Positions 1 to 64,000 of a stretch of 64,000 bases of DNA are shown one piece after another. The notes beneath the pieces were generated by a model. It ran no database searches and was not told the DNA's origin. It saw only the letters and a list, made by a program, of their open reading frames with translations. Made by a program: the position numbers and the translations under genes. The stretch is from Rhizobium sp. SG_E_25_P2 (GTDB taxonomy: Bacteria > Pseudomonadota > Alphaproteobacteria > Rhizobiales > Rhizobiaceae), in assembly GCF_029892285.1 (NCBI RefSeq), contig NZ_JARXVM010000002.1, forward strand, positions 310,001 to 374,000, written 5' to 3'. The first letter of the stretch is position 1, and each line of letters opens with the position of its first letter.

Positions 1-157
1 GCGGCTCCGGCTTGAATTTGATCGGCGCGGAAGGGACGTCATCGCGCCGGTCACGGGAGGAACGCTCCCATGACCTTGTTTCTACGGTTATGTCCGTGAA
101 CGTCCGCCGAACCCGCCGTTCATACTCCATTCATGTTTTTCGTCCGCCTCGCCGGGG

Positions 158-186
158 CTTGAAACGGCGGAAAACGCCTCCCACCT
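158..186 (+). promoter_or_regulatory. Candidate RpoH (sigma-32) heat-shock promoter
   Basis: CTTGAAA at 158-164 is followed, after 14 bases, by TCCCACCT at 179-186. This matches the heat-shock consensus CTTGAAA-N13-15-CCCCATNT at all seven -35 bases and six of eight -10 bases. Transcription would start near 193 and give a leader of about 100 nt before the Hsp20 gene. The call rests on sequence match and on the downstream gene being a small heat-shock protein. Confidence 0.65.
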
Positions 187-192
187 AAGCTC

Positions 193-295
193 TGCGGGAC
201 GCCGATGTCGGGTCCCGGAACCGGGTGCGCGGGGCCGAGGAACGGGCCGCGCGCCTGAACGACACATCGCACACGTTGCTCTCAAGGAGGACACC
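193..295 (+). ncRNA. ROSE-type RNA thermometer in the hsp20 5' leader
   Basis: The leader ends with TTGCT at 276-280, a four-base loop CTCA at 281-284, and the Shine-Dalgarno AGGAGG at 285-290. The pairing is U280-A285, C279-G286, G278 opposite G287, U277-A288 and U276-G289. This is the hallmark ROSE hairpin, in which a U-[U/C]-GCU strand masks the ribosome site with a G-G opposition. An upstream palindrome CCCGG-AA-CCGGG lies near 213-224. ROSE elements melt on heating and allow translation of rhizobial small heat-shock genes. The 5' end given here is inferred from the promoter. Confidence 0.75.
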
Positions 296-766
296 ATGCG
301 TCATTTCGATTTCTCCCCTCTCTATCGCTCCACCGTCGGCTTCGACCGCGTCTTCACGATGCTCGACAGCCTGGCCCAGCCGGAGCAGCCCACCTATCCG
401 CCCTATAATATCGAGAAGACGGGCGATAACGCCTATCGCATCTCGATGGCGGTCGCCGGCTTCGACGAAAGCGAGCTTTCGATCGAGCTCAACCAGCATA
501 TTCTGTCGGTGAAGGGCGAAAAGTCCGACGACAAAGCAGATGGTGCCGAGCTCCTTTATCGCGGTATCGCCAAACGCGCCTTTGAGCGGCGCTTCCAGCT
601 CGCCGACCATGTGGAAGTACGCGCCGCGCATCTCAAGAACGGCCTGTTGCATATCGATCTCGTGCGCGAGATCCCCGAGGCGATGAAGCCGCGTCGTATC
701 GAGATCGCCGCTCCCAGCGCGGCCGAGGCCCCCAAGGCGATCGAAGCCCAGGTGATCAATAGCTAA
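296..766 (+). CDS. Small heat-shock protein, Hsp20 (IbpA-like)
   Basis: This is an ATP-independent holdase chaperone of the alpha-crystallin family that binds unfolding proteins in the cytoplasm as a large oligomer. The 156-residue product has the short N-terminal arm seen in IbpA-type proteins (MRHFDFSPLYRSTVGFDRVF), an alpha-crystallin domain at about residues 37-130, and an I-x-I oligomer anchor (IEI) at 135-137, followed by an Ala-rich tail. The ATG is fixed by AGGAGG five bases upstream, inside the ROSE hairpin. It is a single-gene unit, with heat control at transcription (RpoH-like promoter) and at translation. A terminator hairpin follows at 813. Confidence 0.95.
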   Translation: MRHFDFSPLYRSTVGFDRVFTMLDSLAQPEQPTYPPYNIEKTGDNAYRISMAVAGFDESELSIELNQHILSVKGEKSDDKADGAELLYRGIAKRAFERRFQLADHVEVRAAHLKNGLLHIDLVREIPEAMKPRRIEIAAPSAAEAPKAIEAQVINS

Positions 767-812
767 GGCTTCATTGGCTAAAATTGCGGCGTCGAACGAC
801 GTCCAAATTCCG

Positions 813-845
813 AGCCCCGTCGCGATCCATGCGGCGGGGCTTTTG
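813..845 (+). terminator. Rho-independent terminator after hsp20
   Basis: Stem AGCCCCG (813-819) pairs with CGGGGCT (835-841), followed by TTTTG. It sits between two convergent genes and ends nine bases before the threonine aldolase stop. Confidence 0.6.
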
Positions 846-853
846 CTTGCCGT

Positions 854-1909
854 TCAGAGGAGCGCGGCGATGGCCGCAACATCCTCTTCGCGCGTCGCGA
901 AACTGGCGATGAAACGGCGGATCTTTTCGTTTGAAGCGAGTTCGCCTTCCATGCCGCGCGGGGTCTCCCAGTCATAGAAGCGAGCGCCTGCCTGACGCAG
1001 CGCCTCGGCCTTCTCGTCGGTCATGATCAGGAAGATCTGGTTGCCCTGAGTCGGCCAAGCGATTCGCGTTTGTGCGGACATTTGGGCGGCTTCGGTCAAT
1101 TTCCGGGCCATGGCGTTGGCGTGTCGGGCCAGTTCTATCCACAGGTCGTTCTGGAGCCAGGCTTCGAACTGCGCGGCGACAAAGGCGGATTTCGAGAACA
1201 GGTTGGCGCCGCGCTTGCGCAGTCGCGGCATGGCGCGGGCGTCGGCGGGATTGAAGAAGATCACCGCTTCGGCGCACCAGCAGCCATTCTTGGTGCCGCC
1301 CAGCGAGAGGATGTCGACGCCGGCCTTCCAGGTCATCTCGGCGGGCGTGCAGCCGAGCGCGGCCACGGCGTTGGAAAAGCGTGCGCCATCCATGTGGGTC
1401 TTGAGGCCGGCGGCGGCGGCGATCGCGCTCAGGGCGCGGATTTCCTCAAGGCTGTAGACCGTGCCGGCTTCGGTGGCCTGGGTCAGGGAAAGCGCGGTCT
1501 TTTCACCCACATGCACGTCGTCATCCGGAAAAAGCGTCATTGCCAGGCGCAGGGCATCCGGGTCGATCTTGCCATGCCCGCCGGGCCCGCCGCCCACCGG
1601 AACCAGCTTGCCGCCGCCTGTTTGCAGTTCAACCGCGCCGCCTTCGTGGTGAATGACATGGGCTTCATTGTGGCAGAACATCACGCTTGCCGGACGGGCG
1701 ACGGAGGCCAGCGCCAGGGAATTGGCGGCCGTACCCGTGGCGACGAAGAACACCGCCACGTCGCGTTCGAACAAGGCTGAGAGAGCGGCGGCGGCGCGGT
1801 CGTCGACGTCGCTCCCTCCATAGGGGGCGTGATAGGCGCCGGCGGCTGTGGATAGACTGGCGGCGATGGCGGGATGCGCGCCGGCCCAGTTGTCAGAGGC
1901 GAAAATCAA
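854..1909 (-). CDS. ltaE: Low-specificity L-threonine aldolase
   Basis: This PLP enzyme of fold type I cleaves L-threonine or L-allo-threonine to glycine and acetaldehyde. The chosen product of about 351 residues begins MIFASDNWAGAHP, the usual start of the rhizobial form. It contains HMDGARFSNA, with the Asp that contacts PLP, and LSLGGTKNG, whose Lys is the Schiff-base residue. I chose a TTG start at 1909 because AAAGGGTGG lies just upstream and the family begins here. The frame stays open upstream to 2074 and a GTG at 1915 is an alternative. The gene diverges from gltB. Confidence 0.9.
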   Translation of the reverse strand: MIFASDNWAGAHPAIAASLSTAAGAYHAPYGGSDVDDRAAAALSALFERDVAVFFVATGTAANSLALASVARPASVMFCHNEAHVIHHEGGAVELQTGGGKLVPVGGGPGGHGKIDPDALRLAMTLFPDDDVHVGEKTALSLTQATEAGTVYSLEEIRALSAIAAAAGLKTHMDGARFSNAVAALGCTPAEMTWKAGVDILSLGGTKNGCWCAEAVIFFNPADARAMPRLRKRGANLFSKSAFVAAQFEAWLQNDLWIELARHANAMARKLTEAAQMSAQTRIAWPTQGNQIFLIMTDEKAEALRQAGARFYDWETPRGMEGELASNEKIRRFIASFATREEDVAAIAALL

Positions 1910-1943
1910 GAAAACCACCCTTTGCGTTTGTTCGGATTTGTTG

Positions 1944-1957
1944 TCATGTCGACATGA
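1944..1957. repeat. 14-bp perfect palindrome upstream of ltaE
   Basis: TCATGTCGACATGA is its own reverse complement. It lies 35 bases upstream of the ltaE start, where an operator would be expected. No regulator can be named. Confidence 0.4.
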
Positions 1958-2062
1958 ATGTGGCGAATTTGATTTTGCAAGAGGCGTTTGCCCAAAATCG
2001 AACCATTTTTCGGGGGTCGCCCCTTGCGGTGAAATCGCCTTTCTGCCATAGGATAAGAGAAT

Positions 2063-2083
2063 TAGGACAGTCATGCTGTCCTA
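2063..2083. promoter_or_regulatory. Putative operator TAGGACAG-N5-CTGTCCTA
   Basis: This is a perfect 8-bp inverted repeat with a 5-bp spacer, the geometry of a dimeric winged-helix or helix-turn-helix repressor site. It lies between divergent ltaE and gltB, about 250 bases from the gltB start. I do not recognise the regulator. There is no T-run after it, so it does not look like a terminator. Confidence 0.5.
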
Positions 2084-2205
2084 TTTTGCTGCATGGATCC
2101 TGAAGGCCCGTCACACGGTCTTTAAACAAGCGGTCCAGCCTCCTGATCCGCCGGGGAAAGCGGGCAGGGGCAGAAGCCGGCAGCTGCGTGGACGCGGGGT
2201 CGAAC

Positions 2206-2221
2206 TGGCCCGGGAATTGCA
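2206..2221 (+). promoter_or_regulatory. Candidate sigma-54 (RpoN) promoter for gltB
   Basis: TGGCCC-N5-TTGCA matches the -24/-12 consensus TGGCAC-N5-TTGCA at all but one position, with the invariant GG (2207-2208) and GC (2219-2220) exactly ten bases apart. It would give a leader of about 100 nt before gltB. RpoN/NtrC control of glutamate synthase is plausible, but a single motif match can arise by chance in GC-rich DNA. Confidence 0.4.
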
Positions 2222-2333
2222 GCTTGTACAGGAAAATGCGAAGACATTCATCGTTCGCGATCAGGGCGCCCTCATGCGCGCTTTCGCGGGTTCACGCGGG
2301 CGCCGGAACGGCCCCATGGCAGGAGGAAAGAAG

Positions 2334-7058
<4,725 letters not shown>

Positions 7059-7070
7059 GTTGGCGGCTGG

Positions 7071-7109
7071 CCATAGCCGTGATATGACACTGGCATATGA
7101 CGGCTATGG
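7071..7109. promoter_or_regulatory. vapBC operator: long interrupted inverted repeat
   Basis: Arms CCATAGCCGT-G-ATATG (7071-7086) and CATAT-G-ACGGCTATGG (7094-7109) form a 16-bp inverted repeat with one mismatch around a 7-base spacer. It starts 13 bases after the gltB stop and ends at the vapB ribosome site. The position and symmetry fit autoregulation by a VapBC complex. The repeat implies that vapBC has its own promoter rather than relying only on gltB readthrough. Confidence 0.7.
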
Positions 7110-7117
7110 AGGCTGCG

Positions 7118-7393
7118 ATGAACGAGCATGCATCGCCCAAAAGTGCAGAAGGTGAAATCGAACTCAGCGTCTTCACCAATGGACGAAGCCGCGCGGTTCG
7201 CATTCCGAAGGAGTTCGAGTTTCCGGGAAAGAAGGTCATCATGATCAAGCAACCGGATGGGTCCCTTTTGCTGCGCACGGCGGAGACTGCAGGTCTGATC
7301 GATTATCTCAAGACAGCGGAACCATGGCTGGGCGGAGATTTTCTGGACCGTGACGACGAGGAGATTGCGCCGCTGGATGAGGTGGAGCTCTGA
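7118..7393 (+). CDS. vapB: Antitoxin of VapBC pair, AbrB/VapB-type
   Basis: The labile antitoxin binds VapC and represses the operon. The 91-residue product has an N-terminal AbrB (swapped-hairpin) DNA-binding domain, visible as VFTNGRSRAVRIPKEFEF, and an acidic C-terminal tail (DRDDEEIAPLDEVEL) of the kind that wraps around the toxin. ATG 7118 is chosen because GGAGG lies five bases upstream. An earlier ATG at 7097 falls inside the operator repeat. The stop overlaps the vapC start by one base (TGATG), which indicates translational coupling. Confidence 0.85.
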   Translation: MNEHASPKSAEGEIELSVFTNGRSRAVRIPKEFEFPGKKVIMIKQPDGSLLLRTAETAGLIDYLKTAEPWLGGDFLDRDDEEIAPLDEVEL

Positions 7394-7788
7394 TGAAATA
7401 CATGCTGGACACGAACGCCATCTCGTCCATCGTTTCCAATCCGCAAGGGCCGGTGTTGACGAGGATGATGGCGGTGGGCGAGGCGAACGTGTTCACGAGC
7501 ATCTTCGTACATGCGGAAGTCTGGTACGGGGTGAAGAAGAAGGGATCGGCGGAACTTGCAGCCAAGGTTCGTCGTGTCACCGAAAAGCTGTACGTCGCTC
7601 CCTTCCAGATGCCGGGAGACGCTCGATACGCCGATATCCGGCTCGCCCTTCGCCAGGGGCAAAACATCGGGCCGAACGATCTGTGGATCGCGGCGCATGC
7701 GCTGGCGCTGGATGCGGTGCTGGTGACGGACAATGACAGAGAATTTTCCCGGGTTCCGGGATTGAAGACAGAGAATTGGGTCAGGTAA
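7393..7788 (+). CDS. vapC: Toxin of VapBC pair, PIN-domain endoribonuclease
   Basis: VapC toxins are Mg-dependent endoribonucleases that cleave tRNA or rRNA and arrest growth when the antitoxin is lost. The 131-residue product is a complete PIN domain. The acidic residues are D6 (MLDTNAISS), E42 (VHAEVWYG), D96 (GPNDLWIAAHA) and D113 (VTDNDREF), so the toxin looks intact. Its actual RNA target cannot be read from sequence. The pair sits between gltB and gltD in the same orientation, so a gltBD transcript would run through it. Confidence 0.9.
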   Translation: MKYMLDTNAISSIVSNPQGPVLTRMMAVGEANVFTSIFVHAEVWYGVKKKGSAELAAKVRRVTEKLYVAPFQMPGDARYADIRLALRQGQNIGPNDLWIAAHALALDAVLVTDNDREFSRVPGLKTENWVR

Positions 7789-7827
7789 CAAGCCGGAGAA
7801 CGGCGAGAAGAGGGCAGGCAAGGGACG

Positions 7828-9282
7828 ATGGGCAAGGTAACGGGTTTTCTCGAGATCGACAGGCAGGTCGGCAAATATCAGCCGGCTTCGGACCGCATTC
7901 GCCATTTCCGCGAATTCACCATTCCGATGTCGGATCAGGAAGTGGAGAAACAGGCCGCCCGCTGCATGGATTGCGGCATCCCCTTCTGCCATGGTCCGAC
8001 CGGCTGTCCGGTTCATAACCAGATTCCTGACTGGAACGATCTGGTGTTCAACAACAAGTGGGAAGAGGCGATCCGCAACCTCCATTCCACCAACAATTTC
8101 CCGGAATTCACCGGCCGCGTCTGCCCCGCGCCCTGCGAGGAAGCCTGCACGCTGAATCTCGAAGACGCCCCGGTGGCGATCAAGACCGTCGAGCAGGCGA
8201 TCGCCGACAAAGCCTATGAAATGGGCTATATCGTGCCGCAGCCGGCCACCACGAAAACGAACAAGAGCGTGGCGGTCATCGGCTCCGGTCCCGCCGGCAT
8301 GGCGGCGGCCCAGCAACTGGCCCGCGCCGGCCACGACGTGACGGTTTATGAGCGGGAAACCAAGCCCGGCGGGCTGCTGCGCTACGGCATTCCCGATTTC
8401 AAGATGGAAAAGAATTTCATCGATCGCCGCGTCGAGCAGATGAAGGGCGAAGGCGTGACCTTCCAGTGCGGCGTCAATGTCGGCGTGGATCTGAAGGTCG
8501 AGGACCTGCTCGCCAAATATGACGCTGTACTCTATTGCGGCGGCTCGGAAACGCCGCGCAACGCCGGCATTCCCGGCGTCGACCTGCATGGCGTGCATGA
8601 CGCGATGCCGTATCTCGTGCAGCAGAACCGCCGCGTCGGCCGTGAAAATATCGACAGCGTCGGTTGGCCTTCCGCGCCGATCCTGGCCGGCGGCAAGCAT
8701 GTGGTGGTCGTTGGCGGCGGCGACACGGCGTCCGACTGCGTCGGCACCGCGTTCCGTCAGGGCGCCGTGAAGGTGAGCCAGCTCGACATTCGCCCGATGC
8801 CGCCCGAGAAGGAAGACAAGCTCGCGGTCTGGCCTTACTGGGCGACCAAGATGCGCACCTCCTCCTCGCAGGCCGAAGGCGCTAACCGTGAATTTCAGGT
8901 GGCGACGCTCGAATTCGTCGGCGAAGACGGTGTTCTGACCGGCGTCAAGTGCTGCCAGGTCGACGAGCGGCGCAAGCCAATCGCCGGCACCGAGTTCATC
9001 ATCAAGGCCGATCTCGCTTTCATCGCCATCGGTTTCCAGGGTCCGTTCATGGGCGGCGTCATCGCCGATCTCGGCGACCGGCTGACGCTGAACACCGATC
9101 GTCGCGGCTCGACCAATGTCGTCGCCGACGACAAGGACTACAAGACCTCGGTCGACAAATTCTGGACGGCGGGCGATGTGCGCCGGGGCCAGTCGCTGGT
9201 GGTCTGGGCGATTCGCGAAGGCCGCCAGGCCGCCCGCGCCATCGACGAAGCCTTGATGGGCGCGACCACGCTGCCGCGCTAA
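7828..9282 (+). CDS. gltD: Glutamate synthase (NADPH), small (beta) subunit
   Basis: It oxidises NADPH and passes electrons through FAD and Fe-S clusters to GltB. The 484-residue product has an N-terminal Fe-S domain ([16 protein letters not shown] at about 48-63, then CPAPCEEAC), an FAD-binding Rossmann motif [10 protein letters not shown] at about 151, and an NADPH motif [13 protein letters not shown] at about 293. It ends with [13 protein letters not shown]. The gene lies 39 bases after vapC and is followed by a strong terminator. The spacing leaves open whether it is made from the gltB promoter, the vapBC promoter or its own. Confidence 0.97.
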
Positions 9283-9308
9283 TCCGGCGCATAGTCTGCA
9301 TGACACTG

Positions 9309-9335
9309 AAACCCGCGGCTCAGCCCGCGGGTTTT
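9309..9335 (+). terminator. Terminator after gltD, overlapping the convergent gene's 3' end
   Basis: AAACCCGCGG (9309-9318) pairs with CCGCGGGTTT (9325-9334), followed by TTGCG. The right arm also encodes the last codons and stop of the minus-strand DUF459 gene, which ends at 9320. Confidence 0.75.
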
Positions 9336-10504
9336 GCGTTTGCGGGCCAGCGATAATCGTCGACCCGGCCGACGGGCGCGGGCGCGGTCTCGCCCTTTTC
9401 GATCAGGCGGTCGCGCGGTGTCTTTCCGGCGGACTGCGGCAGCAGCGTCTGGTCGAGGAGTTCCGCCGATCCGTCGAGATCGGGATCGGACAGGCTGATC
9501 GGGGGCAGGGCGGTGATCTCGTGGATTTCGGTCTTCGGGGCAGCGTCGAGCGGCAGGCCTGTGGCGTCGAGACGGACGAGGTCGCTGACGGCGTCGCCGC
9601 CGAGCAGTCGGGCGATGTCCTTTTCGAGATAGAAGGCCATTTTTCGCTTGCCCGCCTTGGTCAAGCTGACGCCATCGGAGCCGCGAAGGCGGACCGGCTG
9701 ACCGTTGATGTCGGAGCCGGTGGCGATGTATTTGCCGCTTTCGTCGGCGAAGCCGTCCCAGATGTCGATAAAGGCCCCGCCCACCGCTTCCATCCGCGTC
9801 CGGTAGATATTGTTGAGCGTGGCGGCGTCGGCGCTGAGCGATGGCGATTGGAACGACGGCAGACCCGCCCAGATGAACGGTATCTTCGCACGGGCCGCCA
9901 CCGAGGCGAGGTCATCGACGCGCCGCTGATACTCCCTGTCCCAGCCTTCGGACCGGAATTTTTCCGTCGCGCCGCCGAGATCGATCTGCTGGCGATCATT
10001 TGAGCCCAGCATGATGACGATGAGCGATGGTTTGTGCCTGTCGATCTTCTGGGAAAGCGTCTTTGGCCAATCAAGATGGTCGGACCGCACCAGGCCAGAG
10101 GCGCTGTCGGTTTCCTTGACGACCGTGATCGTCGGGTCCTGCGCAAAGGCGGCGGTGAGGCCGTCCGCGAGGCCCGAGGCCATGAAGTCGCCGATCACCA
10201 CGATTTTGCGCGCATCGGCCTTCTTGACCAAGGGGCCGGCGGGCGCGGTCTTGACGGTTTGCACCGCGCGTTTCTTGGCGGCGGTGTTGCGGCGTGGCCG
10301 GACGCGTTGCGGGCGCGCGTCCTCGCGCTGCCGCAGTTGAGGGCGTCCGAGTATGACGTCGAGAATAGAGCGCCGCTGCCGGAATTCCTGGGCTTGCGCT
10401 GCGGACGCCGCGAGATCGGCGAGCGGAAGAATGAGCGCGAGGATCAGGATGATCACGCGCTTGGCGCAAGACGGTCTGGACGAAGTGTGGCTATGATCGG
10501 CCAT
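9320..10504 (-). CDS. DUF459 SGNH/GDSL-hydrolase-like exported protein
   Basis: The 394-residue product has a hydrophobic N-terminal segment ([22 protein letters not shown], about residues 17-38) suggesting export, a basic linker, and an SGNH-like fold from about residue 98. Block I reads GDFMAS (105-110), so the classical GDS serine is Phe. The Asn of block III is kept (LGSND, 167-170). The final block reads DGVSLTKAG (277-285), with Ser where most family members have the catalytic His. It may therefore be a non-catalytic or altered hydrolase. ATG 10504 follows AAGGGAGA. No substrate can be named. It lies upstream of galU and next to a lytic transglycosylase, so an envelope role is likely. 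Confidence 0.75.
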   Translation of the reverse strand: MADHSHTSSRPSCAKRVIILILALILPLADLAASAAQAQEFRQRRSILDVILGRPQLRQREDARPQRVRPRRNTAAKKRAVQTVKTAPAGPLVKKADARKIVVIGDFMASGLADGLTAAFAQDPTITVVKETDSASGLVRSDHLDWPKTLSQKIDRHKPSLIVIMLGSNDRQQIDLGGATEKFRSEGWDREYQRRVDDLASVAARAKIPFIWAGLPSFQSPSLSADAATLNNIYRTRMEAVGGAFIDIWDGFADESGKYIATGSDINGQPVRLRGSDGVSLTKAGKRKMAFYLEKDIARLLGGDAVSDLVRLDATGLPLDAAPKTEIHEITALPPISLSDPDLDGSAELLDQTLLPQSAGKTPRDRLIEKGETAPAPVGRVDDYRWPANAKPAG

Positions 10505-10533
10505 CGGCGTCTCCCTTGCCGGCGGGAATGCGA

Positions 10534-10553
10534 AAGCCGGGCTGAGCCCGGCC
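10534..10553 (-). terminator. Hairpin after the lytic transglycosylase gene
   Basis: AGCCGGGC (10535-10542) pairs with GCCCGGC (10546-10552) across a 3-base loop. On the minus strand it is followed by TTTCGC, so termination would be partial. It separates the transglycosylase gene from the DUF459 gene transcribed in the same direction. Confidence 0.45.
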
Positions 10554-10580
10554 TCCTCAGGCAGATGTAGGCGAGCGGCT

Positions 10581-11819
10581 TCAGCGGCGCAAGGCGTTCA
10601 ACAGCGCTTCGGTCGGCTTGCCGTCCGGCTGCATGCCGAGTTGCGATTGGATGGCGGCGATGGCCGTCTTGGATCCCGAACCGAAATTGCCGTCGATCGC
10701 GCCGTCGTAATAGCCGAGCGCCTTCATCCGCTCCTGAAGCTCGAACTTCTCCTTGACGTCGAGCGTTCCGGCTGGGCGCGGCCAGTTCTGCTGCAGGCCG
10801 CCATAACCGGCGATCTCGTCGGCGAGCATGCCCACGGCGAGCGCGTAGGAATCGGCGGCGTTGTATTTTTTGATGACGAAGAAATTGCGCGTCATCAGGA
10901 AGGCGGGGCCGTTGGATCCCGCCGGCATCTTCAGGGTGGCGCGGTCCTTGCCGTATTTGAAGCCCTTGCCGTTCGGACGCAGGAAACCGAGCTTCTGCCA
11001 CTCGGCCAGCGTCTTGGTCCGACCGGCATATTGGTCTGCGCCGGCAGGGGCGGCGACTTCATAGCCCCAGGTCTTGCCGGCCTGCCAGCCATTCTTGGCC
11101 AGCAGGTTGGCGGAGGTGGCGAGCGCATCGGGAATGGAATTCCAGATGTCGCGGCGGCCATTGCCATCAGCGTCATAGCCATAGAGCAGATAACTGGTCG
11201 GAATGAACTGGGTGTGACCCATGGCGCCGGCCCAGGAGCCTGTGAGACCTTCGGCCGACACATCGCCGCGCTGCAGGATCTTCAAGGCCGCGATCAATTG
11301 CGTGCGCGCGAATTTCGCCCGCTTCTTGTCGATATAGGCGAGGCTTGCAAGCGCGCGGGGAACATTGTGCAGCCTGTCGGGTTTTTCGAGAACCGCGCCG
11401 TAATTGCTCTCCATGGACCAGATCGCCAGAAGAATATGACGATCCACCCCGAAATGTCGCTCGACCGCCGCCAGAGTGCGGCCGTGCTTTCTCAGCATGT
11501 CTCGTCCGATGCCCGCCGTGTAGGGATTGACGCGGCTATCGAGATACTCCCAAATTCGGTGCTTGAATTCAGGCTGGTAATTGGCTTTTTCAATGACGGT
11601 GGGATCCGGTTCGTTGACGCCGCGAAAGGCCCGCACATAGGTGTCGCGACTGATGCCGGCCTGGGCCGCCACCGGATAAAACGCATTGATCCAGTTGACG
11701 AAGCCCTTATCCGCATGCGCGGGGGAGGCGGCAAGCGCGCCACATATCGCAAGCATTGGGGCGAAAACGCGAATTCGGGAGAGGATCTGTATGGGTTTCA
11801 TGGCAATCATCCGGTTCAT
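10581..11819 (-). CDS. Lytic murein transglycosylase (MltB family) with peptidoglycan-binding domain
   Basis: It cleaves the MurNAc-GlcNAc bond in the periplasm to give 1,6-anhydro products. The 412-residue protein has a signal peptide ending near AHA-DK (36/37), an MltB-type SLT domain with the catalytic Glu in WSMESNYG (E137), the motif GSWAGAMGHTQFIPTSY, and a C-terminal PG_binding_1 domain at about 345-410 (QERMKALGYYDGAIDGNFG). No lipobox cysteine is seen, so it is soluble or loosely attached. ATG 11819 follows AGGA. ATGs 4 and 7 codons in are possible alternative starts. Confidence 0.92.
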   Translation of the reverse strand: MNRMIAMKPIQILSRIRVFAPMLAICGALAASPAHADKGFVNWINAFYPVAAQAGISRDTYVRAFRGVNEPDPTVIEKANYQPEFKHRIWEYLDSRVNPYTAGIGRDMLRKHGRTLAAVERHFGVDRHILLAIWSMESNYGAVLEKPDRLHNVPRALASLAYIDKKRAKFARTQLIAALKILQRGDVSAEGLTGSWAGAMGHTQFIPTSYLLYGYDADGNGRRDIWNSIPDALATSANLLAKNGWQAGKTWGYEVAAPAGADQYAGRTKTLAEWQKLGFLRPNGKGFKYGKDRATLKMPAGSNGPAFLMTRNFFVIKKYNAADSYALAVGMLADEIAGYGGLQQNWPRPAGTLDVKEKFELQERMKALGYYDGAIDGNFGSGSKTAIAAIQSQLGMQPDGKPTEALLNALRR

Positions 11820-11990
11820 TCATGTTCCTGGACACCGACACCGCCGGTTAATGCGACAAAATACAGAGCCGTGGTCAACAAATTCTTTACCATCAGACGC
11901 GCCCGCGGTCACTTCTTTAAAAAAAAGTAGCAACCTTGTGGGAATACGTTCAAATATCGCACACAATCCAGATTCTAGAGATGGAGATCA

Positions 11991-12878
11991 GTGGTGGGTC
12001 ACGCCAGAGTAAAAAAGGCTGTTTTTCCGGTCGCGGGCCTCGGCACGCGCTTTCTTCCGGCCACCAAGGCGGTGCCGAAGGAAATGATGACGGTGGTCGA
12101 CAAGCCCGTCATCCAATATGTGGTGGATGAGGCGATCGAGGCGGGGGTCGAGCACTTCGTATTCGTGACCGGCCGTGGCAAGGGCGTGATCGAAGACTAT
12201 TTCGACATCCAGTTCGAGCTCGAAGCAACCCTGAAGGCTCGCAACAAGAAGGCGGAACTGTCGCTGCTCGAAGCCATCCTGCCAAAGGCCGGCGCCGCCA
12301 GCTTCACCCGCCAGCAGGAGCCGCTCGGCCTCGGTCACGCCGTCTGGTGCGCCCGCGATATCGTTGGCCATGAGCCCTTCGCGCTCCTTTTGCCCGATAT
12401 GATCATGAAATCGGAAAAAGGCTGCCTCTCGGGCATGATGGAGCTGTATAATCTCTCCGGCGGCAATGTCATCGCTGTTGAGGAATGCGCCCCCGAGCTC
12501 GCCCATCGTTACGGCATCGTCGCCACCGGGGATGCTGTCGGCGACGGCTTCCGCATCACCGACATGGTGGAAAAGCCGGCGCCGGGAACCCAGCCGTCGA
12601 ACTTCATCATCAATGGACGCTATATCCTGCAGCCCGAGATCTTCGAGATCCTGGAGACGCAGGAGCGCGGCGCGGGCAACGAGATCCAGCTGACCGACGG
12701 CATGCTGAAGCTTTTGCAGCAGCAGCCCTTCACGGGATATCACTTCAAGGGCGCCACCTATGACACCGGCGCCAAGGATGGCTTCATCATGGCCAATATC
12801 GCCTTCGCGCTGTCGCGCGACGATATCCGCCCGCTGGTGGAAGCGGACCTCAAGGCGCTGGTTTCAGCGCTGAAATAA
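11991..12878 (+). CDS. galU: UTP-glucose-1-phosphate uridylyltransferase
   Basis: It makes UDP-glucose from UTP and glucose-1-phosphate for envelope and exopolysaccharide synthesis. The product of about 295 residues has the nucleotide-binding signature [20 protein letters not shown] at residues 13-32, the product-site stretch VEKPAPGT, and [10 protein letters not shown]. The start is GTG 11991, or GTG 11994, after TGGAG. Rhizobial literature often calls this gene exoN or celA. It stands alone, with a terminator downstream. Confidence 0.95.
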
Positions 12879-12893
12879 TACCCCGTTCACAAG

Positions 12894-12932
12894 AGCGGCG
12901 CGCTTCGGGCGCGCCGCTGGCTTGGCTTTTTC
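12894..12932 (+). terminator. Terminator after galU
   Basis: AGCGGCGCGC (12894-12903) pairs with GCGCGCCGCT (12909-12918) around a TTCGG loop. A T-rich stretch, CTTTTTCT, follows a few bases later. Confidence 0.65.
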
Positions 12933-12938
12933 TATTGC

Positions 12939-12953
12939 CTATAAAAATTATAG
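12939..12953. promoter_or_regulatory. AT-rich palindrome upstream of the hydrolase gene
   Basis: CTATAA-AAA-TTATAG is a perfect 6-bp inverted repeat with a 3-base centre in otherwise GC-rich DNA, 76 bases before the next start. It could be an operator or simply an AT-rich promoter. It is too weak to assign. Confidence 0.3.
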
Positions 12954-13028
12954 AATATCTTTTCTTTGGTCCGTCGATAGGCTATGCCAATCTCCAATCG
13001 TCGCATGGTGCGGCGAGGGCAAGAAGCG

Positions 13029-13637
13029 ATGTCGACCCGATTGATCATTCCCGGTTTGAACGGCTCAGGTCCCGGCCATTGGCAAGATCATTGGTTAGGG
13101 GAAGACCCCGACGCGGTGCTCGTAAAGCAGGATGACTGGTCACGGCCCGATCTCGGCGAATGGTTGATCCGCCTGGAGATCGCGCTGCGCGACCATCCGG
13201 GCGCAACGCTGGTGGCGCATAGTTTTGGGGCGCTGGTCGCCGCCAATCTTGCCGGCAGGCCGTCTGCGGCGCTGGTTGGCGCTGCGCTTCTGGTCGCCCC
13301 TTGCGATCCGGACCGCGTGCGCAGGCTGCATCCCGGCGCGGTTGGCGCGGCAGCGTTACCGTGCGCGCCGGCGTCGTTTCCGACGACCGTTGTCGGCAGC
13401 CGCAACGATCCCTATATGCCTCTCGATGACGCCAGGAGTCTCGCCGACGGCTTGAATGGGGATTTCGTCGATCTCGGCCATGCCGGCCATATCAACATAA
13501 ACAGCGGCCATGGCAGTTGGCCTGCCGGCTATCGGCTGGCCCAGCGGCTCGAAGATGGCGGCCGTCGCATTCTCGCCCAGGCCTTTGCCGCAGCTTCGTC
13601 CCAGGCCGCGCCCGCTTATCTCAGGAGTCAATCATGA
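13029..13637 (+). CDS. RBBP9/YdeN-family serine hydrolase
   Basis: This is a small alpha/beta hydrolase of the RBBP9 (DUF1234) family. Members have a complete triad, but bacterial substrates are largely unknown. The 202-residue product starts MSTRLIIPGLNGSGPGHW, has the nucleophile elbow AHSFGALVA (S65), the Asp in RNDPYMP, and the His in GHAGHINI. ATG 13029 is chosen because the conserved N-terminal strand begins there. An ATG at 12984 would add 15 unsupported residues. The stop overlaps the start of the next small gene (ATGA). Confidence 0.85.
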   Translation: MSTRLIIPGLNGSGPGHWQDHWLGEDPDAVLVKQDDWSRPDLGEWLIRLEIALRDHPGATLVAHSFGALVAANLAGRPSAALVGAALLVAPCDPDRVRRLHPGAVGAAALPCAPASFPTTVVGSRNDPYMPLDDARSLADGLNGDFVDLGHAGHININSGHGSWPAGYRLAQRLEDGGRRILAQAFAAASSQAAPAYLRSQS

Positions 13638-13771
13638 CGATCGCCAGCAAATCCGCCCAGCGGCCGATACGCGCCTTTTCCGCAGCAACCGCCGTTGAAA
13701 AAACGGCGATGGCCGCCGCCACGCTCGCGGCGTTCGCATTTGTCGGTCTGGTGCTGTTTGGCTTCATTTGA
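13634..13771 (+). CDS. Small single-span membrane protein, 45 residues
   Basis: The start codon overlaps the hydrolase stop (ATGA at 13634-13637), and AGGAG lies seven bases before it, so translation is probably coupled. The product has a basic, Ser/Ala-rich N-terminus (MTIASKSAQRPIRAF) and one hydrophobic helix near the end (AATLAAFAFVGLVLFGFI), giving an inside-basic orientation. I do not recognise a family. Coupling suggests it is made alongside the hydrolase, but a functional link is inference. Confidence 0.55.
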   Translation: MTIASKSAQRPIRAFSAATAVEKTAMAAATLAAFAFVGLVLFGFI

Positions 13772-13930
13772 CGGCGGCGCGACAGTTTGTCGGGCTAAAA
13801 AGAGGCAGATGCTGCTTGAAGCGCCGGAACTTTGCCCCATTTCTAACATTGAACCTATGGAGCGCCTTAATTATTAACCGCGGTCGTGTAGGAGGGATAG
13901 ACGATCGCATCGTTGGCCAAGGAGGCCATC

Positions 13931-14137
13931 ATGTCTACGCTGAACGCCAGTTGGAATTTCTTGTCCGGCCTCGCCGTACAACTTGGCGCGGAACCGGTTT
14001 CCCGCTCTGCTGAAAAGCGCAATTCCTCGCTGTTTGCCGAACGTCTTCGCAAGAAGAAGCGTTTTGTTCGCAGGCTCGACAAGAGCGAGCGCCAAGAGTT
14101 GATCGACAGCATTCGCCACGACGACTGGTTTGAATGA
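13931..14137 (+). CDS. Small basic protein of unknown function, 68 residues
   Basis: The start has a very strong ribosome site, AAGGAGG, five bases before ATG 13931, which supports real translation. The product has a hydrophobic N-terminal third (MSTLNASWNFLSGLAVQLGA), a Lys/Arg-rich centre (AERLRKKKRFVRRLDKSERQ), and the end IDSIRHDDWFE. No transmembrane helix is clear and no family is recognised. It is monocistronic, with 158 bases of upstream DNA, and faces the urease genes. A GC-rich inverted repeat (CCCGGG-GATGAA-CCCGGG near 14153-14170) separates it from ureG. Confidence 0.6.
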   Translation: MSTLNASWNFLSGLAVQLGAEPVSRSAEKRNSSLFAERLRKKKRFVRRLDKSERQELIDSIRHDDWFE

Positions 14138-14191
14138 CGCCACCGCGCTGCACCCGGGGATGAACCCGGGAGCTTGGCCGGATGCGGTCGA

Positions 14192-14815
<624 letters not shown>

Positions 14816-14871
14816 AATCCTTCTTCAGTCGCGCCGCGCTCGCGGTTGTTTACGGGCAGCGTTGATGGGCA

Positions 14872-15543
14872 TTATGAACGGAACAATCTCGTCTGCTGGG
14901 TTTCATGCCGAAGCGAGGCGATGTCCGCGCCGATCGCCGCCGAGCCCAGGTCTTCCAGGCTGGAGCCGGCCGTATCGCGGGCGGTGGTCACGATGGCTTC
15001 TTCAAAACGAGCGAGAAGCGCCACGCCCTGACGTTGGCCGATGACGCCGAGCCGGATGGCGGCGGAAATCGCCTGGGACAAAAGCGCGTGATAGAATGCT
15101 GCGAGGCAATCTTCGAGCGGTATGGATTGCGCCGCCGCCGCCACGCCCAGAGCGACGCTATAGGGTGGCCTGGACCCAAGACTGTCCAGCGCCGGATGCG
15201 GCCATGCAGCGGCGGCGGCGGCGAAGGCCTCGCCCACCGTCATGATTTCCAGATGCCGTTCGGCCGAACCCGCCAAGGCTTCCGCAAGCGTCGCGGCGTC
15301 GGCCAGCCGCGTGGGATCATCGATGCTTCGCCAGGCTTCGGCGAGCAGCAATCCGTCGTTGCGCCAGGTTCCGCGCGCAAGAAGCGTCTTGAACCATAGC
15401 CGCAGCGCTTCCGGATCGCTGGCCTGCCCGTCCTGCACCGCGCTTTCTAGCCCACCCGAATAGGCGAAGCCGCCGACCGGAAAGGCCGGCGACAGCCAGG
15501 CCATCAGCCGGATAAGCGCGCGGGACGAGGCCTCAGTGGTCAT
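14872..15543 (-). CDS. ureF: Urease accessory protein UreF
   Basis: UreF bridges UreD and UreG during nickel insertion. The 223-residue product has the characteristic start [24 protein letters not shown] and the helical family body. The start at 15543 is picked because UreF proteins begin a few residues before this motif. It overlaps the ureE 3' end by 11 bases, and an upstream ATG at 15561 is possible. It lies in the ureE-F-G order. Confidence 0.95.
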
Positions 15544-15994
15544 GATGTCCGTGTCCGCCATGGCCGTGATAGGCGCCGTGAACGGGGCTGAACGGCTCGA
15601 CAACCTCCTGGACCACAGCGCCCAGACCTTCGAGCATCGCCTTGATCACATGGTCGCGTTCGATGAGAATTCGGTCCGGATCGATCTGGGCGGCGAGATG
15701 GCGATTGCCGAGATGCCAGGCGAGCTGCATTTGATGGAGCGCATCACGCGCCTTGATTTCCAGCAGTTGTTCCTCGGCGGCGACAACTTCGACATAGCCT
15801 TCCGCGCCGTCGATCATCAGGAGATCGCCGTGATCCAGCACCACCGGTTCCTTGAGGTCGAGCATGATCACGTCGTCATTGGTCAGATGAAGAAGCTTGC
15901 GACGCAGATGCCGTTCGTCGTGGGTCAGCACGACAACGCCGACCGGATCTCCGGGCTCAGCGTCCTTGGACACGCGGGTGCAGCGATAGGGCAT
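15533..15994 (-). CDS. ureE: Urease nickel metallochaperone
   Basis: UreE dimers bind nickel and hand it to UreG. The 153-residue protein has the N-terminal UreE domain ([19 protein letters not shown]), the metal-binding C-terminal domain with [12 protein letters not shown], and a His-rich tail [12 protein letters not shown] able to bind extra nickel. ATG 15994 follows GGAGG nine bases upstream. One base separates it from the stop of the upstream monooxygenase gene, so they are one operon. Confidence 0.96.
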
Positions 15995-15995
15995 G

Positions 15996-16292
15996 TTAGC
16001 TGACCTCCACATCGGCGGCGTCGACGATCTCGAGCCGCTGTTTCAGGACTGCGCCGGAGATCGCAGCGCCGAAGGCGGCGATATGCGGCGTCTTGAAATG
16101 GTCCTCGAGATGGTCCCGGCTCTCCCAAGTCTCGACGAAAACCAGGCGATTCGGTTGGCGGACATCGGCGTGAAGCTCATAGGAAATGCAGCCGGCCTCT
16201 GCCTGGGTGGCTGATATCAAAGGGTCTGCGGCGGCGATCACGCGGGCGGTTTCTGACGGCTCCGTCTCCAGAACGGCGATGACATAGATCAT
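15996..16292 (-). CDS. Antibiotic-biosynthesis-monooxygenase (ABM) domain protein
   Basis: This 98-residue ferredoxin-like protein (dimeric alpha/beta barrel) is of the YgiN/LsrG type. It begins [12 protein letters not shown] and has the typical [31 protein letters not shown] core, given here only as the family stretch. Family members act on quinones or signalling molecules, and no substrate can be assigned. ATG 16292 has GGAG upstream. It is the first gene of the ureEFG block, and the one-base spacing suggests co-transcription, although it has no known role in urease maturation. Confidence 0.85.
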
Positions 16293-16370
16293 TTCACATC
16301 TCCTGCATGGCTGTATCTGATGCCATTTTGGGCCGGGGCGCAACGTCTTTCCCAGGCTTTGCCCCAGTAA

Positions 16371-16404
16371 AACGCCCCGGAAATCGCTGGGATCTCCGGG
16401 GCGT
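16371..16404 (-). terminator. Terminator after the peroxiredoxin gene
   Basis: AACGCCCCGGA (16371-16381) pairs with TCCGGGGCGT (16395-16404). Read on the minus strand it ends CGTTTTAC. It separates the peroxiredoxin gene from the monooxygenase-ureEFG block. Confidence 0.65.
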
Positions 16405-16431
16405 AGCAGGAAGACGGGCGAGGAAGGCCGA

Positions 16432-16971
16432 TCAGGCGGCCTTCTTCAAGCCACGCAGGTTTTCGAGAATATTCTGCGGCGCCGACACGCCGTAGGGGTC
16501 GGTATCGCAATTGTCGGAGAAGCCTTCTTCCTCGAACCAGGCTTCGACGACGCCGTCATTGATGATGGCGCCATAGCGCCAGGAGCGCATGCCGAAGCCG
16601 AGATTGTCCTTGGCGACCAGCATGCCCATCTTGCGGGTGAACTCGCCGGAGCCGTCCGGAATGAGCTTGATGTTGGCGACGCCCTGGCTCTTGCCCCAGG
16701 CGTTCATCACGAAGGCGTCGTTGACCGAAATGCAGTAGATTTCGTCGACGCCTTCGGCCTGGAACTCCGGATAGAGCTTTTCGAAATCCGGCAGCTGGTA
16801 GGTCGAGCAGGTCGGCGTGAACGCGCCCGGCAGGGAAAACAGCACCACGCGCTTGCCCTTGAAATAATCGTCGCTGGTCTTGTCCTCCCAGCGGAACGGA
16901 TTGGGACCGCCAACGGCCTCGTCGCGAATGCGGGTGCGAAACGTGACGTGGGGAACTTTCTTGCCGATCAT
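16432..16971 (-). CDS. Peroxiredoxin, Prx5 type
   Basis: It reduces hydrogen peroxide and alkyl hydroperoxides through a peroxidatic cysteine, with glutathione/glutaredoxin or thioredoxin as reductant in this family. The 179-residue product has PGAFTPTCSTYQLP with the peroxidatic C55, the Prx5 spacing of Thr and Arg (RSWRYG), and a further Cys in EIYCISVND. ATG follows GGAGATAGAAG. It is a single gene with its own terminator. Its placement between the two urease blocks appears incidental. Confidence 0.93.
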   Translation of the reverse strand: MIGKKVPHVTFRTRIRDEAVGGPNPFRWEDKTSDDYFKGKRVVLFSLPGAFTPTCSTYQLPDFEKLYPEFQAEGVDEIYCISVNDAFVMNAWGKSQGVANIKLIPDGSGEFTRKMGMLVAKDNLGFGMRSWRYGAIINDGVVEAWFEEEGFSDNCDTDPYGVSAPQNILENLRGLKKAA

Positions 16972-17019
16972 CTTCTATCTCCATATGGCCGTCGCGGCGG
17001 CGGGCGCCGCTGAAAACTT

Positions 17020-17032
17020 GTATTTTTAATAC
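17020..17032. promoter_or_regulatory. AT-rich palindrome upstream of the peroxiredoxin gene
   Basis: GTATT-TTT-AATAC lies 49 bases before the start, in a short A/T-rich patch (17012-17043) that probably holds the promoter. A LysR-type (OxyR-like) site is conceivable for a peroxiredoxin, but the match is not diagnostic. Confidence 0.25.
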
Positions 17033-17116
17033 TAAGTAAAATTATGCCGCGATGCAGCAAAAATCACGGCGCCGAGGCGCGCCGCATGTCTGCCATGTCT
17101 TGTTCGCATGGCTTCT

Positions 17117-17992
17117 CTACAAGCCCTTCGGCAGATAGCGGAGATAGAGATCGGCCAGCCTGCCATTGCGGGCGAGAGCGATCAAAGCGTGATCGAGCGC
17201 TTGCACAAGGGCCGGATTGCCCGGCGCGGCCATCAACGCCATGCCCTCTCCGAGGAAATGCGAGGAGTAATAAGGGCCGCCGAGAAAGTCGCAGCAATTT
17301 CCGGCGTCGTTCGATTCCAGCCAGAATGACAATTGCAGGGCGTCGCCGAACACCGATTTGATCTCGCCTTTCCGAAGCGCCGCCAGCATGGCCGGGCGAT
17401 CCGCGAAACCGATGAGCGACAGGGTGGGGAAAAAGACGCGCGCCATGGCTTCATGGGCCGAGCCCGTCAGCACGCCCACCGGCTTGTCGCCGAGATCCGC
17501 AGGGAGACGCTGTGGTCCGGCATCGGCGCGGCGCGCGGCGAAACGCGCCGGCAAACGCAGATAGATGCGGCTGAAATCATGACTGGCCCGCAAGTCGGGC
17601 GTGATCCTGGCCCCGGCGATTGCCACTTCGCCTTCGCCCTTGTCGAGACGGTTGACCAGATCCGCATAGGGGACGGCTTCGATCTGGCAGCGTTCGATCA
17701 CGCCGAGCTCGGTGCAGATCTCCCGGGCAAGATCGACATGGAAGCCCGACAACTTTCCCGACTGGTCGATGAAGTTGAACGGCGGAAAATCGACTGTCGT
17801 TAAAAAACGCAGGCGCGGGACGCTGCGCAGATCGGGTTTTGGGACTTTCTCGCGGGGGTCGAACGGATAGAGAATTTCGTTGTCGGCAGCTGCCGCCGGC
17901 GCAGGATCGCCGGCACAGAGAACCAAAGCCGCCAGAAGCAAAAAACAACGTGACACAACCCCAGGCTTCATTATGATGGATCCGTTTTTCAT
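17117..17992 (-). CDS. Extracellular solute-binding protein, family 3
   Basis: This is a periplasmic amino-acid-type binding protein of the PBP2 fold. The product of about 291 residues has a signal peptide (RCFLLLAALVLCAGDPAPAA), then LRFLTTVDFPPFNFIDQSGK and GFHVDLAREICTELG, the typical ligand-domain start. It contains GEVAIAGARITPDLR and PVGVLTGSAHE. No permease or ATPase gene lies beside it, so it may serve a distant ABC transporter or a signalling protein. The start at 17992 is uncertain, since ATG 17971 is also usable. It diverges from the glycosyltransferase gene. Confidence 0.85.
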   Translation of the reverse strand: MKNGSIIMKPGVVSRCFLLLAALVLCAGDPAPAAAADNEILYPFDPREKVPKPDLRSVPRLRFLTTVDFPPFNFIDQSGKLSGFHVDLAREICTELGVIERCQIEAVPYADLVNRLDKGEGEVAIAGARITPDLRASHDFSRIYLRLPARFAARRADAGPQRLPADLGDKPVGVLTGSAHEAMARVFFPTLSLIGFADRPAMLAALRKGEIKSVFGDALQLSFWLESNDAGNCCDFLGGPYYSSHFLGEGMALMAAPGNPALVQALDHALIALARNGRLADLYLRYLPKGL

Positions 17993-18025
17993 CGAATTTT
18001 CTCTTTCACAGGATGTATCAGAGTC

Positions 18026-19939
18026 ATGTTGGACGGGGAACGCTTTCATTTCGAGCATTGGCGCAGGCAAAAGGGCGCGCGCGCAAAACCGCATCCGCCG
18101 CAGCCGGATCGGCCGCTCAATCTCGAAAAAGAACGCGCCGTCCTCGCCAAACTAGGTCTTTCAAAGCCGTGGCTTGACGAATTGGAGCGGCGAGCCGTCC
18201 TGAGCGGCGCGACGCTGGAGCAGGAATTGCTGTCGGACGGACGCGTGCGGGAAGAGGCCTATTATGGCGCGCTGGCCCGCGGACTCGGTCTGGAATTCAT
18301 CGGCGCCGTTCCGCCGGCATTGCTGGCCGATTGCGCCGAGATCGACACGCAATTGACCCGGCCGCAAATTGTCCGTTGCCGCAGGCCCGACGGATCGCCC
18401 CTGACCGTGATCGTTCCCGAATTGCTGCGCCTGTTTGAAGAGCGGGCGCAGTTCGAGCGGGCGCCGAGGCTGAAGGCGCAGTTTGCGGTCACCACGCCCA
18501 GCGCGATGCGCGCGGCGGTGCGCGAGACCGGGCGGCTCAGGCGGGCGGAGCAAGCGGCCTATGGATTGGCGCGCCAACATCCCGAATCCAGCGCGCATAC
18601 GGTTTTGTCGAAAGGCCAGAAAGTCGCGGCCATCGTGATGCTGGCCGCCGTCTTCACGGCGCTGGCGTTTCATCCGGCGTATATGGTTCATGGCCTGCAT
18701 CTCGTCTTTTCCGGGATGTTTTGCGTCATGCTGCTCATCCGCCTGGCGGCGCTGAAAGCGGGGGCGCCGCTCAATCGACGGCAGTCTTTTCCCGCCGATC
18801 TCGGGCCGACGCCTGTCTACACCGTTCTCGCCGCGCTCTATGATGAGGCCGCGGTGGCCAGCCAATTGATCGAGCGGCTGGACGGGTTGAACTGGCCGCG
18901 CTCGCGGCTCGACATCAAGCTTCTCTGCGAAGAACGTGACGACGCGACGATCGCGGCGCTCAAGCGGCTCGATCTCGGTCCCGAATATGAGGTGGTCGTG
19001 GTTCCCGACATCGGTCCGCGCACCAAGCCGAAGGCGCTCAATTATGGGCTGATCGAAGCGCGCGGCGAGTTTCTGGTGATCTATGACGCCGAAGACCGGC
19101 CCCATCCCGACCAGTTGATCGAAGCCTGGCACCATTTCCGCGCCGCGCCAGAAATCGCATGCTTTCAATCGCCGCTGGTGATCGGCAATGGCGGGGAGGG
19201 AGCGCTGCCGGCCCTGTTTGCGCTCGAATATTCGGCGCTGTTTCGCCGCCTGTTGCCGTTTCTCGCCGATCGTGGCCTGCCCATGCCTCTGGGGGGAACA
19301 TCCAATCATGTCCGCACGGATGTTCTCCGGGGCGTTGGCGGGTGGGACCCCTATAATGTCACCGAGGACGCCGATCTCGGAATGCGGCTGCATCGCGCCG
19401 GGCACGGAACGGAGATGCTGACGCGACCGACGGTCGAGGATGCGCCGACGCGGCCGCGCGTGTGGATCAACCAGCGCAGTCGCTGGCACAAGGGCTGGAT
19501 GCAGACCTGGCTGGCGCATATGCGCCATCCCCTGCGACTTTACCGGGATCTTGGAGCGCGAGGCTTCCTCGCCTTCCAACTGGTGGTGACTGGACAATTG
19601 GCGTCGGCGCTCGCCCACCCCCTGACATTGGCGCTCGTGGCGTCTTCGATCGCCCATGTCATGGCGTCCGAGCCCTATTCGCCGTGGGAGCAGGCGCTAT
19701 TGGCCATAGACATCGCAAATCTTCTCGGATCCTACCTGGTGTTCATCCTGATGGGATGGGGCGCGATGCCGAGGGAGGAGAGCAAGCGTCTCGGCTCGGC
19801 GCGGTTTTTCGTGCCGGTCTATTGGCTGATGATGTCCTGGGCGGCGTGGAAAGCGCTCAGGGAATTGCGCGACCGGCCGTTCTTCTGGGCCAAGACGCCG
19901 CATGAGGCGAAGGCGTCGCCGCGCCGCGCCGGCGCCTGA
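18026..19939 (+). CDS. Family 2 glycosyltransferase (BcsA-like) with N-terminal MshEN-like domain
   Basis: This is a membrane polysaccharide synthase-like enzyme of 637 residues. Residues about 35-100 (ERAVLAKLGLSKPWLDELER, then LEQELLSDGRV) resemble the GspE/MshE N-terminal module, some of which bind cyclic-di-GMP. Two membrane spans follow at about 195-240. The catalytic domain has DAED (about 353), EDADLGMRL (about 447) and QRSRWHKGW (about 482), the D-D-D-QxxRW signature of processive synthases. Further spans lie at about 515-600. The gene is flanked by minus-strand genes, so it is a single unit. The polymer made is unknown. Confidence 0.85.
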   Translation: MLDGERFHFEHWRRQKGARAKPHPPQPDRPLNLEKERAVLAKLGLSKPWLDELERRAVLSGATLEQELLSDGRVREEAYYGALARGLGLEFIGAVPPALLADCAEIDTQLTRPQIVRCRRPDGSPLTVIVPELLRLFEERAQFERAPRLKAQFAVTTPSAMRAAVRETGRLRRAEQAAYGLARQHPESSAHTVLSKGQKVAAIVMLAAVFTALAFHPAYMVHGLHLVFSGMFCVMLLIRLAALKAGAPLNRRQSFPADLGPTPVYTVLAALYDEAAVASQLIERLDGLNWPRSRLDIKLLCEERDDATIAALKRLDLGPEYEVVVVPDIGPRTKPKALNYGLIEARGEFLVIYDAEDRPHPDQLIEAWHHFRAAPEIACFQSPLVIGNGGEGALPALFALEYSALFRRLLPFLADRGLPMPLGGTSNHVRTDVLRGVGGWDPYNVTEDADLGMRLHRAGHGTEMLTRPTVEDAPTRPRVWINQRSRWHKGWMQTWLAHMRHPLRLYRDLGARGFLAFQLVVTGQLASALAHPLTLALVASSIAHVMASEPYSPWEQALLAIDIANLLGSYLVFILMGWGAMPREESKRLGSARFFVPVYWLMMSWAAWKALRELRDRPFFWAKTPHEAKASPRRAGA

Positions 19940-19967
19940 TGTCAGCGAGCTTCGTGGCCCCCGGTCT

Positions 19968-20642
19968 CTAGCGCTCACGTTTGTGCAGGTCGAGCGAGAG
20001 AGTGAGCAGTTGCGGCAAAGGCGTCCACCAGCCGGTGGTGGCGCCCGCCTCACGCAGCGCCGCCGCCGTCCAGGTGTTGCAGCCGACCAGCGCGTTGAAC
20101 CAGCCTTCGGCTTCGAAAAAGGCGTCGCTCTGGCCATAGCCAGCGCCGGGGATGGGTGCCGGTCGTCCGTCTTTCAGCGTGAAGCTTCGCTCGATGTAGT
20201 CGAGCAGTCGCGCGTAACCCTCGGCGTCGAGCGCGATCGCCCTCACATCCGGCGCCGCGGCCAGCGACGCCCGGGCCAGAGCGACATGCATGACAGCGCT
20301 GTCGACCGTCAGAGCCCGGAAGACGGGCAGCGGTTTTAGATCTGCCCAGTCAGGCGTCTCCAGATAGAAGGCGCGACCGCCCCAGCCGAGGATCAGCCAG
20401 GCGGCGTCGGGATGGGAGATCGGCGCGCCCGCGGCTTCGACAAATCCGAAACGGGCGCGGATCGCGGCGTCGAGCGGGATGGCGATGTCGGTGTGGATCG
20501 GGTTGGAGAGGATAAGGATCGTGGTTTGCGGGGAAGCACGTTCGGCGGATGAGGATAGTGGCCTTGGGATGAGCGTGCCGAGGGTAATCAGCGCGAGGAC
20601 GGTCAGCAGGGCACGGACAAATATCCTCACTGGAATGGTCAA
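19968..20642 (-). CDS. DUF2459 urease-region protein (TIGR02117 type)
   Basis: The 224-residue product has an N-terminal membrane anchor (FVRALLTVLALITLGTLIP) and a periplasmic domain with HTDIAIPLD, GWGGRAFYLETPDW and VGCNTWTAAALREAG. These match a conserved family repeatedly seen near urease genes. The NTW-x-A motif and the conserved His and Cys suggest a papain-like or NlpC-like fold, but activity is unproven. The start overlaps the stop of the upstream coiled-coil gene (ATGA). It ends the ureC-side block. Confidence 0.75.
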   Translation of the reverse strand: MTIPVRIFVRALLTVLALITLGTLIPRPLSSSAERASPQTTILILSNPIHTDIAIPLDAAIRARFGFVEAAGAPISHPDAAWLILGWGGRAFYLETPDWADLKPLPVFRALTVDSAVMHVALARASLAAAPDVRAIALDAEGYARLLDYIERSFTLKDGRPAPIPGAGYGQSDAFFEAEGWFNALVGCNTWTAAALREAGATTGWWTPLPQLLTLSLDLHKRER

Positions 20643-20881
20643 TCGACCAGTTCAAGGCGATGTTTGATGCGTTCGACGTCCTCGGCAAGACGGTCGACGC
20701 GAAGCCCAATCAATGCAACATTTTCGGCGTCGCCCGACTGTTCGCGTCTCATGCCGGCCAGGCTGATCTCTAGGCGCCCAAGTCGGTGGCCATGATCCCG
20801 CAGCGTTTCCTTTATGTCGCGTATATCAGTGCGGATGGCCCGCAAATGCTCCAGAACTAAGCTGTTGATCTCTTCCGCCAT
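20639..20881 (-). CDS. Small coiled-coil protein, 80 residues
   Basis: ATG 20881 follows AGGGAG. The product is a continuous charged amphipathic helix (VLEHLRAIRTDIRDIKETL, then RVDRLAEDVERIKHRLELVD) with heptad-like Leu/Ile spacing. It is soluble and its function is unknown. Similar short proteins are common in rhizobia and turn up in many contexts. It starts 57 bases after ureC and overlaps the DUF2459 start by four bases, so it is probably transcribed with ureC. Confidence 0.65.
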   Translation of the reverse strand: MAEEINSLVLEHLRAIRTDIRDIKETLRDHGHRLGRLEISLAGMRREQSGDAENVALIGLRVDRLAEDVERIKHRLELVD

Positions 20882-20937
20882 GTCTGGCTCCCTTGGATCG
20901 CGCCCCAAAGAATAGGCGCGATGCCGGAAAATGCAAC

Positions 20938-22650
20938 TCAGAACAGGAAGTAGCGCTGCGCCATCGGCAGCACGGTCGCCGGTTCGCAGGTCAGCAGTAC
21001 GCCGTCGGCGCGGACTTCGTAGGTTTCCGGGTCAACCTCGACATGCGGGGTCAGGTCGTTGTGGATCATCGACTTCTTGGAGATGCCGCCGCGGGTGTTT
21101 CTGACGGCGACCATCTGCTTGGCCGTTCCAATCCTGCCCTGCAAGCCGGCGTCCAGCGCCGCCTGGCTGACGAAGGTGACAGACGTGTTGGTGCGGGCCT
21201 TGCCGTAGGCGCCGAACATATGGCGGTAATGCACCGGCTGCGGCGTCGGGATCGAGGCGTTGGGGTCGCCCATCGGGGCTGCTGCGATCATGCCGCCGAG
21301 CAGCACCATGTCTGGCTTGACGCCGAAAAAGGCCGGCGACCAGAGCACGAGGTCGGCGCGCTTGCCGACTTCGATCGAGCCGATCTCGTGGCTGAGGCCA
21401 TGGGCGATGGCCGGGTTGATGGTGTATTTGGCGATGTAGCGCTTGACGCGGACATTGTCGTTGTCGCCTTTTTCGTCTGGCAGGCTGCCGCGCTGGCGTT
21501 TCATCTTGTCGGCGGTCTGCCAGGTGCGGATCGCCACTTCGCCGACGCGGCCCATGGCCTGGCTGTCGGACGAAATGATCGAAAAGGCGCCCATGTCGTG
21601 GAGAATGTCTTCGGCCGCGATGGTTTCCTTGCGGATGCGGCTTTCGGCGAAAGCAATGTCCTCCGGGATCGATGGGCTGAGATGGTGGCAGACCATCAGC
21701 ATGTCCAGATGTTCCGCCAGCGTGTTGATCGTATAGGGGCGGGTCGGATTGGTCGACGACGGAATGACATTCAGCGAGCCGCAGACCTTGATGATGTCAG
21801 GCGCGTGACCGCCGCCTGCGCCTTCGGTGTGGAAGGCGTGGATGGTGCGGCCCTTCATGGCGGCCAGCGAATCCTCGACGAAGCCGGATTCATTGAGCGT
21901 GTCGGTGTGGATCATCACCTGAACGTCATACTCGTCGGCGACGGTGAGGCAGCAATCGATTGCGCCGGGGGTCGTGCCCCAGTCCTCGTGCAGCTTCAGC
22001 GCCGAAGCGCCGGCCAGGATCATTTCCTCAAGCGCTGCGGGCAGCGAGGCGTTGCCCTTGCCGGCGAAAGCCAGATTCATCGGGAAAGCGTCGGCGGCCT
22101 CGATCATGCGCTGGATATGCCAGGGGCCGGGCGTGCAGGTGGTGGCGAGCGTGCCATGCGCCGGGCCGGTGCCGCCGCCAAGCATGGTGGTCAGCCCGCT
22201 CATCAGCGCATCCTCGATCTGCTGCGGGCAGATGAAGTGGATATGGGCGTCCATGCCGCCGGCGGTGAGGATCTTGCTCTCGCCGGCGATAGCTTCAGTG
22301 CCGGGGCCGACGATGATGTTGACGCCCGGTTGGGTGTCGGGATTGCCGGCCTTGCCGATGGCGGCGATGCGGCCGTCCTTCAGGCCGACGTCAGCCTTGA
22401 CGATGCCCCAGTGGTCGATAATCAGCACATTGGTGATGACGGTGTCGACAGCGCCGTTGGCGCGGGTGACCTGGCTCTGGCCCATGCCGTCGCGGATGAC
22501 CTTGCCGCCGCCGAATTTCACTTCCTCGCCATAGGTGGTGTAATCCTTCTCCACCTCCACGAAGAGTTCGGTGTCGGCCAGGCGCAATTTGTCGCCGGTG
22601 GTGGGGCCGAACATGGAGGCGTAAGCCGCGCGGGACATTTTAAAGGACAT
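20938..22650 (-). CDS. ureC: Urease alpha (catalytic) subunit
   Basis: It hydrolyses urea to ammonia and carbamate at a two-nickel centre. The 570-residue length is standard. The nickel ligands and active-site motifs are present: [24 protein letters not shown] with the carbamylated Lys, [22 protein letters not shown], and the flap [17 protein letters not shown] lies before the ATG. It is the downstream structural gene of ureD-A-(DUF1272)-B-(LprI x2)-(GT-like)-C, five bases after the accessory gene. All catalytic residues appear intact, so the enzyme should be active when matured. Confidence 0.98.
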
Positions 22651-22654
22651 GGCG

Positions 22655-23299
22655 TCAAGCTCCTGAGGCGATGCGGAGGGAGGAAGTATCGAAATAACGG
22701 GTGAGGCGGCCTTCGCGGATACGGGCGTCGATCCAGCGACGCTCCGCTTCCCAAGGATGCCATTCCCAGCCGTGATGGCCGAAACCGGCGAGCAGGATCG
22801 TGTCGTCGGCGCGGGCGCGGCTCGCCAAAAATTCGGCGATGACGACCAGGCCGGTCGAGGGCGTCACATAGGGAGGCGGCGAATAGGCCGCGAGTTCGGC
22901 GTCGAGACGGTCATGGGTGGCGGCGGGCAGCACATAATGCGTCTTGCCTGCGTCCGCGCAGAAGGCGCCGAAGCCCGGGGAATAGTCGTAGCAGAAGTCA
23001 TCGAGTTCCGGATGGCTGATCGCCAGCGGCGCGCTGAGGGCGGCGAATTTTTCCGGGTTGCGGATGCTCCAGATCTCGGAGGCGGCGGCCACGCAAGGAT
23101 TGGCGCGCCAGCCGGGTTCTCCCAGCATCGTCTTGCCGGGCCGACCGGTGTTGCAGACGGCGACGATGTCTGTGCGTCCACCCAAAGGTCCGGCCGAGCG
23201 GCAATCATTGAAGCGGATGACGACGTCGGCGGTCTCTGTCAGGGACTGTTCGCCCTGACTGAGATCGGCATTGCCGACGATCATCACCCGCCGTGTCAT
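22655..23299 (-). CDS. Urease-operon accessory protein with glycosyltransferase-29-like motifs
   Basis: The 214-residue product starts [14 protein letters not shown] and continues [10 protein letters not shown] and [11 protein letters not shown]. This layout, a nucleotide-binding GN-x-S/D start followed by R-F-N and V/G-G-x-T-D, recalls the sialyltransferase (GT29/GT42-like) fold. [14 protein letters not shown] and [18 protein letters not shown] complete it. Homologues in rhizobial urease operons are annotated only as accessory proteins. Its place directly before ureC in a tight operon is clear. What it transfers, if anything, is unknown, and a role in nickel insertion is not implied by the sequence. 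Confidence 0.7.
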
Positions 23300-23300
23300 C

Positions 23301-23732
23301 TCAGTTCTCCATGCCCTTGGCCAAGGTGTCGAGTTCCTTCGCGCGTGCGGTGGAAAGCTCGGCCTTGCAGCCCATCACCAGCATGGGCTCCATGGTGCCG
23401 CCGCGGGCCTGGAAGCCGAGGCCGTCGCATTGGCCGTCGCGATAATCGATCCAGGCGCGTTGGGCCTTCTTCAGCGCGGCGACAGCGCCGATGGATTCCT
23501 CGCCCATGGTCTCCTTGACGTCGGCGTCAACTTTCTTCTGAGACGCCATCGCACGCTTGTAGGCCTTGTTGAGCGCAGCGTCGGCTTTGTCGAAATCCTG
23601 CTCGACGCAGTAGTTCATCTCCATCTGCGTCTGGGCATTATTGCAATCCACATCCGGCGCGTCCTGCGCCAGAGCGGGCACTGCAATCGCCGCCATCGCC
23701 ATCGAAATCAGCGCGATTGTTTTGCGCGTCAT
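23301..23732 (-). CDS. LprI-like (DUF1311) periplasmic protein, copy 1
   Basis: This 143-residue exported protein has a signal peptide ending near ALA-QD (22/23). It has the DUF1311 signature: DCNNAQTQMEMNYC, then DFDKADAALNKAYKRAM and ALKKAQRAWIDYRDGQCDG. The four cysteines likely form two disulfides. Family members include the lysozyme inhibitor LprI of mycobacteria, but the function here is unproven. One base separates its stop from the next start. It is a paralogue of the neighbour at 23802. Confidence 0.85.
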   Translation of the reverse strand: MTRKTIALISMAMAAIAVPALAQDAPDVDCNNAQTQMEMNYCVEQDFDKADAALNKAYKRAMASQKKVDADVKETMGEESIGAVAALKKAQRAWIDYRDGQCDGLGFQARGGTMEPMLVMGCKAELSTARAKELDTLAKGMEN

Positions 23733-23801
23733 GTCGTCTTCCTCCCGTTTATCGTTCTGATCATTCGTTGGTTTCGAACCATGGTCTTGTCCATGCGCCT
23801 C

Positions 23802-24218
23802 TCATTGGCCCGGAAGGCGGATCAATTCCTTGAGTTGGGCGCTGCGCTCCTTCGTCAGCAAGAGCTGGCAGCGGATGTTTTCATAGGGTTCCAGCGTGCC
23901 GCCCCGCGCCTTGAAGCCCATGCCGGCGCAATGGGCGTCGCGAAACTGGATCCAGGCGCGCTGGGCTTTCTTCAGCGTCTCGGTTTCGGTGGGCTCGCCC
24001 TCGACCGGCGATTCCTTGTCGTTCTTCTGCGTGAAGGCCAACGCCTTCTTGTAGGCGGCGTTCAGGGCCGCATCGGCCTTGCCGTATTCATCGCCGATGC
24101 ATTCATTGGCTTCCATCTGCGATACGACGTCGTCGCAAGCCACTTTCTCCTTGGCCGCAACGGTCAAGGGCGCGGCCAGAGCGCTCGCGGTCAGGATCGC
24201 GAGGAGGATCGTCTTCAT
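23802..24218 (-). CDS. LprI-like (DUF1311) periplasmic protein, copy 2
   Basis: The 138-residue product has a signal peptide (ILLAILTASALAAPLTVAA) and the same order of motifs as copy 1: VACDDVVSQMEANECIGDEYGKADAALNAAYKKAL, quoted here only as the family block, then LKKAQRAWIQFRDAHCAGMGF and ARGGTLEPYENIRCQLL. It lies 131 bases after ureB. The pair looks like a tandem duplication that has since diverged, with the closest identity in the central AQRAWI segment. Confidence 0.85.
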   Translation of the reverse strand: MKTILLAILTASALAAPLTVAAKEKVACDDVVSQMEANECIGDEYGKADAALNAAYKKALAFTQKNDKESPVEGEPTETETLKKAQRAWIQFRDAHCAGMGFKARGGTLEPYENIRCQLLLTKERSAQLKELIRLPGQ

Positions 24219-24348
24219 TCTACACCTTCCAGCGGCGCATATCCGCCGCCATGGCTGGATTTTCCGAGCGCCGTCCGCATGTATTCAAGCATTGCGCGCC
24301 ATCTTGCCGCAAATACCGTGAACTCTGCAAAACGCTGCGCCCGATCTC

Positions 24349-24654
24349 TCACAGCGCGCCCATCACCTGCTGGCGGAAGCCGTAGACCTCGCGCTTGCCG
24401 GACAGTGGGATCAGCGTGACAGTGCGCTTCTGGCCCGGCTCGAAACGGACGGCGGTGCCGGAGGGGATATCGAGGCGCATGCCGCGCGCCTTGTCACGAT
24501 CGAAATCCAGCCCCTTGTTGGTCTCATAGAAATGATAATGGCTGCCGACCTGGATCGGACGGTCGCCGGTGTTGGCGACGTCGAGGGTGACGGTGGGCAG
24601 GCCGGCATTGAGTTCGATCTCGCCGGCGGCGGGAATGAGTTCGCCTGGGATCAT
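24349..24654 (-). CDS. ureB: Urease beta subunit
   Basis: This is the small structural subunit of urease that packs around the UreC active site. The 101-residue product starts [18 protein letters not shown] and has [34 protein letters not shown] and the C-terminal [11 protein letters not shown]. These are all family hallmarks at the usual length. It is separate from ureA, with a DUF1272 gene between them, as in many rhizobia. Confidence 0.97.
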
Positions 24655-24667
24655 CGATGTCTCCTGT

Positions 24668-24922
24668 TCAAGCGGCGCGTGAAGGCTGGCAGCCCTCGGC
24701 CTTGAAGATGCGTTTGATTGAGGCCGGATTGTTGGCGAGCTTGGCGGCCGGGCGGATCGGTCGGCGCACCAGTTCGCCGCCGCAATTCGGGCAGATACCG
24801 GCCAGCGTCTTGTCAGCGCAGTCGGCGCAATAGGTGCATTCGAAGCTGCAGATCATCGCCAGGCTGTCGGGCGGCAGATCCTTGTCGCAGCATTCGCAAT
24901 TCGGTCGAAGCTCGAGCGCCAT
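24668..24922 (-). CDS. DUF1272 zinc-ribbon-like protein
   Basis: The 84-residue product is Cys-rich. It starts [17 protein letters not shown] and then has [16 protein letters not shown] and [14 protein letters not shown], which gives ten cysteines in CxxC-type pairs and suggests two bound zinc ions. It is a recognised domain of unknown function. It lies between ureA (10 bases) and ureB (13 bases), clearly inside the operon. A part in metal handling is possible but is inference. Confidence 0.85.
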
Positions 24923-24932
24923 AAGCGTGTCC

Positions 24933-25235
24933 TCAGCGGATCGGTTCGTGAACGGTCACCAGCTTGGTGCCGTCCGGGAAGGTCGCCTCGACCTGCACGT
25001 CATGGATCATTTCGGCGATGCCTTCCATCACCTGGTCGCGAGTGATCACATGGGCGCCGGCTTCCATGAGATCGGCCACGGAGCGGCCGTCGCGGGCGCC
25101 TTCGACCACGAAATCGGAAATCAGCGCGATCGCCTCGGGATAGTTGAGCTTGACGCCGCGCTCCAGTCGCCTGCGGGCCACGATGGCCGCCATGGAGATC
25201 AGGAGCTTGTCTTTTTCGCGTGGAGAGAGATTCAT
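24933..25235 (-). CDS. ureA: Urease gamma subunit
   Basis: This is the smallest structural urease subunit. The 100-residue product starts [20 protein letters not shown] and contains [18 protein letters not shown] and the conserved end [15 protein letters not shown] 25235 is chosen because the family begins MNLSPREKD. The frame is open further upstream to 25304 without support. It follows ureD. Confidence 0.97.
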
Positions 25236-25322
25236 CGGCTGCTCCGCATGGATGCTGGTCTTGACGCAATCAAACCCGGTCGCCCCGGTCTGGCAATACG
25301 CCAAATGACGGTGGACGAACGG

Positions 25323-26141
25323 TTAGAGATGCCACACTTTCGGCGGGGCGGCGCCGTTTCGCAAGAGCGAAATTGCCGGGATGAGGATTTTTCGGAGCTC
25401 GAAGCCCTCGGACGCGGTGAGCCGCAGGATCAGCTTGTCGTTCCAATGGCTTGCACCGCAGCCCTCGCGATCGAGGAGTGGCCTGACGGCGGCCAGTTTC
25501 GCCTCCGCGTCCGGCCCGCAATAGAGCAGCGTCGCGAAAGCCAGGCAACCCGACAACACCGCCTTGCGCGCGGCGAGATCGGCGATGTCTCCCTCCAGCC
25601 GCAATTCCTCGGCGTGGATCAAGCGGCCGGCGCGACGAATGCGCCAGCTGTCGCGAAACAGGCCCGACTGCACCGTCTCGCCCATGGCCTTTCGACCGAG
25701 CAGCACCGCCTCGAGACCGAGGAAGCGGGCGGAGGCGGCGAGATCCACGTCCAGGCTGCGCTTCAGCGCCCCTTGGTCAAACAGGATGGTTTCCTGCGGC
25801 AGCCAATGCAGCGCGGCGTTGTCGCCCACTTTGAGCACGGTGTCGACGGCGGCATGGCCGCCGGAAGACTTGTAAACCCGTTCGCAGGCCTGGGTGGTGA
25901 CGGTGACATGCGTGTCGGCGCCAGCCTCGACGGACCAGTCGATGCGATCGCCGCCGGTCAAGCCGCCCGAGGTGTTGATCAGCACCGCCTCCATGCGCCC
26001 ATCGAATGATTCGGGCATGCGAATCTTGGCCGCGCCATCCTGATAGAAAATGTCGAGCCGGGTGCGCCCCGCCAGCGCTTTGGCCGCAAGGCGGGCGCTG
26101 CCCTTGGCGCGTTGTGGACGGATCTGGGCGAGTGCTGTCAA
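25323..26141 (-). CDS. ureD: Urease accessory protein UreD (UreH)
   Basis: UreD binds apo-urease and, with UreF, forms the path for nickel entry. The 272-residue product has the family blocks [34 protein letters not shown] and [14 protein letters not shown], and ends with a conserved WNDKLILRL segment. It is the first gene of the ureDABC block. Only 88 bases separate it from the upstream esterase gene, including a terminator hairpin, so its promoter must lie in that gap or further upstream. Confidence 0.96.
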
Positions 26142-26156
26142 AGGTCACCATGCAAA

Positions 26157-26178
26157 AGGCCGGCATGAGCGCCGGCCT
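26157..26178 (-). terminator. Terminator between the esterase gene and ureD
   Basis: AGGCCGGC (26157-26164) pairs with GCCGGCCT (26171-26178). On the minus strand it is followed by TTTGCATGG. It would limit readthrough from the esterase gene into ureD. Confidence 0.55.
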
Positions 26179-26229
26179 CATCTTTCATCGTGTTTTTTCA
26201 AGCCTGAGGGGATCTGTCAATCGATTGGG

Positions 26230-27204
26230 CTATTTTGTCGACTGCTGAAAAAAGCGCCAGGCCTCTTCGGTGGCGTCGACGTCGTAGGAAACTTTGCCGA
26301 GGGCGTTGGTGATTTTCAGCAAGGCAGTCGACGAGGGCCAGGTATGTCCGCCATCCGCGATGACGACGGATGCGAGCGACGTCCCACCCGCGCAGCCGGC
26401 GACCGTTGTTCTCGTGACGACGCCGCTTTCCGATGTCGCCGGCGCATCCTTGCAGGCGGCGATGTCTATCCAGCGCGTGAAGGCGGCGTCCGCGCCATAG
26501 CCCCAATAAGGACGCCCGCCGCCCTCGAATGGATTGACCGCGTCAGCCTTGCCGGCGAAGGCGATGATGGAGACTGGCTTCTTCGGCTTGCAGGTCGCGG
26601 CGTCCGGTTCGAACTTGCCGCCATCCACGGCCTTGGGATAGCCGGCGCGCAGGCCGGAGATCATGCCCGCCGCGGCGATCTTCTCGTTGGCGTCGCACAG
26701 ATACTGGCTCAGCATGCGCGCGCCGCCGGAAAAGCCGGTGGCGTAGATCCTGGTGGCGTCGATGCAGAATTTGGTCTCCAGCGCCGAGATGGCCTCGGAG
26801 ATATATGCTTCGTCTTTCTGGTCGTCGCCCTGGGTGACGCCCGGCACATACCAGGAGACCATGCCGGGACGATCGGCGGGAATGACGCCCTGAAGACCCG
26901 CGACGATGGCGCCGTCGCGCTCGGCAATGCGTTCCCAGCCGCTGCGGTCGAGCTGTTCGTCGGCATTGGAATTGCTGCCATGCAGATCGAGGACGAGCGC
27001 GGTGGGTTTGTCCGGATTGTAGCCCGTGGGCGCGAAGAAGACGATTCGCCGCTCCTTGCCGCCGGACTGGATCGTCATCTCGTGGCGGCCCGCTTCCTGT
27101 TTCGCGCCGCAACCCGAAGCCGAGGCTTCGCTTGCGCCGAGGGCCGTCAGCAACATGGTCGCGGCGATGACGGCGCCGCGCCGGCTTTCGAAAAATGACT
27201 TCAT
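26230..27204 (-). CDS. Secreted esterase, PHB depolymerase/LpqC family
   Basis: This is a polyhydroxyalkanoate-depolymerase or feruloyl-esterase type alpha/beta hydrolase. The 324-residue protein has a signal peptide ending near SAS-GC (about residue 30, and the Cys there may be a lipobox). It then has the oxyanion motif LVLDLHGSNSN and the nucleophile elbow ATGFSGGARM (S159). The His is in DGGHTWPSS, and Cys pairs are typical of secreted forms. The substrate is unknown. It sits between urtE and ureD in the same direction, but nothing ties it to urea metabolism. Confidence 0.88.
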   Translation of the reverse strand: MKSFFESRRGAVIAATMLLTALGASEASASGCGAKQEAGRHEMTIQSGGKERRIVFFAPTGYNPDKPTALVLDLHGSNSNADEQLDRSGWERIAERDGAIVAGLQGVIPADRPGMVSWYVPGVTQGDDQKDEAYISEAISALETKFCIDATRIYATGFSGGARMLSQYLCDANEKIAAAGMISGLRAGYPKAVDGGKFEPDAATCKPKKPVSIIAFAGKADAVNPFEGGGRPYWGYGADAAFTRWIDIAACKDAPATSESGVVTRTTVAGCAGGTSLASVVIADGGHTWPSSTALLKITNALGKVSYDVDATEEAWRFFQQSTK

Positions 27205-27312
27205 GAAAATTCTCCTCCTTGGTTTGACGCTCCCCGCGTCAAAACCGAGTGTATAGTAGGGAGAATTTTCTGACCAGTCCGGCGACCGGGTTTTGGGGAA
27301 GCCGGTGGGTTT

Positions 27313-28008
27313 TCAGACCGTCAGATGCCGGCGGGCCTCCGGCGTATCCAGCGTCTCGGCAGGGCCTTCATGGACGATCTCGCCGCGATCCATAATATAG
27401 ACATGGTCGGCGAGTTCGCGGCAGAAATCGAGATATTGTTCGACCAGCAGGATCGCCATGCCGGTGGAATCGCGCAGATATTTGATGGCGCGGCCGATAT
27501 CCTTGATGATCGATGGCTGGATGCCTTCGGTCGGCTCGTCAAGCACCAGGATCTTCGGTCGGGTGACCAAAGCGCGGCCGATCGCCAGCTGCTGTTGCTG
27601 GCCGCCCGAGAGATCGCCGCCGCGACGACCGAGCATGGATTGCAGCACCGGAAACAGGCTGAAAATGTCGTCGGGAATGGTGCGGTCGCCGCGCTTGAGC
27701 GGCGCATACCCCGCCTCCAGGTTCTCCTTCACCGTCAGCAGCGGAAAGATCTCGCGTCCCTGCGGCACATAGCCGATGCCGAGCTTGGCGCGGGAATAGG
27801 GCGCAAGGCCATTCAGCGTCGCGCCGTTGAAGGCGATCGCGCCGCCGCTGACCGGATGCTGGCCGGTGATTGCCCGCAGCAGAGAGGATTTGCCGACGCC
27901 GTTGCGGCCGAGCACGCAGGTGATCTTGCCCATCTCGGCTTTGATCGAGACGCCGCGCAGCGCCTGCGCCGCGCCGTAGTGAAGATTGGCCTTTTCGACA
28001 GTCAGCAT
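27313..28008 (-). CDS. urtE: Urea ABC transporter, ATP-binding protein UrtE
   Basis: This is a LivF-type ATPase of the urea importer. The 231-residue protein has Walker A LGRNGVGKSSLL, the Q-loop YVPQGREIFP, signature LSGGQQQQLAIGRAL and Walker B KILVLDEPTEGIQ. It is the last gene of urtABCDE, in the standard order. A palindromic repeat separates it from urtD. Confidence 0.95.
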   Translation of the reverse strand: MLTVEKANLHYGAAQALRGVSIKAEMGKITCVLGRNGVGKSSLLRAITGQHPVSGGAIAFNGATLNGLAPYSRAKLGIGYVPQGREIFPLLTVKENLEAGYAPLKRGDRTIPDDIFSLFPVLQSMLGRRGGDLSGGQQQQLAIGRALVTRPKILVLDEPTEGIQPSIIKDIGRAIKYLRDSTGMAILLVEQYLDFCRELADHVYIMDRGEIVHEGPAETLDTPEARRHLTV

Positions 28009-28044
28009 GAGAGATCTCCAGCGAAAGCTGCGGTGTGATATTCA

Positions 28045-28160
28045 CCCCCCTCTGTCACTGCGTGACATCTCCCCCACAAGGGGGGAGAGGGGACGAATGC
28101 GGTCGGCGTCGCGCCGTTCTCCCCCCTTGTGGGGGAGATGCCCGGCAGGGCAGAGGGGGG
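28045..28160. repeat. Large palindromic intergenic repeat between urtD and urtE
   Basis: CCCCCCTCTG...CATCTCCCCCACAAGGGGGG on the left is mirrored by CCCCCCTTGTGGGGGAGATG...CAGAGGGGGG on the right, around a variable centre. The two arms of about 45 bases can fold into one long stem. Repeats of this form are scattered in Rhizobium-group genomes and are not coding. It lies within the 177-base urtD-urtE gap. Confidence 0.8.
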
Positions 28161-28185
28161 CTGATCTTGATGCTCCGTCATCTCC

Positions 28186-28938
<753 letters not shown>

Positions 28939-28942
28939 CGTC

Positions 28943-30109
28943 TTACTCCGCGGCTTCGGCCTGGGCGGCGAGGGTGGCGTCGCGCGCCTTCTCGTCGTCC
29001 GCGGCCTTCTGATAGGATTTACGGGTGGCGATATACTGGGTCACCGTGCCGATGATGCCTTTGGGCAGGAACAGCGTCACCAGCACGAACAGGCCGCCCA
29101 GCGCAAACAGCCAGTATTCGGGGAAGGCGCCGGTGAAGAAGGTCTTGCCGGCATTGACGAGAACAGCGCCGATGATCGGGCCGATCAGCGTGCCGCGACC
29201 GCCCACCGCCGTCCAGATCACCACTTCGATGGAGTTGCCGGGTTCGAATTCGCCGGGATTGATGATGCCGACCTGCGGCACGAACAGCGCGCCGGCGATG
29301 CCCGCCATCATGGCCGAGACGACGAAGGTGAACAGCTTGATGTTTTCCACCCGGTAGCCGAGGAAGCGGGTCCGGCTTTCGGCGTCGCGCACGCCGATCA
29401 GCACCTTGCCGTATTTGGAGCGGACGATGGCCGAGGACAAAAGCAGGCACAGCGCCAGCATCAGCGCGCTCATGAAGAACAGCGTTGCGCGGGTGCCGTC
29501 GGATTGAACCGAGTAGCCGAGGATGTCCTTGAAATCGGTCAGGCCGTTATTGCCGCCGAAACCCATGTCGTTGCGGAAAAAGGCGAGCAGCAACGCATAG
29601 GTCATGGCCTGGGTGATGATCGACAGATAGACGCCGTTGACGCGAGAGCGGAAGGCGAACCAGCCGAAGATAAAGGCGAGAATGCCCGGCGCCGCGATCA
29701 CCATCAGCATCGCGAACCAGAACATGTCGAAGCCATGCCAGAACCAGGGCAGTTCCTTCCAGTTCAGGAACACCATGAAATCCGGCAGGATCGGATTGCC
29801 ATAGACGCCGCGCGGGCCGATCTGGCGCATCAGATACATGCCCATCGCATAGCCGCCGAGGGCAAAGAAGGCGGCATGGCCCAGTGAAAGGATGCCGCAA
29901 TAGCCCCAGACGAGATCCAGAGTGAGCGCCAGCAGAGCATAGGTCAGGTATTTCCCGAACAGGCTCATGACATAGGTCGGTATGCGGAAAGCGCTGTCGG
30001 CGGGCAACAACAGATTGGAGGCAGGGACCAGGATGCCGATCGCGAGAATGACCGCGATGACGATGACGATGCGTTGATCCAACGCGCGGAGGATAAAGCC
30101 GGTGATCAT
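28943..30109 (-). CDS. urtC: Urea ABC transporter, permease UrtC
   Basis: This is a LivM-type inner-membrane permease with about ten hydrophobic segments. The 388-residue protein begins MITGFILRALDQRIVIVIAV. Internal markers are YVMSLFGKYLTYALLALTLD, YCGILSLGHAAFFALGGYAM and VWTAVGGRGTLIGPIIGA. ATG 30109 overlaps the urtB stop (ATGA). The same frame is open upstream, but that stretch is in the urtB coding region. Confidence 0.95.
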   Translation of the reverse strand: MITGFILRALDQRIVIVIAVILAIGILVPASNLLLPADSAFRIPTYVMSLFGKYLTYALLALTLDLVWGYCGILSLGHAAFFALGGYAMGMYLMRQIGPRGVYGNPILPDFMVFLNWKELPWFWHGFDMFWFAMLMVIAAPGILAFIFGWFAFRSRVNGVYLSIITQAMTYALLLAFFRNDMGFGGNNGLTDFKDILGYSVQSDGTRATLFFMSALMLALCLLLSSAIVRSKYGKVLIGVRDAESRTRFLGYRVENIKLFTFVVSAMMAGIAGALFVPQVGIINPGEFEPGNSIEVVIWTAVGGRGTLIGPIIGAVLVNAGKTFFTGAFPEYWLFALGGLFVLVTLFLPKGIIGTVTQYIATRKSYQKAADDEKARDATLAAQAEAAE

Positions 30110-31725
30110 GCTTCGATCGCCCTTCCCTTGAGTGCGAAGAGACCACGCGGCCGCTTCTGAATGAAAAGGATGATGAGAACCAGAACCAGAATCTTGCCGA
30201 GCACGGCGCCGACGGTCGGCTCGAGGAACTTGTTGAGGATGCCGAGCGACAGGGCGCCGACCAGCGTGCCCCAGAGATTGCCGACGCCGCCGAACACCAC
30301 GACCATGAAGCTGTCGATGATGTAGGATTGGCCGAGGTTCGGGGACACATTGTCGATCTGACTGAGCGCCACCCCGGCGATGCCGGCGATGCCGGAGCCC
30401 AGCGCAAAGGTCAGCGCGTCGACCCAAGGCGTGCGGATGCCCATGGAGGAGGCCATCCGGCGGTTCTGGGTGACAGCGCGCATCTGCAGGCCATAAAACG
30501 AGCGTTTCATCAGCACGAGCAGCGCGAAGAAGACCGAGAGCGAGAAGACGACGATCCAGAGGCGGTTCCAGGTAATCGTCATGCCGCCAAGCGGGAAGGA
30601 GCCCGCCATCCAGGAGGGATTGCCGACTTCCTGATTGGTCGGACCGAAAATGGTGCGAACGAGCTGCTGCAGGATCAGCGAAACGCCCCAGGTCGCCAGC
30701 AGTGTTTCGAGCGGTCGGCCATAGAGGAAGCGGATGACGCCCCGCTCGATGATGAGACCCACGACGCCGGTGACGAGGAAGGCGACGGGCAGCGCGATGG
30801 CCAGCGACAGGTCGAACAGGCCCGGATAATTGTCGCGGATGATGTCCTGCACCACGAAGGTGGAATAGGCGCCGAGCATGACCATTTCGCCATGCGCCAT
30901 GTTGATAATGCCCATGACGCCGAAGGTTATGGCGAGGCCGATGGCGGCAAGCAGCAGAACCGAGCCGAGCGACATGCCGTACCAGATATTCTGAAGCGTG
31001 TCCCAGAGCGCGAGATTATCCTGGATGGATGCGATCGCCGCGTCTATGTCCGGTTTGACCGAAGCATCCGCCGTGCCGGCGGCGGCCATCAGGATGCCGA
31101 TGGCGTCGCGGCCGCCGATTTTGTCCAGGATCGTCGCTATGGCCGCCTTCTTGGCGTCCGCGTCGAGATCCGAGCCGAGCACGGAGACCGACCGGGCGGT
31201 TTCCATGCGGGTCTTGACGACCGGATCGGTTTCCTTGGCGATCGCGGCCTCAAGAAGGCCGAGGTTTTCGGCGCTGGGAGATTTCAGCACGGCGTCGGCG
31301 GCCTGAAGCCGGACATTGCGATCGGGGCTTAGCAAGGTCAGCCCGCCCAGCGCCGAACGGATGGCGCGGCGGAGATTGTTGTTGACCCTGATCTTGGTCA
31401 GCGCGCCTTTCGGTTCTTCGCCGACAATCTCTCCCGACAGCGGGTCGACAAGCGAAAGATTGGTGCCGGCCGGTTTGGTCAGGAACACGGCATTGTCGGA
31501 CTTGCGGAAATAGAGATCGCCTTCCCCGAGCGCCTCGAGCACCGGAACCACATTGGGATCGCCGGTGGCCGCCAACCCCTGGACGATGGCGGGAATGTCG
31601 GGCAGCTTGGCGGAGGCCAAGGCGTTGATCTGTGTCTTCAGGTCCTGCTGGGCCCATGCAAGCGTCGTGGCGACGCTCAAAAGCAGCGATATGGCCAGGA
31701 GAATGGTTCTGAATGCGCGTGACAT
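30106..31725 (-). CDS. urtB: Urea ABC transporter, permease UrtB
   Basis: This is a LivH-type permease with the long N-terminal extracytoplasmic domain that marks UrtB. The protein is about 539 residues. A signal-like segment (TILLAISLLLSVATTLAWA) and a helical repeat region (about 20-240) precede the membrane part. That part has AITFGVMGIINMAHGEMVML, GRPLETLLATWGVSLILQQ and FGGVGNLWGTLVGAL. ATG 31725 is chosen after GGTGGA, and TTG 31740 is an alternative. It overlaps urtC by four bases. Confidence 0.95.
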   Translation of the reverse strand: MSRAFRTILLAISLLLSVATTLAWAQQDLKTQINALASAKLPDIPAIVQGLAATGDPNVVPVLEALGEGDLYFRKSDNAVFLTKPAGTNLSLVDPLSGEIVGEEPKGALTKIRVNNNLRRAIRSALGGLTLLSPDRNVRLQAADAVLKSPSAENLGLLEAAIAKETDPVVKTRMETARSVSVLGSDLDADAKKAAIATILDKIGGRDAIGILMAAAGTADASVKPDIDAAIASIQDNLALWDTLQNIWYGMSLGSVLLLAAIGLAITFGVMGIINMAHGEMVMLGAYSTFVVQDIIRDNYPGLFDLSLAIALPVAFLVTGVVGLIIERGVIRFLYGRPLETLLATWGVSLILQQLVRTIFGPTNQEVGNPSWMAGSFPLGGMTITWNRLWIVVFSLSVFFALLVLMKRSFYGLQMRAVTQNRRMASSMGIRTPWVDALTFALGSGIAGIAGVALSQIDNVSPNLGQSYIIDSFMVVVFGGVGNLWGTLVGALSLGILNKFLEPTVGAVLGKILVLVLIILFIQKRPRGLFALKGRAIEA

Positions 31726-31793
31726 TTTGGTGTCCACCAATGTTTCGCCGGAGAATGCGAGCGGTTCGTTTCAGGCGTCAGTTTTGAACCTTC

Positions 31794-31902
31794 GACGTCA
31801 TCCTCGGTCTTGTCCCGAGGATCTGCGACGCGGGATGGAGATTGCACCGCCGTAATCAATGCAATGTGTGCGGATCCTCGGAACAACCCCGAGGATGACG
31901 TC
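31794..31902. repeat. Palindromic intergenic repeat between urtA and urtB
   Basis: GACGTCATCCTCGG followed by CCGAGGATC on the left is mirrored on the right by GGATCCTCGG and CCGAGGATGACGTC. The element has nested stems over about 109 bases. It is a different family from the repeat at 28045. It resembles the short palindromic elements (RIME-like) of rhizobial genomes. Confidence 0.75.
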
Positions 31903-31935
31903 TGCGCGCCTTGCGGCCCGGAGCCGTCGCAAACA

Positions 31936-31962
31936 GAGCGGGCAGCCTGTGACTGCCCGCTC
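31936..31962 (-). terminator. Hairpin after urtA
   Basis: GAGCGGGCAG (31936-31945) pairs perfectly with CTGCCCGCTC (31953-31962). On the minus strand it is followed by TGTTTGCG, so termination may be partial. This would leave urtA, the binding protein, more abundant than urtBCDE. Confidence 0.65.
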
Positions 31963-31996
31963 CTTATCTCATCCTCTTGGGGTTTAGAGGATGCAC

Positions 31997-33286
31997 TCAG
32001 GAGCCCTTGCCGCCGCACTTTCCGCTGACGACATTGAAGTTGCCGCAGGACATCGGCTTGCGCCAATCGGAGATCAGATCCTTGGAGTCGGGCAGGTAAT
32101 CGGACCATTCGTCGCCGACGACGGCAGCCGTCTGCTGGACGATGTCGAACTGGCCGTCGGCCTGGATTTCGCCGATCAGCACCGGCTTGGTGATGTGATG
32201 GTTCGGCATGACGGTTGAGTAACCGCCCGACAGGTTCGGCACGGAGACGCCGATGATCGCGTCGAGGACCGGGTCGGTGTCGGTGGTGCCGGCGGCTTCG
32301 ACAGCCTTCACCCAGGCGTTGAAGCCGATATAGGCGGCTTCCATCGGGTCGTTGGTGACGCGCTTGTCGTTCTTGGTGTAGGCGTGCCAGGTCTTGATGA
32401 ACTCGGCATTGACCGGGGCGTCGACGGACTGGAAGTAGTTCCAGGCAGCCAGATGGCCGACCAGCGGCTTGGTGTCGAGGCCGGCGAGTTCTTCTTCACC
32501 CACCGAGAAGGCGACGACCGGGATGTCTTCGGCCTTGATGCCCTGGTTGCCGAGTTCCTTATAGAACGGCACGTTGGCGTCACCGTTGATGGTGGAGACG
32601 ACAGCGGTCTTCTTGCCGGCGGAGCCGAACTTCTTGATGTCGGACACGATCGTCTGCCAATCGGAATGACCGAACGGCGTGTAGTTGATCATGATGTCCT
32701 CTTCCTTGACGCCCTTGGACATCAGGTAGGCCTTCAGGATCTTGTTGGTCGTCTGGGGATAGACGTAGTCGGTGCCGGCCAGAACCCAACGCTCGACGCC
32801 TTCGGTGTTGGCGAGATAGTCGACGGCCGGGATGGCCTGCTGGTTCGGAGCGGCGCCGGTGTAGAAGATGTTGCGCGACGATTCTTCGCCTTCATACTGG
32901 ACCGGATAGAACAGGATGGAGTTCAGCTCTTCGAAAACCGGCAGGACCGACTTGCGCGACGACGAGGTCCAGCAACCGAACACGGCCGAAACCTTGTCCT
33001 TTTCGATCAGGTCGCGGGCCTTTTCGGCAAACAGCGGCCAATCGGAGGCCGGGTCGACGACGACGGCTTCGAGCTTCTTGCCGAGAACGCCGCCCTTCTT
33101 GTTCTGCTCTTCGACGAGCATCAGCATGGCGTCCTTGAGCGTGGTCTCGGAAATGGCCATGGTGCCGGACAGCGAATGCAGGATGCCGATCTTGATCGTA
33201 TCATCGGCGGCAAAGGCGCCCTGGAAGGCGGTCGCCGACAGCATGCCGGCGACGAATGCGCTGGTGAGCATGGACTTGAGTTTCAT
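31997..33286 (-). CDS. urtA: Urea ABC transporter, substrate-binding protein UrtA
   Basis: This is the periplasmic binding protein of the high-affinity urea importer. The 429-residue protein has a signal peptide ending near AFA-AD (about 26/27). It then has DTIKIGILHSLSGTMAISE, VSAVFGCWTSSSRKSVLPV, LFYPVQYEGEE and GVEEEDIMINYTPFGHSDWQ-type blocks found in UrtA/FmdD proteins rather than in amino-acid LivJ proteins. It heads the urt operon. The upstream gap holds a perfect palindrome at 33381. Confidence 0.96.
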   Translation of the reverse strand: MKLKSMLTSAFVAGMLSATAFQGAFAADDTIKIGILHSLSGTMAISETTLKDAMLMLVEEQNKKGGVLGKKLEAVVVDPASDWPLFAEKARDLIEKDKVSAVFGCWTSSSRKSVLPVFEELNSILFYPVQYEGEESSRNIFYTGAAPNQQAIPAVDYLANTEGVERWVLAGTDYVYPQTTNKILKAYLMSKGVKEEDIMINYTPFGHSDWQTIVSDIKKFGSAGKKTAVVSTINGDANVPFYKELGNQGIKAEDIPVVAFSVGEEELAGLDTKPLVGHLAAWNYFQSVDAPVNAEFIKTWHAYTKNDKRVTNDPMEAAYIGFNAWVKAVEAAGTTDTDPVLDAIIGVSVPNLSGGYSTVMPNHHITKPVLIGEIQADGQFDIVQQTAAVVGDEWSDYLPDSKDLISDWRKPMSCGNFNVVSGKCGGKGS

Positions 33287-33380
33287 GGAATTCCCCTCTC
33301 GCTTGGTGGCGCAACGGTTTAATGAAGTCTTAATTTCCGTTGTCTGCGGGGACTATCCGTCCGGATTGTGCAATGCGACA

Positions 33381-33396
33381 TACGTCATTTGACGTA
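33381..33396. promoter_or_regulatory. Palindrome TACGTCA-TT-TGACGTA upstream of urtA
   Basis: This is a perfect 7-bp inverted repeat with a 2-base centre, about 95 bases upstream of the urtA start in the 229-base gap between urtA and the divergent SHOCT gene. It is positioned as an activator or repressor site for urt. The NarL-type response regulator encoded nearby at 37895 is a candidate binder. This is inference. Confidence 0.45.
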
Positions 33397-33515
33397 AGGG
33401 GAGGGGTAAAAGAGGGAAGAATTGCGCCGGCGTCGCGCTTTCTCCGCATGGGACGAAGACAGGATAGGGCTGCCGTGCTAGGCCGCGCAGAGGATAAAAA
33501 CAGGGACCACGACCC

Positions 33516-34364
33516 ATGCGACAGATTAGCGAAGACGGCCGGCGCATTCTATCCGACGCGGCGCAGCGGCATGGCGTGAGCCTTGACGCGGTCGAGCACC
33601 TCATTCTGGCGCTTGCGGCGAGCGGCGGATCGCAGGCGCAGTTCAACCATCCCGATCTCGGCGGCATGGGCCAGTGGTCGCAAGGCGGCATGATCATGAT
33701 CGGCGACATGTTCAACAACGGCCTCAAGGCCAAAGTCGACTGGCTTTGCCAGGATCTGGCCGGCCTGTTGCGCGGACAAGACGTTTTTGCGCCAGCGCCG
33801 GTTTACCAGAGCCAGCAGCAGGGCGCCGGCGTGAGCCTGTTCGTGCCGGGTTCATATGGTCAGGCAAGCGGATGGCCTGAGGAACTCGGGCAACCGTCCT
33901 CGGTGGGATCGCAGAACAATCTGCGCTACGCCTTCTTCCCCGCGACGCGGCGACTGGCGATCGACATGGGCGGGGCGCTGACCATCTATGACACCGGCGA
34001 TCACCAGATCGGCGGCTTCTCGCAGCAGCAGGGCGGCGACCAATCGCTGACCTTCACCTCGCAATATGGACTGGTCCGCGTCAGCGACCTGCCAGTCGTG
34101 CGCCTCGCGTCTCCTATATCGGAGCCGGTATCGACGCCGGACGTTCGGCAGGAACACCACCAGCCGATCGAACCGGCAACGGAAACACCGATGATCCAGG
34201 CGGCCGTCGCGCCGGTCCTAAACACGCCGGCCCCCGCCGCGCCAGCGAGCGTTGAAGACGATATTTTCTCCAAGATCGAACGCTTGGCGGCCCTGCATGC
34301 GAAGGGCATTCTCACGGATGAGGAATTCTCGACCAAGAAAAGCGAGTTGCTGGCCCGGCTTTGA
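33516..34364 (+). CDS. SHOCT-domain protein
   Basis: The 282-residue soluble protein starts MRQISEDGRRILSDAAQRHG and has a middle segment of mixed strand and Gly/Gln-rich stretches. A Pro/Ala-rich linker follows (about 220-252), and the protein ends with a clear SHOCT helix pair, IFSKIERLAALHAKGILTDE then EFSTKKSELLARL. SHOCT modules are thought to mediate oligomerisation or nucleic-acid contacts. The first part resembles proteins of unknown function in rhizobia. It lies 90 bases upstream of the sensor kinase gene and may share its promoter. Confidence 0.75.
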   Translation: MRQISEDGRRILSDAAQRHGVSLDAVEHLILALAASGGSQAQFNHPDLGGMGQWSQGGMIMIGDMFNNGLKAKVDWLCQDLAGLLRGQDVFAPAPVYQSQQQGAGVSLFVPGSYGQASGWPEELGQPSSVGSQNNLRYAFFPATRRLAIDMGGALTIYDTGDHQIGGFSQQQGGDQSLTFTSQYGLVRVSDLPVVRLASPISEPVSTPDVRQEHHQPIEPATETPMIQAAVAPVLNTPAPAAPASVEDDIFSKIERLAALHAKGILTDEEFSTKKSELLARL

Positions 34365-34454
34365 TCGTCAGTGTCCGTCCCTGACATCCTATCTCGCAGG
34401 GGTGACAGAAGCGAGGGCTTGCGGACAAAAGCCCATCCATGCTTTTGATGTTGC

Positions 34455-37400
34455 ATGAGCGAAAATTACTCAAAATCGGGAGGCGCCGTCGATTTGGGCG
34501 CCGCTCTTGCCGCTAAGGGCCATATGACGGCGCGCCAGCGCATCATTCCCGTCCGGCGTGACTATAATCGCTGGGTGGCGAACCAAACGCTCGAAGATTA
34601 TGCGCTGCGCTTCACCGCCAAAAGCGCGCGTCGCTATACGCCGAGCCGGATTTCGCAGACGGCGATCGGCGCGATATCTTTTCTGGCGCTGGAAGCGGTC
34701 GGCGGGGCGATAACCCTGTCCTATGGCACCACCAATGCGATCTTTGCGATCATCGTCGCCTCGATCCTGCTGTTGCTGATCGGCGTGCCGATCAGTCGCT
34801 ATGCGATCCGCCATGGCGTCGATATCGACCTGCTGACGCGCGGCGCGGGCTTTGGCTATATCGGCTCGACAGTGACCTCGTTGATCTACGCGACCTTCAC
34901 CTTCATCCTGTTCGCCATCGAAGCTTCGATCATGACCGGGGCGCTGGAGCTCGCCTTCGGCGTGCCGCTCTGGCTGGGCTACATCATCAGCGCCGTGGCG
35001 GTGATCCCGCTGGTCACGCATGGCGTCAAGCTGATTTCGCGTTTCCAGCTCATCACCCAGCCGATCTGGATCATTCTCAACATCCTGCCCTTCATCTTCA
35101 TCGCATTCGCCGATTGGCAGAAATTCGAGGTCTGGCTGGGTTTTGCGGGGCGTGGACATGAATCGGGCGAAATCGGCACGGTGGCGCCCTTCGATCTCGC
35201 GATGTTTGGGGCGGCGTCCGCAGTCATTCTTGCGCTGATGGCGCAGATCGGCGAGCAGGTCGACTTTCTGCGCTTCCTGCCGGCGGAAGGCAAACCGCAG
35301 ACCATCACCCAGAAGATCGCTCGTTTTCTCGCCGGCCCAGGCTGGGTGGTGGTGGGGGCGCCCAAACTTCTGGCCGGTTCGTTCCTGGTGGTGTTGGCGC
35401 TGAGTTCGGGCGTGCCGGCCGAACTGGCCGCTGATCCCGCCCATATGTATGTCACGGCCTTCGGCTATATGGTTCCGAACCAGACCGCCGCGCTGATCCT
35501 GACCGCCGGTTTCGTGGTGGTGTCGCAGCTCAAGATCAATGTGATGAACGCTTACGCGGGCTCGCTCGCCTGGTCGAACTTCTTTTCGCGGTTGACGCAT
35601 AGCCATCCGGGCCGCGTCGTCTGGTTGTTCTTCAACGTCGCCATCGCACTGCTTTTGATGGAGCTTGGCATCTACAAACTGCTCGAAGAAGTGTTTGGCG
35701 TCTTTTCGATCGTCGCCGCCGCCTGGCTGTGCACGATTTCCGCCGATCTCTTCATCAATAAGCAGCTTGGGCTTGCCCCGCCCGGCATCGAGTTCAAGCG
35801 CGCCCATCTCTATGACGTCAATCCGGTCGGCATGGGCGGCATGCTGATCTCGGCGGCGGTGGCGCTGACGGCGCATTTCGGCCTTTTCGGCGATTTCGCC
35901 GCCGCATTGGCCATCTATCTCGTTCCGATCGTCGCCTTCATCGCTGCGCCGGCGATCGCCTGGGCCACGAAGGGCAAATATTACCTCGCCCGCAAGCCGC
36001 GTCAGGCCTGGAAATCACTGTCCTCGATCACCTGCTCGATCTGCGAACATCCGTTCGAGCCCGAGGACATGGCCTGGTGTCCGGCCTATTCCGCGCCGAT
36101 CTGCTCGCTGTGCTGTTCGCTCGACAGTCGTTGCCATGATCTCTGCAAGCCGAAGGCCCGGCTCGAATATCAGGCGCGGGAAGTGGCGGCGACATTCCTG
36201 CCGGAACGCGTCATTACCGCGCTCGGCACGCGGCTCGGGCGCTATGGCATGATCCTGTTCGCGGCCTTGGTCAGCATCGGCGCAACCTTGTGGATGATCG
36301 CCCGGCATGCCGGGGCCGAAACGCCCGAGACGGCCATGGTGGTGAACGCCACCGTCATGCTGGTCTTCGTGGTGTTTTCCATGCTGGCGGGCATCGCCGC
36401 CTGGTTCTTCGTGCTCGCCCATGACAGCCGGGTGGTGGCCGAGGAGGAAAGCTCCCGCCAGACCACGCTGCTGCTCAAGGAAATTTCCGCCCACAAAAAG
36501 ACCGACGCGGCGCTGCAACAGGCCAAGGAGACCGCGGAAGCCGCCAACCGCGCCAAGAGCCGCTATGTCGTGGGGCTGACCCATGAATTGCGCACGCCGC
36601 TCAACGCCGTGCTCGGCTATGCGCAACTTCTGGAGCGCGACGAGGCGATTCCGGACGCCAAGCGCTCGGCGCTCCGGGTGATCAAGCGCAGCGCCGACCA
36701 TCTGTCCGGGCTGATTGACGGGTTGCTCGACATTTCCCGTATCGAGGCGGGTCGGCTGCAGGTCTATTCCAACGAAATCAACGTCTATGATTTTCTCGAC
36801 CAGATCGTCAGCATGATGGCTCCGCAGGCCGAGGCGAAGGGGCTGGACTTCACGCTGAGGCGCGATCCGGCCCTGCCGCAATATGTGCGCACCGACGAGA
36901 AGCGTCTCCGGCAGATCCTCGTCAATCTCTTGTCCAACGCGGTCAAATACACCGCCGCCGGCAGCGTGGTTCTCGATGTGCAGTATCGCAATCAGGTGGC
37001 CACGTTCACGGTGTCCGACACGGGTTCCGGCATGCCGGAGGACGATCTCAAGGTGGTGTTCGAGCCGTTCCAGCGCGGCTCCGGCGCGCAATCGAAACTG
37101 GCGCCGGGTCTCGGGCTCGGGCTCACCATCACGCGGCTGTTGACCCAGACGCTGGGTGGCGAGATCACTGTCGAGAGCCGGTTGGGGGAGGGCACGACCT
37201 TCCGTGTCAGGCTGATGCTTTACGGCTTGGCGCGTTCGGAAAAGCCCAAGGCCGACCAGAAGCTGCTGACCTATACTGGGCCGCGCCGGACGGTGATGGT
37301 GGTCGACGATAATGAGGATCATCGCGAATTGATGCGCGAATTGCTGGCGCCGCTTGATTTCGTGGTGCTGACCGCCGAATCCGGGCCGGAATGTCTGATG

Positions 37401-37898
37401 CTGATCGAAGGGGCCAATCCGGATATTTTCCTGGTCGACATTTCCATGCCCGGCATGAGCGGCTGGGAACTGGCCGTCAGGCTGCGCGACATCGGCCAGA
37501 CCGCGCCAGTCGTGATGTTGTCGGCCAATGTCGGCGACGGCGCGCCCGCCGCCGCGAGCGGCGATCACAATGACACGCTGTCCAAGCCCATTGATTTCCG
37601 CCAGCTGCAGGACAAGCTGGCGCTCTGGCTCGGCGTGGCCTGGGTCTATGCGGTGGCTGGGCCTGAGGCGACTCCGTCTGCGGATCTGCGCAGCCCGGGC
37701 GCGGGTCATCTGCAGGATCTGATCCGGCTGGGCGAAATCGGTTATGTGAGGGGGATCGAAAGCAAGCTCGGCGAGCTTGCCAAGACCGAGGAAAACAGGC
37801 ACTTCACCGATGTCATGACAGCCCATATCCGCGCCTTCAACATGGACGCCCTGCTCGCCGATCTCAGAAAGCTCGAGCGCGAGGAGTCGTCGTCATGA
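34455..37898 (+). CDS. Hybrid sensor histidine kinase with N-terminal NCS1 permease-like domain
   Basis: The 1147-residue membrane protein has this order. A 12-helix purine-cytosine/allantoin permease (NCS1)-like region occupies about 60-510 and includes TRGAGFGYIGSTVTSLIYAT. A Cys-rich knuckle with CSIC, CP, CSLCC, C and C spans about 523-565. Two more membrane helices lie at about 595-660, and a coiled coil at about 670-705. The HisKA domain has THELRTPLNAVLGY (phospho-His about 710). An HATPase domain carries NLLSNAVKY, DTGSGMP and GLGLGLTITR. A receiver domain has phospho-Asp 995 (FLVDISMPGMSG). No HPt motif is visible at the C-terminus. The next gene starts in the stop codon (ATGA). No clear ribosome site precedes ATG 34455. 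Transporter-like kinases such as CbrA show that such domains can sense or carry a ligand. Confidence 0.88.
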   Translation: MSENYSKSGGAVDLGAALAAKGHMTARQRIIPVRRDYNRWVANQTLEDYALRFTAKSARRYTPSRISQTAIGAISFLALEAVGGAITLSYGTTNAIFAIIVASILLLLIGVPISRYAIRHGVDIDLLTRGAGFGYIGSTVTSLIYATFTFILFAIEASIMTGALELAFGVPLWLGYIISAVAVIPLVTHGVKLISRFQLITQPIWIILNILPFIFIAFADWQKFEVWLGFAGRGHESGEIGTVAPFDLAMFGAASAVILALMAQIGEQVDFLRFLPAEGKPQTITQKIARFLAGPGWVVVGAPKLLAGSFLVVLALSSGVPAELAADPAHMYVTAFGYMVPNQTAALILTAGFVVVSQLKINVMNAYAGSLAWSNFFSRLTHSHPGRVVWLFFNVAIALLLMELGIYKLLEEVFGVFSIVAAAWLCTISADLFINKQLGLAPPGIEFKRAHLYDVNPVGMGGMLISAAVALTAHFGLFGDFAAALAIYLVPIVAFIAAPAIAWATKGKYYLARKPRQAWKSLSSITCSICEHPFEPEDMAWCPAYSAPICSLCCSLDSRCHDLCKPKARLEYQAREVAATFLPERVITALGTRLGRYGMILFAALVSIGATLWMIARHAGAETPETAMVVNATVMLVFVVFSMLAGIAAWFFVLAHDSRVVAEEESSRQTTLLLKEISAHKKTDAALQQAKETAEAANRAKSRYVVGLTHELRTPLNAVLGYAQLLERDEAIPDAKRSALRVIKRSADHLSGLIDGLLDISRIEAGRLQVYSNEINVYDFLDQIVSMMAPQAEAKGLDFTLRRDPALPQYVRTDEKRLRQILVNLLSNAVKYTAAGSVVLDVQYRNQVATFTVSDTGSGMPEDDLKVVFEPFQRGSGAQSKLAPGLGLGLTITRLLTQTLGGEITVESRLGEGTTFRVRLMLYGLARSEKPKADQKLLTYTGPRRTVMVVDDNEDHRELMRELLAPLDFVVLTAESGPECLMLIEGANPDIFLVDISMPGMSGWELAVRLRDIGQTAPVVMLSANVGDGAPAAASGDHNDTLSKPIDFRQLQDKLALWLGVAWVYAVAGPEATPSADLRSPGAGHLQDLIRLGEIGYVRGIESKLGELAKTEENRHFTDVMTAHIRAFNMDALLADLRKLEREESSS

Positions 37899-38818
37899 CC
37901 AGCCAGCAGGCGCCGCGCGACATTATCCTTCTGGTGGACGACAGTCCCGATTCGCTCAGTTTCCTGACCGACGCCTTGGAAGCCTCCGGCTATTCGGTGC
38001 TGATCGCCACGTCAGGGGCGGCGGCTCTGTCGATTTCCGAGCGGATCACGCCGGATCTCATCCTGCTCGACGCGGTGATGCCCGGCTTGGACGGGTTCGA
38101 GACCTGCGCCCGGCTGAAAGGCATGGGCAGCGTGGCGCAGGCGCCGGTGATCTTCATGACCGGACTGACCGAGACGGAACATGTGGTGCGCGCGCTGGGA
38201 GCCGGCGGCGTCGATTATCTGACCAAGCCGATCAATGTCGAGGAATTGCGGGCGCGCATCCGCGTGCATCTCGCCAATGCGCGCTCCGCCCAGAGCGCGC
38301 GGGTGGCGCTCGACGCGGCAGGCCGGCATCTTCTGGCGGCCCGGGACGACGGTAAAATCCTATGGTCGACCCCGCAGGCGACGCGGCTGGTCAATGCCGC
38401 CACCGGCCGCGACGACGGGCTGGATCTGGTGGCTGACAAGATCGGCGCATGGATTCGCGAGCGCCGGCTGGCGCATCCTCACGACGCCCAGGCGATCACC
38501 ATCGAGACAGGCCGGGAGGCGTCCCTGTCGCTGACCTTCATCGGCGCGATCGGTCAGGACGAAAACCTGTTTCGGCTGACCAGTCAGACCCAGGCGCAGG
38601 ACGATGAGAGGCTGCGCCAGCATTTCCAGCTGACGATCCGCGAGGCGGAAGTGCTGGCCTGGATCGCCAAGGGCAAATCCAACCGCGACATCGGCGAGAT
38701 CCTCGGCCTGTCGTCGCGCACAGTGAACAAACATCTCGAGCAGATCTATGTGAAGCTGGGCGTCGAAAATCGCGCTTCGGCTGCGGTGAAGGCGGCGAAT
38801 ATCCTGATGCAGGGCTGA
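37895..38818 (+). CDS. Response regulator, receiver plus LuxR-type DNA-binding domain
   Basis: The 307-residue protein has a receiver domain (residues about 9-125) with acidic pocket D15/D16, phospho-Asp D59 (LILLDAVMPG), and K111 (GVDYLTKP). It then has a linker domain of about 100 residues. A C-terminal NarL/LuxR helix-turn-helix follows (LTIREAEVLAWIAKGKSNRD, then IGEILGLSSRTVNKHLEQIY). It is translationally coupled to the hybrid kinase and is almost certainly its partner. The likely targets are the neighbouring nitrogen genes, but no site is proven. Confidence 0.93.
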   Translation: MTSQQAPRDIILLVDDSPDSLSFLTDALEASGYSVLIATSGAAALSISERITPDLILLDAVMPGLDGFETCARLKGMGSVAQAPVIFMTGLTETEHVVRALGAGGVDYLTKPINVEELRARIRVHLANARSAQSARVALDAAGRHLLAARDDGKILWSTPQATRLVNAATGRDDGLDLVADKIGAWIRERRLAHPHDAQAITIETGREASLSLTFIGAIGQDENLFRLTSQTQAQDDERLRQHFQLTIREAEVLAWIAKGKSNRDIGEILGLSSRTVNKHLEQIYVKLGVENRASAAVKAANILMQG

Positions 38819-38879
38819 CGCAACGAGATCGCCGGCGTGATTCTTGGCGGGAAGGGGACGAGAGCCCGTGAAGCGCGAC

Positions 38880-38896
38880 CGGGCGTGGTTCGCCCG
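38880..38896. terminator. Hairpin between convergent genes, possible bidirectional terminator
   Basis: CGGGCG-TGGTT-CGCCCG is a short perfect stem between the response regulator gene and the convergent EF-hand gene. There is no T-run on either side, so activity is doubtful. Confidence 0.3.
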
Positions 38897-38910
38897 ATCG
38901 CGAAGCGCCG

Positions 38911-39489
38911 TCAGGCGGCGGTTTCTTCGGTGAAGGAAGGCATGTTCATGCCGCCAGGAGGCGGGCCCATCGGGCCTTTCGGAGCATTTTCGGTTACGAA
39001 GGTCGTAAACTGCTCTTCGGTGACATAGCCCTGGCCTTCCGAATCGATCTTCGAGAACAGTTCCTGCGCGCGAGCGTCGTCTTCGCCGCCAGGAGCCTTG
39101 GCGAGGAATTCGGATTCGGTCAGCTTTGCGTCCGAATCGGCGTCGAGATCACTGTAAAGGCTGCTCGGATCGCCCATTCCCGCCATTGGCGGCATGCCGC
39201 CCTGCTGGCGCAGACCCATCATCGCGCCCATGGCGTCGCCGCCCATGCGGGATTCCGGCGCTTGCTTTGCGGCCGAGAGCTGGTCGAAAGTGACCGAACC
39301 GGTTCCTTCCGTGTCGATTTTGGAATAAAGTTTGGTTGCCGCTTCTTCCGACATTTTGGAAGGACGGCTTGACACGAATTCGGACTGGCTCAATGCGCCA
39401 TTTTGATCAGTGTCGGTCTTGTTGAACATTTCCTGTTGTTTGGCAAGCATCGCCGCCATGCCGCCAGAGGCGGCGGATACGCTGGTCAT
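38911..39489 (-). CDS. EF-hand calcium-binding protein
   Basis: The 192-residue protein contains four EF-hand-like loops in two pairs: DTDQNGALSQSE (about 25-36), DTEGTGSVTFDQ (about 58-69), DADSDAKLTESE (about 118-129) and DSEGQGYVTEEQ (about 147-158). A Met/Gly/Pro-rich linker separates the pairs. No signal peptide is visible, so it may be cytoplasmic or exported by another route. Loops 1 and 3 look most complete. Its role is unknown. It diverges from tolQ across an AT-rich gap. Confidence 0.85.
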   Translation of the reverse strand: MTSVSAASGGMAAMLAKQQEMFNKTDTDQNGALSQSEFVSSRPSKMSEEAATKLYSKIDTEGTGSVTFDQLSAAKQAPESRMGGDAMGAMMGLRQQGGMPPMAGMGDPSSLYSDLDADSDAKLTESEFLAKAPGGEDDARAQELFSKIDSEGQGYVTEEQFTTFVTENAPKGPMGPPPGGMNMPSFTEETAA

Positions 39490-40043
39490 CTTCGATCTCC
39501 AAGGTGCTTTGCGCAGCCTCTCTCCGTCCCACCTGGAAGATCCGCGCTATCCTGGCAAATCATTGCCTGCTCGTAATAGTATATAGGTCGAATATATTTA
39601 CAATAAATATTGACATTTTTGGATTAGTTTTGTATTTATTGTTTTTAATCGAAGTTGATTTACAGTAATAATCAGTTAATTTGGTTTCCAAAACATATAT
39701 TTATTTTAGTGGCTTTGAGGCAGGCAAGTCGTCGGCGAGATCCTTCAGACGCTCGCGTCCCCTACGCAGCCGGTATCGCCTGGATGTCGGATTGCGACAA
39801 GAGAGAATAACCTCCGCATTGTGATAACCATCTTTTAACGATAATGAGGTCTTACTCGGATCGCTCGGGTTTTGTGCGCCGCACGCCTTCGTTTCACCAA
39901 ATTTGGCGTAAAAAAGGCGGTCCAGAGCTCAACGGTCAAGGCCAAAGGCTGCTCGGCGGCCGATTAGCGACGGACACCACATTGAACGCCGCCCGGCTCG
40001 GATCGCGATCGAGGCCGGGTGTTTGGATTCGGGGACTAAAGAT
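39490..40043. other. Long intergenic region with AT-rich island before tolQ
   Basis: No gene is supported in these 554 bases. Bases about 39571-39715 are strikingly A/T-rich (runs such as AATATATTTACAATAAATAT), unlike their surroundings. A GC-rich near-palindrome CCCGGCTCG...GCCGGG lies at about 39994-40021, just before the tolQ ribosome site. The A/T-rich part may be a promoter for the EF-hand gene, a nucleoid-protein site, or acquired DNA. Confidence 0.6.
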
Positions 40044-40763
40044 ATGGAAACGGCAAATCTGGCGGCAGCCCATGCGGACATGTCGCTCTGGGCGCTCTTC
40101 ATGCAGGCGGGCTGGGTCGTCAAGCTCGTGATGCTCGGCCTGCTCGGCGCATCGGTTTGGACTTGGGCTATGGTGGTCGACAAATTGATCAGCTTCAACA
40201 AGTTCAAGCGCCAGCTTGATAGTTTTGAACAGGTTTTCTGGTCCGGACAGTCGCTGGAGGAACTCTATCGCACGCTGTCCGAGCGACAGGTTTCGGGCAT
40301 GGCCGCGATTTTCGTCGGCGCCATGCGCGAATGGAAGAAGAGTTTCGAGCGCGGCGCCCGGTCGCCGATCGGCCTGCAGATGCGCATCGACCGCGCCATG
40401 GACGTGACGCTGGCGCGCGAATCCGAAGTGCTGGAAGCGCGGCTGTCGTCGCTCGCCACCATCGGCTCGGCCGGTCCTTTCGTCGGTCTCTTCGGCACCG
40501 TGGTCGGCATCATGACCTCGTTTCAGGGCATCGCCGCGTCGAAATCGACCAATCTCGCCGTCGTCGCTCCCGGGATCGCCGAAGCCTTGCTTGCGACCGC
40601 TATCGGCCTGGTCGCCGCCATCCCCGCCGTCATCGCCTATAACAAGTTCTCCGGCGACGCCGGCAAGCTGGTTGCGCGTATGGAAGGCTTCGCCGACGAA
40701 TTCTCCGCCATACTCTCGCGCCAGATCGATGAGAGACTGCAGCCACGCCAGGCGGCGCAGTAA
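40044..40763 (+). CDS. tolQ: Tol-Pal system protein TolQ
   Basis: This is an inner-membrane ExbB-like proton-channel subunit that with TolR drives TolA for outer-membrane constriction at division. The 239-residue protein has three membrane spans: WVVKLVMLGLLGASVWTWAM near 30-50, and a later pair including TIGSAGPFVGLFGTVVGIMT and ATAIGLVAAIPAVIAYN. ATG 40044 has GGGGA eight bases upstream. It is the first gene of tolQRAB-pal-cpoB. Confidence 0.95.
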   Translation: METANLAAAHADMSLWALFMQAGWVVKLVMLGLLGASVWTWAMVVDKLISFNKFKRQLDSFEQVFWSGQSLEELYRTLSERQVSGMAAIFVGAMREWKKSFERGARSPIGLQMRIDRAMDVTLARESEVLEARLSSLATIGSAGPFVGLFGTVVGIMTSFQGIAASKSTNLAVVAPGIAEALLATAIGLVAAIPAVIAYNKFSGDAGKLVARMEGFADEFSAILSRQIDERLQPRQAAQ

Positions 40764-40781
40764 GGATCGGGGGACGTCGAT

Positions 40782-41252
40782 ATGGGTATGTCAGCAGGGA
40801 CTCAGGGCGGTGGATCGGGCGGACGCCGCGGCAGCCGTCGCGGCGGCGGACGTCGCGCTCCGGTCAGCGAAATCAACGTGACGCCGCTGGTCGACGTCAT
40901 GCTCGTGCTCCTGATCATTTTCATGGTGGCTGCGCCGCTGATGACAACCGGGGTTCCGATCGATCTGCCGGAGACGCAGGCCAAGGAAATGAACTCCGAC
41001 ACCAAGCCGATCACAATCTCGGTCGCCAAGGACGGGCAGATCTTTTTCGGCGACGAGACGGAAGTGGCCGTGCCGATCGATGAAGTCGTGCCCAAGCTTC
41101 AGGCCATGGCCAAGGCTGGCGCGGAAGAACGCATCTTCGTGCGCGGCGACGCCGGCACGGAATATGGGCAGATCATGGCCGTGATGGGCCGAATCCAGGC
41201 CTCCGGCTACAAGAATATCGGACTGGTGACCCAGCCGGAAACAGGCGGTTAA
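40782..41252 (+). CDS. tolR: Tol-Pal system protein TolR
   Basis: This is a single-span ExbD-like partner of TolQ. The 156-residue protein has a Gly/Arg-rich N-terminus (GGSGGRRGSRRGGGRRAPVS) longer than usual. The transmembrane segment follows (EINVTPLVDVMLVLLIIFMV) and contains the functional Asp (PLVDVML). A periplasmic domain completes the protein (ITISVAKDGQIFFGDE). It lies 18 bases after tolQ. Confidence 0.94.
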   Translation: MGMSAGTQGGGSGGRRGSRRGGGRRAPVSEINVTPLVDVMLVLLIIFMVAAPLMTTGVPIDLPETQAKEMNSDTKPITISVAKDGQIFFGDETEVAVPIDEVVPKLQAMAKAGAEERIFVRGDAGTEYGQIMAVMGRIQASGYKNIGLVTQPETGG

Positions 41253-41261
41253 GGCTGATCC

Positions 41262-42413
41262 ATGCGGAGTAGCGTCGTCACATCGGTGGCATTGCATGTG
41301 GTTCTCCTGGGCGCGATGCTGATCGGCATTACGCCCAAGCCAATGGACATGGCCATTTCCGAGGCCATGCCTGTTGACCTTGTGCCGATCGAGGACGTCG
41401 CACAATTGCAGCAGGGCGACAAGGAAGCGCCGAAGGCGGAGAAATCCGCGATCGACAAGACCGAGCGGCAGGACCAGAAGCCGGACGCCATGAATGCCGG
41501 CGAAAACGACTTCGACATGAAATCCGTGCCGACGCCGACCGAAAAGCCGAGCAATCTTTCCAAGGCCGGCGCGCCGGAGACCACCGAGGACCCCAATCCG
41601 CAGCAGGACAACAGCGAGCAGAAGGCCGACAGCCAGGCGGTCGAGGATACCGCCATCGAGCCCGCAATACAGGAAATGGCCTCCGCAGAAGTGCCTAAGC
41701 CCGAATTGACACCGGAGCCGACACCTGAGCCGGCCAAGGAGACGCCGGTCGAAGAGGCTGCGCAGGAAGAACCTTTGCCTGACGCTGTGCCGATCCCGAC
41801 CACGCGGCCGAAAGAAGAGCCGAAGAAGGTCGAGAAGACGGAAGAAAAGAAGCCGGAAAAGACCGAAGAGAAGAAAAAAGAAGAGAAAAAGGACGCGAAG
41901 GTCACCGAGAAGAAGAAGGACCAGAATTCGAAGGCCAAGAAGTCCGACAAGGATCAAAAGACCAAGAAGTCGACGACCAAGAAGGAATCCGATTTCAGCG
42001 CCGACGAGATCGCCACGCTCCTCAACAAGACCGAGGACAATCCCGGCGGCGCCAAGCGTTCCGACAGCAAGAAGGCCCTGGGCGCGAAAATCGCGACCGG
42101 CGGGAACACACTGTCGCAGAGCGAATTGGATGCATTGAAGGGGATTATCGAAAAGAACTGGTCGATCATGCCGGGACAGGTCAGCTCAAGCGACATCACG
42201 ATCACCGTTACTTTCGAGCTCGATCAGAACGGCGATGTCGTCGGGCGTCCGGAAGTGAAGGGGACAGGCGGCGATGGCTCGTCGCTCTCCGCACTCGAAA
42301 GCGGAGCGGTTCGCGCGGTCATGCGTTCGGCGCCATTCGACAAGCTCCCGAAGGACAAATACGACACCTGGAGCAAGGTGACAGTCAACTTCTATCCGAG
42401 CGAAATGATGTGA
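41262..42413 (+). CDS. tolA: Tol-Pal system protein TolA
   Basis: This is an inner-membrane anchored energy-transducing protein spanning the periplasm. The 383-residue protein has one N-terminal span (VVTSVALHVVLLGAMLIGIT). A long charged region follows (about 45-245), including Lys/Glu-rich stretches such as KKVEKTEEKKPEKTEEKKKE. The C-terminal domain III is TonB-like, with LDALKGIIEKNWSIMPGQ and SALESGAVRAVMRSAPFDKL. It is typical of alphaproteobacterial TolA. It lies ten bases after tolR. Confidence 0.92.
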   Translation: MRSSVVTSVALHVVLLGAMLIGITPKPMDMAISEAMPVDLVPIEDVAQLQQGDKEAPKAEKSAIDKTERQDQKPDAMNAGENDFDMKSVPTPTEKPSNLSKAGAPETTEDPNPQQDNSEQKADSQAVEDTAIEPAIQEMASAEVPKPELTPEPTPEPAKETPVEEAAQEEPLPDAVPIPTTRPKEEPKKVEKTEEKKPEKTEEKKKEEKKDAKVTEKKKDQNSKAKKSDKDQKTKKSTTKKESDFSADEIATLLNKTEDNPGGAKRSDSKKALGAKIATGGNTLSQSELDALKGIIEKNWSIMPGQVSSSDITITVTFELDQNGDVVGRPEVKGTGGDGSSLSALESGAVRAVMRSAPFDKLPKDKYDTWSKVTVNFYPSEMM

Positions 42414-42493
42414 GGCGGGCGACGACGCGGGACAGGAGCGTCGAGCGCTTGCGACCAACGAGAACAAATGGGCTGAAAGGCTGAGAGAGGACG

Positions 42494-43798
42494 ATGAAAC
42501 ACCTTTACCTCAAGTTTCTGGCGATCATGGCCGGATTTCTATGTCTCGCGGCAAGCGCCGCGCAGGCTGAAATCACCATCGACTTGCGCAAGGGCAACGT
42601 CGAACCCCTGCCGATCGCCATCACCAATCTGCAATCCAGCGGCGATCTCGGCGCTCAGGTGGCTCAGGTCATCGCCGCCGATCTCAAGCGTTCCGGATTG
42701 TTTTCTCCGATCGACCAGCGCGCTTTCGTGCAGCAGATCACCAATCCCGACGCGGCCCCGCGCTTCGACGACTGGAAAACGATCAACGCCCAGGCGCTGG
42801 TGACCGGCCGGGTCACCCAGGAAGGCGATGGCCGCCTGCGGGCGGAATTCCGTCTGTGGGACGTCTATGCCGGCCAGCAGCTGATCGGCCAGCAATTCTT
42901 CACCCAGCCGGAAAACTGGCGCCGCGTCGCCCATATCATCGCCGACCAGATCTATCAGAAACTGACCGGCGAAACCGGCTATTTCGACACTCGCGTGGTG
43001 TTCGTCTCCGAAAGCGGCTCCAAGATCGAGCGCGTGCGCCAGCTGGCGATCATGGACCAGGACGGCGCAAACATGCGCATCCTGACCAAGTCGCGCGCCA
43101 TCGTGCTGACGCCGCGGTTCTCGCCCAACCAGCAGGAAATCACCTATATGTCCTTTGAGGGCGAGCAGCCGCGGGTCTATCTGCTGCAGCTCGAGACCGG
43201 ACAGCGCGAAGTGGTCGGCAATTTCCCCGGCATGACGTTTTCGCCGCGCTTTTCGCCTGACGGCCAGCGGGTGATCATGAGCCTGCAGGAAAAGGGCAAC
43301 GCCAACATCTTCACCATGGACCTGCGCTCGCGCACGACCACGCGCCTGACCTCGACGGCGGCGATCGACACCTCGCCGTCCTATTCGCCCGACGGCCAGC
43401 GCATCGTGTTCGAAAGCGACCGCGGCGGCCGCCAGCAGCTTTATGTGATGGGCGCCGACGGCTCCGGCCAGCAGCGCATCTCCTTCGGCGACGGCTCCTA
43501 TTCGACGCCGGTCTGGTCGCCCAAGGGAGATTTGATCGCCTTCACCAAACAGTCGGGCGGAAAGTTCTCGATCGGCGTGATGAAGCCGGATGGTTCGGGC
43601 GAGCGCATCCTGACCACGGGTTTTCACAATGAAGGCCCGACCTGGGCGCCGAACGGCCGTGTGATCATGTTCTTCCGCCAGCCGGCCGGTTCCGGCGGCC
43701 CGAAGCTCTATTCGATCGATATTTCCGGTTACAACGAACAGCCGATCCCGACCCCGGCATTCGCCTCGGACCCGGCCTGGTCGCCGCTGCTTGAGTAA
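42494..43798 (+). CDS. tolB: Tol-Pal system translocation protein TolB
   Basis: This is a periplasmic beta-propeller protein that binds Pal. The 434-residue protein has a signal peptide ending near AQA-EI (25/26). An N-terminal alpha/beta domain ([20 protein letters not shown]) precedes a six-blade propeller with repeated FSPDG and [14 protein letters not shown]-type motifs, ending [12 protein letters not shown]. The gap after tolA is 80 bases. Confidence 0.96.
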
Positions 43799-43948
43799 CG
43801 CAACACGGAAAAATCGGCCTGGCCGGGCAAAAATATCGCTCCGGCCGGCGCCGATTTCCGGTTTGTTAACCATACGCGTTGAAGTGAGATTAACCCCATC
43901 GGGTTACAGTCTGGAAACCCTAAAAATTAAGAATTCAGGAGCAGGCCG

Positions 43949-44473
43949 ATGAGCCACATTCAAACCTACCAGCCGGGAGCCTTGGCGAAGCTCGCGCGCA
44001 ATCCTTTCGCAATCGCGCTGGTCGCCGGCCTGGCGCTCGCCGGCTGCTCGAAGAAGAACAAGCTGGATAGCGCGTCCGATCTCGGCCTGAACGGCGCCAA
44101 TTCCGCGACCCCTGGGTCACAGCAGGATTTCACCGTCAATGTCGGCGACCGCATCTTCTTCGACACCGACTCCTCGTCGATCCGCGCCGATGCGGCCCAG
44201 ACGCTCGACCGCCAGGCGCAGTGGCTGAACCAGTATCCGAACTATCGGATCACCGTCGAAGGTCACGCCGACGAACGCGGCACCCGCGAATATAACCTCG
44301 CTCTCGGCGCCCGTCGCGCTGAAGCCACCCGCGACTACCTCGCCTCGCGCGGCGTCGATGGCGGCCGTCTGCGCACGATCTCCTACGGCAAGGAAAAGCC
44401 GGTCGCCGTCTGCGACGACATTTCCTGCTGGTCGCAGAACCGGCGCGCGGTCACCGCGCTCAATGGCGGCTGA
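43949..44473 (+). CDS. pal: Peptidoglycan-associated lipoprotein Pal
   Basis: This is an outer-membrane lipoprotein that ties the outer membrane to peptidoglycan. The 174-residue protein has a signal peptide with lipobox LALAGCSKK (lipidated C33), and an OmpA-like domain from about residue 65. That domain has FFDTDSSSIR and TVEGHADERGTREYNLALG, with the Asp and Arg that bind diaminopimelate. Its upstream gap contains TTAACCCCATCGGGTTA, a possible CtrA-like or other regulatory half-site pair. Confidence 0.95.
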   Translation: MSHIQTYQPGALAKLARNPFAIALVAGLALAGCSKKNKLDSASDLGLNGANSATPGSQQDFTVNVGDRIFFDTDSSSIRADAAQTLDRQAQWLNQYPNYRITVEGHADERGTREYNLALGARRAEATRDYLASRGVDGGRLRTISYGKEKPVAVCDDISCWSQNRRAVTALNGG

Positions 44474-44507
44474 TCCGGTTCAAACGGCGTAAAATCGAGA
44501 TGAATGC

Positions 44508-44535
44508 GGGCGGTCCTTCGGGGCCGCCTTTTTGT
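44508..44535 (+). terminator. Terminator between pal and cpoB
   Basis: GGGCGGTCC (44508-44516), a TTCG loop, and GGGCCGCC (44521-44528) are followed by TTTTTG. It should end most tolB-pal transcripts before cpoB. Confidence 0.7.
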
Positions 44536-44638
44536 TTTCCTTACTTTGGCCCGACTCCGTTGCTTTTTGGTCGTAAAATTGGAAAACATCCCGATGTTGC
44601 GCTGCTTCGCGCAATGTCACACCAAACAGGATGACACG

Positions 44639-45622
44639 ATGAAAAACAGGGTCATGGCCGGCGTTCTGGCGCTTGCCGTCTCGATGATGGGGGTGTCGAC
44701 CGCCGGCGCTTTCAATCTGTTCGGGTCGGACGACAGCCAGCCGCGGCGTCAGGAAAGAAGCGCCGTGGTGATGGCGCAGGCGGGCGACGCCGAAATGCGG
44801 GTGCAGCAACTGGAAGAACAGCTTCGGCAGCTCAATGGGCGCGTCGAGGAAATGAGCTTTCAACTGCTGCAAATGCAGGAACAGTTGCGCAAGGCGCAGG
44901 AGGACAACGAATTCCGCTTCCAGGAACTGGAAGGGGGGGGCAAGAAGAAAAGCTCCATCGAAGTCGTTCCGGGCGCCGGCGACGTCAACACAGCCAATGC
45001 TTCCGGCGCGCAATCGCCGGGAGCAAACGACACGCTCGATAGCGCCGACCAGCAGCCGATGGATAGCGCATCGACCGAGGATCCCGGCATCGGCGCGCCG
45101 CCTGCCGATCTCGGAACCATCGAATTCGACCAGAATGGCAATCCGATGACGCCGGCCAATCCCACGCCGCCTGCCGTCGACACTTCGGAGCTGCCGCCGC
45201 CGGCCACGCCGTCTTCGCCGGACACGGGGAACTTCACCGGTGACGAAGGCCAGTATCAGGCCGCCTATAACCGTATTCTCGCCGGCGATTACGCGGGCGC
45301 CGAAGCCGGTTTCGCCGAGTTCATCGCCAATCATCCCGACAGCAAGCGGATCGCGGACGCCAATTTCTGGCTCGGCGAAGCGCAATATTCGCAAGAGAAA
45401 TACACCGATTCCGCCAAGACCTTCCTGAACGCCTACAAGAGCCACGGCTCATCGGGCAAGGCGCCGGAAATGCTGCTGAAACTCGCCATGTCGCTGGCTG
45501 CTCTCGACAGCAAGGACACGGCCTGCGCCACGCTGCGCGAAGTGACGAAATCCTATCCCAAGGCCTCGCGCGCGGTGATCTCGAAGGTCGCCAGCGAACA
45601 GAAGCGCCTCGCCTGCGGATGA
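44639..45622 (+). CDS. cpoB: Tol-Pal associated periplasmic TPR protein CpoB (YbgF)
   Basis: CpoB coordinates peptidoglycan synthesis with Tol-Pal at division. The product of about 327 residues has a signal peptide (MKNRVMAGVLALAVSMMGVS, ending near AGA-FN). A trimerising coiled coil follows (VQQLEEQLRQLNGRVEEM), then a Pro-rich acidic linker (about 130-200), and C-terminal TPR repeats (YQAAYNRILAGDYAGAEAGF and later). ATG 44639 follows AGGA, and an earlier in-frame ATG at 44504 lies before the pal terminator. Its stop overlaps the tilS start. Confidence 0.92.
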   Translation: MKNRVMAGVLALAVSMMGVSTAGAFNLFGSDDSQPRRQERSAVVMAQAGDAEMRVQQLEEQLRQLNGRVEEMSFQLLQMQEQLRKAQEDNEFRFQELEGGGKKKSSIEVVPGAGDVNTANASGAQSPGANDTLDSADQQPMDSASTEDPGIGAPPADLGTIEFDQNGNPMTPANPTPPAVDTSELPPPATPSSPDTGNFTGDEGQYQAAYNRILAGDYAGAEAGFAEFIANHPDSKRIADANFWLGEAQYSQEKYTDSAKTFLNAYKSHGSSGKAPEMLLKLAMSLAALDSKDTACATLREVTKSYPKASRAVISKVASEQKRLACG

Positions 45623-46956
45623 CCGGCTCCGACCCTGTCCGCATGGCTCCGCTTGACGCGTCGAGCGCGGATTGTGTGGAGGCGTCGCTCGAACATTTTC
45701 TCGATACTAGCAGCCGGCCCTGCCGGATTCTGATCGCGCTGTCGGGCGGCGGCGATTCCGTCGGTCTGTTGACGGCGCTTGCCCGGATCAGCGCGCGGCG
45801 TCCGAACGGCGGCATCGACCTTATCGCCGCGACGGTCGATCACGGTCTGCGGCCCGGTTCGCGCAAAGAGGCCATGGCGGCGGGCCGACTGGCCGAGAGC
45901 CTCGGCGTAGCCCACGCCATTCTCGATTGGACGGGCGAAAAACCGCACACCGGCATCCAGGCCGCAGCGCGCGAGGCCCGATACCAATTGCTCGCCCGAC
46001 ACGCCCTCGCCAATGCCGCCGATATCATCGTGACCGGGCACAATCTCGAGGACAATCATGAAACCCGCCAGATGCGGTTGGCGCGCAACGCCGATCAAAA
46101 TGTCCACGGCATGGCGGAGGCGGTGCTGTTGTTTGGAGCCGTCTGGGCGGCGCGGCCGCTGATCGGCGTCCGGCGCGAGGCGATCCGGGACTATTTGCGC
46201 GCGCAAGGGACGCCATGGGCGGAAGATCCCAGCAACGCCAATCCGACATTCGAACGAGTTCGTTTGCGCCAGGCGCCGGATGGGCGCTCACCACGGGATT
46301 TCACCGCGCTGATGCGGATGCGGCGGCAGAGGATGCAGGCGGCGGCGCGGCTACTGGACGTCCGGGCGCGGGTGATCGGCCTCAAGGTCGGCCTTGTCGA
46401 TCTCTCAGAGCTTTCCCCGAATGATCCGGCGCTTCTCGATGCGCTGGGCGCGCTCGCCGCCCTGCTCGGCGGCCGCGATCATCCGCCCGGCCGAGAAGGT
46501 CGCGCGGCGATGGCGGATTTTCTGGCGAGTTCGGGGCGACGGCAGATGACGATGGCTCGGGTGGCGTTCGACCGGCGCGGCGATCTTCTTTATCTTCAGC
46601 GGGAGAACCGGAACCTGCCGACCATAACGCTAGCGGCGGGGAAAGGCGCGATTTGGGACCATCGACTGCGTATCGCCAATGCGGGCGAGGGCGGGTTGCT
46701 GATCGGCGGCAACCCCGATGGCGAGGCCTTGATCGATCCGGGCTGCTTCGACGGGCTTCCCGCCAGGGTGCGACAACTCGCGCTGAGCACAGGCCCCCAC
46801 GGCCGATGGAGCGGTGTAAAAGGCCCCCAAATCACCCCTTTCTTGTCCGGATGCGACAAATTTCTGCCGCTCGAACGACTGGAACTGGGCAATGTCCTTG
46901 CAAAACTCATGGGTTTGCCGCATTTTCCATCCCCTATCTTTCGGCATCAGGCGTGA
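45619..46956 (+). CDS. tilS: tRNA(Ile)-lysidine synthetase
   Basis: It converts C34 of the CAT-anticodon tRNA-Ile to lysidine so that AUA is read as Ile. The 445-residue protein has the N-type ATP pyrophosphatase loop ALSGGGDSVGLL (about residues 34-45), followed by DHGLRPGSRKEA and VTGHNLEDNHETRQMRL. PLIGVRREAIRDYLRAQG and WAEDPSNANPTFERVRLR are family motifs. It overlaps cpoB by four bases. Confidence 0.95.
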   Translation: MTGSDPVRMAPLDASSADCVEASLEHFLDTSSRPCRILIALSGGGDSVGLLTALARISARRPNGGIDLIAATVDHGLRPGSRKEAMAAGRLAESLGVAHAILDWTGEKPHTGIQAAAREARYQLLARHALANAADIIVTGHNLEDNHETRQMRLARNADQNVHGMAEAVLLFGAVWAARPLIGVRREAIRDYLRAQGTPWAEDPSNANPTFERVRLRQAPDGRSPRDFTALMRMRRQRMQAAARLLDVRARVIGLKVGLVDLSELSPNDPALLDALGALAALLGGRDHPPGREGRAAMADFLASSGRRQMTMARVAFDRRGDLLYLQRENRNLPTITLAAGKGAIWDHRLRIANAGEGGLLIGGNPDGEALIDPGCFDGLPARVRQLALSTGPHGRWSGVKGPQITPFLSGCDKFLPLERLELGNVLAKLMGLPHFPSPIFRHQA

Positions 46957-47064
46957 AATTGACGCTGTCGCTGCTTGGCAAGAGGTGGAGGGGCTCCTAT
47001 CTTTCACCTTGAAATGGCCGTATGCCGGGTTTAATCCGGCGGTCAAACTATTCCGGTGAGGTCA

Positions 47065-49002
<1,938 letters not shown>

Positions 49003-49377
49003 CGTTTCTTCAAACCTCGCCTTTCAGAAACCCCGCGACATCGCGGGGTTTCTTGTTTTTGCAGGTGATTCTCCTGTTCATTGGCTCCAACCCGACAAAT
49101 TGAGGCCGCGCCATGACATTGGATGGACTGGGTCATTGAAAGTCTTGCTGTTGCGAAAATGCAACGAAGCCTGTTTTGACGGGTAGAAAATTCTAAAAAT
49201 TAATGTGTGCTTTCGTTCTCTTGAAAAACTGATCCATTTTAGTCAAATTTGATGTTGTTTGCCGGATTCTTACGTAAATTTAGGAACCCGACCAAGCGTC
49301 AGTTTGCCGCAAGGCGCAATTGTAATCATGTCCATCGTGCATAGAATGCCTCCAACCTTGATCAGTGGGAGGATATC
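49003..49377. other. ftsH-porin intergenic region
   Basis: No gene is supported in these 375 bases. The left part holds the ftsH terminator (49027-49060). The right part is A/T-richer than coding DNA (about 49180-49290) and should carry the promoter of the FadL-type gene, with GGGAGG just before its ATG. Confidence 0.6.
49027..49060 (+). terminator. Terminator after ftsH
   Basis: GAAACCCCGCGA (49027-49038) and TCGCGGGGTTTC (49041-49052) form a perfect 12-bp stem, followed by TTGTTTTT. Confidence 0.85.
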
Positions 49378-50592
49378 ATGGGGAAAACAATGCTCCGCAA
49401 AGGCTTTTTAACGGTCATTTCAGCGGGTTTTATGTCGGGCGCGGCCTATGCGGGCGGCATCGAGCGTAACGGCTACAATATTGATCTGCTTTTCGATCCT
49501 TCCAATGTCGCGGTCGAGGGAACTGCAACTTATGTGACGCCGCATCGGACCTACGAGAACACCACGAATTACAGTGGCGTCGGCGGCACGGATCCCGATG
49601 TCCGCGACACCAAGGACTATTTCAACGGCAGCGTCGGCGTCAAAGCCCGCGTTGTCGAAGGCGTCGACTGCTTGGTTGATTACTCGCAGCCCTGGGGCGC
49701 CCATTCTGCGCCTGGCCTGGAATGGACCGGTTCGGGGGAAAATTCCGAGACCAAGATCAACAGCGACAACTACGGACTGACCTGCTCCTATAAATTTGAC
49801 ATGGGCAAGGGCCAGCTTCGCCTGATCGGCGGCGGCTTCTATCAGACGGTCGACGGCTTCAAGGAAAGCCTGGTGACGCCGGCAGAACTCGTGCCGGGAT
49901 TTGATGGCACCGGTCGCCTGGATCTCGACTCGGATGGTTGGGGCTGGCGCGCGGGCGTCGCCTATGAAATTCCGGAATATGCGTTCCGCGCATCGTTGGT
50001 TTATAATAGCGAAGTGAAGCTCGACGAAATCACCGGCACGCTGGATATGTCGAATGTCTCGCCAGCGGTCGTGCCCAGCCTGGGCGGCGTCGTGTGGGAT
50101 GTTTACGGCTCCACCAAGATGCCCGATTCGATCGAATTGTCGGTGCAGTCCGGCATCGCGCCCGATTGGCTCGCCTTCGGCAGCGTGAAGTGGACCGACT
50201 GGAGCCAACTCCAGACCATCCCCTTCTATCTCAAGGGTACGGACATCCAGGCAACGTCGCTCGACCTCTTCTATCGTGACGGCTGGACTGTCACAGGCGG
50301 CGTCGGCCATCAGTTCACCGAAAAGGTCTCGGGCGCGGTGTCGGTGACCTGGGATCGCGGAACGTCGCAGGGCTATGGTTCGCAGACCGACACCTGGTTG
50401 TTCGGCACGGGCGTGAACTTCGCGGCCACCAAGAATGTCGACATCAAGCTGTCGGGCGCGGTGGGTTGGATGAAATCCGGCTCGTCGGGAGCCTATGTCT
50501 ACAATGGCGTCACCTATGGCGTCGAGAACGACTATGATTTCGGCACCGACTTTGTTGGCGCGATTTCCACCGGCATCAAGGTCAAGTTCTGA
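49378..50592 (+). CDS. FadL/OmpP1/TodX-type outer-membrane transport protein
   Basis: The 404-residue protein has a signal peptide (MGKTMLRKGFLTVISAGFMS, ending AYA-GG) and a beta-rich body with aromatic strand ends. SGIAPDWLAFGSVKWTDWSQ and the C-terminal aromatic end GIKVKF are typical of the FadL family, which moves long-chain fatty acids or other hydrophobic compounds across the outer membrane. The ligand is not predictable. It stands between ftsH and glmM, which are usually adjacent in this order, and has its own terminators on both sides. Confidence 0.82.
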   Translation: MGKTMLRKGFLTVISAGFMSGAAYAGGIERNGYNIDLLFDPSNVAVEGTATYVTPHRTYENTTNYSGVGGTDPDVRDTKDYFNGSVGVKARVVEGVDCLVDYSQPWGAHSAPGLEWTGSGENSETKINSDNYGLTCSYKFDMGKGQLRLIGGGFYQTVDGFKESLVTPAELVPGFDGTGRLDLDSDGWGWRAGVAYEIPEYAFRASLVYNSEVKLDEITGTLDMSNVSPAVVPSLGGVVWDVYGSTKMPDSIELSVQSGIAPDWLAFGSVKWTDWSQLQTIPFYLKGTDIQATSLDLFYRDGWTVTGGVGHQFTEKVSGAVSVTWDRGTSQGYGSQTDTWLFGTGVNFAATKNVDIKLSGAVGWMKSGSSGAYVYNGVTYGVENDYDFGTDFVGAISTGIKVKF

Positions 50593-50616
50593 GCAGATCC
50601 AGCGGCGGATCGAGAG

Positions 50617-50642
50617 AAGCCCGGCTCCGGCCGGGCTTTTTC
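50617..50642 (+). terminator. Terminator after the FadL-type gene
   Basis: AAGCCCGG (50617-50624) pairs with CCGGGCTT (50631-50638), followed by TTTCG. Confidence 0.75.
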
Positions 50643-50742
50643 GCGTTAACATTCTGTTTGCGCGCGTGAGACAATTTGATGTGGCAGAGCGCGGTGTTTG
50701 TGGCATCTAGGACACCGACAGGAACTCAGCACTGGAATGACT

Positions 50743-52095
50743 ATGACGAGACGCTATTTCGGCACTGACGGCATTCGCGGCCAGTCCAACAAATTTCCGA
50801 TGACGCCGGATCTGGCCATGCGGGTCGGCATCGCCGCCGGAACGATCTTCCGCCGGGGCGGCCATCGGCATCGGGTGGTGATCGGCAAGGACACACGGCT
50901 ATCAGGCTATATGCTGGAAAACGCGCTGGTTGCGGGTTTCACTGCAGCGGGTGTCGACGCGTTCGTTCTCGGCCCGATCCCGACGCCCGCTGTTGCCATG
51001 CTTACCCGCTCGCTGCGCTGCGATATCGGGGTGATGGTGTCGGCGTCGCACAACCCGTATCAGGACAACGGCATCAAGCTGTTTGGGCCGGACGGATATA
51101 AGCTGTCGGACGAGATCGAGGCGCAGATCGAGGCGCTGCTCGACAAGGACATTATCCCGCAACTCGCTGCAGCCGACGCCATCGGTCGCGCCAAGCGCGT
51201 CGATGGCGTGCATGACCGCTATATCGAATTCGCCAAACGCACGCTGCCGCGCGATGTGACGCTCAAAGGTCTGAGGGTAGCGATCGACTGCGCAAATGGC
51301 GCAGCCTACAAGGTCGCCCCGGCCGTGCTCTGGGAGCTCGGCGCGGAGGTGGTGACGATCGGCAATGAACCGAACGGCGTCAATATCAACGACCAGTGCG
51401 GCTCCACCCATCCCGATGCGCTGATCAAGAAGGTGCATGAAGTCCGGGCCGATATCGGCATCGCGCTCGATGGCGACGCCGACCGAGTGATCATCATCGA
51501 TGAGAAGGGCAATATCGTCGATGGCGACCAGTTGATGGCGCTGATCGGCGAAACCTGGGCCAATGACGGCTTGCTGCGCGGCAAGGGGATTGTGGCGACG
51601 ATTATGTCCAATCTCGGTCTTGAGCGCTTCATGCAGCAACGAGGCCTGCAACTGGCCCGCACCAAGGTCGGCGACCGCTATGTGGTCGAGCATATGCGCC
51701 AAAACGATTTCAATGTCGGCGGCGAGCAGTCGGGCCATATCGTGCTGTCTGATTTCGGCACGACGGGCGACGGGCTGGTTGCGGCCCTGCAGGTGCTGGC
51801 GGCCGTGCGCCGTCAGGGCAAAACTGTGAGCGAAGTCTGCCGCTGTTTCGAGCCCGCCCCGCAATTGCTCAAGAATGTCCGCTTCGAAGGCGGCAAGCCG
51901 CTTGAAGATCCGATTGTTCGCGATGCGATCGCGGATGCCGAAAGCGAACTTGCGGGACGTGGCCGGCTGGTGATTCGTCCGTCTGGAACCGAACCGCTGA
52001 TCCGGGTGATGGCGGAGGGCGACGATGCGCTCCAGCTGGAGCGTATCGTCAATGGCCTCATCGATCTGATCGGACGCGTCAAGAACGCTGCTTGA
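50743..52095 (+). CDS. glmM: Phosphoglucosamine mutase
   Basis: It interconverts glucosamine-6-phosphate and glucosamine-1-phosphate for peptidoglycan and LPS precursor synthesis. The 450-residue protein starts [17 protein letters not shown] and has the phosphoserine loop [12 protein letters not shown] (Ser about 99). The metal loop is DGDADRV and the substrate loop is GGEQSGHI, with C-terminal [15 protein letters not shown] 50743 is chosen by family start. ATG 50737 is two codons earlier. Confidence 0.97.
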
Positions 52096-52120
52096 AGCAT
52101 TGTTTTGCGGATAATCTTCG

Positions 52121-52152
52121 AAATCCCGGCTGTTCTTCGCCGGGATTTTTTG
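52121..52152 (+). terminator. Terminator after glmM
   Basis: AAATCCCGGC (52121-52130) pairs with GCCGGGATTT (52139-52148), followed by TTTG. Confidence 0.8.
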
Positions 52153-52287
52153 TTTCTCCGCAATCGCTATTACCAGACATGGTAAACAGGCGTGGTTAAG
52201 CGCTATTTAACCTTTGCCATTCATTATCCAGTCACAGCACCCTCCCGAGGTCCATTGGGCCGGACCGGGTTATCTGGAGTTTGGATC

Positions 52288-53142
52288 ATGAAAAAGCTTT
52301 TGACTTCCGCAGCCCTGATGCTGGCCTTCGCCGGCGCCGCATCGGCGGCAGACCTTTATACTCCCGATCCGCAGCCTGCCCCATACGAGCCGGTGCCGGT
52401 GGTGGAGACCAACGGCTGGTATATTCGCGGCGATGCGTCCTATGACGTGATGAACCTGCGCGGCGCCAAGTTCTACCAGGGTGGCAGCTCGCGCCGGATG
52501 GTGGACTTCCATGAAAGCGACATCGACAACACCGGCAATATCGGCGTCGGCGTCGGCTATCAGGTGAACGACCATTTCCGCGTCGACACCACGTTCGACT
52601 ACCTGTTTTCGGCCGATTTCCGCGGCTCGACCACGGGCGGCGGCTCGGACTTCGGCGCCTGCACCGACACCTGCAAGTCGCGCGACGTCTCCGCCATGAC
52701 CGCCTATAGCCTGATGGCAAACGCCTATGTCGATATCGGTCATTACGGCATGCTGACGCCTTATGTCGGCGCCGGCCTCGGCGGCACCTATGTCAAGTGG
52801 GACGATCTCAAGAACACCGCCTGCAGCGCCACCAATCCCGAGCTCTGCGACGACACCGTCACGCATAAGGGTAAGGGCAGCTGGCGTCTGACCTACGGCC
52901 TGATGCTCGGCACGGCTATCGACATCAACTGCAACCTCAAGGCCGATGTCGGCTATCGCTATCGCCGCGTCGATGACGGCGACATGTTCGGCTATAAGTC
53001 GAATGGCGGCCCGGGCAAGGACAAGGGCTTCGATATTCACGAAGCGCGCGCCGGCGTGCGCTACGCCTTTGGCGGCTGCGCCGAGCAGGCCTATCTGCCG
53101 CCGGCGGACATGCCCCAGCAGGAACAGCCGGTCTTCAAGTAA
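52288..53142 (+). CDS. Omp25/Omp31-like outer-membrane beta-barrel protein
   Basis: The 284-residue protein has a signal peptide (MKKLLTSAALMLAFAGAASA, then AD). A Pro-rich periplasmic start follows, then the barrel entry GWYIRGDASYDV. GVGYQVNDHFRVDTTFDYLF and VGYRYRRVDDGDMFGYKS are typical of the alphaproteobacterial eight-stranded family. Paired Cys (CTDTCKS; then CSATNPELCDD) suggest loop disulfides. ATG 52288 has GGAG upstream. It is a paralogue of the gene at 55756. Confidence 0.9.
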   Translation: MKKLLTSAALMLAFAGAASAADLYTPDPQPAPYEPVPVVETNGWYIRGDASYDVMNLRGAKFYQGGSSRRMVDFHESDIDNTGNIGVGVGYQVNDHFRVDTTFDYLFSADFRGSTTGGGSDFGACTDTCKSRDVSAMTAYSLMANAYVDIGHYGMLTPYVGAGLGGTYVKWDDLKNTACSATNPELCDDTVTHKGKGSWRLTYGLMLGTAIDINCNLKADVGYRYRRVDDGDMFGYKSNGGPGKDKGFDIHEARAGVRYAFGGCAEQAYLPPADMPQQEQPVFK

Positions 53143-53160
53143 GCCTGGACGCCATCTTAA

Positions 53161-53184
53161 AAGCCGCCCTTCGGGGCGGCTTTC
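53161..53184 (+). terminator. Terminator after the first Omp25-like gene
   Basis: AAGCCGCCC (53161-53169) and GGGGCGGCTTT (53173-53183) form a stem with a TTC loop and a weak T tail. Confidence 0.7.
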
Positions 53185-53242
53185 GCATTTCAGTCCCGCG
53201 CCTGCCGCGATAGCGCTGGGGATTATTTGGGAAGAACGCCGC

Positions 53243-54202
53243 ATGGCCGACGAATCCACGCATGGCTATCCGTTCGATCCTTCTTATGGCTACAATCTGG
53301 CGCGCTTACGCGCCGTGGCGGCGCCGCCCGAGACAGAGGGTTTCGATCGTTTCTGGCGCGACCGCTATGCAAAGGCTGTGGCTGTCGATCCCAAGCCTGT
53401 TGTGTCGAAAAGCGCCGCCCGCCATGCGGATTGGAAGATCCTCGATATCCGTTTCCGCTCGACCGGCGGCTTCGAGCTGGGCGGTTGGCTGTGCCTGCCG
53501 AAACGCGGTCCGGTCCGGCGCGGTCTGGTGATCGGGCATGGCTATGGCGGCCGTGAGGCGCCCGATCTTGATTTTCCAGTCGAGGACGCGGCCCTGTTGT
53601 TTCCCTGCTTCAGGGGGCTGTCGCGCAGCGCCAAAGCCCCGATTTCCACTGATCCCAACTGGCATGTGCTGCACGATATCGACAAGCGCGACGCCTACAT
53701 CATCGGCGGCTGCGTCGACGATGTCTGGGTTTCGGTGACGGCGCTCCTTCAGCTTTATCCCTGGCTCGACGGGCATATCGGCTATAGCGGCGTAAGCTTC
53801 GGCGGTGGGCTCGGTTGTTTCGCGCTCGCCCATGATCGGCGCATCGCCAGGGGACAGATCGAAGTTCCGACGTTTGGCGCGCAACCGCTTCGACTGAGTT
53901 TACCCAGCACGGGAAGCGCGCAGGGTCTGCAGGCTTACGCCAAGAATCATCCCGAGGTCTCGCAAACGCTGGCCTATTTCGACGCGGCGATCGCTGCGCG
54001 CCGCATCGCGCAACCGATGCTTTGCGCCGTCGCCCTGTTCGATCCCGCGGTGGCGCCGCCTTGCCAGTTCGCCATCGCCAATTCTTTGCAGAACGGTCAT
54101 GAAATTTTCATCCTGCAAGCCGGGCATTTCGATTATCCTGACGCTCAGGAGGAGCAGGCAAAGCTCCGCAACAGGATCGGACGGTTTTTCGAGGACCTAT
54201 GA
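53243..54202 (+). CDS. Alpha/beta hydrolase, acetyl-xylan-esterase (AXE1)-like
   Basis: The 319-residue protein has a helical N-terminal part (FDRFWRDRYAKAVAVDPKP), typical of the AXE1/cephalosporin-C deacetylase family. It then has GWLCLPKRGPVRRGLVIGHG and YGGREAPDLDFPVEDAALLF. The nucleophile elbow is GYSGVSFGGGLG, and a C-terminal His is in QAGHFDYPDA. No signal peptide is visible, so it acts in the cytoplasm. The substrate is unknown. The start at 53243 is preceded by GGGAAGAA, and an open frame upstream lies in the porin gene. It overlaps the next esterase by four bases. Confidence 0.82.
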   Translation: MADESTHGYPFDPSYGYNLARLRAVAAPPETEGFDRFWRDRYAKAVAVDPKPVVSKSAARHADWKILDIRFRSTGGFELGGWLCLPKRGPVRRGLVIGHGYGGREAPDLDFPVEDAALLFPCFRGLSRSAKAPISTDPNWHVLHDIDKRDAYIIGGCVDDVWVSVTALLQLYPWLDGHIGYSGVSFGGGLGCFALAHDRRIARGQIEVPTFGAQPLRLSLPSTGSAQGLQAYAKNHPEVSQTLAYFDAAIAARRIAQPMLCAVALFDPAVAPPCQFAIANSLQNGHEIFILQAGHFDYPDAQEEQAKLRNRIGRFFEDL

Positions 54203-54927
54203 ACCGGGAATATCATCGCTGGCATAGTCCGCGTCTCGGGCGCGATATGGAACTGCTGATCTTCGGTCATGCTGGCGCGAAGGCGCTGATGTTTCCGACC
54301 CGCGAGGGACGGTTCTGGGAATATGAGCAGCTCGGCGTCGTCGCCAGTCTGGCCGACAAGATCGAAGCGGGTCAGATCCAGCTTTATTGTATCGAGGGAC
54401 TGGCCCAGGAAACCCTTTATGACCGTTCCCGCTCGCCCGGTGAAAGGCTTCGCCGCTACCAGGCTTTCGAAAATTATGTGCTCGCCGAAGTCATGCCGCT
54501 GATGGCGCATCGCAACGGTCACGACTGCACCATGGCGGTCGGCTGCAGCCTCGGCGCGTTTCAGGCGGCAAGTCTCGCTTTCCGTCACCCGCAATATTTT
54601 CGCAAACTGGTGCTTCTCTCGGGCCGCTATGATCTGACGCTCAAAGTGGAAAGCTTCGGCGATCTGTTCGACGGCTATTATGATGAGGGCGTCTATTATC
54701 TCACGCCATCGCATTTCCTGCCGGGTCTCGAATGCGAGTGGCGGCTCGAATGCCTGCGGCGGATGGACATCATCGTGGCGGTCGGCGGCGAAGATCCGTT
54801 CCTCGACAACAACAGGCATTTGAGCCGGGTGCTGGAGGGCAAGGGCGTGCGTCATCAGATGCAGATATGGGACGGTCGCGCCCATCGCGGCGGCGCCTGG
54901 CGAAGAATGGCGCCGCTCTATGTATGA
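54199..54927 (+). CDS. Putative esterase (esterase D-like alpha/beta hydrolase)
   Basis: The 242-residue protein starts MNREYHRWHSPRLGRDMELL. It has the elbow AVGCSLGAFQAASLA (GxSxG with Ser) and an acid in GGEDPFLDN. The His is in WDGRAHRGGAW, so the triad looks complete. It resembles the esterase-D/putative-esterase group that includes S-formylglutathione hydrolase-like and siderophore-esterase-like enzymes. Its ATG lies in the stop of the upstream hydrolase (ATGA), so the two are coupled and probably serve one pathway, which cannot be named. Confidence 0.82.
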   Translation: MNREYHRWHSPRLGRDMELLIFGHAGAKALMFPTREGRFWEYEQLGVVASLADKIEAGQIQLYCIEGLAQETLYDRSRSPGERLRRYQAFENYVLAEVMPLMAHRNGHDCTMAVGCSLGAFQAASLAFRHPQYFRKLVLLSGRYDLTLKVESFGDLFDGYYDEGVYYLTPSHFLPGLECEWRLECLRRMDIIVAVGGEDPFLDNNRHLSRVLEGKGVRHQMQIWDGRAHRGGAWRRMAPLYV

Positions 54928-54929
54928 CG

Positions 54930-54957
54930 GTCTGGGGCGACGATCGTCGTCCCAGAC
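54930..54957. terminator. Bidirectional hairpin between convergent esterase and DUF992 genes
   Basis: GTCTGGG-g-CGACGATCGTCG-t-CCCAGAC is a near-perfect palindrome, with one g/t pair flanking a CGACGATCGTCG centre. It lies three bases after the esterase stop and before the minus-strand gene end. Confidence 0.6.
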
Positions 54958-54967
54958 TTGTTCGTCG

Positions 54968-55501
54968 TTAATTGACCGGATGCAGTGTCACGGTCGCGCC
55001 GGCGGCGGCGACATTCAGTCCGAGCTGTCCTTCGACGCTGATGGGCTGAAGCTGGATCGAGCCTTCGGTGCCGCCCAGCAGCACATTGGCGCCGATGCCC
55101 GCGCCGACGGTGGCTTCGGCGGCCGCGCCGACATAGGTGCCGCCGAGCGAGCCGCGATGGTAGCCGGCAGTGGGGGCAATCACCGCCCAGACCATCTTGC
55201 CGCGCGTGGTGTAGCCGAGGTCGATGCCGAGCTTCTTGACATAACCCGAATAGCTGTCGCCGCGGGAGCCGCGCACTGAGCGGAAGGAGCAGTCAAGTTC
55301 CTTGGCGGAGCCGATCAGATAGCCCGCGCCCGAGCCGACGTCGCAGGAGAGATAGCCGATCTTGACGCCGCCGTGATGATCAGTCTCGGCCTGAACCTGC
55401 GGGGCTTCATCATAAGAGGTCATGTCCGCCGCCCGCGCCATGCCTGCAGCGGCGGAAAGAGCGGCGATCGCCGCGACGGTCGGGAGGATTTTCTTCATCA
55501 T
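54968..55501 (-). CDS. DUF992 exported protein
   Basis: The 177-residue protein has a signal peptide (KKILPTVAAIAALSAAAGMA, ending near ARA-AD) and the DUF992 body. VKIGYLSCDVGSGAGYLIGS and KKLGIDLGYTTRGKMVWAVI appear, with two Cys likely bonded. The C-terminal Gly/Ala-rich segment ends GLNVAAAGATVTLHPV. The family is common in rhizobia and of unknown function. It diverges from the second Omp25-like gene. Confidence 0.85.
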   Translation of the reverse strand: MMKKILPTVAAIAALSAAAGMARAADMTSYDEAPQVQAETDHHGGVKIGYLSCDVGSGAGYLIGSAKELDCSFRSVRGSRGDSYSGYVKKLGIDLGYTTRGKMVWAVIAPTAGYHRGSLGGTYVGAAAEATVGAGIGANVLLGGTEGSIQLQPISVEGQLGLNVAAAGATVTLHPVN

Positions 55502-55755
55502 CGTTATTCTCCTCTGGGCGGGCGCTCGTCATTTGCCCCGCCGCAGCCTGTCAAAAACCGTTGATCCGCCGAAGCGGACGCTGAGCTAACGTTCCAGCAG
55601 GCGGATTGTTCGATCTTCATTGAGACTTTTCCGAGGCGGTGGCCGAAATCCTAACAAATCCTGAAGCGGCATGCTTAACGGCGTCTTAACCAGTCAGCGG
55701 CATAGTTGACGTCAAATCGCATCTTCGCCGCCCGTCGGCTGTCCGGAGACAGTTC

Positions 55756-56592
55756 ATGTCCTTTGCTCTTCGCCTTGCCCTCGCATCCCTGCTCATGGCC
55801 TCCGCCGCCCCCGCGCTCGCCTTCGACCTGCCGCCGCCGGTCGACGCGCCGGAAATCGATGGGCCGATCTCCGACCCGGCTGGTTGGTATTTTCGTGGCG
55901 ATATCGGCTACAATATCAAGCTCGACGCCGGCGATCCAACATACAGGACGTTCGACGCGGCAACGCAGACCTCGACCTCCAGCGGTTTCGACAAGAGCCG
56001 GATGGACCGTGATCCCGCTTTTTCCGCAGGCGTCGGCTATCAGTTCAACGATTTTCTGCGTAGCGACGTGACGCTCGACTATTTCAAGTCGACCCATAAC
56101 GGCAAGAGCGACTGGACCAAGTGCACGGAAACGAATGAAAGCGCCAACGGCTATTGCCGCTACGATTCGCAGTCGGTTTCGGCGCTGTCGACGCTTGCCA
56201 ACGCCTATGTCGATCTTGGCACCTACTGGGGGATGACGCCGTATGCCGGCGCGGGCGCGGGCGTCAGCTATGTGAAGTGGTCGAAAGTTTCGGGGAAACG
56301 GGGCTGCGTCGCTGATGATGATTCCGATTGCGGCGGTCTCGATTATTCCCACTCGACGGAAAACGGCGCCGACAGCTGGCGCTTTACCTATGCGCTGATG
56401 GCCGGCGCGTCCTATGACATCACCGACCGCATGAAGCTCGATCTTGGCTATCGCTTCTCGCAGATCGGCAGCGGCGACATGTTCTCCTTCAACGATCACG
56501 ACGAATTCAACGGCGCCTTCGGAAACAGAGGGGAAGACGACGGCTTCACCCGGCACGAGATCCGCATGGGCGTGCGTGTTACCGGTTGGTAA
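55756..56592 (+). CDS. Omp25/Omp31-like outer-membrane beta-barrel protein, second copy
   Basis: The 278-residue protein has a signal peptide (ALRLALASLLMASAAPALA, then FD). It then has GWYFRGDIGYNIKLD, GVGYQFNDFLRSDVTLDYF, VKWSKVSGKRG and LDLGYRFSQIGSGDMFSFND, ending with aromatic W. It shares the domain plan of the gene at 52288 but is divergent enough to be an old duplication. Two Cys pairs are present. It is a single gene with a terminator downstream. Confidence 0.88.
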   Translation: MSFALRLALASLLMASAAPALAFDLPPPVDAPEIDGPISDPAGWYFRGDIGYNIKLDAGDPTYRTFDAATQTSTSSGFDKSRMDRDPAFSAGVGYQFNDFLRSDVTLDYFKSTHNGKSDWTKCTETNESANGYCRYDSQSVSALSTLANAYVDLGTYWGMTPYAGAGAGVSYVKWSKVSGKRGCVADDDSDCGGLDYSHSTENGADSWRFTYALMAGASYDITDRMKLDLGYRFSQIGSGDMFSFNDHDEFNGAFGNRGEDDGFTRHEIRMGVRVTGW

Positions 56593-56625
56593 GAGGCCGC
56601 GCCATTCACACGATATGAAGTTGGA

Positions 56626-56654
56626 GACCCGCCTTGCGAAAGGCGGGTCGTTGC
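56626..56654 (+). terminator. Terminator after the second Omp25-like gene
   Basis: GACCCGCCTT (56626-56635), loop GCGA, and AAGGCGGGTC (56640-56649) are followed by GTTGCTT. The perfect 10-bp stem lies between convergent genes and could act both ways. Confidence 0.7.
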
Positions 56655-56670
56655 TTGAATTGTTCCGGTT

Positions 56671-57270
56671 TCAGAATTCCCTGCCGATGAATCGGTCGAG
56701 CGAGAGCCGACCGCCGCCGAAGGCGGCGAATAAGAACGCCCCGCCAGTCCAGAAGAGCGATGCGAGCTCTGCTTTGGTCTGGACCTGTTCAAGGAATTTT
56801 GTGCCGCCATCGCCCAAGCGCTGCAGGCCTTCTGCGGTAAACAAGCCGTTGCCGCCCGCATTGACAATATCCAGGCCGGCTTGGGTCAGAAAAGCATGAC
56901 CATAGGGGTGGGAGTAGTGGAACCACAGCGTGATTGCCAACATCACCGCATTGGCGAGGGCTAAGGGCCGCGTCAAGAGACCGAGAGCGATTAAAAGACC
57001 GCCGAAAAACTGCATGGCTGCGAGCACAGGCGACCAGAGCCAGCCGGGATAGAAACCCAAGCCTTCGACAAATCCGGACTGCGCGAGCGGGGCGACTATT
57101 TTTGGCCAGCCCTCGATCATCAACATGCCGCCAATGGCGATGCGAAAGGCCGTCCAGGCGAATGGTTCGGCAAAATCCGAATAGACATTGCGCATGAAGG
57201 GAAGAATGAACCGCGTCTCACGCGCCGCCGGTTGTGCAGGGATTGGGGAATAGGATGTTTGCAAAGTCAT
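56671..57270 (-). CDS. DoxX-family membrane protein
   Basis: The 199-residue inner-membrane protein has four hydrophobic spans. Family motifs are FRIAIGGMLMIEGWPKIVAP, AAMQFFGGLLIALGLLTRPL and ITLWFHYSHPYG. DoxX proteins are quinol or redox-linked small membrane proteins whose exact role varies. ATG 57270 is chosen because GAGG precedes it and the family starts close to the first span. The open frame to 57684 is not supported. Confidence 0.85.
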   Translation of the reverse strand: MTLQTSYSPIPAQPAARETRFILPFMRNVYSDFAEPFAWTAFRIAIGGMLMIEGWPKIVAPLAQSGFVEGLGFYPGWLWSPVLAAMQFFGGLLIALGLLTRPLALANAVMLAITLWFHYSHPYGHAFLTQAGLDIVNAGGNGLFTAEGLQRLGDGGTKFLEQVQTKAELASLFWTGGAFLFAAFGGGRLSLDRFIGREF

Positions 57271-57499
57271 GATCGCCTCTTGGATCAATTGTCGCCGCAA
57301 TGCTCTCTGAGCCTCCGGCGCCGTGTTGAAATCAATTGTTGAAACAGTCGAGGCCGGATCGGGATGATCCGGCTGAACAGGACTGTAGCGCGCCCGTCCG
57401 CAATTCCCTTGACGCGGATCAATAAGCCGTCCGCAGGCGCGATCCAAAAAAGACAAATCCTCTTCAAAAAACGACTTGACCCGACTCTGCCGCATCACT

Positions 57500-57561
57500 A
57501 AACACGGCGGCGGGACACCTCTCCCCAACGAGAGGCCATATACCTGGAAGGGTAGCTTATC
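57500..57561 (+). ncRNA. Candidate serC leader RNA motif
   Basis: Immediately upstream of serC, GGGACACCTCTC leads into a perfect hairpin: CCTCTC (57518-57523), loop CCCAAC, GAGAGG (57530-57535). CCATATACCTGG follows, up to the AAGGG ribosome site. A conserved serC leader motif is known upstream of serC in alphaproteobacteria. I recognise the general layout but cannot align it to the family model here. Boundaries are approximate. Confidence 0.45.
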
Positions 57562-58740
57562 ATGGTAGAAAACGCCGCTCCGGCCGTTCGCCCGGCAAAC
57601 TCGCACTTTTCTTCTGGCCCCTGCTCGAAGCGTCCGAACTGGTCGCTCGCCGCGCTCCAAGATGCAGCGCTGGGCCGCTCTCACCGTTCAAAACTTGGCA
57701 AGAACAAGCTCAAGCAGGCGATCGATCTCACCCGCGAAGTTCTCGCTGTCCCCGCCGATTACCGCATCGGCATCGTTCCTGCGTCCGACACCGGCGCGGT
57801 TGAGATGGCGCTGTGGTCGCTGCTCGGCGCGCGCGGCGTCGACATGGTCGCCTGGGAAAGCTTCGGCTCCGGCTGGGTCTCCGACGTCGTCAAGGAATTG
57901 AAGCTTGCCGATGTGCGCAAGTTTACCGCCGATTACGGCAAGATCGTCGATTTCGCTCAGGTCGATTTCAATCGTGACGTGGTGTTCACCTGGAACGGCA
58001 CGACTTCCGGCGTGCGCGTCGCCAATGCCGATTTCATCCCTGCGGACCGCGAAGGCCTGACGATCTGCGACGCCACCTCGGCGGCGTTCGCGCAGAACCT
58101 CGATTTCGCAAAGCTCGACGTCGTCACCTTCTCCTGGCAGAAAGTGCTGGGCGGCGAGGGCGCGCATGGCGTGATCATCCTCAGCCCGCGCGCCGTGGCC
58201 CGGCTTGAAAGCTATGAGCCGGCCTGGCCACTGCCGAAGATCTTCCGCATGAGCAAAGGCGGCAAGCTGATCGAAGGCATTTTCCAGGGCGAAACGATCA
58301 ACACGCCCTCCATGCTCTGCGTCGAAGACTATATCGACGCGCTGCTCTGGGCCAAGGAGATCGGCGGGCTCGGCGCGCTCATGGCGCGGGCCGACGCCAA
58401 CGCCAAGGTGCTGTTCGACTTCTGCGACAAGAATCCGTGGCTCGCCAATCTGGCCGAAAAGGCAGAGACGCGCTCCAACACCTCCGTGTGCCTGAAGATC
58501 GTCGATCCCGAGGTTCTGGCGCTCGACGCCGCTGGACAGGCGGATTTCGCCAAGGGTGTGGCGGCGACGCTCGAGAAGGAAGGCGTGGCCGTCGATATCG
58601 GCGCGTACCGCGACGCTCCCTCGGGCCTGCGCATCTGGTGCGGCGCGACGATCGAAACCTCCGATGTCGAGGCGCTTGCGCCCTGGCTGACCTATGCTTT
58701 TGAAAAGCAGAAGGCCGGGCTCGCCGCCAAGGCCGCCTGA
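57562..58740 (+). CDS. serC: Phosphoserine transaminase
   Basis: It converts 3-phosphohydroxypyruvate and glutamate to phosphoserine and 2-oxoglutarate, the second step of serine synthesis. The 392-residue protein is the rhizobial type that begins with [15 protein letters not shown] and RPNWSL. It has the PLP lysine in [11 protein letters not shown], with [14 protein letters not shown] follows the leader motif and AAGGG. It is the first gene of serC-serA. Confidence 0.96.
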
Positions 58741-58750
58741 TCCGATTTCC

Positions 58751-58782
58751 ACGTCTTCCGCGCGATTCTGCGCGGAAGACGT
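58751..58782. repeat. Perfect 13-bp inverted repeat between serC and serA
   Basis: ACGTCTTCCGCGC (58751-58763), loop GATTCT, and GCGCGGAAGACGT (58770-58782) form a strong hairpin in the 86-base spacer. No T-run follows, so it is more likely to be an mRNA stabiliser or attenuator than a full terminator. Confidence 0.6.
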
Positions 58783-58826
58783 CATGATCCCGACATTCCC
58801 CTTATTCTTTTTGAGGAGCCCATATC

Positions 58827-60422
58827 ATGGCGCCACGCGTTCTCGTATCCGACGAACTCTCGGAAACCGCCGTCCAGATCTTCCGCGATCGCGGTGTTGA
58901 GGTCGATTTCCAGCCGCAACTCGGCAAGGACAAGGAAAAGCTCGCCGAAATCATCGGCAATTATGATGGTCTCGCCATCCGTTCGGCCACCAAGGCGACG
59001 GAAAAGCTGATTGCGGCTGCGACCAATCTGAAGGTCATCGGCCGCGCCGGCATCGGCGTCGACAATGTCGACATCCCCGCCGCCTCGCGTCGCGGCATCA
59101 TCGTGATGAACACGCCATTCGGCAATTCCATCACCACCGCCGAGCACGCCATTGCGCTGATGTTCGCCGTTGCTCGCCAGCTTCCCGCCGCCGACACCTC
59201 CACCCAGGCGGGCAAGTGGGAAAAGTCCAAATTCATGGGCGTCGAAATCACCGGCAAGACGCTGGGCGTGATCGGCGCCGGCAATATCGGCTCGATCGTC
59301 TGCTCGCGGGCGCTGGGCCTCAAGATGCATGTGCTCGCCTACGACCCCTTCCTGTCGGCCGAGCGCGCCCAGGAAATGGGCGTCACCAAGGTCGAACTTG
59401 ACGATCTCTTGGCGCAGGCCGATTTCATCACCCTGCATGTGCCGATGACCGACAAGACGCGCGGCATCCTGGGCAAGGATGCGCTGGCCAAGACCAAGCC
59501 GGGCGTGCGCATCATCAATTGCGCTCGCGGCGGTCTCGTCGATGAAGCTGCGCTCGCCGAAGCCATCAAATCCGGCCATGTCGCCGGCGCCGGTTTCGAC
59601 GTGTTCGAAGTGGAGCCCGCAAAGGAAAGCCCGCTGTTCGGCCTTCCCAACGTGGTCTGCACGCCGCATCTCGGCGCGTCCACCACCGAAGCGCAGGAAA
59701 ATGTGGCTCTGCAGGTTGCCGAGCAGATGTCGGACTATCTGGTGCACGGCGCCGTGTCGAACGCCATCAATATGCCGTCGATCACTGCCGATGAAGCGCC
59801 GCGCCTCAAGCCCTTCATTCGTCTCGCCGACGTGCTCGGCGCCTTCGTGGGTCAGGTCACCGACACTGCCATCAAGGAAATCGAGATCCTTTATGACGGC
59901 TCGACCGCGACGATGAACACCAAGGCGCTGACATCTGCACTGCTTGCGGGCCTGATCCGCAGCCAGGTCGCCGATGTCAACATGGTCTCTGCCCCGATCA
60001 TGATCAAGGAAAAGGGCGTGATCCTGTCGGAGGCCAAGCGTGACAAGTCCGGCGTCTATGACGGCTATATCAAGCTGACCGTCACCACCGACAAGAACAC
60101 CCGTTCGGTGGCCGGCACGGTGTTTTCCGATGGCAAGCCGCGCTTCATTCAGATCAAGGGCATCAACATGGACGCCGATGTCGGCGCCAACATGGTCTAT
60201 ATCTCCAACACCGACGTGCCCGGGATGATCGGCTTCATGGGCACGACCCTTGGCGCTGCGGGCGTCAACATCGCCAACTTCCAGCTTGGCCGCGACAAAC
60301 AGGGCGGCGACGCCATCGCGTTGCTCTATGTCGACGAGCCGATCAAGGACGAGGTGATCGCCCAGCTGACCGCCAATCCGGCAATCCGTCAGGTGAAGCC
60401 ACTGGTGTTCAACGTCGACTGA
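58827..60422 (+). CDS. serA: D-3-phosphoglycerate dehydrogenase
   Basis: It oxidises 3-phosphoglycerate to 3-phosphohydroxypyruvate with NAD, the first step of serine synthesis. The 531-residue length is the long type with an extra intervening domain before a C-terminal ACT domain (about 455-531) that binds serine for feedback. Motifs are GVDNVDIPAASRRGI, VIGAGNIGSIV (about 147), NCARGGLVDEAAL and the catalytic His in TPHLGASTTEAQ. It is followed by a terminator. Confidence 0.97.
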   Translation: MAPRVLVSDELSETAVQIFRDRGVEVDFQPQLGKDKEKLAEIIGNYDGLAIRSATKATEKLIAAATNLKVIGRAGIGVDNVDIPAASRRGIIVMNTPFGNSITTAEHAIALMFAVARQLPAADTSTQAGKWEKSKFMGVEITGKTLGVIGAGNIGSIVCSRALGLKMHVLAYDPFLSAERAQEMGVTKVELDDLLAQADFITLHVPMTDKTRGILGKDALAKTKPGVRIINCARGGLVDEAALAEAIKSGHVAGAGFDVFEVEPAKESPLFGLPNVVCTPHLGASTTEAQENVALQVAEQMSDYLVHGAVSNAINMPSITADEAPRLKPFIRLADVLGAFVGQVTDTAIKEIEILYDGSTATMNTKALTSALLAGLIRSQVADVNMVSAPIMIKEKGVILSEAKRDKSGVYDGYIKLTVTTDKNTRSVAGTVFSDGKPRFIQIKGINMDADVGANMVYISNTDVPGMIGFMGTTLGAAGVNIANFQLGRDKQGGDAIALLYVDEPIKDEVIAQLTANPAIRQVKPLVFNVD

Positions 60423-60443
60423 TCCGCTCGAAACCCGATATTC

Positions 60444-60476
60444 AAGGGGCGCGGCCAATGCCGCGCCCCTTGGCGT
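60444..60476 (+). terminator. Terminator after serA
   Basis: AAGGGGCGCGGC (60444-60455), loop CAAT, and GCCGCGCCCCTT (60460-60471) form a perfect 12-bp stem, followed by a weak T tail. It stands between convergent genes. Confidence 0.75.
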
Positions 60477-60487
60477 TTTCACGTAGG

Positions 60488-60841
60488 TCAGGCCGTCGTC
60501 GCGAGCGTCGACCAGACGCCGCCGGACCAGACTTTGAGCGCGGCGGCGTCGACAAACCAGGCGAGCCAGCCCGGTCGGGGCGCATAAAACGCCCAGGCGT
60601 CGTCCTCGCGGGCGGCAATCGCGCCGCTCTTGCCGGCCCAGTCGCCAGTCGCCGAACTCGACACCCAATAACGATCGCCATTGGCGGGAGACGCGGGAGG
60701 CGCGCTGCGCGTATCCAAGATAGCCAGATGAATAATGCTGTCGAGCTTCTGCAGAGCTTCGTTATGGGTGATGTGTTTCTGGGCCTGTGACGACAGGATG
60801 AAAGGCAGGTCGAGATGGTTTGTCTGCTCGGTCACGGTCAA
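60488..60841 (-). CDS. DUF2793 protein, phage-tail-like
   Basis: The 117-residue protein starts with TNHLDLPFILSSQAQKHITH and NEALQKLDSIIHLAILD, the mark of DUF2793. It continues with NGDRYWVSSSATGDWAGKSG and PRPGWLAWFVDAAALKVWSG. The family is found in prophages and gene-transfer-agent-like tail regions of alphaproteobacteria. No other phage gene is visible here, so it appears to be an orphan. Its start ATG has no striking ribosome site. Confidence 0.75.
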   Translation of the reverse strand: MTVTEQTNHLDLPFILSSQAQKHITHNEALQKLDSIIHLAILDTRSAPPASPANGDRYWVSSSATGDWAGKSGAIAAREDDAWAFYAPRPGWLAWFVDAAALKVWSGGVWSTLATTA

Positions 60842-60930
60842 ATCCTAACTTTTGGTTAACGGCAGGAAAGCCGTTCCATGCTAGGACAGGTTCAACAGGC
60901 GGGGATGCCGCAGACAAAAAAATTCAATAA

Positions 60931-60956
60931 AAAAGACCGGGACGAGCCCGGCCTCT
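60931..60956 (-). terminator. Terminator after sciP
   Basis: On the minus strand GGCCGGG-CTCGT-CCCGG is followed by TCTTTTTTATTG, a strong T-rich tail. It lies 22 bases after the sciP stop. Confidence 0.8.
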
Positions 60957-60978
60957 TTGAAAACCCTATCGCCTGATG

Positions 60979-61254
60979 TCAGTGGCGATACTGCTGGATG
61001 CGCGTGGTGCGCAGCCCGGCGAGACCATGCTCGGAAATCGAGCTCTGCCAGGACAAGAACTCTTCCACCGTCAGAGTATAGCGTTCACAGGCTTCTTCAA
61101 GGCTCAACAGGCCGCCGCGCACGGCTGCAACCACTTCCGCCTTGCGGCGGATAACCCAGCGACGAGTATTGGAAGGCGGTAAATCCGCGATCGTCAATGG
61201 GCTGCCATCGGGGCCGATGACATATTTAACTCTTGGACGTATTGCTTCGGTCAT
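60979..61254 (-). CDS. sciP: CtrA inhibitor SciP (DUF1153)
   Basis: SciP is a small helix-turn-helix protein that binds CtrA and blocks it from activating transcription in G1, known from Caulobacter and conserved in this order. The 91-residue product starts MTEAIRPRVKYVIGPDGSPL. It has LPPSNTRRWVIRRKAEVV, GGLLSLEEACERYTLTVEEF and LAGLRTTRIQQYR. ATG 61254 is chosen by family start. A GANTC methylation site (GACTC) lies at 61257-61261, directly upstream, as expected for cell-cycle genes under CcrM. Confidence 0.93.
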   Translation of the reverse strand: MTEAIRPRVKYVIGPDGSPLTIADLPPSNTRRWVIRRKAEVVAAVRGGLLSLEEACERYTLTVEEFLSWQSSISEHGLAGLRTTRIQQYRH

Positions 61255-61504
61255 TGGACTCTCTACACAAACAAAGACCATATGGGCGGTACTCTAGGAC
61301 CCCACCTTTAAAATTTGCCTAAACGCTCCGGAAAAAATTTATGAAAAGCTTTGATAAATCAGCTCGGTTGCGGGCCGAGGGTCGGAAAGGCCTGTCGCTC
61401 CCGGCTTGTTGGCGCCTTATTTAGTTCCTATATCGCATCCGAATTTCATGCTAAATAGGGCTTTCAGACCCAGAGACAGCCTTTTCAGCGCAAGAGTAAA
61501 CATC

Positions 61505-62701
61505 GTGAACAGCCTCGATTTCGATAAGCGTCCCGAAGACACCCGCGTGGTCGTCGCCATGTCCGGCGGCGTCGACTCGTCCGTTGTGGCGGGTCTTCTG
61601 GCGCGCGAGGGCTATGAGGTCATCGGCATCACGCTGCAGCTTTACGATCATGGCGCTGCCGTGCATCGGGCCGGCTCCTGCTGCGCGGGCCAGGATATCG
61701 ACGATGCGCGCCGGGTCTGCGAAACGCTCGGCATTCCGCATTACGTGCTGGATTACGAGCGCCGCTTCAAGGAAACGGTGATCAATCCCTTCGCCGAAAG
61801 CTATGTCGCTGGCGAAACGCCGATCCCTTGCGTGGCCTGCAATCAGACGGTAAAATTTGCCGATCTGCTTTTGACCGCCAAGGAACTCGGCGCGGATGCG
61901 CTTGCCACCGGCCATTATATCCGTTCGGGCGCCAATCCCTCGCCCGACAATCCCGCCCGGCGGGCGCTGTATCGCCCGACGGATGCGGAGCGCGACCAGA
62001 GCTATTTCCTGTTCGCCACCACGCAGGATCAGATCGATTATCTGCGCTTTCCGCTCGGCGGCATGTCGAAGGCGGATGTGCGGGCGCTTGCAGCCGAGAT
62101 GGGCCTGGTCGTCGCCGCCAAGGCCGACAGCCAGGACATCTGCTTCGTGCCGCAGGGCCGCTATAGCGACCTGATCACCAAATTGCGTCCGGACGCCAAA
62201 CTCGGCGGCGAGATCGTCCATCTCGACGGCCGCGTGCTCGGCCAGCATGACGGCATCCTGCATTATACGATCGGCCAGCGGCGCGGCATCGGCGTCGCCA
62301 CCGGCGAACCGCTCTACGTCGTGCATCTCGATGCCCGCAGCAAGCGGGTGATCGTGGGGCCGAAGGAAGCTCTGGATACACGGCGGATCTATCTGCGCGA
62401 CATGAACTGGCTTGGAGACGCCTCCCTGACCGACATGGTCGGCGACGGCTTTGAATGTTTCGCCAAGGTGCGTTCGACGCGCCCGCCCAAGCCTGCGACG
62501 CTGCATGTCGACGCCACCGGCGTCTATGTCGATCTGCATGACGGCGAGCCGGGGCTCGCGCCCGGCCAGGCCTGCGCGCTCTATTCCGCGCCGGGCGAAG
62601 ACGCCCGCGTTTATGGCGGCGGCTTCATCGACCGCTCTGAAAAAGATGCATCGTCGGAAGCGCTGCTGAAGCGGCTTCTGCAATCGGCCCAGGCGGCCTG
62701 A
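61505..62701 (+). CDS. mnmA: tRNA-specific 2-thiouridylase
   Basis: It thiolates U34 of tRNA Lys, Glu and Gln. The product of about 398 residues has the PP-loop [19 protein letters not shown] and the substrate segment [20 protein letters not shown]. Catalytic-loop Cys is in [10 protein letters not shown], and [10 protein letters not shown] and [12 protein letters not shown] are typical. The start is given as GTG 61505 because the family begins just before this point. In-frame starts as far back as 61406 exist without support. Confidence 0.95.
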
Positions 62702-62765
62702 GCCTTGAATTGAAAAGGCTTTTCGAGGTTTTTTTGCCCTGCGGGCAGAAAGTCGCCGAAGGCGC

Positions 62766-62794
62766 TTGACAGGGGCGGAACCCGCTTCTATAAG
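62766..62794 (+). promoter_or_regulatory. Sigma-70-type promoter for tRNA-Met
   Basis: TTGACA (62766-62771) and CTATAA (62788-62793) are 16 bases apart, a near-consensus housekeeping promoter. Transcription would begin about 30 bases before the mature tRNA. Confidence 0.75.
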
Positions 62795-62832
62795 CCGCGC
62801 CACGACGACGGGCAAAGCTCGAAGTCGCGTGT

Positions 62833-62909
62833 GGCGGGGTAGCTCAGGTGGTGAGAGCGTGGGATTCATAACCCCAAGGTCGGCGGTTCAAGTCCGCCCT
62901 CCGCTACCA
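62833..62909 (+). tRNA. tRNA-Met (CAT anticodon), elongator
   Basis: The 77-base gene starts GGCGGGGTAGCTCAG, has anticodon loop TTCATAA with CAT, T-arm GGCGG-TTCAAGT-CCGCC and encoded CCA. Acceptor pairs GGCGGGG/CTCCGCT include G-U pairs. It lacks the three G-C pairs beside the anticodon and the C1-A72 mismatch of initiator tRNA. Position 8-9 is TA and the D-arm is GCTC...GAGC. A terminator follows. Confidence 0.97.
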
Positions 62910-62928
62910 AATATTCCAAGGTAGAGAT

Positions 62929-62957
62929 AAGCCGGATGCATTTGCTCCGGCTTTTTT
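62929..62957 (+). terminator. Terminator after tRNA-Met
   Basis: AAGCCGG (62929-62935) pairs with CCGGCTT (62947-62953), followed by TTTTG. Confidence 0.8.
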
Positions 62958-63079
62958 GTTGTTTTCCGTGGTTGCGTCTAGGCGCTTAACCGAACGATTC
63001 CTCTTGTCATTCATCCATATTTGAATAATCTATTTACTCATGAACTGAGTGGGCCGCTTCGGCTCGGGTGGAGGAGAGA

Positions 63080-64000
63080 ATGCCTGAAATGATCGAGCCG
63101 CCGCTGGCGGGTCTCGTGGTCGTCGACATGAGCCAGTTTCTGTCGGGTCCCTATTGTTCGCTCAGACTTCTGGATCTCGGCGCGCGCGTGATCAAGATCG
63201 AGCGGCCCGATGGCGGCGATCTTTCGCGGCGGCTTTATCTCAGCGACACCGAGATCGGCGGCGATTCCACCATTTTCCATGCGATCAACCGGGGCAAGGA
63301 GAGCCTCGCGATCGACATGAAGAATCCGGCTGACCTCGACGCGCTGAAGGCGCTGATCGCCAAGGCCGATGTGGTGATCCAGAATTTCCGGCCGGGCGTG
63401 ATCCAGCGTCTCGGGCTCGACTACGAGGCGGTGAAGGCGATCAATCCCGGCATCGTCTATGGCTCGATCTCGGGCTATGGCGAGGAGGGGCCTTGGGTGT
63501 CGCGGCCGGGGCAGGATCTGCTTGCCCAATCGCGTTCGGGCCTGATGTGGCTGAACGGCGATCATGATCAGGGGCCGGTGCCGTTTGGCCTCGCGGTCGG
63601 CGACATGCTGGCGGGCGCAGCGCTCTGCCAGGGACTGCTGGCGGCGCTGGTGCGGCGCGGGATTTCGGGCCGAGGCGCGCATGTCGAGACAAGCCTGCTC
63701 GAAGCGCTGGTGGATTTCCAGTTCGAAGTGCTGACCACCTATCTCAATGATGGCCGGCGCATGCCCAAACGCTCCGGCTTCCGCAGCGCGCATGCCTATC
63801 TCTCCGCTCCCTATGGCGTCTATCCCGCCCAGAACGGCTATCTGGCGCTGGCGATGACGCCGATCGGCAAGATCGAGACCCTGCTCGGCATTCCCGAACT
63901 CGCCGCCTTCAGCGACAATCCCTCCAGCTGGTTCACCGAGCGCGACGACATCAAGAAGCTGATCGCGGCCCGCATCGCCACCGGCACGGTCGAACATTGG
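63080..64000 (+). CDS. CaiB/BaiF family (class III) CoA-transferase, 3' truncated by the window
   Basis: The visible 307 codons start MPEMIEPPLAGLVVVDMSQF, after GAGGAG. They read into LSGPYCSLRLLDLGARVIKI and ERPDGGDLSRRL, then NRGKESLAIDMKNPADLDAL. DVVIQNFRPGVIQRLGLDYE and GSISGYGEEGPWVSRPGQDL are typical, with the catalytic Asp in GQDL. Class III enzymes move CoA between carboxylic acids, and the substrate is unknown. The frame is open to the window edge, so the C-terminal part lies outside. Confidence 0.93.
   Translation, partial: MPEMIEPPLAGLVVVDMSQFLSGPYCSLRLLDLGARVIKIERPDGGDLSRRLYLSDTEIGGDSTIFHAINRGKESLAIDMKNPADLDALKALIAKADVVIQNFRPGVIQRLGLDYEAVKAINPGIVYGSISGYGEEGPWVSRPGQDLLAQSRSGLMWLNGDHDQGPVPFGLAVGDMLAGAALCQGLLAALVRRGISGRGAHVETSLLEALVDFQFEVLTTYLNDGRRMPKRSGFRSAHAYLSAPYGVYPAQNGYLALAMTPIGKIETLLGIPELAAFSDNPSSWFTERDDIKKLIAARIATGTVEHW

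Follow-up and report, generated by a model that had tools for sequence, protein, structure and literature searches.

A candidate NCS1-type transceptor kinase with a LuxR-family partner, predicted to control urea and amide genes in Rhizobium sp. SG_E_25_P2 and related loci

Membrane solute-transporter domains joined to a (hybrid) histidine kinase are described for the SLC5/STAC systems CrbS/CrbR (MxtR/ErdR) and RpuS/RpuR as well as for CbrA, all of which control genes of nutrient uptake or use, and CrbS and RpuS act together with a LuxR-family regulator (PMC9100948, PMC5715377, PMC13022988). A preprint on CbrA calls such transporter-kinase fusions rare and their signalling mechanism open (PMC13022988). 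Here, we describe a gene pair of Rhizobium sp. SG_E_25_P2, located in a 64,000-nucleotide stretch of contig NZ_JARXVM010000002.1 (the window), which likewise combines a transporter-like domain with a kinase core, a receiver and a LuxR-type partner, and in this respect the resemblance to CbrA proposed in the original prediction is borne out. The pair differs from the SLC5/STAC kinases in an NCS1-related permease part, in a Cys knuckle and a transmembrane (TM) hairpin between permease and kinase, and in its predicted targets, which are urea and amide genes. We consider it likely that the kinase is an NCS1-type transceptor, which responds to urea, to short-chain amides (formamide, acetamide) or to both by switching on their uptake and hydrolysis.

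The first gene (34455..37898, plus strand) encodes a hybrid histidine kinase of 1147 amino acids, as delineated by ORF, Pfam, hydropathy and alignments, and overlaps by 4 bp with the second (37895..38818, plus strand), whose product of 307 amino acids comprises a receiver (Response_reg, 11–123), a poorly conserved middle part and a LuxR/GerE DNA-binding domain (GerE, 245–300), by Pfam and alignment. In the kinase, an NCS1-like 12-TM region (residues ~63–505, with 12 hydropathy peaks within 70–501) is followed by a Cys cluster (527–564), two TM segments (598–654), a linker, HisKA (701–766, with H710), HATPase_c (813–921) and a receiver (Response_reg, 947–1055, with D995). ORF, Pfam and hydropathy analyses thus confirmed both the predicted layout of the kinase and the NarL-type DNA-binding domain of its partner, and the pair represents a real hybrid kinase with a REC-LuxR regulator. 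Hydropathy further revealed the two TM peaks at 598–616 and 636–654, which are absent from the original prediction.

Fused kinases were compared at 157 loci, 77 of them diverse and 80 of the Rhizobiaceae type, which are close kin, using fetched stretches of up to 20 kb; a homologue of the regulator is present at 153 of these loci. In an 80-row alignment, H710, N828 and D855 are kept in every sequence and D995 in 78, the other two having gaps. A phosphotransfer domain in the C-terminal tail was considered and rejected, the candidate residue 1124 (in TAHIRAFN) being His in only 15 of 80 sequences.

The assignment of the 12-TM part to the NCS1 class, as originally predicted, is supported by profile-profile comparison and bridging sequences, the Pfam label itself not being given directly: none of 62 members matches PF02133, even at E 1, and a PF02133 profile search of the own genome gave no match at E 0.001. 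By hhalign, however, the domain aligned to a set of 25 NCS1 sequences at 99.46% (E 3.1e-22, 405 columns), as opposed to at most 5.3% for shuffled or reversed controls and 2.5% for 21 SSS sequences. NCS1 and SSS found each other at 93.9%, so that the comparison is able to detect relatives at such a distance, and the kinase domain still reached only 2.5% against SSS. The L222 protein and the L312 permease serve as bridging sequences between the kinase domain and NCS1, and the 12-TM part therefore holds as a remote NCS1 relative. PF00474 (SSF/SLC5) did not match the kinase even at E 10, and Pfam models detected no STAC domain in the kinase or its relatives. An AlphaFold2 model based on 80 sequences of the Rhizobiaceae type was of poor quality (pLDDT 52.6, pTM 0.48), so that the CodB and Mhp1 chains at ranks 1–4 of its Foldseek search count as weak support. 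A scan of viral contigs for more diverse sequences found none. The N-terminus also matched 24 Pfam families, none better than E 0.0057 (e.g., DUF6526 in 15 members, Ribonucleas_3_3 in 12), which was judged to be chance, and an SSF protein on the same contig was rejected as a CrbS-like kinase, its 786-aa ORF containing no kinase domains.

Compared with NCS1 permeases such as Mhp1 and CodB (PF02133), the kinase thus has a homologous 12-TM domain, from which it departs by the kinase fusion and by altered Na+-site residues. An intermediate picture is offered by an unfused “cytosine permease” of Klebsiella, encoded directly after ureG, which shares 38.6% identity with kinase residues 43–571 and bears a CxxC...CSLC tail; unlike the fused proteins, it matches PF02133, has no kinase and, as judged by eye, lacks the equivalents of C542, C554, C560 and C564.

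The comparison of substrate-site residues suggested in the original prediction was run against Mhp1, whose Asn318 contacts one N/O face of hydantoin through hydrogen bonding (PMC4195764). In the underlying alignment of ~16% identity, with conservation counted over 62 members, the positions of Asn318 (N365) and Gln121 (E156) are invariant (62/62), whereas the stacking Trp117 is replaced by Phe or Leu and the pocket residues Gln42 and Gly219 by Phe76 and Val257. Retention of the Asn318 equivalent is compatible with any N-C=O ligand. At the positions of Ser312 and Thr313, which we take to be Na+-site residues of Mhp1, the kinases carry Lys360 (62/62) and Ile361 (61/62), so that sodium coupling looks lost; position 312 varies within NCS1. 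This apparent loss would suit a different reading, namely that the pair regulates urt and fmd genes but responds to nitrogen status, ammonium or an intracellular nitrogen metabolite, the NCS1 domain being a membrane anchor or passive relic. It has a precedent in CbrA, whose SLC5 domain was reported not to be essential for signal perception (PMC9100948), and by analogy the permease part might not be the sensor here. We regard this as unlikely, since a passive anchor should drift, whereas the 12-TM part (mean column identity 0.71) is conserved like HisKA (0.73) and above the receiver (0.53). Moreover, N365 and E156 in the pocket are invariant, and a basic residue at position 312 also occurs in the unfused permeases of L222, L224 and L241.

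Eight Cys residues (527, 530, 542, 550, 553, 554, 560 and 564) follow the permease part; all were recovered by pattern match in 157/157 fused relatives and do not vary in the alignments of 62 and 80 rows. Such conservation could mean that the cluster is the true sensor, of redox state or of a metal (e.g., zinc, or the nickel supply for urease), with the urea genes as output only, but a structural zinc knuckle would explain the invariance equally well. Half of the cluster, i.e., both CxxC pairs, is already found in the unfused urease-operon permease, which speaks against a switch specific to the kinase alone, and the same kinase occurs at formamidase/amidase clusters with no urease in view; sensing by the cluster itself is accordingly quite improbable. 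In a PDB profile search with the N-terminus, the Cys segment was matched weakly by CRIPT and a zinc-finger protein (E 1.6 and 7).

The preferred reading, a transceptor for urea or small amides, rests in part on the genomic context. In the window, the minus strand carries urtA (31997..33286, TIGR03407 above cut-off), encoding the substrate-binding protein of a urea ABC transporter and a predicted target, followed by urtB (30106..31740, TIGR03409), urtC (28943..30427, TIGR03408, matched from residue 148, its ORF start probably lying too far upstream), urtD (28186..28938, TIGR03411) and urtE (27313..28008, TIGR03410). Family models further identified the urease genes ureC (alpha subunit, 20938..22650, minus strand) and ureB (beta subunit, 24349..24654, minus strand) as well as UreG; the protein taken for UreF had no NCBIfam match at E 1e-10. 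The pair is therefore divergent from urt and near urease, as had been predicted, but does not immediately adjoin urt: a gene for a SHOCT-domain protein of 282 amino acids (33516..34364, plus strand, Pfam) intervenes between urtA and the kinase. A relative of this gene occupies the same place in L001 only and lies elsewhere in L163; it is probably outside the system.

The original prediction had named the lack of a conserved link to urea genes as one part of its refuting condition, and the survey of relatives brought out a strong link. Of the diverse loci, 72/77 (from 31 of the 34 families) have urtA, ureC, fmdA or amiE within the fetched stretches, as do 76/80 Rhizobiaceae-type loci for urtA or ureC, leaving five and four loci, respectively, with no urea or amide gene in these stretches. 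At 91 of the 137 loci with a divergent urtA, its start and that of the kinase are less than 600 bp apart. The recurrent neighbours comprise genes for both urea and short-chain amides (formamidase, aliphatic amidase, AmiS/UreI), in clusters of two types, either urt with urease or urt-like genes with formamidase/amidase. A receiver-less branch of the kinase adjoins FmdA, AmiS/UreI and FmdB (L182, L216 and the Paracoccus plasmid L313), and the unfused relative in L222 adjoins a CN_hydrolase, a Peripla_BP_5 protein and an AmiR-like protein. This double association points to urea and small amides as the ligand class, which widens the earlier proposal of urea as ligand. Its other part, allantoin or nucleobases as taken from the NCS1 class label, was weighed together with hydantoin and can draw on the distant kinship with NCS1 members, Mhp1 and CodB among them. 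Of the explanations weighed here, we find this the least probable: the neighbours are urea and amide genes, with no support for allantoin or nucleobase genes among the neighbour families in the annotated part of the clusters, the Trp117 position is Phe/Leu, and the retained Asn318 would fit any N-C=O ligand.

A candidate operator was found in the form of the 16-bp palindrome TACGTCATTTGACGTA (33381..33396), 94 bases upstream of the start codon of urtA, with the NarL-like 7-2-7 consensus TACGTC-N4-GACGTA, to which the regulator is predicted to bind. In a scan of 33200–34560, no sigma-70-like promoter was detected. The strict site occurs in 120 of 137 urtA/kinase regions (76/76 Rhizobiaceae-type, 44/61 diverse), with 124 sites in 73,775 bases against 16 in the remaining 2,763,793, a 290-fold enrichment. 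Counted by locus and ignoring kinship, it precedes urtA in 11/11 cases beside a kinase and in 0/19 others. Six loci have it 80–123 bp ahead of FmdA; in L209 and L219 it lies 92 and 97 bp upstream of a distant urtA, and where urt is not near it is found just before the kinase (L005–L008, L150, L151). In the own genome, TACGYN5GACGTA is found solely upstream of urtA; the backward-read control pattern occurs seven times, so that a single occurrence is not itself rarer than chance and the position is what counts. On pSymB of Sinorhizobium meliloti Rm41, a laboratory strain, the kinase, the regulator and urtA-E are present together with one site.

Among the 17 diverse regions without the strict site, five have a site with one mismatch and L184 a looser pattern; of the remaining 11, L153 carries a site ahead of its kinase and L191 one ahead of FmdA. 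TACGN8CGTA is absent from the 20 kb of the urease-type loci L197, L203, L205, L207, L217, L218 and L220, where urtA lies outside these stretches. Across 28 distinct sites, positions 5/12 of the arms are complementary in 22 (shuffle mean 15.5, reached in 15/2000) and positions 6/11 in 17 (shuffle mean 12.8, reached in 77/2000), with no enrichment of complementary changes at 7/10 and 8/9. Regulation of urt and fmd genes by the pair is thus a prediction well supported in silico, and would presumably consist in activation instead of repression.

The palindrome shares with NarL operators, e.g., the engineered 7-2-7 site TACCCCTAAAGGGGTA, the heptamer-2-heptamer arrangement over 16 bp and the outer TAC and GTA (PMC4549865), but differs in the inner heptamer bases and has no tie to nitrate. 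CrbR likewise recognizes an inverted repeat, its ACTU sites such as TACTACCATCGTCGAAT being distinct from TACGTC-N4-GACGTA (PMC9100948, PMC5715377, PMC13022988). Induction of amidase genes by small amides is described for AmiC/AmiR, where, however, control relies on a binding protein together with an RNA antiterminator (PMC13209695) rather than on a kinase in the membrane with a regulator of the DNA-binding type.

For the ligand, the signalling route, the roles of the permease and Cys parts and a putative metal in the cluster, we infer the following scheme. The 12-helix domain would have arisen from a permease of the NCS1 type in amide/urea operons and serve as ligand receptor, with substrate in the pocket altering the bundle/hash arrangement. 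The signal could then pass via a cytoplasmic Cys-rich metal knuckle and the two-helix hairpin to the dimeric kinase, where phosphorylated H710 would donate to D995 of the receiver and from there to the partner regulator. The LuxR/NarL-type domain of the latter may bind TACGTC-N4-GACGTA and turn on urtABCDE, or fmd/ami genes in other lineages.

The system is also carried by conjugative Klebsiella plasmids, and in the plasmid records listed its names are generic (ATP-binding protein, response regulator, hybrid sensor histidine kinase, ArcB, hypothetical) or absent. Next to the kinase, L311 has a urt-formamidase cluster that looks similar to the “UTS” urea transporter (UrtABC/AmiF) of Klebsiella CG307, described in an article whose main text contains neither “two-component” nor “histidine kinase” (PMC13060141). 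A literature search, conducted mostly outside subscription papers, found no description of a permease-fused kinase for urea or amides. It is possible, if somewhat short of probable, that we are dealing with a new class of transceptor kinases, in which a hybrid kinase took over an NCS1 permease of urease/amidase operons, already equipped with the metal-knuckle tail, as a dedicated receptor for urea/amides and came to have a 7-2-7 operator of its own. The class would then have spread across Pseudomonadota and reached conjugative plasmids of Klebsiella, where it would control plasmid-borne urea/amide uptake.

If this is true, no earlier membrane receptor kinase dedicated to urea or formamide would be on record, as far as the searched literature goes. 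The case is independent of SLC5; with its substrate class clear, an operator predicted and a sister permease that is not fused, it makes signalling from permease to kinase testable, and it provides urt and fmd genes of many bacteria with a predicted regulator and regulon.

The kinase gene at 34455–37898 (plus strand, 1147 aa) and the regulator gene at 37895–38818 (plus strand, 307 aa) overlap by 4 bp and encode a protein with HisKA, HATPase_c and receiver domains and a partner with a receiver and a LuxR-type GerE domain, respectively. In the kinase, a part with 12 hydropathy peaks (residues 1–505) is followed by eight cysteines (527–564), two helices (598–654) and the kinase core; since the helix number is even, this core would lie on the same side as the C-terminus of NCS1 permeases, i.e., in the cytoplasm. 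The profile PF02133 matched 0/62 family members at E 1 and found nothing in the strain's own genome at E 0.001. Profile–profile comparison of residues 24–515 (62-row alignment of family members) with 25 NCS1 permeases yielded a probability of 99.46% (E 3.1e-22, 405 columns), whereas the same kinase profile reached only 2.5% against 21 sodium-solute symporters, and none of the controls (three shuffles and a reversed profile) exceeded 5.3%. Judged by sequence, the domain is bridged to NCS1 by two unfused permeases which themselves match PF02133, namely those of locus L222 (30% identity to kinase residues 44–516) and of the Klebsiella locus L312 (38.6% identity to residues 43–571). Foldseek placed CodB and Mhp1 chains at ranks 1 to 4, with TM-scores of 0.35–0.38 by query length for a low-confidence query model.

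Mhp1 positions were carried onto the kinase via the NCS1 alignments. Ser312, a Na+-site residue of Mhp1, falls on an invariant Lys360. Among the residues whose roles in Mhp1 are described in the consulted part of PMC4195764, Asn318 and Gln121 correspond to N365 and E156, each invariant (62/62), while Trp117, Gln42 and Gly219 correspond to Phe/Leu152, Phe76 and Val257. From this mapping, the kinase is predicted to keep a fully conserved amide-binding residue, with aromatic stacking and sodium features lost.

The cysteines of the window kinase are spaced C-x2-C-x11-C-x7-C-x2-C-C-x5-C-x3-C, and with slightly flexible gaps this eight-Cys pattern fits 157 of the 159 proteins extracted, all but the unfused permeases of loci L222 and L223; a seven-Cys pattern gave the identical outcome. 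None of the eight varies in the 62-row alignment or in an 80-row alignment of Rhizobiaceae-type members. The Klebsiella permease encoded right after ureG carries a C-terminal tail with both CxxC pairs which, by eye, lacks C542, C554, C560 and C564. This composition suggests that the kinase has two metal sites, of which one came from the permease and the other was gained with the kinase. A tailed unfused permease of this kind was seen just once: the places that it matched across 398 phylum genomes are frames of at least 894 aa, except that of L222, the sole short exception, which has no Cys tail. The permease itself (L312, 7944–9551), annotated as ‘cytosine permease’ and the closest unfused relative seen, is a candidate urea transporter.

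Genes for urea or amide use lie near the kinase at most loci. Among 77 diverse loci from 34 families, 72 (31 families) contain urtA, ureC, fmdA (formamidase) or amiE (aliphatic amidase) in the fetched stretch of up to 20 kb, all except L150, L151, L154 and the short L183 and L221; among the Rhizobiaceae-type loci L001–L080, 76/80 contain urtA or ureC, which are absent from the stretches of L005–L008. As 150 genomes hold 104 UrtA places (as listed), urtA would by arithmetic turn up in about 0.3% of 20-kb segments drawn at random from a 4.5-Mb genome. A regulator homologue is present at 153/157 fused loci. Two cluster types recur: in one, urt is accompanied by urease; in the other, formamidase (NF045496) and sometimes aliphatic amidase (NF009802) accompany a urt-like transporter. 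Receiver-less kinases form a third branch (L182, L216, L313) adjoining formamidase, AmiS/UreI (assigned in L216 through sequence likeness to L182) and FmdB, and the unfused L222 permease adjoins a CN_hydrolase, a Peripla_BP_5 protein and an AmiR-like protein. For a second urt-like cluster of Bradyrhizobium, lying by acetamidase/formamidase and amidase genes, the portion of PMC3098086 consulted argues for an acetamide or formamide carrier, not urea, and a Pseudomonas strain with amiE-fmdAB-urtABCDE plus a plasmid ami operon is described, in the part seen of PMC13209695, as growing on both amides. As read from gene content, the shared theme of these neighbourhoods is urea plus short-chain amides.

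In the window, UrtA, UrtB, UrtC, UrtD, UrtE, urease alpha, urease beta and UreG were confirmed on the minus strand. Comparison of loci placed relatives of two further genes at the equivalent place in L001 only: a SHOCT-domain gene between urtA and the kinase, and a convergent EF-hand protein gene (38911–39489) just 3' of the regulator. Just 3' of urtE lies an esterase/PHA-depolymerase-like protein (26230–27204; NF050058 match below cut-off), and several Agrobacterium-type loci have a related ORF (41–48% identity) after urtE. A 214-aa ORF within the urease cluster (22655–23299) matched nothing in Pfam or NCBIfam at the thresholds applied; relatives with 49–56% identity occur in many Rhizobium urease clusters.

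The palindrome TACGTCATTTGACGTA (33381–33396) in the urtA upstream region is a predicted operator. TACGYN6RCGTA occurs once in the window versus 0.01 expected; in the 5.56-Mb genome, TACGYN5GACGTA has a single location and its control, this pattern read backwards, 7 matches. Of the 137 loci whose urtA is divergent and at most 6 kb away, 120 have the strict pattern in the urtA/kinase region (Rhizobiaceae-type 76/76, diverse 44/61), and 124 sites per 73,775 bases of such regions, compared with 16 per 2,763,793 elsewhere, amount to a 290-fold excess. Five of the 17 regions without a strict site match with one mismatch, and L184 by a looser pattern. Nine diverse loci (L149, L152, L155, L179–L181, L196, L199, L201) have no site in any form sought in the urtA/kinase region, and seven urease-type loci no TACGN8CGTA-type site within 20 kb. 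Upstream of urtA, L180 and L181 have palindromes of the 7-2-7 type but of other sequence (TGGGTGAATTTACCCA, TGGGTGGTCCTACCCA) at comparable positions, possibly a lineage-specific operator.

Across all loci, 145/154 occurrences of TACGN8CGTA lie at most 700 bp upstream of kinase, UrtA or FmdA, six of them 80–123 bp ahead of FmdA. The site stands 92 and 97 bp ahead of a urtA several kb away in L209 and L219, and 42–92 bp ahead of the called kinase ORF start in L005–L008, L150 and L151, where no urt is near. In a control of 30 urtA loci from the order, it was found in 11/11 adjoining a kinase versus 0/19 others (Fisher p 1.8e-8, a statistic that ignores relatedness); 18 of these 19 genomes have no full-length kinase match, and the remaining one (L299) has the kinase on other contigs. 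Flanking columns reach at most 0.69 bits, save a fixed A immediately before the site (45 diverse loci, each represented by its first site), and positions 5/12 and 6/11 vary symmetrically among 28 distinct sites. The 7-2-7 layout is that of high-affinity NarL sites, as far as consulted in PMC4549865, and agrees with the partner regulator having a GerE domain.

At E 0.001, the kinase N-terminal part matched 14/190 class, 67/398 phylum and 34/150 order genomes, counts that take in weak permease matches, and genome_contigs has at least 570 stretches that code for a relative. It also matched 530 of 72,556 plasmid records (342 Klebsiella, 78 Sinorhizobium), 306 of the 530 being typed conjugative. 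On one conjugative Klebsiella IncFIB/IncFII plasmid (L311, NZ_CP073789.1 95278–125221, at 14001–18264), formamidase-urtEDCBA is divergent from the kinase, the palindrome form TACGTCATTTAACGTA lies between them, and a regulator ORF is present though unannotated. What looks like this transporter cluster is treated as a lineage trait in a preprint (PMC13060141), where a term count over the main text returned no mention of a two-component system. Two records of 329 and 379 kb named ‘Acinetobacter phage MD-2021a’ (H101/H102; CAKLQH020000001.1, CAKLQF020000001.1) encode the kinase annotated as ArcB and are possibly mislabelled plasmids or large phage-plasmids.

Literature searches aimed at such a kinase turned up no description of it, and it is set apart from the known SLC5/STAC kinases by its permease family, linker, targets and operator. 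The section consulted of PMC9100948 reports that CbrA does not need its permease part for perception. Control of the uptake and hydrolysis genes by the kinase–regulator pair is well supported in silico, while we infer the ligand, the polarity and what each sensor part does. Read most economically, the system is a transceptor kinase whose permease-derived part would serve as receptor for urea and amides and signal through a putative metal knuckle and a hairpin of helices to a phosphorelay; the regulator of this relay would activate the genes for uptake and hydrolysis.
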